DNA from: a virus
IMG/VR virus record: IMGVR_UViG_3300000553_000253
Coordinates: 1-28,726 of that record
DNA: 28,726 nucleotides
Reading direction: 5' to 3' (one strand)
Part shown: piece by piece, positions 1 to 28,726 of the stretch
Position numbering within the stretch: position 1 is the stretch's first letter
How the letters are laid out: every line of letters starts with the position of its first letter
Notes under the pieces: model-generated
The model's database searches: none
Told to the model about the DNA's origin: nothing
What the model saw: the letters and a program-made list of their open reading frames with translations, nothing else
Made by a program: the position numbers and the translations under genes

Positions 1-297
1 AGCATCCCGCAGGCGAACATGCCGCAGGCCATCATGTGGTTGCGCGGCCAGGGCCAGGACGCCATTGTCAAGCGCAAGATCGACTTGGAGTTTGGTAAGG
101 GCGAGGACCAGAAGGCCGCCGAGGCGCTGGACGCCATCATCAAGGCCGGCTTTGCCCCCACCGACAAGCAGACCGTTCACCCGCAGACCCTGGGCGCAGT
201 GCTGCGCGAACTGGTCGGCAACGGCGTGGAAGTACCCATGGCCCTGCTGGGCGCGCACGTCCAAGGCTGGGTGCGAATGAAACCTGCTAAACGATGA
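1..297 (+). CDS. 3' part of a conserved phage protein of unknown function
   Basis: The frame is open from the first base of the window, so the true start probably lies upstream; an internal ATG at 19 is possible but has no good ribosome-binding site. About 98 residues are visible. The C-terminal half reads VHPQTLGAVLREL followed by a Gly/Val/Pro-rich stretch. I associate this pattern with phage proteins of unknown function, but only from memory. No catalytic motif is visible. The stop overlaps the start of the HNH endonuclease gene (ATGA at 294-297), and the last few codons are AT-richer than the body of the gene. Coding is well supported by GC-rich third positions; the function is unknown. 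Confidence 0.7.
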   Translation, partial: SIPQANMPQAIMWLRGQGQDAIVKRKIDLEFGKGEDQKAAEALDAIIKAGFAPTDKQTVHPQTLGAVLRELVGNGVEVPMALLGAHVQGWVRMKPAKR

Positions 298-896
298 ACT
301 ACGCCAGGATATACGAAGCTTTCATAGCTGATAGATTGTCCAAACAGAACAATCTAGAGAAGGACACGTACGACCGTCACCACATCCACCCCCGCTGCCT
401 GGGCGGCACCGATGATCCGACCAACATCGTGCGCCTGCTCTTCTCTGATCACTTGTTCGCCCACGTCCTGCTGGCCAAGATACACGGCGGCGTGCTGAGG
501 GTATCCGCAGTGCGGATGTCCGGGATGAAGAAGTACAACGTGGGCCGCAGCCGGCGCCTGCGCTACCAGGGGCTGCGGGAGGCCGTGGGCAGGGTCGCCG
601 GGGAGCGCTTCCGTGGCAAGCCGCTGTCCGAGGAACACAAGGCCAAGATAGCGGCGACTCAGAAGGGTCGAAAGCCCCCAGCGGCGGCGATAGCCGGCGT
701 CATACGCACCCGGACGGGGAAGCCCCTCAGCCCTGAGACCATAGCCAAGCTGCGCGTGGCTAGGCGTGGTAGAACACCAAACAAGGGCAATAAGCATTCT
801 GAAGAGACAAAACAAAGGATGAGTGAGTCTCAGAAAAGAACGTGGGCTTCTCAGAAGGCAGCCAAGGAACAATTAATAGAATCTGGGACCGCCTAG
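294..896 (+). CDS. HNH homing endonuclease with NUMOD3-like repeats
   Basis: This 200-residue protein is a free-standing homing endonuclease of the HNH superfamily. The HNH core is at residues 27-60: DRHHIHPRCLGG supplies the paired His, followed by Asn in DPTNIV and two further His in the SDHLFAH segment. The C-terminal half carries at least two copies of the NUMOD3-type DNA-binding motif, GKPLSEEHKAKI and GKPLSPETIAKL, and a third weaker one, GNKHSEETKQRM. Such enzymes cut an unoccupied allele so that their own gene is copied into it. The gene fits exactly between two phage genes and overlaps the stop of the upstream one. Its 3' third is clearly AT-richer than its neighbours, consistent with recent arrival. 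The class is clear; the target site is unknown. Confidence 0.9.
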   Translation: MNYARIYEAFIADRLSKQNNLEKDTYDRHHIHPRCLGGTDDPTNIVRLLFSDHLFAHVLLAKIHGGVLRVSAVRMSGMKKYNVGRSRRLRYQGLREAVGRVAGERFRGKPLSEEHKAKIAATQKGRKPPAAAIAGVIRTRTGKPLSPETIAKLRVARRGRTPNKGNKHSEETKQRMSESQKRTWASQKAAKEQLIESGTA

Positions 897-966
897 CGGG
901 ACCAAATCGTGCCTAGGACCGGCGCACGTAAAAGGGGCCGCTCCATTGGAAAAGGAACTGCAGACC

Positions 967-1878
967 ATGGCCACGGCCGACAAGAAGAAACCCCAGAGCG
1001 AAGACGAAAACACTCAGCCCGATCCCGCCACCAAGGAACTCGTCGACCCCAAGACCGGGGAAGTCACCGAGGTGGCGGATGATGAGTTTGCCGGCTACAC
1101 CGAGGACGCCGGCGCGGGCTTCGAGAACCAGACGGCGGAAGACGTGTCGATCCCCACGATCGACATCCTGCAGCCGACCAGCCCGCAGGTCATGGTCGAA
1201 GACACGCCCCTCAAGGCGGGCATGTTATACATCAGCACCACCGGCGCCGGCATCAAGGGCAGCGAGGGCGTGACCTTCATCCCGGCCCTGACCCGGCACA
1301 GCCTGCCCGAGTTCATTCCGCGCGACAAGGGCGGCGGTTTCGTGTTCGACCACGACATCGACAGCGAACTGGCGCGCCGCGTCCGCGCCGAGCAGGGCCT
1401 GGGCAAGTACAAGCACCCCGACAACGAAAATGAGCTCAAGGAAACCTACACCGCCTACGGCGTGGCCCTGGACGGCGACGGCAACCCGTTCCCGGCGGTC
1501 TGGCGGTTCTCGTCCACGCACATCAAGCCCTACAAGGACTGGATGTTCCGCGCCCGCAGCATCGTGGTCGTGAACCCCACGACCAAGCAGAAGATCACCA
1601 AACTGCCGCTCTTCAGCCATGCGTACAACATCCGCACGCAGAAGATGGAGAAGAACGGCAACACGTGGTACATCCCGGTGATCAACTTCGCCGACGAGTC
1701 CGCCGACAAGTCCCGTCTGCCGGCCAACAGCGAGCTCTACCAGCTGGCCAAGTCGGTGCGCGAGGCGGTCTCCGCCGGCAAGCTGAAGGAGGACACCTCC
1801 ACTCTCCGCAACGTCAACGATGCTGATGGGGACGCCCTGCGCAAGGGCGACCCCAACGCCGAGAAGGCCCCCTACTAG
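967..1878 (+). CDS. Conserved phage protein, possibly ssDNA-binding or replication-associated
   Basis: The protein has 303 residues. The first 60 or so are acidic and low in complexity (KKKPQSEDENTQPDPATKE). A globular region follows, with IPTIDILQPTSPQVM, an LKAGMLYISTTGAGIKG segment, VTFIPALTRHSLPEFIPR and a GGGF turn. I recognise this layout from phage proteins of unknown function next to replication genes, and some annotations call them single-stranded-DNA-binding proteins; that function is an inference. ATG at 967 is preferred over TTG at 946 because an AAGGAA ribosome-binding site lies nine bases before the ATG. The gene follows the HNH endonuclease, and a strong stem-loop comes about 70 bases after its stop. 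Charged tails would suit a protein that contacts DNA or other replication proteins. Confidence 0.75.
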   Translation: MATADKKKPQSEDENTQPDPATKELVDPKTGEVTEVADDEFAGYTEDAGAGFENQTAEDVSIPTIDILQPTSPQVMVEDTPLKAGMLYISTTGAGIKGSEGVTFIPALTRHSLPEFIPRDKGGGFVFDHDIDSELARRVRAEQGLGKYKHPDNENELKETYTAYGVALDGDGNPFPAVWRFSSTHIKPYKDWMFRARSIVVVNPTTKQKITKLPLFSHAYNIRTQKMEKNGNTWYIPVINFADESADKSRLPANSELYQLAKSVREAVSAGKLKEDTSTLRNVNDADGDALRKGDPNAEKAPY

Positions 1879-1950
1879 GGCCAGCAAGAGATGAGCGCCT
1901 AAGTCCGGTCGTGCTTCCCTGATAAGGGGGCCGGCTAGAGAGGTTGCTCA

Positions 1951-1984
1951 GGGGGTTGGCGTCAGGGCACGGGCGTCAACCCCC
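1951..1984 (+). terminator. Strong stem-loop, probable intrinsic terminator
   Basis: Bases 1951-1963 pair with 1972-1984 in a 13-bp stem that includes two G-U pairs, closing an eight-base loop. The outer eight pairs are perfect (GGGGGTTG with CAACCCCC). A short T-rich stretch, TCTTT, begins six bases after the stem. It lies in the 146-base gap after the 303-residue protein gene. The weak T tract makes attenuation or RNA processing possible alternatives. Confidence 0.5.
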
Positions 1985-2002
1985 ACGGTCTTTAGAAGCT
2001 TA

Positions 2003-2014
2003 AGAAGCACAGGA
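2003..2014 (+). promoter_or_regulatory. AGAAGCACAGGA start-site element, copy 1
   Basis: Exact copy of the 12-base element, ending ten bases before the ATG at 2025. The AGGA part can serve as ribosome-binding site; the AGAAGCAC part is not explained by pairing with 16S rRNA. Confidence 0.7.
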
Positions 2015-2024
2015 CATTTCGAAC

Positions 2025-2291
2025 ATGCTCATTGAATGCCATCCCAGGGATGAAACTACCCCCGCCTTCGTGCTGGACATGGAGACCACGCCCGTGGTGG
2101 GCGACTTCCTGTACACCGAGTTCGTGGTGTGGCAGGTGGAGGGGCGCTTCCACCGCATGGTGGAGGAGGCCGCCCCGCCCCCGCCCGGCAGCGCGATCAT
2201 TGGCGCCGGCAACCGCGTGCGGCGCTTCCACAAGATGTTCCTCGGCGTGCGCGCCATGCCCACGCCCGTCAACGACCAGGGCCAGGGCTGA
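2025..2291 (+). CDS. Small conserved phage protein, unknown function
   Basis: An 88-residue protein starting at an ATG preceded by the AGAAGCACAGGA element. The sequence is well ordered in appearance, with aromatic and acidic residues (FVVWQVEGRFHRMV) and a short proline run, APPPPG, near residue 50. No transmembrane segment or known catalytic motif is visible. Its stop overlaps the start of the helicase gene as TGATG, which implies translational coupling and perhaps a supporting role for the helicase. The function is unknown. Confidence 0.7.
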   Translation: MLIECHPRDETTPAFVLDMETTPVVGDFLYTEFVVWQVEGRFHRMVEEAAPPPPGSAIIGAGNRVRRFHKMFLGVRAMPTPVNDQGQG

Positions 2292-3511
2292 TGGACGTCG
2301 CCTGGTCCCCGCAGCAGCGCCGCGCCCTGGAGATGGCGTTCCGCTGGCTGGACGACCCCACCGCCGGCCAGGTGTTCTACCTGGCCGGTTACGCCGGCAC
2401 CGGAAAGTCCACGCTGGCGCGCGCCATCAACGACTACGTGGGCGGCTACGCCGTCTGCGGGGCCTACACCGGCAAGGCAGCCAGCGTCATGGCGCGCAAG
2501 GGCCTGCCGGGGGCCACCACCATCCACCGCATGATCTACACCCCCACCGGCAGCGACACGACCAAGCTGGACGCCCTGCGGGACGAGCTAGCCGTTTTGG
2601 AGGGGGTAGCCGAGCCCGACCGCGCCACGGCGGCCAGGGCCGACGCCCTGCGCTCTGCCGTGGCCGAAGCCGAGGCCCAGGCCAAGCAACCGAGCTTTCT
2701 GCTTAAGAGCCGGGAGGAATGCGACCTGGCCCTGGCCCCGCTGTGCATCCTGGACGAATGTTCCATGATTGGCGAGCGCCTGGGGCAGGACGTGCTGAGC
2801 TTCGGCTGCAGGACGTTGGTCCTGGGCGACCGTGCCCAGCTGCCGCCCGTCAAGGCCGCCGGCTACTTCACCGACCGCCGGCCGGACTACGAGCTGACAG
2901 AAATCCATCGCCAGGCCCAGGAGAGCCCCATCCTGCGCCTGGCCACCCTGGCGCGAGAGGGTAAGTCCATCCCCTACGGCGAGTTTGGCGACGCCTCCGT
3001 TGTCCGCTCCATTGACGCCCAGCTGGCCCTGGGCGTGGATCAAGTGCTGTGCGGCACCAACCTGACGCGCCAGTCCATCAACATGCGCCACCGGCAGCTG
3101 GCGGGCATCGCGGACCCCATGCCCCGCGCTGGTGAGAAGCTGGTCTGTATTCGTAACGACCACCAGCAGGGCCTGCTGAACGGAACCCAGTGGCGTTGTG
3201 AGGAAGACGTGGAGGGCTGGGAGCCGGGCGACGGCGCCGTGCCGCTCACCATCTCACCGCTGGAGGGCGGCGCGCCCATGACGGTGCCGGCCGACCCCAA
3301 CATCTTCCTGGACGAGGCGAACAAGCCGGCCTTCGGCAGTCACGCCCAGCAGTTCACGTGGGGCGACTGCCTCACGGTCCACAAGTCGCAGGGCAGCCAG
3401 TGGGGCAGCGTGGCGCTGTTCGACAACTGGCCCCGCCGCGACAGCCATACTAACTGGCTCTACACCGGAATAACGAGAGCCGCTGAAAAATTGATACTTG
3501 TGAGGCCATAG
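2291..3511 (+). CDS. SF1 DNA helicase, RecD/Dda-like
   Basis: A 406-residue superfamily 1 helicase that would unwind DNA using ATP during phage replication or recombination. Walker A is GYAGTGKST near residues 33-41. Walker B is CILDECSM with Asp155 and Glu156. Motif III follows as LGDRAQLPPV, then ELTEIHRQA (motif IV region), LTVHKSQGSQW (motif V) and YTGITRAAEKL (motif VI). This layout matches RecD2- and T4 Dda-like proteins (AAA_30 followed by a UvrD_C_2-like end). ATG at 2291 is chosen because it overlaps the upstream stop as TGATG; the longer frame to 2129 reads through the preceding gene. The last 48 bases, up to the GIY-YIG start, are about 46 percent GC by hand count, far below the rest of the gene. 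Confidence 0.92.
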   Translation: MDVAWSPQQRRALEMAFRWLDDPTAGQVFYLAGYAGTGKSTLARAINDYVGGYAVCGAYTGKAASVMARKGLPGATTIHRMIYTPTGSDTTKLDALRDELAVLEGVAEPDRATAARADALRSAVAEAEAQAKQPSFLLKSREECDLALAPLCILDECSMIGERLGQDVLSFGCRTLVLGDRAQLPPVKAAGYFTDRRPDYELTEIHRQAQESPILRLATLAREGKSIPYGEFGDASVVRSIDAQLALGVDQVLCGTNLTRQSINMRHRQLAGIADPMPRAGEKLVCIRNDHQQGLLNGTQWRCEEDVEGWEPGDGAVPLTISPLEGGAPMTVPADPNIFLDEANKPAFGSHAQQFTWGDCLTVHKSQGSQWGSVALFDNWPRRDSHTNWLYTGITRAAEKLILVRP

Positions 3512-4270
3512 ATGACAGTAGTCTACTGCCTCACGGCACCATCGGGTAAGCAGTACATTGGGGTGACAAATAACCTGCAACGGAGGCTGACTTCTCATTG
3601 CAGGGCCAATACCCTGATTGGTAGATCAATAAGGAAGTATGGATTAGAAAGTATTAACGTCCAGACGCTTCTGATTGGTGATACGCCTTACTGCTACCTT
3701 ATGGAGAAATCCCTAGTGTATGCTTACGATACACTTCACCCACGGGGCTATAATCAAACAGCCGGTGGCCTTGGCGGTGTTGGTGTCACACCAGAGGTAA
3801 ACGCGCGTCGCGGAGCCTCCATTAAAGCGTGGTGGAGCGACCCCGGCAACAAGGAACAAGAGGCCAGACGACGGCGCACGCCGGAGGAGCTAGCCTGGAG
3901 GAGGCGGGCACAGGAGGCCAGGTGGGCCGATCCAGAAAAGCGTCAAGCCCTACTGACCAGCAGGAACACCAAGGAGGCTTTGGATAAGAAAAGTCTTAGC
4001 ATTAGGACCGCGCTAAATAAGCCGGAGCGACTGGTGGCGGCACGGACAAAGCAGGCCGCCCTGTGGGCCAACCCTGCGTTTAGAACCAGAATGCTAGAGG
4101 CACAAAGAAATAAACGCTTGGAGAAATCTAGCACGCCTGCGCTACAGCAACATTCTAAAGAAATTACGACGGTTCTAACAAAAGAACAGATGCTGTTCAA
4201 GAATGAAAAACTTGAGCGGCAAAAAGTTCGCCGCCGCAATAGAAAAATCGCACGACAACTCTTAACGTAG
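3512..4270 (+). CDS. GIY-YIG homing endonuclease with WADP-type C-terminal repeats
   Basis: This 252-residue protein begins with a GIY-YIG nuclease domain: VVYCLTAPSGKQYIGVTNN, with Tyr5 and Tyr15-Ile-Gly as the two signature strands, Arg24 in the following helix, Glu66 in the metal-binding helix, and GYNQTAGG closing the domain near residue 80. The rest is highly basic and contains repeats of the form WSDPxNK, RWADPEKR and WANPAFR, probably DNA-binding. The ATG follows the helicase stop with no gap. The gene is much AT-richer than its flanks, especially at its 3' end, which suggests foreign origin. The GIY-YIG endonuclease 16 kb downstream has a similar C-terminal layout. Cleavage target unknown. 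Confidence 0.9.
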   Translation: MTVVYCLTAPSGKQYIGVTNNLQRRLTSHCRANTLIGRSIRKYGLESINVQTLLIGDTPYCYLMEKSLVYAYDTLHPRGYNQTAGGLGGVGVTPEVNARRGASIKAWWSDPGNKEQEARRRRTPEELAWRRRAQEARWADPEKRQALLTSRNTKEALDKKSLSIRTALNKPERLVAARTKQAALWANPAFRTRMLEAQRNKRLEKSSTPALQQHSKEITTVLTKEQMLFKNEKLERQKVRRRNRKIARQLLT

Positions 4271-4287
4271 TAACCGGGGGAACACCT

Positions 4288-6288
4288 TTGTCCACAGCAC
4301 CAATGAGCGCCAGGGCGCTCGCCGTATTCCAGCGCACCTACAGCCGCACCCGTGACGATGGTGCGGCTGAGACGTTTGAGCAGGCCATTGACCGCGTCAT
4401 TGGCCACCAGCTCTGGCTGTGGAGCCGTGCCGGCGGTTGGTCTGATACTGACATCGACACCCCGCTTGATGCTCAACGAGAGCTGATGCAACTGCGGGAG
4501 CTGATGCTGGCCCGCAAGGTGCTGCCCAGCGGGCGCACCATGTGGCTGGGCGGCACGGAGATCGCCCGCAGCCGGGAGCTCAGCCAGTTCGCGTGCAGCG
4601 GGCACGTGGTCCGCACTGTCTACGACGTGGTGGACGCTACCTGGCTGCTGCTGAACGGCTGCGGCATTGGCGCCAAGCCAGAGGGCGGCGTGCTGAACGG
4701 CTTCATGCAGCCCATCAGCAAGATCACCGTCATCCGGTCCCAGCGCACCATCGAGGATGGCCCCAGCGGCGAAGACTACAACGTGGAGACGTGGGACCGC
4801 AGCACGCGGCGCTGGACCATCCGCGTGGGCGACAGCGGTGAGGCCTGGGCCAAGGCCATTGGCAAGCTGGTGGCGGGCAAGTACCCAGCCGTGGAGCTGG
4901 TGCTTGACTTCTCAGCCGTGCGCGCCGAGGGTTCCCTGCTCAGCCGCTACGGCTGGCGCAGCAGCGGTGACACCGTCATCAGCCAGGAGATGCCCAAGAT
5001 CGCGGCCATCTTGTCGCGCCGCGCCGGCCAGCTGCTGCGCAAGCTTGACATTGCCGACATCATCAACCACCTGGGCGTTATTCAGACCGGGCGGCGCGGG
5101 GCCGAGATATTGTTGATGGATGAGGGCGACCCCGAGATCGACGACTTCATCCGGTTCAAGGACGGCTGCTATGCAGACCCACAGCGGCACCAGCGGCAGC
5201 AGTCGAATAACTCTATCCTCTTCTGGGAGAAGCCAACCCGCGCCCGGCTGCGGGAAATCTTCGACACCATCCTGGCCAGCGGCGGCAACGAGCCGGGCTT
5301 CATCAACGCAGCCCAGGCCCGGCAGCGGGCGCCGTGGTTCAGCACCGCCAACCCCTGCGTGGAGATACTCCTTGCTGATAAGGGATTCTGCAACCTCATT
5401 GAGGTCGACGTTGCTAAATTCAGCCACCTCGACGACCTGCTGTCCGCTCTGCGGCTTGCCGCCCGAGCGAATTACAGGCAGACCCTCGTCAACCTGGACG
5501 ACGGAATACTCCAACGTACCTGGCACGAAGTCAACGAGTTTCTGCACCTGTGTGGGACCTCTATCACTGGGGTCGCCCGGCGGCCTGATCTTACTGCGCA
5601 CGATCTTAGAGCAATGCGGACAGCCGCCCACGCCGGCGCCTGGGGCATGGCCGAGGAGCTAGGCACCCCGCGCCCCAAGAACGTGACCTGCATCAAGCCC
5701 AGCGGCACCCTGGGCAAGGTCATGGACACCACCGAAGGCGCCCACCGCCCCCTGGGCCGCTACGTGTTCAACAGCATCGTGTACGCCCGCACGGACCCGC
5801 TGGTGGCCGTGCTGCGGCACGCCGGCTACGACGTGCGCCCCCACCCCACGCAGGAGACGCAGGTGCTGATCAAGTTCCCGGTGGAAAGCGAGGGCGTCCT
5901 GTTTCAGGACTTCCACGGCACGCCGGTGAACCTGGAGCCCGCCGTGGAGCAGCTGGAGCGGTACAAGCTGCTGATGTTGAACTGGGCCGACCAGAACGTG
6001 TCGCTCACAGTGTCCTACGACCCGGAGGAGGTGCCGGCCATTATTGATTGGATGCTGGCCAACTGGGACAGCTACGTCGGCGTGTCCTGGGCCTTCCGCA
6101 CGGACCCAACCAAGACGGCGGCTGACTTCGGAGCGGCCTACCTGCCGCAGGCCGTGGTGGACAAGGCCACGTTCGACGCCTACGTGGCCCAGCTGCGGCC
6201 CATCGGTACGCTTGAAGACATGGGCGGCGCCGTGCCGCTTGATGAACTAGAGGATGACTGCGAGGGGGGCGTATGTCCAGTGAGATAG
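4288..6288 (+). CDS. nrdJ: Class II (B12-dependent) ribonucleotide reductase
   Basis: A 666-residue adenosylcobalamin-dependent ribonucleotide reductase that makes deoxyribonucleotides for phage DNA. All five expected cysteines are visible: Cys104 (QFACSG); Cys357 in NPCVEI, the thiyl-radical residue with Asn355 and Glu359; Cys368 in FCNLIEV, eleven residues later as in the Lactobacillus leichmannii monomeric enzyme; and a C-terminal CEGGVC pair (658 and 663) of the kind that exchanges disulfides with thioredoxin. The CxxxxC spacing and length favour the monomeric triphosphate reductase type. TTG at 4288 is taken as start because GGGGGA lies seven bases before it; ATG at 4303 is the alternative. 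The end overlaps the ParB-like gene by 16 bases. Confidence 0.93.
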   Translation: MSTAPMSARALAVFQRTYSRTRDDGAAETFEQAIDRVIGHQLWLWSRAGGWSDTDIDTPLDAQRELMQLRELMLARKVLPSGRTMWLGGTEIARSRELSQFACSGHVVRTVYDVVDATWLLLNGCGIGAKPEGGVLNGFMQPISKITVIRSQRTIEDGPSGEDYNVETWDRSTRRWTIRVGDSGEAWAKAIGKLVAGKYPAVELVLDFSAVRAEGSLLSRYGWRSSGDTVISQEMPKIAAILSRRAGQLLRKLDIADIINHLGVIQTGRRGAEILLMDEGDPEIDDFIRFKDGCYADPQRHQRQQSNNSILFWEKPTRARLREIFDTILASGGNEPGFINAAQARQRAPWFSTANPCVEILLADKGFCNLIEVDVAKFSHLDDLLSALRLAARANYRQTLVNLDDGILQRTWHEVNEFLHLCGTSITGVARRPDLTAHDLRAMRTAAHAGAWGMAEELGTPRPKNVTCIKPSGTLGKVMDTTEGAHRPLGRYVFNSIVYARTDPLVAVLRHAGYDVRPHPTQETQVLIKFPVESEGVLFQDFHGTPVNLEPAVEQLERYKLLMLNWADQNVSLTVSYDPEEVPAIIDWMLANWDSYVGVSWAFRTDPTKTAADFGAAYLPQAVVDKATFDAYVAQLRPIGTLEDMGGAVPLDELEDDCEGGVCPVR

Positions 6289-7124
6289 CCTACCAGCTGG
6301 GCTACCATCCAATCAAGGGTCTCAAGGGCGCGCCACGGGGCAACCTGCCAGGCCCGGCGCCGCGCCCCGTGCAGCTGGCCATGGCCCAGCTTGTGATAAA
6401 TGAGGACTACCAGCGCGGCGTCAGCGACAAGGGCATCAAGCTGATCCTTGGCATGGCCGCCGCCTGGGACTGGGGGGCCTACAAGGCGCCCACGGTCTGC
6501 CCCACCGATGAACCCGATATATACGAGGTCGTTGATGGCCAGCACACCGCCATCGCGGCTGCGACCAACGGCAACATCCCGTTCCTGCCCTGCCTGATCC
6601 ACGACCTGGCCACCCTGGCCGACAAGGCGCGCGGGTTCATTGGCATCAACACCCGCCGCATCCAGCTGACGGCGCTGGACATCTACTCCGCCCAGGTGGC
6701 GGCGCAGGACCCCGCCGCCATTGACCTGGAGTGCGCCCTGGTGGCCACCGGCTGCCGGCTGCTGGCCCACCCCCGCAGCGAGTACAGGCCGGGGGACACG
6801 GTTGCGATCAAGACGTTGCTGGCCCTGGCCGGGCGTGGGGGTCAGGCCCGCGTAGAACGGGTGCTGCGCATCTGCCTGGCGGTGGGGTCCATGCCCATCG
6901 CCAGCAGCCTCATCAAGGCGCTGGACGTGGTGCTGCCCCACGCGGCGGATGCTGATGTGGACCGCAAGGTGGTGGACTACCTGATCTTACGCGGGGTGTT
7001 TGAGGAAGAGAGCCACGCCCGCGTGGCGACGCCCAAGGGTGGGCGCAGTTATGAAACCTTTGCCGACCGCATCAGCAGCGGGATCGGCCTGCGCCAGCGT
7101 CTTGGATTGGAGAAAAAGAAATGA
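6273..7124 (+). CDS. ParB/sulfiredoxin-like fold protein
   Basis: A 283-residue protein with a ParB N-terminal-like domain in its first half: QLVINEDYQRGVSDKGI near residues 39-55, then YEVVDGQHTAIAAA near 84-97, where the DGQHR-type signature appears as DGQHT. Phage proteins of this group (DUF6551-like) are common near replication genes; some ParB-like domains bind or cut nucleotides or DNA. The second half is helical with no motif I can name. The start overlaps the reductase stop and has a GAGGGGGG ribosome-binding site. The end overlaps the next gene as ATGA. A role in partitioning is not implied, because there is no ParA partner in view. Confidence 0.75.
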   Translation: MSSEIAYQLGYHPIKGLKGAPRGNLPGPAPRPVQLAMAQLVINEDYQRGVSDKGIKLILGMAAAWDWGAYKAPTVCPTDEPDIYEVVDGQHTAIAAATNGNIPFLPCLIHDLATLADKARGFIGINTRRIQLTALDIYSAQVAAQDPAAIDLECALVATGCRLLAHPRSEYRPGDTVAIKTLLALAGRGGQARVERVLRICLAVGSMPIASSLIKALDVVLPHAADADVDRKVVDYLILRGVFEEESHARVATPKGGRSYETFADRISSGIGLRQRLGLEKKK

Positions 7125-7327
7125 GCCGGTTCAAGGATGAGGCTGACGACTACGCTGGCACCCACCGTGCTGAGAGCGACGCGGCCTGGCGCGTCTCGGG
7201 CCTGGCCACCGGCGACGTCTGGCTGCCCAAGAGCCAGTGCGATATGGACCCACCGAACGCCCGCATCGGCGACCGCGCCACGTTCACCATCCCAAATTGG
7301 CTCGCCGAAGAAAAGGAACTAGTGTAA
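7121..7327 (+). CDS. Small hypothetical protein
   Basis: A 68-residue hydrophilic protein starting at an ATGA overlap with the ParB-like gene. It ends in a TAATG overlap with the exonuclease gene. Position and overlaps on both sides argue that it is translated. Composition is acidic, with a central GDVWLPKSQ segment. No domain, membrane segment or metal-binding motif is seen. Function unknown. Confidence 0.6.
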   Translation: MSRFKDEADDYAGTHRAESDAAWRVSGLATGDVWLPKSQCDMDPPNARIGDRATFTIPNWLAEEKELV

Positions 7328-7875
7328 TGAAGAACCTCATGATCGACGCCGAGACCCTGGCCACCACCGGCCTACCCATCTTCATCCAGCTGGGGGCCTG
7401 CGTGTTCGACGACGAAACGGGCGAGATCGGCGCGGACTTTGAGATGTGCATCAGCATTGATAGCTGCGTGGGCCTGGGGGCCATCATAGACGATGGTGCC
7501 TTTGATTTTTGGATGAAGCAGCCACCCGAGGCCCAGCGCGCCGTGCGGAACAAGCCGCAGCACATGACCGCCGCCCTGGGCCACCTGAACATGTTCTACG
7601 AGACCAGGGGCGTTGAGCGCGTCTGGTCCCAGGGCTTGGGCTTTGACATTGCCCACCTGGAACGGTACTACGACCGCATCAGCTTGCCGGTTCCGTGGCG
7701 CTACAGCGCGCCGCGCGACACCCGCACCCTGTACGAGGTGGCCCAGCGGTACGCCAACTGGGAGCGCCCCACCCGCATCGTGGCCCACACTGCCCTGGCC
7801 GACGCCCGCGCCCAGGCGCAGGACTGTCTGGGCGCCATGATGGCGTTGCGCGCCCTTTCCCCATTCACGAAATAG
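7327..7875 (+). CDS. 3'-5' exonuclease, DnaQ/RNase H-like fold (Rv2179c/DexA-like)
   Basis: A 182-residue protein of the DEDD exonuclease superfamily. Exo I is MIDAETLATTG with Asp7 and Glu9. Exo II falls in WSQGLGFDIAHLERYY, where the Asp follows the Gly-Phe pair. Exo III is HTALADARAQAQ with the His and Asp of a DEDDh-type site. The order and length match the Rv2179c-like family, which also includes T4 DexA-type exonucleases. It would remove nucleotides from 3' ends of DNA or RNA. ATG at 7327 overlaps the upstream TAA and has AAAGGAA before it; the longer frame to 7237 only reads through the preceding gene. An 18-base tandem repeat begins inside the last codons. Confidence 0.82.
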   Translation: MKNLMIDAETLATTGLPIFIQLGACVFDDETGEIGADFEMCISIDSCVGLGAIIDDGAFDFWMKQPPEAQRAVRNKPQHMTAALGHLNMFYETRGVERVWSQGLGFDIAHLERYYDRISLPVPWRYSAPRDTRTLYEVAQRYANWERPTRIVAHTALADARAQAQDCLGAMMALRALSPFTK

Positions 7876-7896
7876 GCTCCGTTAACGAAATAGTCC
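7861..7896 (+). repeat. Two imperfect 18-bp tandem repeats
   Basis: Units 7861-7878 and 7879-7896 share the core TTMACGAAATAG (TTCACGAAATAG, then TTAACGAAATAG). The first unit includes the stop codon of the exonuclease gene and the second lies in the intergenic gap. It could be an operator or simply a short duplication. Confidence 0.6.
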
Positions 7897-7913
7897 TTGC
7901 GGACGGGGACGAT

Positions 7914-7949
7914 GGGGCGTAGGTCTACTCTCAGAAGCACAGGAGCTAC
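7914..7949 (+). repeat. 36-bp leader repeat, copy 1
   Basis: This 36-base stretch recurs exactly at 24910-24945. It starts GGGGCGTAGGTCTACTCTC and ends in the AGAAGCACAGGA element plus GCTAC. In both places a start codon follows within about five bases. Such identity over 17 kb in non-coding DNA points to a functional leader or a recent duplication. Confidence 0.85.
7933..7944 (+). promoter_or_regulatory. AGAAGCACAGGA start-site element, copy 2
   Basis: Exact copy, followed by G to give AGGAG, eight bases before the ATG at 7953. It sits inside the 36-bp leader repeat. Confidence 0.75.
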
Positions 7950-7952
7950 CCC

Positions 7953-8633
7953 ATGTCCCCCGACACCAAGGTCTACACCGTAAAGTCCAACGCGGTGCGC
8001 GCCGCCCGCGCCGCTCTGACGGCGCAGGGCATCAGCGCCCCGCTCTCCATGGTCCACTTCGCCATCGACGACGCGGAGGGCGGCTTCACGTGGCGCCGCC
8101 TGGCCGCCGGCAAGCCCCAGACCATCTCTGAGCGTGTGGCCGCCAAGGAAGCAGCCCCCGCCAAGGCCCCAGCGCCGACGCCCACGCCCCAGCAGGCCGC
8201 CCTGGCTGCTGCCCTGGCCGAGGCCCCCGCCGTGGGCCAGGCGCGCACCGCCGCCCGCCGGGCGGAGCGTGCGGCCAAGAAGGTGACCAAGACGGACCAC
8301 AAGCCGGCCGAGAAGAAGCCGGCGAAGGTGGCCTACCGCCCCAAGGTCGGTACGAAGCAAGGCGAGATGTACGAACTGCTGACCGCCAAGATCACCAGCG
8401 ATCCCGCCAGCGACTTGGGCGCCAGCTGGGCCGACCTGCGCACCCTGCGCCTGGCCCAGTCCCCGGACCGGGACGTGGAGTGGACGCCCGCCGCCCTGTG
8501 GGGCAGCGTGTGCCGGCTGTTCCACCACCGCCGGGGCTACGGCTGCAAGACGGACGGCCAGCGCGTGTGGCTCATCATCCCGGCTGACGAGCGCGCCGCG
8601 CCGCCGAAGGGCGGCAAGGGTGGTGAGGAATAG
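7953..8633 (+). CDS. Hypothetical protein with Ala/Pro/Lys-rich linker and basic C-terminal domain
   Basis: A 226-residue protein in three parts. Residues 1-60 look folded (VYTVKSNAVRAARAAL, FAIDDAEGGFTWRRL). Residues 65-130 form a low-complexity linker rich in Ala, Pro and Lys (APAKAPAPTPTPQQAALA). Residues 130-226 form a second domain starting GTKQGEMYELL, with a tail resembling a small winged-helix fold (LWGSVCRLFHHRRGYGCKTD). The GTKQ opening recalls the DUF3489-type HTH domain, but the match is weak. It may bind DNA through the C-terminal part. The 36-bp leader repeat lies directly upstream. Function unknown. Confidence 0.7.
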   Translation: MSPDTKVYTVKSNAVRAARAALTAQGISAPLSMVHFAIDDAEGGFTWRRLAAGKPQTISERVAAKEAAPAKAPAPTPTPQQAALAAALAEAPAVGQARTAARRAERAAKKVTKTDHKPAEKKPAKVAYRPKVGTKQGEMYELLTAKITSDPASDLGASWADLRTLRLAQSPDRDVEWTPAALWGSVCRLFHHRRGYGCKTDGQRVWLIIPADERAAPPKGGKGGEE

Positions 8634-8636
8634 CCA

Positions 8637-8664
8637 TTGCGTTCCTCAGCGTCTGTTGTATTCT
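8637..8664 (+). promoter_or_regulatory. Possible sigma70-type promoter
   Basis: TTGCGT at 8637-8642 and TATTCT at 8659-8664 are separated by 16 bases in the 56-base gap before the gene at 8690. Each box has four of six consensus bases. This is a weak prediction based on sequence only. Confidence 0.3.
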
Positions 8665-8689
8665 ATGATCAGCAGCAAGGAGCTACTCC

Positions 8690-8944
8690 ATGGCCCACAA
8701 CCCCGCCCAGCACAGCCGCCAGCCCAAGGCCGCCCAGCAAGCCACCATGGACAAGCTGTTTGCCGGCGACGACCCGGCGGGCGCCTACCAGAACCCCCGC
8801 CGCCAGAAGGTGTTGTCCACCGGCTGGGCCTGGGAAGGCAAGGCCATAACCTGCCACCGCGTGGTGGACCGCAGCGCCGCCGGCCTGCACCCCGTGCAGC
8901 AGCTGTTCCGCATAGCGCCCGACGGCGCCGCCACCCCCATCTAA
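8690..8944 (+). CDS. Small hypothetical phage protein
   Basis: An 84-residue hydrophilic protein starting at an ATG eight bases after AAGGAG; the preceding AGCAGCAAGGAGCTAC is a diverged form of the start-site element seen elsewhere in the window. The N-terminal 25 residues are rich in Gln, Ala and His. The remainder contains FAGDDPAGAYQNPRRQK and TGWAWEGKAITCHRVVDRS. No recognised domain or membrane segment. GC-rich third codon positions and clear upstream signals support coding. Confidence 0.65.
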   Translation: MAHNPAQHSRQPKAAQQATMDKLFAGDDPAGAYQNPRRQKVLSTGWAWEGKAITCHRVVDRSAAGLHPVQQLFRIAPDGAATPI

Positions 8945-8945
8945 C

Positions 8946-8957
8946 AGAAGCACAGGA
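8946..8957 (+). promoter_or_regulatory. AGAAGCACAGGA start-site element, copy 3
   Basis: Exact copy beginning two bases after the stop codon of the preceding gene, nine bases before the GTG at 8967. Confidence 0.75.
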
Positions 8958-8966
8958 GCTACCACC

Positions 8967-9440
8967 GTGACAAAGACCCGCCGCCCCGCCGGCAGCCGCG
9001 CCACCCCGTTCACCAACTCGGCCGAGGACTGCCTGGTCGGCGGCACCGAGGACATTGGTTCCCTCAAGGAAGAGATGGAGGAGTGGGCCAGCAACATGGA
9101 ATCCAACTCCATGGAACACCTCCCCAAGTATGATGAGGTCAATGAGACCAAGGACGCCCTGGAGAACGCCCACAGCGGCCTGGAGCAGTTGACCGTGCCC
9201 GACGCCCTGGCTAAGGTCATGGTGACCTACACCATGGACACCCGCCGCAAGGCCCAGTCCCGCGCGGCGCGCCTGGATAATGCCTGCGCCCCGCTGGATG
9301 GGGTGCTGGACGCGGCCCGCGCGTGGCTGGAAGGCAACGAGCATGGGTCTGATGGCTACGACGAGGTCGACCAGTTCGCCGACGACCTGGAGAACGCCCT
9401 CGACGAGGCGCGCAACGTCAGCTTCCCCGGCATGTACTAG
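8967..9440 (+). CDS. Acidic helical phage protein, unknown function
   Basis: A 157-residue acidic protein. Much of it is predicted helical from its heptad-like pattern, for example SLKEEMEEWASNM, EVNETKDALENA and DQFADDLENALDEA, which could form coiled coils. It opens with a short basic arm (TKTRRPAGSR). No catalytic motif is visible. GTG at 8967 is supported by the upstream AGAAGCACAGGAG element. Similar acidic helical proteins of unknown function occur in many phage early regions; a DNA-mimic or adaptor role would be speculation. Confidence 0.7.
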   Translation: MTKTRRPAGSRATPFTNSAEDCLVGGTEDIGSLKEEMEEWASNMESNSMEHLPKYDEVNETKDALENAHSGLEQLTVPDALAKVMVTYTMDTRRKAQSRAARLDNACAPLDGVLDAARAWLEGNEHGSDGYDEVDQFADDLENALDEARNVSFPGMY

Positions 9441-9444
9441 GGCC

Positions 9445-9612
9445 ATGAAGAAAGCTGAGTTTCATTGGGTCCGTATCAAGGACCTGGGCAAGGGGTGGTA
9501 TGTGTGGTTGCTGTGTGAGCGATCATACTGCCCCCATCCGCCACCGCCCGGCTACCAGATGATGCCAGGCAGCTACCCTGACGGCAACTTCCCTGTCTAT
9601 GGAGGCTACTGA
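9445..9612 (+). CDS. Small hypothetical protein, 55 residues
   Basis: Starts at ATG 9445, four bases after the upstream stop, and ends in a TGATG overlap with the next gene. It is rich in aromatic residues and Pro/Gly/Tyr toward the C terminus (GYQMMPGSYPDGNFP). The ribosome-binding site is weak (only GGG), so expression may depend on coupling to the gene upstream. It contains two Cys near residue 30 but no recognisable zinc motif. Function unknown. Confidence 0.5.
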   Translation: MKKAEFHWVRIKDLGKGWYVWLLCERSYCPHPPPPGYQMMPGSYPDGNFPVYGGY

Positions 9613-9776
9613 TGCCCTACCTTGCCATCGTAATGGTCTGCCTTCTGTTCGTGGTGATTGCCACGTTCAAGGTCCTGTACCTGTTCTTCCGCATCGCCAT
9701 CGGTCTAATCTGCCTGGCCGGCCAAGGCCTCTACGCGCTGTATTTGGCCTTTGTGCCGCAGGGGGAGCCGAAGTGA
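9612..9776 (+). CDS. Small membrane protein, 54 residues
   Basis: This short gene starts at ATG 9612 in TGATG overlap with the previous stop and ends in GTGA overlap with the DUF4031 gene, so both ends fit the reading chain. The product is very hydrophobic: MPYLAIVMVCLLFVVIATF forms one probable transmembrane segment (about residues 3-20), and a second hydrophobic stretch runs from about residue 23 to 48, separated by Lys and Arg. It could be an inner-membrane protein of one or two spans. No lysis motif or partner gene is visible, so a holin role is not supported. Confidence 0.6.
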   Translation: MPYLAIVMVCLLFVVIATFKVLYLFFRIAIGLICLAGQGLYALYLAFVPQGEPK

Positions 9777-10150
9777 CCCTGTACGTCGACGACGTAAGCC
9801 ACCGCTTCGGGCGCATGATCATGTGTCACATGTGGGCCACCACCGTGAATGAGCTCCACGACCACGCCGCGTTCCTGGGCCTGCGCCGGGTGTGGTTTCA
9901 GCAGCCGCCCAAGGCCAGTTGGGAGCATTACGACGTGTCCCTGACTGTGAAGCGCCGCGCCCTGGTGGAGCGGAACGCGGCCCTGACGGACAAGTACGAG
10001 CCACTGGCCCACACCAGCCGCTTGCTGATAGCCTCCGGCGACCCTGTTAAGGTGACGCGCGGCGAAAAGACCCTGGCCCGGATAGCGCAGTGCCGGACCA
10101 TGTTCAAGCTGCCTGTGGACGGCATCCTGGGCCAGGGGGTGCTGCTGTGA
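9773..10150 (+). CDS. DUF4031 family protein
   Basis: A 125-residue protein with the DUF4031 pattern: VTLYVDDVSHRFGRMIMCH at the start, TVNELHDHAAFLGL, then FQQPPKASWEHYDVSL followed by KRRALVE. In this family the N-terminal YVDD, the central H and the PPKAS-HYD segment are conserved. The biochemical role is unknown; the family is common in phages and actinobacteria. GTG at 9773 overlaps the upstream stop, and this start gives the family's usual N terminus; the open frame extending to 9599 is the preceding gene read in another phase. The C-terminal 50 residues extend beyond the core. It overlaps the next gene by GTGA. Confidence 0.8.
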   Translation: MTLYVDDVSHRFGRMIMCHMWATTVNELHDHAAFLGLRRVWFQQPPKASWEHYDVSLTVKRRALVERNAALTDKYEPLAHTSRLLIASGDPVKVTRGEKTLARIAQCRTMFKLPVDGILGQGVLL

Positions 10151-10860
10151 CCCTACCCGTCCTAGTAGACCTGTTCTGTGGCGAGGGCGGCGCGTCGGAG
10201 GGCTACGCCCAGGCGGGGTTTGACGTTGTCGGCTGGGACCTGCGCCGCTGGCCGGGCTACCGGCACGACCTGCTGATTACCGACGTGACGTGGTACGGGG
10301 CCAGCCAGTTCGCCGCCTACTGCCGGCGGGTGGGGGCCGTGGCCGTCCACGCGTCGCCGCCCTGCCAGAAGCTGACAGAGCTGAATAGTAAGCGCGAGAA
10401 CCACCTCAACTTGATACCCCACACCCGCCTGCTGTGCGAGGGGACCGACTTACCCTACGTGATTGAGAACGTGCGCGCGGCGCGGGACCACCTGCACGAC
10501 CCTGTCTCATTGACTGGCTGCATGTTCGACCTTCACTGCACCACGTCCAAGGGCCAGCGCTTTGACCTATCCAGGGAGCGTTTGTTTGAAACCAACTGGC
10601 CGTTGGAGGAGCCGCTGCCGCCAGGCTGCAAACATCCCATTGCCAATGTGTTCGGCGGCCACATCCGTGCCCGCAGCGGCGAGTACCGCACCGGCAAGGG
10701 CACGGGTAAGACTGTGGACTTCCCAGGTGAGGACCGGCCTGCCCTGGCCCGCCAGCTCATGGGCATGCCGTGGGCAACGATGGGTGGAATGAGTGAAGCG
10801 GTGCCCCCGGCTTATACAAAATGGATAGGGATGCGGCTTATGGAGCATCTGGGGCTGTGA
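10147..10860 (+). CDS. C5-cytosine DNA methyltransferase-like protein 1
   Basis: A 237-residue protein with the order of motifs of C5-cytosine methyltransferases, which transfer a methyl group from SAM to cytosine in DNA. Motif I is LVDLFCGEGGASEGYAQAG. Motif IV is ASPPCQKL with catalytic Cys73. Motif VI is YVIENVRAA with Glu107. Motif VIII is SRERLFETNW. The C-terminal AVPPAYTKWIGMRL corresponds to motifs IX-X. The region for target recognition is short, so the protein is near minimal size. The start is GTG 10147, overlapping the previous stop. It lies just upstream of the HTH and hypermodification genes, which suggests a shared role in DNA base modification and resistance to host restriction. 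Sequence specificity cannot be read. Confidence 0.85.
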   Translation: MTLPVLVDLFCGEGGASEGYAQAGFDVVGWDLRRWPGYRHDLLITDVTWYGASQFAAYCRRVGAVAVHASPPCQKLTELNSKRENHLNLIPHTRLLCEGTDLPYVIENVRAARDHLHDPVSLTGCMFDLHCTTSKGQRFDLSRERLFETNWPLEEPLPPGCKHPIANVFGGHIRARSGEYRTGKGTGKTVDFPGEDRPALARQLMGMPWATMGGMSEAVPPAYTKWIGMRLMEHLGL

Positions 10861-11069
10861 GTCGTTGGTTCATCAACTACCGCCAGCAGTGGATCGCCCA
10901 GCACCTGGCCACGCAAAAGCGCATCAATCGACAAAACCTTATGTTGATGTTTGACATATCCATGCCGCAGGCCTCGCAAGACATTCAGCTCTACATCCAA
11001 AACCACCCCGGCGCGGTTGTCTATGATTATTCAGCCAAGACCTACCGCGCCGCCACGCATCAACCCTGA
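10857..11069 (+). CDS. Small winged-helix/HTH regulator-like protein
   Basis: A 70-residue protein starting at GTG 10857, overlapping the methyltransferase stop. The central part reads KRINRQNLMLMFDISMPQA, followed by SQDIQLYIQ and then VYDYSAKTYRA. This matches the DeoR/WYL-type N-terminal winged helix, where a helix-turn-helix around ISMPQAS is followed by a wing with the YD-AK-Y pattern. It would bind DNA and may regulate the operon it sits in. No effector domain is present. The call rests on sequence pattern, not on structure. Confidence 0.65.
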   Translation: MSRWFINYRQQWIAQHLATQKRINRQNLMLMFDISMPQASQDIQLYIQNHPGAVVYDYSAKTYRAATHQP

Positions 11070-11120
11070 CCACCAACCCCTGGCGCGCCACGCCGCAGCG
11101 CGGCAGGGTGCAGCCTGTTC

Positions 11121-11132
11121 AGAAGCATAGGA
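11121..11132 (+). promoter_or_regulatory. AGAAGCATAGGA start-site element, copy 4 (one mismatch)
   Basis: Variant of the 12-base element with T for C at position 8, followed by G to give AGGAG, seven bases before ATG 11140. A small hairpin, GCCGC-AGC-GCGGC at 11092-11104, precedes it. Confidence 0.65.
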
Positions 11133-11139
11133 GCGCCCC

Positions 11140-11865
11140 ATGGGCACCGTCTACTCTATCCGTGGCACCAACGGCAGTGGCAAGACCACGCTGGCCAGGC
11201 GCTTTCTCCCGCCCAACCTGAAGGGTCAGTACGCCAAGGGCGAAGGCGGTGACACCGGCGGCCCGGTCGATCTCTGTTTCTACCCCAGCCCCACTAAGAC
11301 CGACCCCGACCGCGAAAAGCGCGTGGAGGGCTACATCCGTCTGACCAAGGCGCTGGGCACGGTCGGCGCCGTGGGCAGCTACGACGCCAGCTGCGGGGGC
11401 ATGGATAAAATCCCCAGCTTTGAAATCCAGCGCAACGCCATCAGCTACATGCTGGCCGCAGACCGCATCAACTGCGACCACGTGATCGCCGAGGGCCTGC
11501 TGGCCTCCGGGGTCTACGGCAGCTGGGCCGACTACGCCCGCCTGCTGGCCGGCCAGGGGCACCGCTACCTGTTCATCTACCTGCACACGCCCCTGGATGT
11601 GTGTGTGGAGCGTGTGCGCGCCCGGCAGGCCAGCGTCGGTAAGGCCGGCAAGGACTTCAACGTCCTGCAGGTTGAGACCATGATGGGCCGCGCCATGCGG
11701 GGCCGGGCCGCCGCCATGCGTGATGGTATGCACGTCTACGACCTGCCGCCCAGCAACGACACCAACGTCCTGGCCGCCATGCTGACAGACATCATGCTGG
11801 ACAACCAGGCCGGCCAGGCGCTACGGGCCAAGGGCGCCGGCCCGCTGGGGCTGGTGGAACCGTGA
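11140..11865 (+). CDS. P-loop kinase, probable 5-hmdU DNA kinase subunit
   Basis: A 241-residue P-loop NTPase. Walker A is RGTNGSGKTT at residues 8-17. The hydrophobic strand VIAEGLL near residue 120 is the likely Walker B equivalent, and RYLFIYLHTPLDVCVERVRAR near 147-167 looks like the lid region of nucleotide kinases. On its own it could be any small-molecule or DNA-base kinase. The next gene, overlapping by GTGA, encodes the helical domain that accompanies 5-hydroxymethyl-dU DNA kinases, and the gene after that is a TS-family enzyme. This context points to phosphorylation of 5-hydroxymethyluracil in phage DNA. The substrate is inferred from context. Confidence 0.75.
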   Translation: MGTVYSIRGTNGSGKTTLARRFLPPNLKGQYAKGEGGDTGGPVDLCFYPSPTKTDPDREKRVEGYIRLTKALGTVGAVGSYDASCGGMDKIPSFEIQRNAISYMLAADRINCDHVIAEGLLASGVYGSWADYARLLAGQGHRYLFIYLHTPLDVCVERVRARQASVGKAGKDFNVLQVETMMGRAMRGRAAAMRDGMHVYDLPPSNDTNVLAAMLTDIMLDNQAGQALRAKGAGPLGLVEP

Positions 11866-12863
11866 TCGTCCAGGACAGGCTCCAGCTGCTGGCCGACTGG
11901 ATCAACGAACGCCAGGCCATATATCTGCGCAAGTCAGCGCTGGAACGCCAGCCTGGCGGCAACGGGCCTGAGTTTCAAAATGAACTGGACGTGGCGGCTT
12001 GGCGTGACCCTACCCGTCCAGACGCCCAGGGCGCCTACTACAACTGGAGCGCGGGGGCGCTGACACACGATCCCGTGCTGCGGCAGTACCGCTTCTGCAA
12101 CGTCTACCGTGAGCAGGACAGCGTCACCAAGTGGATCAACGACAACATCCGCGTCCCCTACGCCGACAATGAGAACCTGTGGTTCATGCTTTGCGTGGCT
12201 CGGTGGATCAATTGGCCGGCCACGTTGGCGGAGCTGATAGCCACGACCGGCGCGTGGCCCACGGATGACCGCCTGTTCACACCGGAGTACATGCTGTCCG
12301 CACTGAATAGCCGTGCTGGCCGGGGCGAGAAACTATTCACCGGCGCCTACATGATCACCAACGGCGGCACCAGCCAGCCAAAGCAGCAGTACGTCGTGCG
12401 GAATGTGCTGGAGGTGCTGTGGAACAACCGCCACGACTGGCAGCACCTGAACGGGCCAGGTGATGATACCATGGAGGGTGTCCACTCCTACTTCACCAGC
12501 GGGGCCTTCCCCGGCATGGGTAGTTTCATGGCCGGCCAGGTCACGACGGACATGCGTCACACCCGTTACCTCAAGGACGCCCCAGACGCTGCCACGTGGG
12601 CGGCCATGGGGCCAGGCAGCCGCCGGGGCCTTAACCGGCTGCATGGCCGCCCCACCGACGCCCCGCTGCGCCAGGCGTCGGGCGTGCTGGAGCTGCTGGG
12701 CGTGCGGGATGCCCTAGCCGACCAGGGCCTGCTGGCGGACTGGGCGCCGCTGCCAGAGCTAACAGACCTGCAGAACTGCCTCTGTGAATACGATAAATAC
12801 ATGCGGGTGCGCCTCGGCGAGGGCCGGCCGCGAGCGCTCTACGTTCCAGGAAGGGGACACTGA
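11862..12863 (+). CDS. 5-hmdU DNA kinase helical-domain (aGPT-Pplase2-type) protein
   Basis: A 333-residue protein that carries the signatures of the domain first described as alpha-glutamyl/putrescinyl-thymine pyrophosphorylase and later as the 5-hmdU DNA kinase helical domain. Visible are YRFCNVYREQDSVTKWI (residues 76-92), WFMLCVARWINWPATLAEL, a GEKLFTGAYMITNG segment, GMGSFMAGQVTTDMRHTRYL near residue 220 and MGPGSRRGLNRL near 248. These proteins act on hydroxymethyluracil in DNA of hypermodified phages such as Salmonella ViI and Pseudomonas M6. The start is GTG 11862 overlapping the kinase stop; the stop overlaps the TS-family gene as TGATG. The kinase and helical parts are separate proteins here. 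Confidence 0.8.
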   Translation: MIVQDRLQLLADWINERQAIYLRKSALERQPGGNGPEFQNELDVAAWRDPTRPDAQGAYYNWSAGALTHDPVLRQYRFCNVYREQDSVTKWINDNIRVPYADNENLWFMLCVARWINWPATLAELIATTGAWPTDDRLFTPEYMLSALNSRAGRGEKLFTGAYMITNGGTSQPKQQYVVRNVLEVLWNNRHDWQHLNGPGDDTMEGVHSYFTSGAFPGMGSFMAGQVTTDMRHTRYLKDAPDAATWAAMGPGSRRGLNRLHGRPTDAPLRQASGVLELLGVRDALADQGLLADWAPLPELTDLQNCLCEYDKYMRVRLGEGRPRALYVPGRGH

Positions 12864-13996
12864 TGCACGTCGTCAACTGCCGCAACGTCAACGATGGCCT
12901 CCCCGCCGCCCTCGACCTCCTTCGCGTCCACGGCGTCCGCGAGGAGAGCCGCAACGGGCCGGTCCTGCGCATGCCGTGCCCGGTCTCGACGGTGTTCGCC
13001 CGGCCGATGGAGCGGGTGCTGTTCGCCCCCTGGCGCGACGCCAACCCGTTCTTCCATTGCTGCGAAGCGATTTGGATGCTCGCCGGCCGCGACGACCTCA
13101 AGCAGCTCACCCCCTACGTCAAGCGCATGGCCGAGTACAGCGACGACGGCGGGGTGACGCAGCCGGCGGCGTACGGGAAACGGTGGCGTAATTGGGAAGT
13201 CAGGGAAGGCGGCACCGCATACAATTGGGGCGATCAACTAGACTGGGCAGTGGAGCGGCTTCGCAAGGATACTGGTGATCGTCGAGTAGTCATTCAGATG
13301 TGGGACCCGCCCACGGACAAGTGGGCTGCCCAGAGTGGCGGCAAGGACGTCCCCTGCAATCTCACCATGTTGCCCTGGATCAGCGGCGGCGCGCTGCACC
13401 TCACGGTTTTCAACCGCAGCCACGACATCATCTGGGGCCTGTTCGGGGCCAACGTCGTCCACTTCAGCGTGGCGCAGGAGTACCTCGCCGGCCGGCTCGG
13501 GCTCGGTGTCGGGACGCTGACGTTTATCAGCAACAATTTCCACGCCTACGAGGCGACGATGCCGGACATCGCCGCTGACTACAATGCGACGCGAAACCCC
13601 TACAGCGGGCTTGCCTTTCCTTTCTCGGACCAACCCGCCATCAAGCCTGACGTCCAGCCCTACTCCATGTGGACGGACTGGGCGCAGCTAAAGACCACGG
13701 ACACCGACCGCGAGCGCATCCTCCAGGAGGACCTGCGCGTCTTCTTCGAGCATGGCGCCGTCGAGGCCGCCACCAAGGCGCGCTGGCCCTGGCTGCGCCG
13801 CGTCGCCGTGCCTCTCGCCCTGGCCCACCAGCACTGGAAGGGCGGCCGGGGCGAGGCTCGCTACACCGGCGCGCTGGAGATACTGGAGCGCTGCGCTGCG
13901 CCCGACTGGCGGCTGGCGGCCGAGCAGTGGGTCCGGCGGCGGTACGATCGCTGGAAGGTGAAGGCGGATGACGGGATGATCCATGACCAAGGTTGA
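12863..13996 (+). CDS. Thymidylate synthase-family enzyme, probable dUMP hydroxymethylase
   Basis: A 377-residue member of the thymidylate synthase fold family. NPFFHCCEAIWMLAGR matches the N-terminal helix, and YGKRWRNW the folate-side segment. The catalytic Cys165 lies in DVPCNL, the phosphate-binding Arg185-Ser in NRSHD, and Asn197 in the GLFGANVVHFS segment corresponds to the Asn that selects uracil in dUMP enzymes (dCMP hydroxymethylases have Asp). The usual PCH is PCN. In context, the likely reaction is dUMP to 5-hydroxymethyl-dUMP; plain dTMP synthesis remains possible. Codon choice differs from neighbours: in about the first 87 codons, six of nine Leu codons are CTC, whereas nearby genes mostly use CTG. 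This suggests a separate origin. The C-terminal 100 residues extend beyond the usual core. Confidence 0.82.
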   Translation: MHVVNCRNVNDGLPAALDLLRVHGVREESRNGPVLRMPCPVSTVFARPMERVLFAPWRDANPFFHCCEAIWMLAGRDDLKQLTPYVKRMAEYSDDGGVTQPAAYGKRWRNWEVREGGTAYNWGDQLDWAVERLRKDTGDRRVVIQMWDPPTDKWAAQSGGKDVPCNLTMLPWISGGALHLTVFNRSHDIIWGLFGANVVHFSVAQEYLAGRLGLGVGTLTFISNNFHAYEATMPDIAADYNATRNPYSGLAFPFSDQPAIKPDVQPYSMWTDWAQLKTTDTDRERILQEDLRVFFEHGAVEAATKARWPWLRRVAVPLALAHQHWKGGRGEARYTGALEILERCAAPDWRLAAEQWVRRRYDRWKVKADDGMIHDQG

Positions 13997-14348
13997 GACT
14001 GAAGAAGAGAAGACGCTAAAGGCGCTCGGAGCCCTTCTGCTGTTCGCGATCAGCATGAGCGCCGTGTTCTGGGACGGGTTCGTCATGATGTGGCTCTGGA
14101 GATGGTTCGTCTCCCCCCTCGGCCTCGTCTGGCTGGGGTACTGGGAGGCGGTCGGCCTCTACACCTTCTGGGCAGCCATGCTAATTATCGTGGTTAGCCA
14201 ATCGGGGGTTCTGGAAGGACTTCTTCGGAAGGGCGAGCGGCGCACCTTCGTAGAGAGTCTTTCTACCATCGTCGGCAATCGCACCATCTATGCTCTATTC
14301 CTGGGTATGGGATGGGTCATTCACACTCTGGCAGCAGGCCATCCATGA
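13983..14348 (+). CDS. Membrane protein, about three spans
   Basis: A 121-residue protein whose start lies inside the last codons of the TS-family gene. Hydrophobic segments are near residues 14-31 (ALGALLLFAISMSAVF), 45-72 (including GLYTFWAAMLIIVV) and 100-117 (TIYALFLGMGWVIHTLA). A short charged N terminus precedes them, and a basic stretch (LRKGERR) separates the second and third. It would sit in the inner membrane. Codon style resembles the TS-family gene. Its stop overlaps the next tiny gene as ATGA. Function unknown. Confidence 0.65.
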   Translation: MTKVETEEEKTLKALGALLLFAISMSAVFWDGFVMMWLWRWFVSPLGLVWLGYWEAVGLYTFWAAMLIIVVSQSGVLEGLLRKGERRTFVESLSTIVGNRTIYALFLGMGWVIHTLAAGHP

Positions 14349-14452
14349 CCCCCGGCGACCAGCGCGCCGCCTGGTGGTTCTTCCTCGGTCTTGCCGTCGG
14401 CGCCGGCTACGGCCTGGTGTACGTGATGGGCCTGTGGCAGGGGGCTAGGTGA
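14345..14452 (+). CDS. Tiny single-span membrane protein, 35 residues
   Basis: Starts at ATG 14345 overlapping the upstream stop and ends in a TGATG overlap with the following gene. The 35 residues include one likely transmembrane segment, WWFFLGLAVGAGYGLVYVM. The precise fit at both ends is the main support for a real gene. No known phage micro-protein family is recognised. Confidence 0.5.
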   Translation: MTPGDQRAAWWFFLGLAVGAGYGLVYVMGLWQGAR

Positions 14453-14814
14453 TGGCGCGCTGGCGTACCTACCACCGTCGCCGCGCGCGGCGCGAGGCAT
14501 GGCAGTGGGAGAACTGGCGCAGGTTCAACGCCGCCTACGAGGCCATCATGGACTTTGGTGTGGCGATAACCGAGAGGCTCGACGATCTGTTAAAGTCTCA
14601 CGATCCCATATTTTACGACGAGGCCGGCTGGGAGAAGATACGCAAGGCTTACCTGGATAAACTCGCTGAACTTTTTCCGTTTGATGATCCGTTGCCGAGA
14701 ACTGAATTCATATTCAACTACGATAAAGCCGCCCGCAGCGTTGCGATAGCAGCGCAGGTGCCCTTGCAACTGTTCTACCCATACGGCCCCGCGCCAGAGG
14801 AACCTGAAGAATGA
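14452..14814 (+). CDS. Hypothetical protein with basic N terminus
   Basis: A 120-residue protein. The first 20 residues are strongly basic and aromatic (MARWRTYHRRRARREAWQW), possibly a nucleic-acid-binding arm. The rest looks helical and more acidic, ending in a Pro/Glu tail. ATG 14452 overlaps the preceding stop; GTG 14449, immediately before it in frame, is an alternative. Base composition falls from about 14570 onward compared with the genes before it. The end overlaps the HD-domain gene as ATGA. Function unknown. Confidence 0.6.
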   Translation: MARWRTYHRRRARREAWQWENWRRFNAAYEAIMDFGVAITERLDDLLKSHDPIFYDEAGWEKIRKAYLDKLAELFPFDDPLPRTEFIFNYDKAARSVAIAAQVPLQLFYPYGPAPEEPEE

Positions 14815-15371
14815 CCTCCCTCCTAAACAAGGTTCGCTTCGCCCGGGAGGGGTCGGCCGTGGAGCGCGCCCACGCGCACCCGCACCTCATGCGCTACAGC
14901 GTCGGCCACCACAGCCTGGACCTCATCACGCTGGTGACGTTGGCCTGGAAGGCCGACCACGGCGACGAACTGCCCAGCGCCCAGCTGCTGGTGGCCTGCG
15001 CCTTCCACGACGTGGCCGAGCGTGCCACGGGCGACCTGCCCAGCCCCGTGAAGACGCTCTGTCCCCGCGTGGCGGAGGTAGACGAGATGGTGCTGGCGTC
15101 CCTGGGCGTTGAGACAACCCTTAGCACCGAGCAGGACGCCTACCTGCACTGGGGGGACAAGCTTGAGCTCTACCTGTGGTGCCTGGAGGAACGGGGACGC
15201 GGCAACCAAGGATTTCAAGGCTGGATCGAGTACTACCAGCAAGCCTTTCACTGGGCGCCAGCCGAACACCTGCCCCCCGCCTACCGGCAGATATTCCAGG
15301 GGGCCACGGGTATGCGTAGCACGCGGCTCTCATACAGCGAAGTTGAAGAAATAGCGGGGATCAAGGGGTAG
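14811..15371 (+). CDS. HD-domain phosphohydrolase, YfbR-like 5'-nucleotidase candidate
   Basis: A 186-residue HD-superfamily protein. The metal-binding residues fit the pattern H...HD...D: His33/34 in VGHHSLDLI, His66-Asp67 in CAFHDVAERATGDLPSP, and a later Asp in HWGDKLELYLW. The spacing and length resemble the E. coli YfbR-type deoxyribonucleoside 5'-monophosphatase. Such an enzyme would hydrolyse dNMPs and can shape the nucleotide pool, for example by depleting a canonical nucleotide that competes with a modified one; that role is inferred from the neighbouring modification genes. The start overlaps the upstream stop (ATGA). The AT-richer 3' end abuts a GIY-YIG endonuclease gene. Confidence 0.8.
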   Translation: MTSLLNKVRFAREGSAVERAHAHPHLMRYSVGHHSLDLITLVTLAWKADHGDELPSAQLLVACAFHDVAERATGDLPSPVKTLCPRVAEVDEMVLASLGVETTLSTEQDAYLHWGDKLELYLWCLEERGRGNQGFQGWIEYYQQAFHWAPAEHLPPAYRQIFQGATGMRSTRLSYSEVEEIAGIKG

Positions 15372-15373
15372 CC

Positions 15374-15898
15374 ATGGTCGCTGGTGTCTACAGGCTTTGG
15401 TTTTCTAAGACTGATTCTTATATTGGATCGAGCCAAGATGTTACCCGCAGGGTCCTTAAGCACGCACGCCAATGCTTCAATAGGACCCATAAAAATCCAA
15501 AAATACAACAAGCTTATGATAGTAATGGTGGCCTGTGGCCGCAGATTGTGTTGATTTGTGATAATAATAGGGTTCTATTCTACGAACAGAAGTGCCTAGA
15601 CCTCTATCGGCCTATCTGCAATCGTTCTGCTAGGGCTTCGGGGGTTGTCTTTACTCCTTTGATCGTAGCCAAGGTAGCCGCTGGCTGGACGCCTGAACGA
15701 CGTGCAGCCCGCAAGGCGTACATGATTGGAAACAAACAGTGCGTAGGTCGGAAAGACACGCCCGAGACTTGTGAAAAACGATCCAAAGCCATGTCGGGAA
15801 GGAAGCCTTCGGAAGCTGCCAGGGTAGGGGCGCGTGATAGAATGCTTCGATTGCACGCAGAGAGGTACAAGGGGTTTAAAAATTATGCCAAAGATTGA
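15374..15898 (+). CDS. GIY-YIG homing endonuclease
   Basis: A 174-residue GIY-YIG nuclease. The signature appears as AGVYRLWFSKTDSYIGSSQD, with Arg25 and a following LKHAR helix; Glu72 in FYEQKCLDLYRPICN is the likely metal ligand, and the Asn follows in CNRS. The C-terminal part has NUMOD-like basic segments (GRKDTPETCEKRSKAMSGRK). It is notably AT-rich against its flanks. It lies two bases after the HD-gene stop, and its 3' end overlaps the start of the DUF3310 gene by 14 bases. Free-standing homing endonuclease; target unknown. Confidence 0.88.
   Translation: MVAGVYRLWFSKTDSYIGSSQDVTRRVLKHARQCFNRTHKNPKIQQAYDSNGGLWPQIVLICDNNRVLFYEQKCLDLYRPICNRSARASGVVFTPLIVAKVAAGWTPERRAARKAYMIGNKQCVGRKDTPETCEKRSKAMSGRKPSEAARVGARDRMLRLHAERYKGFKNYAKD
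15835..15843 (+). promoter_or_regulatory. Possible extended -10 promoter
   Basis: TGATAGAAT matches the extended -10 form TGnTATAAT with one mismatch. It lies near the 3' end of the endonuclease gene, about 40 bases before the DUF3310 start. No convincing -35 box is seen. The same nine bases occur at 23648-23656. Confidence 0.3.
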
Positions 15899-16292
15899 AC
15901 AGGTCGGGGGCAACCACTACGATGCGCCCGATGACAAGGCCCACTGGGACCTGATGGAGAAGCACGACATCGCCTACCTGGAGGCGACCGCGTCCAAGTA
16001 CGTCTGGCGGTGGCCCAAGAAGGGCAAGCCGGCCGAGGACCTGGAAAAGGCGGTGTCGTACCTGGATAAGCTTCTCACAGGCCGCAACAGCTGCCGCCGC
16101 CTGGTGCCATGGAACGATCTGCAGGAGTTTATGGACATCAACGACATCCGTGGCCGGCGCACCCGTAAGGCGTTGATCCTTATCCTGATAAACGGCGACC
16201 AGGACAGCCTGCGCCAGGCGCGCAACATGCTCACCAGCATGGCCAGCAACGTCAAGGCTGGTATGGCTATTGAACTGGTGGACGTGGCGTGA
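15885..16292 (+). CDS. DUF3310 protein, T7 gp1.7-like nucleotide kinase candidate
   Basis: A 135-residue protein. Its first 60 residues are a clear DUF3310 domain: QVGGNHYDAP, then AHWDLMEKHDIAYLEATAS, KYVWRWPKKGKPAEDLEK and AVSYLDKLL. T7 gp1.7, which contains this domain, is reported to phosphorylate dGMP and dTMP. Here a dTMP-like kinase could raise a modified thymidine monophosphate toward the triphosphate, although that substrate is a guess from context. ATG 15885 lies inside the end of the endonuclease gene with AAGGGG upstream, suggesting the endonuclease gene was inserted just before this gene's leader. The C-terminal half is helical and unassigned. The end overlaps the next gene by GTGA. 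Confidence 0.8.
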   Translation: MPKIEQVGGNHYDAPDDKAHWDLMEKHDIAYLEATASKYVWRWPKKGKPAEDLEKAVSYLDKLLTGRNSCRRLVPWNDLQEFMDINDIRGRRTRKALILILINGDQDSLRQARNMLTSMASNVKAGMAIELVDVA

Positions 16293-16645
16293 CGCGCCGC
16301 CCCTTTGACCCGCTGCGCCTGTACACGCCGACCGAGGTCGCCGCCGAGGTGGCCCGTGGCAGCGAGGGTGCCTGCAACGCGGACCGCATCATGGCCAGCC
16401 ACCACCAGGGCCTGGATGACGTCTACTGTCGCCGCATGGCGATGTTCATCTGGGCCACGCAGACGTGTCCGCCGCAGGGCATGGCCGCCATCGGCGCGGC
16501 CTGGGGCTGCACGCCGCAGGCGGCCGAACAGGCCCTGACGCGGCTGGATAAGGAGTCCATGCTGGACCCCGAAAACGCCATGAACCGCATAGCGGTCTGC
16601 CTCTGGCCCGAACATCCCTTCTTCCGAGGCAGCAAGGCGGGATGA
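16289..16645 (+). CDS. HTH protein with DnaA domain IV-like layout
   Basis: A 118-residue protein starting at GTG 16289 in overlap with the previous stop. Residues 50-85 read RRMAMFIWATQTCPPQGMA followed by AIGAAWGCTPQAAEQALTRL, a helix-turn-helix arrangement like the C-terminal DNA-binding domain of DnaA, where a helix with RQ-AMYL is followed by a GRDHST-type recognition helix. The DHST signature itself is not present. The gene probably encodes a DNA-binding protein of replication or gene control. It overlaps the next gene as ATGA. Confidence 0.55.
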   Translation: MTRRPFDPLRLYTPTEVAAEVARGSEGACNADRIMASHHQGLDDVYCRRMAMFIWATQTCPPQGMAAIGAAWGCTPQAAEQALTRLDKESMLDPENAMNRIAVCLWPEHPFFRGSKAG

Positions 16646-17055
16646 CAACTATAGACAAAGCCCAGCCCGAAAAAATAGCGCTCTTCTTTGGTCGCTGGGA
16701 GTCCCCTGGGCATTATCTTTATTCAAGTAACGGACGCGTCATCTGGGACCCAAAGAGAGATATACCAGGCTTCCCTTGGTCTAATAGTTTGCTTGATGGT
16801 GGTTTATTGAAAAATGGAAACCATAAGGATGCGCCAACTGGAGATGTATTTTGGACAGTCGGTGGTACACCGCTCTGGTATGCTTTCTTCTGGTGGGATC
16901 GTTCAGGTGATAGACGCGGAGCTTCCTGTTCCGGTTTTTATGTCTCAGGGTTCCCGTGGCCGGCAGCGGAAGCAGCGTTCTTACATGCCTGCTCGGTTTT
17001 CCCTAAGATAACAAACAGACAACATCACGTCCTAGTACTCCAGGACCCGAAATGA
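16642..17055 (+). CDS. AT-richer hypothetical phage protein
   Basis: A 137-residue protein rich in Trp, Phe, Gly and Pro, for example ALFFGRWESPGHYLYSSNGR, a VFWTVGGTPLWYAFFWW segment and GFYVSGFPWPAAEAAF. It looks globular and soluble, with no transmembrane pattern. No motif is recognised. Codon use is clearly AT-richer than in the genes on both sides, although both ends keep the ATGA overlap style, so it is either an older replacement or a locally acquired gene. It sits directly upstream of the polymerase gene. Function unknown. Confidence 0.7.
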   Translation: MTTIDKAQPEKIALFFGRWESPGHYLYSSNGRVIWDPKRDIPGFPWSNSLLDGGLLKNGNHKDAPTGDVFWTVGGTPLWYAFFWWDRSGDRRGASCSGFYVSGFPWPAAEAAFLHACSVFPKITNRQHHVLVLQDPK

Positions 17056-19046
17056 CACTCCAGGGCACGTTGTTCCCACCCGAGGCTGATTGGCGCCCGC
17101 CCAACCTGGCTGACCTGCCCCAGGACTGGTCGGCCTTCAAGCGTGTGGGGCTGGACACTGAGACCTGCGACCCGACCCTGCGCAAGCTGGGGCCTGGCGT
17201 GCGGCGCGGCGGCTACGTGGTGGGCTACAGCGTCAGCTTCCCCGGCCTGGGCAGCTGGTATGTCCCCATGCGCCACGGCGGTGGGGATAACGTAGCCGAT
17301 CCTGGCCGCGCTCTGGCCTACCTACGCGATAACCTGCGCCACTGGACCGGCGAGGTGGTGGGGGCCAAGCTGAGCTATGACGTTGACTTCCTGGCCGAGG
17401 TTGACGTCACCATGGACAATGCCACCCTGCGGGACGTGCAGGTGGCGGAGCCTCTCCTTGATGAGCTCCAGTACTCCTACAGCCTGGACAATATCCTCAA
17501 ACGACACGGCCTGGCCGGCAAGGATGAGAGTCTGCTCAAGCAAGCCGCAGCCGCCCACAAGGGCGGGGATAGCAAGCCCCTGGACCCTAAGCGTGACATG
17601 CACATGCTGCCGGCGCGCTACGTCGGCCCCTACGCCGAGGCCGACGCCGACCGGCCCCTGCTGTTGCTGGAGCGCCAGGAGAAGCTGATAGAGGAACAGG
17701 AGCTCCGCCGGGTGTGGGACATGGAGTCCGCCCTGTTGCCGGTCCTGGTCCGGATGCGGCGCCGGGGCGTGGCCGTGGACTTTGACCAGCTGGACAGAGT
17801 GGAGCGCCACAGCCGCGCCGAAGAGATGAAGGCGTGGGGCGAGGTGCAGCGCATCACAGGCGTAGCCGTGCGGGTGGGCGACGCCATGAAAGCCGAGGTC
17901 GTGGCCCAACCCCTGCGGGCCGCCGGCCTGATGCCTGGCAGCACGGCCACCGGCAAGCCTAAGATCGATAAGGCGTGGCTGGAGTCCCTGGACCACCCGG
18001 TGGCCACAGCGATACGCCGCGCCCGCAAGATGAGCCAGCTGCGGACCACATTCGTACAGTCCGTTCGTGACCATTCCGTGATGCCAGCCGGCGGCAACAT
18101 CGCGCGCATCCACTGCACCTTCAATCAGACCGTTATGGATAGCGATGAGGAAGGTGACGGCACTGAGGGCGCCGCCTTTGGGCGGCTCAGCTGCCAGGAC
18201 CCCAACCTGCAGAACCAACCGGCCCGCGACCCCGAACTCGGCCCCATGTGGCGCAAGGTCTATATACCGGACCCAGGCGAAGAATGGGCCAGCCTGGACT
18301 ACAGCCAGCAGGAGCCGGGCTTGGCGCTCCACTTCGCCATAGCCAGCGGCCAGGAGCGCATCGGGGCCAAGGCGCACGCATCGGCCCTGGCCGCCGCGCA
18401 CCGCAAGCGCACAGACCCGAGCATGGATTACCACACCATGTTCACGGCCATGGTCCACGGCGACCACGTGCTGGCCTGGGACAAGAAATCAAAGGAGCTC
18501 AAGCTCCTACGCGACCCATGTAAGAATATCTACCTCGGCATCTGCTACGGCATGGGCGGCGCCAAGCTGTGCCGCCAGATCGGCCTGCCCATCGTCCTCG
18601 TGCAGGATGAGCGCACTGGCCGCTGGCGCGAGGCCGCCGGCAAGGAGGGCCAGGCCCTGCTGAACTTGGTGGATAGTCGCGTTCCGTACATCCGCGCCAC
18701 GGCCAAGGCAGTGGAGCGCATCGCCAAGGGCCGTGGCTACGTGAAGACGCTGCTGGGCCGGCGCTGTCACTTCGCCACCGACATGCACGGGAACCTTGAG
18801 GACACCCACAAGGCGTTCAACCGCATCATCCAGGGGTCAGCGGCCGACCAAACGAAGCAAGCCATGATTGAACTGGACCGCGCCGGGGCGCGCCTCCAGC
18901 TTCAAGTCCACGACGAAGTGGACCTTGGTGTGGCTGACAGGGATGAGGGCCTGGCCTGGGCGAAGATCATGTCTGAAACATTGCCGCTGCTGGTGCCTGT
19001 CAACGTAGATGTGGAGCTCGGCCCCAGCTGGGGCGAGATCAAGTAG
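17052..19046 (+). CDS. polA: Family A DNA polymerase with 3'-5' exonuclease
   Basis: A 664-residue replicative polymerase. The N-terminal third is a 3'-5' proofreading domain: VGLDTETCD (Asp35, Glu37), GAKLSYDVDFL, and YAEADADRP as the third exonuclease motif. There is no 5'-3' exonuclease domain, as usual in phages. Motif A is LDYSQQEPGLAL with Asp416; the canonical QIELR is altered to QQEPG. Motif B has Lys491 in CKNIYLGICYG, and the position equivalent to E. coli Phe762 is Leu495. Motif C is VHDEVDLG with Asp621 and Glu622. All catalytic acids are present, so the enzyme should be active. The start is an ATGA overlap with the preceding gene. The Leu at position 762 has been linked in viral surveys to temperate or slower-replicating phages. 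Confidence 0.93.
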   Translation: MTLQGTLFPPEADWRPPNLADLPQDWSAFKRVGLDTETCDPTLRKLGPGVRRGGYVVGYSVSFPGLGSWYVPMRHGGGDNVADPGRALAYLRDNLRHWTGEVVGAKLSYDVDFLAEVDVTMDNATLRDVQVAEPLLDELQYSYSLDNILKRHGLAGKDESLLKQAAAAHKGGDSKPLDPKRDMHMLPARYVGPYAEADADRPLLLLERQEKLIEEQELRRVWDMESALLPVLVRMRRRGVAVDFDQLDRVERHSRAEEMKAWGEVQRITGVAVRVGDAMKAEVVAQPLRAAGLMPGSTATGKPKIDKAWLESLDHPVATAIRRARKMSQLRTTFVQSVRDHSVMPAGGNIARIHCTFNQTVMDSDEEGDGTEGAAFGRLSCQDPNLQNQPARDPELGPMWRKVYIPDPGEEWASLDYSQQEPGLALHFAIASGQERIGAKAHASALAAAHRKRTDPSMDYHTMFTAMVHGDHVLAWDKKSKELKLLRDPCKNIYLGICYGMGGAKLCRQIGLPIVLVQDERTGRWREAAGKEGQALLNLVDSRVPYIRATAKAVERIAKGRGYVKTLLGRRCHFATDMHGNLEDTHKAFNRIIQGSAADQTKQAMIELDRAGARLQLQVHDEVDLGVADRDEGLAWAKIMSETLPLLVPVNVDVELGPSWGEIK

Positions 19047-19136
19047 GACGTACACGCACCGTCAACCGGACCCGCCGCCACTGGCGCTGGGGCGCCGGGC
19101 GGCTGTAGGCTTAAGCTTAGTCGGGTGGAGGGAAGA

Positions 19137-19595
19137 GTGACTATACTATCAGGACAGACGATACGGCGGCTACGCATCCTTGAGCCATGCCGTGAGCAGT
19201 ACCAGGAGGCAACCTTCTCCGGGGGCCTCGGCCCAGCAGGCTACGACCTGGCGCTGGACATCGGCAACGACACCCTGCTGCGCCGCGTCGCGCCAGGGGA
19301 ATTTCTCCTCGTTGCGGCCAAGGAGTGCTTCTCCATGCCCGACAACGTGGTGGGCGTCGTCCACGACAAATCCAGCTGGGCGCGGCGGGGCCTGACGGTG
19401 CAGAACACCATCATCGAACCCGGCTGGTTTGGCCACCTTACGTTGGAGCTGACCAATCACAGCGATACCGAGATTGTCCTGTTTCAGGGCTGGCCCATCG
19501 CCCAGGTGGTGTTCCACTATACGGATGAGCGCGTGGAGCGTCCGTACCGGGGCAAGTACCAGGGCCAGGCCCCCGGCCCGCAGGGGCCACGCTGA
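19137..19595 (+). CDS. dcd: dCTP deaminase / dUTPase-family enzyme
   Basis: A 152-residue protein of the dUTPase/dCTP deaminase fold. It opens with MTILSGQTIRRLRI, the common dCTP deaminase N terminus, followed by LGPAGYDLALDIGND. The core HDKSSWARRGLTVQNT is followed by EPGWFGHLTLELTNHS, which holds the Ser, Arg and catalytic Glu of the family. The reaction would be dCTP to dUTP, or directly to dUMP if bifunctional; both feed dUMP to the TS-family enzyme. It is shorter than the 193-residue E. coli enzyme, but the core is complete. GTG 19137 is chosen because GGAGGGA lies just before it and because of the family start; GTG 19125 is an alternative. The 90-base gap upstream contains a GGCGCTGGGGCGCC dyad. 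Confidence 0.85.
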   Translation: MTILSGQTIRRLRILEPCREQYQEATFSGGLGPAGYDLALDIGNDTLLRRVAPGEFLLVAAKECFSMPDNVVGVVHDKSSWARRGLTVQNTIIEPGWFGHLTLELTNHSDTEIVLFQGWPIAQVVFHYTDERVERPYRGKYQGQAPGPQGPR

Positions 19596-20194
19596 TGAAC
19601 GAAGATGGCATGTGGAACGCCCTGCGGCCCCGCCTGGCCCAGCTGGGCCTGGACCCGCAGCGCATAGAGAACGTGGCGGGTGAAGGCACCCCAGACGTGA
19701 ACTATTCTGACGGGATGATAGAGCTCAAGTACCTGGCCAAGTGGCCGGTGCGCGCCAACACCCCCGTCATCATTCCAAAGCTGGTGGAGCGCAAGCACCA
19801 GGCCGCGTGGCTCTACACGCGCTGGACGCGCGGCGGCGCGGCCTGGCTGCTGCTGCGGGTTCACCATGACCTGCTGTTGTTCAGCGGCTACGACGTTCCA
19901 ACCATCCGCAAGGGCGTGACTCGCAGCCAGATGTTTGACCTGGCCTGCTGGTACGCCCTAGGTGGGGAGCGGCTTCACCACACAGACGCGCACTGGCATC
20001 GCCTGGCGGCCTGGCTGCGGCAAAAGGAGGCCAACCTACCACCGCACGCTTGCGCCCGCCTGCTGCGCCTGCGCTGCTACAAGCCGGTGGACTACGTGGC
20101 CACAGAAATGGAGGTTCCGGTAGCCGATGTGGTACGCGGCGAGACAACCGACTGCCAGATGAGTAGTGACCTCATAGAATTTTGGACCTGCTGA
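19595..20194 (+). CDS. PD-(D/E)XK nuclease
   Basis: A 199-residue protein with a PD-(D/E)XK nuclease core near the N terminus: NVAGEGTPDVNY followed by GMIELKYLAKWP gives Asp34, Glu43 and Lys45 in the expected order. The middle contains KLVERKHQAAWLYTRW, typical of the helix after the core in phage VRR-NUC or resolvase-like enzymes. The C-terminal 50 residues may form an HTH (MEVPVADVV). It would cut or resolve branched DNA during replication or packaging. The start overlaps the deaminase stop as TGATG. The last 40 bases or so are AT-richer and border a GIY-YIG endonuclease gene. Confidence 0.78.
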   Translation: MNEDGMWNALRPRLAQLGLDPQRIENVAGEGTPDVNYSDGMIELKYLAKWPVRANTPVIIPKLVERKHQAAWLYTRWTRGGAAWLLLRVHHDLLLFSGYDVPTIRKGVTRSQMFDLACWYALGGERLHHTDAHWHRLAAWLRQKEANLPPHACARLLRLRCYKPVDYVATEMEVPVADVVRGETTDCQMSSDLIEFWTC

Positions 20195-20195
20195 C

Positions 20196-20741
20196 GTGAT
20201 AGTCTACTTAGTGACAAGTCCAAGTGGAAAGCAGTACGTCGGAATAACACGCCGGACATTGAAGCGCAGGTGGAAGCAGCACGTCGTAAAATCCGCGCGC
20301 AGAAACACGGCGCTGGGCGCAGCCATCAAGAAACACGGCCCGGATAGTTTTATCCTAGAGGTGATAGCAGAGGCCTCCTCACTTGAGGAATTGTGTGCCC
20401 TGGAACAGAAATACATCCAGGAGTACGCGACCCTCCTACCAAGTGGATACAACCATACGACCGGCGGTGAGAGCGCCTTTAAAATATCTGAAGATAGCAA
20501 ACAAAAAATGAGGTTAGCAGCCGCCGCGCGCTGGGCCGATCCAGTGAAGCGCGCGGCGGCCATAGAGGCTAGCTGGAAGCCTTCCAGCGCGGCGCGGCGC
20601 ATAGCAAAGCTAACGGATGTGAAACACTCAGATGAGCGTCGGGCCAACCAATCTAAGGCACAACTAAAAAGATTCCAGGATCCGGCTGAGAGGGAGAAAC
20701 TCTCAAAGGCGCAATTGAGGTATCGCAGTGAACACAGGTAG
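20196..20741 (+). CDS. GIY-YIG homing endonuclease with WADP-type C terminus
   Basis: A 181-residue GIY-YIG nuclease: MIVYLVTSPSGKQYVGITRR carries the signature, with Arg24 in LKRRWKQH, Glu68 in ALEQKYIQEY, and GYNHTTGG at the domain end. The C-terminal half is basic, with RWADPVKRAAAIEASWKP and later RFQDPAEREKLS, similar to the endonuclease at 3512. It starts at GTG one base after the nuclease stop and ends by overlapping the primase-helicase start by 14 bases. GC is lower than in the flanking genes. Both GIY-YIG genes include the 13-base string TGGGCCGATCCAG in the repeat, which supports common ancestry. Confidence 0.9.
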   Translation: MIVYLVTSPSGKQYVGITRRTLKRRWKQHVVKSARRNTALGAAIKKHGPDSFILEVIAEASSLEELCALEQKYIQEYATLLPSGYNHTTGGESAFKISEDSKQKMRLAAAARWADPVKRAAAIEASWKPSSAARRIAKLTDVKHSDERRANQSKAQLKRFQDPAEREKLSKAQLRYRSEHR

Positions 20742-23091
20742 CAAAGAGGCCCTAGAGTTCCTGCAGCGGGTGCGCCCCGGCGGTCCGTGGGTCCTCACAG
20801 CAATATCACCAAATCCGGCCCCCACTGAGACGAAGACATTTACTGTCTTCCAGACTGATGATTTAGTGCAGTGGGTTGAGGATAGGGATGGTAGGAAGAA
20901 CATCTACTGGACTGTGAACGCCCTGAACAGGGCGGCCACCACAAAGCCCAGCAAGGAGGATGTGGATAGCCTCTTGTTTCTACACGTGGATGTCGATCCT
21001 GATAAGGGCAAGGAGATTGAGGTAGAGCGCAAGCGTATCCTCGCCAAGCTAAAGGACTTCAAACCACGTCCAACAATAGTTCTCGATAGCGGGGGCGGCT
21101 ATCAGGCATTCTGGAAACTGGACGAGCCCCTGTACGTCGGTGGCGATCCAATAAGAATATCAGATGCGGAGGCGTACAACCAGCAACTTGAGGTTTTGTT
21201 GGGCGGAGATCACACGCACAACTGTGATCGAATCATGCGGCTGCCCGGCACGACAAACATACCAAACGAAAAGAAGCGCAAGGCGGGACGCGTAGAAGTC
21301 AAGGCCACGGTAGTGTGGTTTGATGAGGGCTCTTACTCCTTATCAGATTTCATCCCGGCCCAGCGGGTGCAGACTGGGACCAGCACCAGCACCGCCAAGG
21401 GCGTGCAGCTGAGCGGCAACCTGCCGACGGTTCTGATAGATGATCTGCCTGAGCAGGTCACGCCGCGCACCCGGATGCTCATTGTACAGGGCGGCGACCC
21501 CGATGATCCAACGCACTACGCGTCACGGTCAGAAGTGCTGTTCGCGGTGTGCTGCCAGCTGGTGCGCGCCGGGTGCAGCGATGACACGATCGCCGCTGTC
21601 ATCCTGGACCCCGACTACGATATCAGCGCCAGCGTGCGCGCCGCCAGGCGGCCAGTGGAGTACGCGGCCCGGCAGATACAGCGCGCCCGCGAGAACGTGG
21701 TGGCGCCCATGCTCCAGGTTCTCAACGAGAAGCACGCGGTCATAGCCGACCTGGGCGGCAAGTGCCGCATCATCAGCGAAGTCATGGACAGCGGCATGGG
21801 GCGCACCCGCATCAGCAAGCAATCGTTCGAGGACTTCCGTAACCGCTACATGCATATCAAGGTTGAGGTTGGTAAAAACGAGAAGGGCGAAGTGCAGATG
21901 AAGCCGGCTGGTCACTGGTGGCTCAACCACCCGATGCGCAGGCAGTACACCACCATGGTCTTTGCCCCTGGGCGGGAGGTGGAAGATTCCTTCAACTTGT
22001 GGAAGGGCTTTGCCTGTGAGGCCATTCCCGGCAAGGGGCATGAGCTCTACCTTGAACACATGCTGCAGAACATATGTGGCGGCAACCAGGACCACTACGA
22101 TTACTTGATCCGCTGGCTGGCCCGCGCCGTGCAGCAGCCCGGTTCGCCGGGTGAGGTCGCCGTGGTGCTGCGGGGCGGCCAGGGCACGGGCAAGGGCACG
22201 TTCATCAAGGAATTTGGCGCGCTGTGGGGCCGCCACTTTCTACAGGTGGCGGCGGCCAAGCACTTGGTGGGTAACTTCAACTCACACCTGCGGGACTGCG
22301 TCGTTCTGTTCGCGGACGAGGCTTTCTTCGCCGGCGATAAGCAGCACGAAGGCGTGCTGAAGACGCTCGTGACGGAAGAGACTTTCATAATTGAAGGCAA
22401 GGGCGTGGACGCCGAGGCGGCGGCCAACTGCACTCACTTGTTGATGGCTACGAACAAGGACTGGGCCGTGCCGGCTGGCGCGGACGAGCGACGCTTCCTG
22501 GTCCTGGACGTGGGCAGCGGGGCCAAGCAGGATGCGACCTACTTCGCGGCCCTGCGGCGCGCCATGGCCAACGGGGGCCGGGAGTCGCTGCTGCACTATT
22601 TGATGACAATTGACCTAGAGGAGTGGGAGGTCCGCTCCGTACCGAAGACCGAGGCGCTGAAGGAGCAGAAGCTGTTCAGCCTCGGGACCGAGGAGCAGTG
22701 GTGGCTGGAGCGTCTGACCGACGGGCGCACCGTGGCCTCCAACGCCGAATGGTTGACCGAGGTGCCCAAGGAAAAGCTCCAGGCTGACTACCAGCGGTAT
22801 TGTGAGGGCCAGCGCATCATGCGCCGCATAAGCCCCACGGCGCTGGGCAGGTTCCTAAACCGCGTGCTGCCGCACCCGTGGCCCCGCAGCGCCCAGCGCC
22901 TGGCCAACATAGAGAAGACAACGGCCGATGGGCGCATTGAATTGGTCAAGGAGCGGGCCTACTGGTACTCGCTACCGAACCTACAGGTGTGTCGTGACGA
23001 ATGGGACCGGCTGTACGGTGGCTCCTGGGCGTGGCCAACCGAGGAAGATGAACCGCCCAGGCCGCAGCGCGCGGTCGGGGAACCCTACTAG
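20728..23091 (+). CDS. Primase-helicase (AEP PrimPol plus SF3 helicase)
   Basis: A 787-residue replication protein. Residues 1-220 form an archaeo-eukaryotic-type primase-polymerase: FLHVDVDPDKG holds the metal-binding Asp88 and Asp90, followed by SGGGYQAFWKL and CDRIMRLPGTTNIPN. The C-terminal half is an SF3/D5-type helicase (DUF5906-like) with Walker A RGGQGTGKGTF at 482-492, Walker B VVLFADEAFF with Asp530, sensor LLMATNKDW, and the DERRF arginine. One protein could thus unwind DNA and make primers for the polymerase. GTG 20728 lies inside the end of the endonuclease gene. The first 600 bases are AT-richer than the rest, which suggests a junction. The AGAAGCACAGGA element overlaps its stop. 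Confidence 0.9.
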   Translation: MNTGSKEALEFLQRVRPGGPWVLTAISPNPAPTETKTFTVFQTDDLVQWVEDRDGRKNIYWTVNALNRAATTKPSKEDVDSLLFLHVDVDPDKGKEIEVERKRILAKLKDFKPRPTIVLDSGGGYQAFWKLDEPLYVGGDPIRISDAEAYNQQLEVLLGGDHTHNCDRIMRLPGTTNIPNEKKRKAGRVEVKATVVWFDEGSYSLSDFIPAQRVQTGTSTSTAKGVQLSGNLPTVLIDDLPEQVTPRTRMLIVQGGDPDDPTHYASRSEVLFAVCCQLVRAGCSDDTIAAVILDPDYDISASVRAARRPVEYAARQIQRARENVVAPMLQVLNEKHAVIADLGGKCRIISEVMDSGMGRTRISKQSFEDFRNRYMHIKVEVGKNEKGEVQMKPAGHWWLNHPMRRQYTTMVFAPGREVEDSFNLWKGFACEAIPGKGHELYLEHMLQNICGGNQDHYDYLIRWLARAVQQPGSPGEVAVVLRGGQGTGKGTFIKEFGALWGRHFLQVAAAKHLVGNFNSHLRDCVVLFADEAFFAGDKQHEGVLKTLVTEETFIIEGKGVDAEAAANCTHLLMATNKDWAVPAGADERRFLVLDVGSGAKQDATYFAALRRAMANGGRESLLHYLMTIDLEEWEVRSVPKTEALKEQKLFSLGTEEQWWLERLTDGRTVASNAEWLTEVPKEKLQADYQRYCEGQRIMRRISPTALGRFLNRVLPHPWPRSAQRLANIEKTTADGRIELVKERAYWYSLPNLQVCRDEWDRLYGGSWAWPTEEDEPPRPQRAVGEPY

Positions 23092-23101
23092 AAGCACAGG
23101 A
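23090..23101 (+). promoter_or_regulatory. AGAAGCACAGGA start-site element, copy 5
   Basis: Exact copy beginning within the stop codon of the primase-helicase gene, seven bases before ATG 23109. Confidence 0.75.
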
Positions 23102-23108
23102 GACTACC

Positions 23109-23672
23109 ATGGATGAATATGACATCAGCCACTTGGACGCGGCTTGGGCCTTGGACTCTGGCGTGGAACGGGTGCGGGAGTTCCACGAAGCGTTTGACAT
23201 CGTGTGCGAGAATTCGCCCTGGTTGCCTGAGCTGACCCAGGGCGACCGCCGCCTGCTGCACGGCTACGCCCGCCAGCTGGGCCGCATCGCAGCCGAGCTC
23301 AAGGCCCAGGCAGCCGAGGCCAACGGCCTGGGGCGCCACGCCCTGGGCCGGCTGCTGGTGCGGCTACAGCTGCACGTGGAAGAGACTGGTGAGCTGGCCG
23401 ACGCCTACGTGGCGCAGGACATGGTGGCCGTGTTCGATGCGCTGACAGACATCTCGTATGTCAGCGATGGCACCTATCTCACGCACGGTCTCGGCGCGCT
23501 GAAGGTGGCCGGGGACGAGGAAGTCCACGCCAGCAACATGTCCAAGCTGGACGCGAACGGGCGGCCCATCATTCACCTGTCGGGCCGCGTCGTTAAGTCC
23601 GATCAGTACCGGCCACCGAACCTGGCGGGGGTGCTGGAAAAATATCGTGATAGAATGGCCGGGGGCGGCTGA
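23109..23672 (+). CDS. MazG-like nucleotide pyrophosphohydrolase
   Basis: A 187-residue all-alpha NTP pyrophosphatase (PRA-PH/MazG-type). The metal-binding pattern is visible as HVEETGELADAYVAQD followed by VFDALTDISYVSDG, that is EExxE and then DxxxD. RVREFHEAFD at the N terminus and LGRLLVRLQ before the motif match the family. It would hydrolyse a nucleoside triphosphate to the monophosphate and pyrophosphate. In this setting dUTP or dTTP is a plausible substrate, removing the competitor of a modified nucleotide, but the sequence does not decide. A dedicated AGAAGCACAGGA start element precedes it. Confidence 0.8.
   Translation: MDEYDISHLDAAWALDSGVERVREFHEAFDIVCENSPWLPELTQGDRRLLHGYARQLGRIAAELKAQAAEANGLGRHALGRLLVRLQLHVEETGELADAYVAQDMVAVFDALTDISYVSDGTYLTHGLGALKVAGDEEVHASNMSKLDANGRPIIHLSGRVVKSDQYRPPNLAGVLEKYRDRMAGGG
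23648..23656 (+). promoter_or_regulatory. Possible extended -10 promoter
   Basis: TGATAGAAT, identical to 15835-15843, lies in the last codons of the MazG-like gene, about 100 bases before ATG 23757. No -35 box is visible. The 84-base leader between stop and start contains GCCTCT (23678) and AGAGGC (23725), which could pair across a large loop. Confidence 0.3.
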
Positions 23673-23756
23673 AGAAAGCCTCTATCATTACGGTCTGTCC
23701 CTCCATAGGTTGTGGTCATCGGGCAGAGGCCCAAATAGAAAAAGAGGATTACCACC

Positions 23757-24047
23757 ATGGCCGACGAAGCCGCCAAGACCCCCGCCGCCCCCAAGGTGCC
23801 CACCCATCACGTGACCGTTTCCGTCGGTGAAGGCGAAGCCGCCAAGACCCTGACCCTGACCCAGTTCGCCGCGACCAGCGACGGCAAGAAGGTCATCAAG
23901 GAAGCCGGCATCGACAAGGGGGACATCGGTTCCTTCACCAGCAACCGCGCCGCCAAGATCATCGTCCGCGCGCTGCGCCCGCACCTGCCGCGCGCTGCGG
24001 CCAAGGTGGCCGACGGCGCCGAGCCGGCGGTGGCCCAGGCCGCCTAA
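23757..24047 (+). CDS. Small Ala-rich phage protein
   Basis: A 96-residue protein with Ala- and Pro-rich ends. The middle (HVTVSVGEGEAAKTLTLTQF, then DGKKVIKEAG) looks folded and the C terminus is again Ala-rich. ATG 23757 has AGAGGA before it. Codon use is that of highly GC-biased, perhaps well-expressed genes. It is followed by a short gap and then an intrinsic terminator, so it ends a transcription unit. No domain is recognised; function unknown. Confidence 0.65.
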   Translation: MADEAAKTPAAPKVPTHHVTVSVGEGEAAKTLTLTQFAATSDGKKVIKEAGIDKGDIGSFTSNRAAKIIVRALRPHLPRAAAKVADGAEPAVAQAA

Positions 24048-24110
24048 CCAGCACGAGTTCCGCGCGGTCGGATCCTGAACAGCCCCCCAGCCGATGGCCG
24101 CGTAGAATAG

Positions 24111-24145
24111 AGGCCCCCAGGTTAGCGCCTGGGGGCCTTGATTTT
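24111..24145 (+). terminator. Intrinsic terminator
   Basis: AGGCCCCCAGG at 24111-24121 pairs perfectly with CCTGGGGGCCT at 24128-24138 around a six-base loop, followed by TGATTTT. It separates the upstream unit from the methyltransferase gene, whose start element begins one base after the T tract. Confidence 0.85.
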
Positions 24146-24157
24146 AGAAGCACAGGA
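24146..24157 (+). promoter_or_regulatory. AGAAGCACAGGA start-site element, copy 6
   Basis: Exact copy directly after the terminator T tract, seven bases before GTG 24165. Because a terminator precedes it, transcripts reaching it either read through or start within a few bases of it. Confidence 0.75.
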
Positions 24158-24164
24158 ATACATC

Positions 24165-24872
24165 GTGAAAACTCTTGACTTATTCAGCTGCCTTGGTTTC
24201 CACGCCCTTGGCCTAAGCTACGCGGGTCTCACAGATACAGCGGCCTTTTGTGAATCAAATCCATGGCGCCGGCGTGTGCTGGCGGCGAGATTTCCTGGAG
24301 TACCTATCCATGAAGATGTTAAAACCATCAACCCCCCCCGTGCAGACATCTGTTTTGGTGGGCCGCCCTGCCAAGGAACCAGCGTCAGCGCCGCCATCCA
24401 TGGTTACCGAACAGGCAGAACTCTCTTCCCGGAAATGTTCCAGGCGGGCCAGAAGGCGGGCGTTCAATGGTATGTCGTGGAGCAGCCCCCCGGAGCTTCG
24501 GCGTGGGAAGCCGAAGTCAATAACCATTTTTCCAGCGTTGGCCTCCACTGTGGAAGACTTGAATTTGGTGCTAATGACCTTGGTGCGCCTTATCTTCGCA
24601 GAAGAGTGTACATTTTTGCCTGCGCCAGCCTGTCGAGATTGGAGGTCGCCTGGGCTACGATCCCACGAGCGATTGAAGAAGCCAAGGGGGCAGCAGCTGC
24701 CCGAGGTGATTGGGACCCGAATTCCATCCCTGCTTTTGGAATGGACACTTGGCGCGCCGAAGGGGTTTACGATCGTAGACAAAGAATAGAAGCATTGGGA
24801 GATAGCAATCCCCCCGCCATGGCACATGTGGTCGGTCTCATGTTGAGAGAGGCTGGGGTGGATAAAATCTAA
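24165..24872 (+). CDS. C5-cytosine DNA methyltransferase 2
   Basis: A 235-residue methyltransferase. Motif I is LDLFSCLGFHALGLSYAG. Motif IV is FGGPPCQGTS with Cys69. Motif VI appears as VVEQPPG with Glu106, so the usual ENV is changed to EQP. LRRRVYIFAC is motif VIII, and ALGDSNPPAMAHVVGLML corresponds to IX-X. The target-recognition region is minimal. GTG 24165 is preferred over the upstream TTG 24138, which lies in the terminator. Codon use is AT-richer than in most neighbours, and it is unlike the first methyltransferase in sequence, so the two are probably independent acquisitions. It likely protects phage DNA from host restriction; specificity unknown. Confidence 0.87.
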   Translation: MKTLDLFSCLGFHALGLSYAGLTDTAAFCESNPWRRRVLAARFPGVPIHEDVKTINPPRADICFGGPPCQGTSVSAAIHGYRTGRTLFPEMFQAGQKAGVQWYVVEQPPGASAWEAEVNNHFSSVGLHCGRLEFGANDLGAPYLRRRVYIFACASLSRLEVAWATIPRAIEEAKGAAAARGDWDPNSIPAFGMDTWRAEGVYDRRQRIEALGDSNPPAMAHVVGLMLREAGVDKI

Positions 24873-24895
24873 TGCTTTGTCGAGATTAATCATTG

Positions 24896-24915
24896 CGCCC
24901 CGCTCCGGCGGGGCG
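24896..24915 (+). other. GC-rich hairpin before the leader repeat
   Basis: CGCCCCGC (24896-24903) and GCGGGGCG (24908-24915) form a perfect 8-bp stem with a TCCG loop, downstream of the methyltransferase stop. No T tract follows, so it is not a classical terminator. Its 3' arm overlaps the first six bases of the 36-bp repeat. Confidence 0.6.
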
Positions 24916-24945
24916 TAGGTCTACTCTCAGAAGCACAGGAGCTAC
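24910..24945 (+). repeat. 36-bp leader repeat, copy 2
   Basis: Exact match of 7914-7949, ending in the AGAAGCACAGGA element plus GCTAC, four bases before ATG 24950. The downstream genes of the two copies are unrelated in sequence, so the leader itself seems to have been copied or conserved. Confidence 0.85.
24929..24940 (+). promoter_or_regulatory. AGAAGCACAGGA start-site element, copy 7
   Basis: Exact copy inside the second 36-bp repeat, nine bases before ATG 24950. Confidence 0.75.
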
Positions 24946-24949
24946 ACCA

Positions 24950-25093
24950 ATGAAGATCAGCCGTCGCAACACCGCCAACGCCCAGGCGAAAGCCGAGAAA
25001 CGCGCCGTTGGTAAGAAGACCAGCCGCTATGCCGCCAAGGTGGCCGCCGAGAAGGCCCGCCTGGCCACACAGGAAGGTCCAAAGAAGAAATAG
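24950..25093 (+). CDS. Tiny basic protein, 47 residues
   Basis: A 47-residue protein, very rich in Lys, Arg and Ala (SRRNTANAQAKAEKRAVGKK and ending in PKKK). It would be strongly positively charged and mostly helical, which suggests binding to nucleic acid or to an acidic protein. ATG 24950 follows the 36-bp leader repeat with its AGGAG core, a strong start context. No family is recognised. In a phage early region, such a protein could be a host-takeover factor, but nothing in the sequence shows this. Confidence 0.65.
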   Translation: MKISRRNTANAQAKAEKRAVGKKTSRYAAKVAAEKARLATQEGPKKK

Positions 25094-25132
25094 GGCTTGG
25101 TGCCGGTGGGGCGCACGGCGCAGGGTGTGCGT

Positions 25133-25144
25133 AGAAGCACAGGA
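25133..25144 (+). promoter_or_regulatory. AGAAGCACAGGA start-site element, copy 8
   Basis: Exact copy, eight bases before GTG 25153. A short dyad, CGCAC and GTGCG at 25112-25131, precedes it. Confidence 0.7.
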
Positions 25145-25152
25145 CCCCCGCC

Positions 25153-25398
25153 GTGGCAACCATCGTCACCTTGCCTAGCCGCCCCACCAGCGCCCACAGC
25201 CTACCCAAGGGGGTGGACGTGTGCGCCCTGCAGACACGGGATGGCTGGCGCGCCCAGCGCGTGGAGTGGTTCTGGTCCTACAGCTGCGGCGTCGAAGGCT
25301 GGGACTGCGATTACAGCTGGGACTGCGATGTTATCTGGGCCACCCGCGCTGGCTGTGAGCAGGCCATCGTGGCCAAGTACGGGAGAGTTTCAAGATGA
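25153..25398 (+). CDS. Small Trp/Cys-rich protein
   Basis: An 81-residue protein starting at GTG, supported by the AGAAGCACAGGA element. Its middle is rich in Trp, Cys and Asp (WFWSYSCGVEGWDCDYSWDC), with the unit WDCDYS/WDCDVI repeated once. The underlying DNA repeats GCTGGGACTGCGAT 18 bases apart, so a short in-frame duplication is likely. Five Cys could bind metal, though the spacing is not that of a classical zinc finger. The end overlaps the next gene as ATGA. An overlapping frame (25097-25414) is judged a shadow. Confidence 0.65.
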   Translation: MATIVTLPSRPTSAHSLPKGVDVCALQTRDGWRAQRVEWFWSYSCGVEGWDCDYSWDCDVIWATRAGCEQAIVAKYGRVSR

Positions 25399-25781
25399 GC
25401 TACTGGTGCGATGATCAAAGGCTAAACATTGAACAACGGCGTCTTGACGCCTACCAAGCAGAGGTTCACAAGAAAATGACAACCCTATCCCACAACGGTC
25501 TGGTCCTATTCGACGACCATAAGGACCGCCCGGCCCCGCGCGCCACCCACCTGCCGGTGGACCCCGCCGTGCGGGCTGCGGCGCACGCCCTGGCCGCCCG
25601 CAGCAGCGACCTGACCCGCGCCTGCACCATGCCGGTCATGACGCCCGCCGTGCTGGCCCGCGCCGTGCGCCAGGCCGCCGAGGCCGAACTGGAGTCCCAG
25701 ACTATCCGCCTCAAGCTGGAGGCCCAGGTGGAACAGCTGCGGCTGCAGGAAGAGCGTGATGCGAAGGCTGCGGGCCAATGA
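25395..25781 (+). CDS. Hypothetical protein with C-terminal coiled coil
   Basis: A 128-residue protein starting in ATGA overlap with the upstream gene. The N-terminal 35 residues are mixed charge. A central part contains APRATHLPVDPAVRAAAHAL. The last 45 residues form a probable coiled coil (AEAELESQTIRLKLEAQVEQ). The first 100 bases or so are AT-richer than the rest. No catalytic motif is visible. It overlaps the next gene as ATGA, so the genes from 25153 to 27817 look like one unit. Function unknown. Confidence 0.65.
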   Translation: MSYWCDDQRLNIEQRRLDAYQAEVHKKMTTLSHNGLVLFDDHKDRPAPRATHLPVDPAVRAAAHALAARSSDLTRACTMPVMTPAVLARAVRQAAEAELESQTIRLKLEAQVEQLRLQEERDAKAAGQ

Positions 25782-25963
25782 CGGAGGACGTCCAACCCAA
25801 GCCAGCGGCGCCCAAACCCACCTACCTGGGCGATGGTGTCTACGCCAGCTTTGACGGCTACCAGATATGGCTGGCCGTTAACCACCACAGCCACAAGGTC
25901 GTGGCCCTGGAGCCAGACGTCATGTCTTCCCTCCTGGACTACGCAAGGAGTATATGGGGATGA
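25778..25963 (+). CDS. Small conserved phage protein
   Basis: A 61-residue protein in ATGA overlap with the previous gene. After a Pro/Lys-rich N terminus it reads YLGDGVYASFDGYQIWLAVN, a pattern I have seen in small phage proteins of unknown function, and then KVVALEPDVMSSLLDYA. It is compact and looks like a beta-rich domain followed by one helix. The stop overlaps the start of the ATPase-like gene. Function unknown. Confidence 0.7.
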   Translation: MTEDVQPKPAAPKPTYLGDGVYASFDGYQIWLAVNHHSHKVVALEPDVMSSLLDYARSIWG

Positions 25964-27264
25964 TTGTTCACTCCACGCCCGGCCTGCTGGACATCCGCAG
26001 CATCACCACCATGGGCCTGAGCGCCAAGCCCAACAGCGACAATCCAATCGGCATGTTCGGCACGGGGCTGAAGTACGCGATCGCGGTGCTGGTGCGCCAC
26101 GGCGCGCGGCCCGTGGTCTGGATCGGTAAGGACCACTACGAGTTCTTTTCCATCGAGGATGGGTTCCGAGGCAAGCCCTACCAGCACCTGACCATGCGCC
26201 TGCAGAAGTTTACGTTGACCAGGGCGCGGAACACGCCGCTACCGTTCACGACCGAGTACGGCCGGAACTGGAAGGTGTGGATGGCCTTCAGGGAGCTGGA
26301 ATCCAACACGCGGGATGAGGGCGGCATCACCACCCGAGAGGCGCCCGGCTACGCCTTTGCGGGCGTGGAGGGGATGACAACAATCATCGTGGACTTCGCC
26401 GATTACGAGGAGGCCTGGGCCAACCGCGATGACGTGTTCCTGCCTGGCGGGCTGAGCGTGCGGCAGCAGTCGGAGGGGATGCAGGTGCTGGATGGCGAGT
26501 CCAGCCGCCTCTACTACCGTGGCCTGCGGGCCATGGACCTGAGCAAGCCCACCCTGCGGACCTACAACATCCTGGCCGGCATCGAGCTGACCGAGGATCG
26601 CACCTTCAAGTACGAGTTCCAGGTCAAGGACGTACTGGCCCGGCACATCATGCAGTCGGACGACGATGACCTTATCCGGGCCGTGCTGAAGGCGGATGAC
26701 AAGCACTGGGAGCATGAGCTCCCCTTCCCGCAGTACGCGACGCCGGGGCCGGCGTTCCACCGTGTGATGGCTGACCGCCAGGCCGGCACCTACAGCCGGG
26801 CCAGCCTGGGCTATTACGCCCGGCACGACCCGCGCCCCCTGCCCCCGTCCGATACGGTCTGGCAGACCCACCCCACGCCGTGGGTGCTGGACGTGGATAC
26901 CATCGTCGATAACAACGGCGTGATTGCCGTGAAGCAGGTGAACGGCGGCGGCGCCGTGCTGGGCGAGCCCTACGGCTACGAGGGCCGCTGGTCGGCCGTG
27001 GCCTGGGCCGTGCTGGCGCGCCTGGGTATGCCCGTGCCTGCGCCCGATGGTGTAGGTCCGGCCGACGGCGCACCGGACCCCAGCGACGCCGCTGCGCCGG
27101 AGCCAGCCGAGATGACGGAAGAGGAAGCCCTGGCGCACATGGACGTGGAGGACGAACTGGACCCCACGGGTGAGGAACGCGCGGCGCATGATGCAGCTGT
27201 GGCCGAGGATAATGCGGCCATGGCGATACGCTCTGGGGACATGGATGAAGAAGAAGGCCGATAG
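25960..27264 (+). CDS. Possible GHKL-type ATP-binding protein
   Basis: A 434-residue protein. The N-terminal segment MIVHSTPGLLDIRSITTMG is followed by DNPIGMFGTGLKYAIAVLVR. The GxFGTGLK motif resembles the glycine-rich box of GHKL ATPases (gyrase B, Hsp90, histidine kinases), where it closes over ATP. I see no clear N-box, and no phospho-acceptor His domain, so enzymatic activity is unproven. The middle has many aromatic and acidic residues (VDFADYEEAWANRDDVF). The last 80 residues are acidic and low in complexity. ATG 25960 is nine bases after AAGGAG; ATG 25954 is the alternative. The stop lies beyond the next gene's start. Confidence 0.6.
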   Translation: MIVHSTPGLLDIRSITTMGLSAKPNSDNPIGMFGTGLKYAIAVLVRHGARPVVWIGKDHYEFFSIEDGFRGKPYQHLTMRLQKFTLTRARNTPLPFTTEYGRNWKVWMAFRELESNTRDEGGITTREAPGYAFAGVEGMTTIIVDFADYEEAWANRDDVFLPGGLSVRQQSEGMQVLDGESSRLYYRGLRAMDLSKPTLRTYNILAGIELTEDRTFKYEFQVKDVLARHIMQSDDDDLIRAVLKADDKHWEHELPFPQYATPGPAFHRVMADRQAGTYSRASLGYYARHDPRPLPPSDTVWQTHPTPWVLDVDTIVDNNGVIAVKQVNGGGAVLGEPYGYEGRWSAVAWAVLARLGMPVPAPDGVGPADGAPDPSDAAAPEPAEMTEEEALAHMDVEDELDPTGEERAAHDAAVAEDNAAMAIRSGDMDEEEGR

Positions 27265-27565
27265 CGCCCAGCAGGACCTCTTCGCAGCCCCACCCGCCCA
27301 GGCAAGCCCCACGGGTGAGACGGAGGTGTGCCGCGTCTGGCCCTTTGGGATGTGTGTCCGCGTTGAGACCGCGCCGGGCGTGGCCTGGGAGATGCCCAAC
27401 CCCACGCCCAGTGGGCGCGTCTACAACCCCGCCGGCCTGGCCAACAGCGTCCGCACCGTGGGGCGCGTGCGCCTGGACCGCTGGGTTAGAATTAATGACG
27501 CCGGTGAGGATAAGTCATTGCAGGGACGGCTCATCGCTGGTAGCTCTGGGGTAGACAACAGCTAG
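27245..27565 (+). CDS. Hypothetical protein
   Basis: A 106-residue protein whose ATG lies inside the last codons of the ATPase-like gene. It begins with a basic arm (MKKKADSAQQDLFAAPP), followed by a beta-rich part (CRVWPFGMCVRVETAPG) and ends with GRVRLDRWVRINDAG. The final 70 bases or so are AT-richer. No domain is recognised. Tight overlap suggests co-translation with the upstream gene; function unknown. Confidence 0.6.
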   Translation: MKKKADSAQQDLFAAPPAQASPTGETEVCRVWPFGMCVRVETAPGVAWEMPNPTPSGRVYNPAGLANSVRTVGRVRLDRWVRINDAGEDKSLQGRLIAGSSGVDNS

Positions 27566-27598
27566 GAGCAGTACAATCCCCCGCCCAACCCCGCCAAG

Positions 27599-27817
27599 AT
27601 GACGGACAGCCGTGCCGCCACCTACGTTGACGAGTACGGTGATCAATCCTGGGAGCTCGACGCCCTGGAACCGACTGTCATACGCGACCTGATACGCGAC
27701 GCCGTGATGCGTGTGCGCGACCCTGTTCTATGGGACCAGGCGCTTGAAAAAGAAACAGCGGACCTTGAGGCCCTGGATGACATGATAGAAAGCATGGGCG
27801 GCAAGGACGCTGACTAG
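27599..27817 (+). CDS. Small conserved phage protein, WELDALEP type
   Basis: A 72-residue protein with the sequence DEYGDQSWELDALEPTVIRD, followed by LIRDAVMRVRDPVLWDQA. The WELDALEP plus helical Arg/Asp pattern recurs in phage proteins, often as the C terminus of larger ones, so this may be a stand-alone version or the remnant of one. No clear ribosome-binding site precedes ATG 27599; GGAGCAG lies more than 25 bases upstream. Function unknown. Confidence 0.6.
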   Translation: MTDSRAATYVDEYGDQSWELDALEPTVIRDLIRDAVMRVRDPVLWDQALEKETADLEALDDMIESMGGKDAD

Positions 27818-27979
27818 CAACCGGGGCGGCGCCCCGCACGCTATAGGTAGGCCGCACCAGCGCAGGGTCCAGCCATGCACCATCAGCACACCATAGAGCA
27901 TCAGCTCATACGGCAAGCTGAGAAGCTAGTCGAGCTCCGTGCTTTCGTCCTCCTCGCCCCCCATACAAGAGAGACCATC
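27818..27979 (+). other. Leader region before the Ig-domain gene
   Basis: This 162-base region holds a hairpin, CGGGGC-GGC-GCCCCG at 27822-27836, then TATAGG at 27842, which could be part of a promoter, and CGCAGGGT, a string also present at 25119. An upstream in-frame ATG at 27875 would add 35 residues, but those codons are unlike phage codon use, so the region is more likely an untranslated leader. Confidence 0.4.
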
Positions 27980-28483
27980 ATGGCCATTTCCGACGAACTG
28001 AACACCCTGGCCGAGCAGGCCACCGCCCTGGCGGAATCCGCCCCCGACCAAATCGCCGCCCTGCTGGCCGCCAAGGAAGCCTCCGACGACGCCGCCGCCG
28101 AGGCCCCCATCAAGACCATCGGTGACGCCCTGACGACCATCAAAGGCGCCCTGGCCGGCAACAGCACCGGCGGCAACAGCACCGGCGGCAACAGCACTGG
28201 CGGCGGCCAGACCACCACCAGCCCCGTCACCCTGAGCCCGGCCGAACTGCCCGACCCCAGCCTCGGCGTGGCCTACAGCGCCACGGTGGCGACCACCGGC
28301 GGCGAAGTCAACGAAACCTTCACCTACGGCGCGGGCGCGCTGCCGCCGGGCCTGGCCCTGGATGCGACCTCGGGCGCCATCACCGGCACGCCCACCACGG
28401 CTGGCACATTCCCCTTCACTGTCACGGCCACCGGCAGCGCCGGCAGCAGCGGCAGCCAGGACTACACCGCCACCGTCAGCTAA
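27980..28483 (+). CDS. Ig-like domain protein, probable virion or surface protein
   Basis: A 167-residue protein in three parts. Residues 1-58 are helical (SDELNTLAEQATALAESAP) and may form a coiled coil. Residues 59-76 are a flexible linker with three GNSTG units. Residues 77-167 are a bacterial Ig-like (He_PIG-type) domain: LPDPSLGVAYSATV, then ALPPGLALDATSGAITGTP and TAGTFPFTVTATGSAGS. Such domains decorate phage heads and tails and help attach to surfaces. ATG 27980 has GAGAG six bases before it; an upstream in-frame ATG at 27875 is less likely because its codons are atypical. It is the last gene before the bidirectional terminator. Confidence 0.82.
   Translation: MAISDELNTLAEQATALAESAPDQIAALLAAKEASDDAAAEAPIKTIGDALTTIKGALAGNSTGGNSTGGNSTGGGQTTTSPVTLSPAELPDPSLGVAYSATVATTGGEVNETFTYGAGALPPGLALDATSGAITGTPTTAGTFPFTVTATGSAGSSGSQDYTATVS
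28157..28201 (+). repeat. Three tandem 15-bp repeats (GNSTG linker)
   Basis: GGCAACAGCACCGGC is repeated three times, the third with one change (CACT for CACC). It encodes the Gly-Asn-Ser-Thr-Gly linker of the Ig-domain protein. Copy number may vary between relatives through slippage. Confidence 0.9.
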
Positions 28484-28510
28484 TCCGCGGACCATCCACG
28501 GCAGTCAAAA

Positions 28511-28545
28511 AGAAGCCCGCTGGTGGAAGCCAGCGGGCTTCTAGT
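28511..28545. terminator. Probable bidirectional intrinsic terminator
   Basis: AGAAGCCCGCTGG (28511-28523) and CCAGCGGGCTTCT (28530-28542) form a perfect 13-bp stem with a six-base loop. GTTT follows on the + strand and the complement of TCAAAA gives a T run on the other strand. It lies between convergent genes, as expected for a shared terminator. Confidence 0.85.
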
Positions 28546-28587
28546 TTCACACGCGCAAGAGGGGAGTAGCGACTGGGCGGCGCGTGG

Positions 28588-28726
28588 TTAGCTGGCGTCC
28601 AGCTGGGGCTGCATGGCGGCATTGGCCGCCTGGAGCTGAGCCTGGAGCGCCTTAATCTTGGTGATGTCGCCACCGGCGATGATGGTCGCATCGTTCTCGG
28701 CGGCACTGATGACTGTTTCCAGTCCG
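28588..28726 (-). CDS. 3' end of a minus-strand gene, possible virion protein
   Basis: Reading the minus strand from the window edge gives an open frame of 45 complete codons ending at TAA (28588-28590 on the + strand). Its residues read GLETVISAAENDATIIAGGD, then ITKIKALQAQLQAANAAMQ, then a Pro-Gln-Leu end. Third codon positions are strongly GC-rich, and the product is a typical alpha-helical or coiled-coil C terminus. It converges with the Ig-domain gene across the bidirectional terminator. Only the C terminus is visible, so the function cannot be read. Confidence 0.65.
   Translation of the reverse strand, partial: GLETVISAAENDATIIAGGDITKIKALQAQLQAANAAMQPQLDAS

Follow-up and report, generated by a model that had tools for sequence, protein, structure and literature searches.

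The stretch of viral DNA analyzed here, hereafter the window, comprises the whole of IMG/VR record IMGVR_UViG_3300000553_000253 (28,726 nt) and carries an operon that most likely makes and activates a modified thymine, with 5-hmdU being synthesized, incorporated, and phosphorylated, and with no recognizable amino acid:DNA transferase (ADDT, PF18724) or later enzyme encoded in the window. The first three of these steps belong to an already known pathway; what appears new, provisionally, is that the transferase is missing from its conserved place and that longer contigs look alike in this respect. Because the record is classed as linear, the window is probably a fragment, and its sequence suggests that it is probably a 28.7 kb portion of an M6/PaMx11-type phage. 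The window shares the gene order of M6-like siphophages (helicase, ribonucleotide reductase, kinase pair, hydroxymethylase, HD nucleotidase, DUF3310, family A polymerase, deaminase, primase), with synteny also to Pam3, Rhizobium, and PaMx11/Ab18 phages. Comparison with phages at the DNA level gave no close record, the best match being 72% identical over 4% of the query, and the nearest contigs are L109 (IMG/VR 3300037418_000327) and L110 (3300037313_000077). In a PF03354 terminase search, M6 itself gave no match. The features on which the argument draws are as follows.

4288..6288, + strand: class II (adenosylcobalamin-dependent) ribonucleotide reductase, marking the upstream edge of the module (TIGR02505 above cut-off; 71% identical to L110)
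6289..11139, no strand: interval in which relatives have ADDT with PLP/radical SAM or FAD genes, occupied by unrelated genes in the window
11140..11865, + strand: P-loop subunit of the predicted 5-hmdU DNA kinase (PF18748; Walker A GTNGSGKTT at nt 11164)
11862..12863, + strand: helical subunit of the predicted 5-hmdU DNA kinase (aGPT-Pplase1/HMUDK_hel; PF18723)
12863..13996, + strand: TS-family pyrimidine hydroxymethylase, predicted dUMP hydroxymethylase (phrog_5131, E 2.7e-101; PF00303, E 5e-18)
14811..15371, + strand: YfbR-like HD 5'-deoxynucleotidase, likely to remove dTMP/dNMP (PF12917, 1e-10)
17052..19046, + strand: family A DNA polymerase, which closes the module downstream and presumably incorporates 5-hmdUTP (PF00476, 1.3e-42; 62% identical to L109/L110)
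19125..19595, + strand: dCTP deaminase, inferred source of dUTP/dUMP (TIGR02274 above cut-off)
23109..23672, + strand: MazG-like NTP pyrophosphohydrolase, possible nucleotide-pool enzyme (PF01503, 3.2e-5; about 47% to phage homologues)

The core of the operon consists of three adjacent, overlapping open reading frames on the + strand (11140-11865, 11862-12863, and 12863-13996), exactly as the initial annotation had them, and the overlaps that it read as translational coupling lie at 11862-11865 (GTGA) and 12861-12865 (TGATG). The motifs that it cited are likewise present, namely the Walker A sequence RGTNGSGKTT in the first product and YRFCNVYREQD (nt 12087) and MGPGSRRGL (GPG at nt 12609) in the second. 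The first product, described there as a P-loop kinase, matches the Pfam model of the 5-hmdU DNA kinase, PF18748, at a modest level (E 1.4e-7, 31.7 bits, cut-off 27), scores 179 bits against a richer profile, and is 45% identical to its L110 homologue and about 40% identical to those of the Rhizobium and Pam3 phages. An IMG/VR scan with this protein as a single query found no relatives. The second product, for which a comparison with PF18723 had been proposed as the check, matches that Pfam model at E 2.4e-38 (132.5 bits, cut-off 25) and a richer profile at 384 bits, and is 44% identical to M6 gp55. One label has to be corrected: the signature of the helical protein is that of the aGPT-Pplase1 clade, now HMUDK_hel, and not of aGPT-Pplase2, which is PF18724, the ADDT itself. 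Among alignment columns at least 95% conserved, the P-loop protein keeps 13 of 13 (n = 79) and its helical partner 29 of 29 (n = 102).

The helical protein matched no solved structure by sequence, and its AlphaFold2 model (pLDDT 90, pTM 0.89) was compared with other structures using Foldseek. The SP10 5-hmdU DNA kinase (637 residues) and the helical kinase proteins of PhiW-14 and RSL1 were retrieved, ADDT proteins came next, and an endonuclease III-like protein and OGG1 followed with weak support. Profile comparison of the helical protein with ADDT also gives a weak link (probability 68, E 5e-5). It is a reasonable inference that the kinase partner and the transferase have in common a DNA-glycosylase-like, base-handling fold. 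That a single long 5-hmdU DNA kinase contains the helical fold in SP10 fits the idea that the P-loop and helical proteins form one enzyme, and their predicted phosphorylation of 5-hmdU in DNA is well supported by homology. A 5-HMU DNA kinase phosphorylates hmU within DNA using ATP, and this phosphorylation reduces transcription by E. coli RNA polymerase (PMC6457204). Since the helical protein also occurs elsewhere with no detectable P-loop partner, for example adjoining glycosyltransferases, its role may be wider than that of a kinase subunit.

The third product matches PF00303 (the family against which it was to be checked) and groups with the M6 enzyme in phrog_5131; it scores 430 bits against a richer profile and keeps 41 of 43 columns at least 95% conserved (n = 93). 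Its KDVPC, DRR, NRSHD, FGAN, and NNFHAY motifs align to both TS and CMP hydroxymethylase, retaining the catalytic Cys (in KDVPC, motif at nt 13343) and Arg of the TS fold. The Asn in FGAN (motif at nt 13442) is of the TS/uracil type, where CMP hydroxymethylase has Asp. In TS, an active-site Trp (W80 in E. coli) shields the methylene intermediate. Opposite this Trp, which lies in the IRIWNEW motif of TS, the family profile has a gap; the residue is also missing from CMP hydroxymethylase. Membership in the TS superfamily, together with the annotation of the enzyme as thymidylate synthase in most relatives, might suggest an ordinary thymidylate synthase and no modified base at all. We consider this very improbable, and reject it on profile, structure match, and context: the enzyme groups with that of M6, the closest solved structure to the family profile is CMP hydroxymethylase (5b6d), ahead of all thymidylate synthases, and the gene is coupled to a pair of kinase genes found specifically in hmdU pathways. 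The predicted formation of 5-hmdUMP from dUMP by the 12863-13996 product is well supported by homology.

Taken together, homology, conserved catalytic residues, and a common gene order suggest the following pathway in the window phage. The TS-family enzyme would convert dUMP to 5-hydroxymethyl-dUMP, while the nucleotidase, dCTP deaminase, and ribonucleotide reductase would bias the nucleotide pool. The nucleotidase corresponds in place and family to M6 gp59 and PaMx11_52, keeps 12 of 12 columns at least 95% conserved (n = 66), and scores 150 bits against a richer profile. The phage polymerase would then place 5-hmdU in the DNA instead of some or all thymine, and the P-loop protein with its helical partner would act as a post-replicative 5-hmdU DNA kinase, adding phosphate or pyrophosphate to selected bases. 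Post-replicative modification with a preference for TG/TC has been shown in other work (PMC6449724). A 2-aminoadenine (Z) genome was also considered and rejected, the polymerase scoring 275 bits against the DpoZ model (cut-off 500) and PurZ being absent; the adenylosuccinate-synthetase search gave no match among 40 scanned window proteins.

In relatives, ADDT swaps the phosphate or pyrophosphate for an amino acid, which later enzymes trim. Searches of the window for ADDT with PF18724, two richer profiles, tblastn, and hhalign returned only noise, no sequence scoring above about 1 bit with the ADDT profiles. In a control, profiles from which relatives at least 45% identical had been removed still scored held-out ADDTs at 242-347 bits. 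The initial annotation had stated that no radical SAM, PLP, or acetyltransferase gene lies in the window, and profile searches bear this out: PLP, radical SAM, FAD-lyase, GNAT acetyltransferase, and Nmad5 genes were not found in the window by profile, tblastn, or profile-profile searches, the held-out control of the ADDT type having left out radical SAM and GNAT. A hidden or frameshifted copy in the window of any of these genes or of ADDT was rejected as well, since six-frame maximum-sensitivity profiles, tblastn, and profile-profile comparison gave noise. Whole-record searches agree, with no match in the window to PF18724, the ADDT and FAD alignments, or the radical SAM and PLP models. The proposed thymine-hypermodification cassette thus stands for 5-hmdU synthesis and phosphorylation, by homology and by M6/PaMx11 gene order, and not for hypermodification proper, the window encoding nothing recognizable past the kinase.

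To place this absence in context, we surveyed related loci with profiles, counting those in which the P-loop gene precedes the helical gene by no more than 6 kb (n = 74). ADDT is present in 57 of these, in each case 1.2-5.1 kb upstream and in none downstream. Of the loci spanning ribonucleotide reductase through polymerase, 21 of 22 have ADDT a short way upstream of the kinase, the window being the sole exception; the 21 include near-duplicates (M6 twice) and so are not independent events. L110, L118, and L120, added later, agree with this pattern.

These counts bear on an alternative in which the pathway is complete, with ADDT and the tailoring genes encoded in the half of the genome that was not sequenced and with 5-NmdU, 5-NedU, or another ordinary base derived from an amino acid as the end product. 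We regard this as quite possible, although on balance we would not expect it. A displaced ADDT could have escaped a linear 28.7 kb fragment when the genomes of relatives are 55-64 kb, the closest relatives L110 and L031 have FAD and ADDT or PLP, radical SAM, and ADDT genes, and the PhiW-14 ADDT is distant from its helical gene. Against this, wherever ADDT occurs near the kinase/helical pair it lies within 5.1 kb upstream (57 of 57), each of the 21 other spanned modules has ADDT in the interval between reductase and kinase, the single ADDT of M6 and of PaMx11 sits in that interval, and the structural genes are what the missing half would be expected to carry. The lack of ADDT and tailoring steps accordingly describes the 28.7 kb window, and truncation across the whole genome is provisional, the unsequenced half being the chief source of uncertainty.

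The 4.85 kb interval itself contains a ParB-like gene (6273-7124), an Rv2179c-like exonuclease, DUF4031 (9599-10150), a C5-methyltransferase-like gene (10090-10860), and short unknowns. Because these genes are unrelated to those of the relatives and most are without counterpart in related loci, the ADDT interval looks exchanged rather than merely deleted. The C5-methyltransferase-like gene was rejected as a hypermodification enzyme, its relatives being ordinary phage methyltransferases. The replacement genes raise the question of whether the ParB-like protein, DUF4031, or another interval product uses the phosphorylated base in place of ADDT. L073 has a DUF4031 homologue between its helical and TS genes, ADDT is missing in five of six surveyed DUF4031 carriers, and in phage Tonitrus a ParB-like gene adjoins thymine-modification genes (PMC11955845). 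Yet these candidates have no known catalytic link, the DUF4031 association comes from six records, and none of the related loci has a homologue of the ParB-like gene, which occurs in unrelated phages; we consider such a role unlikely.

The reduced set is provisionally not unique to the window: at least three longer contigs, L062 (63 kb), L092 (50 kb), and L013 (39 kb), have the P-loop, helical, and hydroxymethylase genes, and searches of these whole records gave no ADDT, FAD enzyme, radical SAM, PLP, or GT1 match. The completeness of these records is not given, so the absence of ADDT from those phages is provisional. L094 (104 kb) resembles them but has a glycosyltransferase homologue (phmmer) and a PIG-L-like gene, and L080, L083, and L084 have the helical and hydroxymethylase genes, no detectable P-loop gene, and glycosyltransferase-like genes. 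The three contigs argue for retained kinase function and hence bear on the suggestion that the kinase is a relic of a recent ADDT loss, leaving DNA with only 5-hmdU as in SPO1. Close relatives do possess ADDT, and hmdU alone confers some restriction resistance in SPO1 (PMC6449724). Both kinase genes, however, are full length, translationally coupled, and intact at every strongly conserved residue, which makes a relic doubtful in our view.

With no recognizable ADDT or later enzyme in the window, the phosphorylated base would either be the end product or be used by an unrecognized or unsequenced enzyme. In the known thymine hypermodifications of the M6 type, phosphorylated 5-hmdU serves as an intermediate, which an amine displaces, and the literature examined describes phosphoryl- or pyrophosphoryl-oxymethyl-deoxyuridine only as such. 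We tentatively suggest, while judging it rather improbable, that some wild phages end at the kinase and carry this base in virion DNA as a mature, negatively charged thymine replacement. The window phage, L062, L092, and L013 would, on the same long-shot reading, exemplify it. Phages with hydroxymethylase and kinase and no transferase would end at a charged phosphobase or use a novel coupling enzyme, either of which would be new DNA chemistry. Retaining the kinase while the transferase is replaced uncouples two steps that are found together in comparable relatives.

Among characterized systems, the operon most resembles that of Pseudomonas phage M6, whose DNA contains 5-NedU (PMC6449724). The two have the order helicase, ribonucleotide reductase, P-loop kinase, helical protein, hydroxymethylase, HD nucleotidase, DNA polymerase, and primase, with identities of 44% for the helical protein and 41% for the hydroxymethylase, but M6 has ADDT (gp51), PLP (gp52), radical SAM (gp53), and Nmad5 (gp56) genes between reductase and hydroxymethylase. 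As in PaMx11/Ab18 (Abidjanvirus), the P-loop, helical, and hydroxymethylase genes directly adjoin with none between, whereas those phages carry ADDT, an FAD enzyme, and an acetyltransferase just upstream. The closest relatives, L110 and L109, are 71% identical in the reductase, 62% in the polymerase, 58% in the hydroxymethylase, 49% in the helical protein, and 45% in the kinase, yet L110 encodes an FAD enzyme and ADDT upstream of the kinase. L062, L092, and L013 match the window in having the kinase pair and hydroxymethylase without ADDT, but belong to other lineages, with SNF2-type helicases nearby in L013 and L092. Delftia phage PhiW-14, which makes putrescinylthymine, is unlike the window phage in being a large myovirus with its ADDT about 22 kb from the helical gene, and like it in having a helical kinase protein, within a 5-hmdU pathway that passes through a pyrophosphorylated intermediate. 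In the DNA of its mutant am37, whose putrescinylthymine synthesis is defective, hydroxymethyl-O-pyrophosphoryluracil builds up (PMC5977210); this is the product that would be expected if nothing follows the kinase step.

Several surveyed contigs without the amino acid:DNA transferase (ADDT) gene carry glycosyltransferase-like genes adjoining the helical and hydroxymethylase genes:

L080, 7734-9447: glycosyltransferase-like and PIG-L-like genes
L083, 1263-2898: glycosyltransferase-like and PIG-L-like genes
L094, 5045-7989: glycosyltransferase-like and PIG-L-like genes
L084, 8653-9909: glycosyltransferase-like gene(s)

This adjacency, together with the missing ADDT, suggests that these phages contain sugar-modified 5-hydroxymethyl-deoxyuridine.

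The window itself carries the following genes:

294-896: homing-endonuclease-like gene
3512-4270: homing-endonuclease-like gene
9599-10150: DUF4031 gene, inside the interval between the ribonucleotide reductase and kinase genes where ADDT would lie
10090-10860: C5-methyltransferase-like gene, PPCQ motif
15374-15898: homing-endonuclease-like gene
20196-20741: homing-endonuclease-like gene
24138-24872: second C5-methyltransferase-like gene, PPCQ motif

DUF4031 is present in 6 of the 58 surveyed records, and ADDT is missing in five of these six carriers, a small sample in which the counts ignore kinship; one homologue (L073, 10971-11384) is flanked by helical and hydroxymethylase genes. The second C5-methyltransferase-like gene features an EQP motif in place of ENV and has a lower G+C content than the window (0.546 versus 0.636). 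The four homing-endonuclease-like genes, one HNH/NUMOD3 and three GIY-YIG, are interspersed among replication genes.

In Rhodoferax phage P26218 (L028, 5165-7636), ADDT, the P-loop kinase, and the hydroxymethylase are direct neighbors, with no helical gene detected within the 12.4 kb examined. Divergent helical-domain proteins, many from candidate-phylum bacteria, are encoded on genome contigs of Patescibacteria, Alphaproteobacteria, and others (L128-L148), showing 21-27% identity over long matches, while a few of the proteins match over short stretches only; nearly all of these contigs contain no detectable hydroxymethylase or kinase genes.

The cassette P-loop kinase is frequently labeled "terminase small subunit," as in NC_007809 gp54 and homologues from Ab18, Ab19, YuA, and other records, as well as in PHROG 800, which is probably a mis-annotation.
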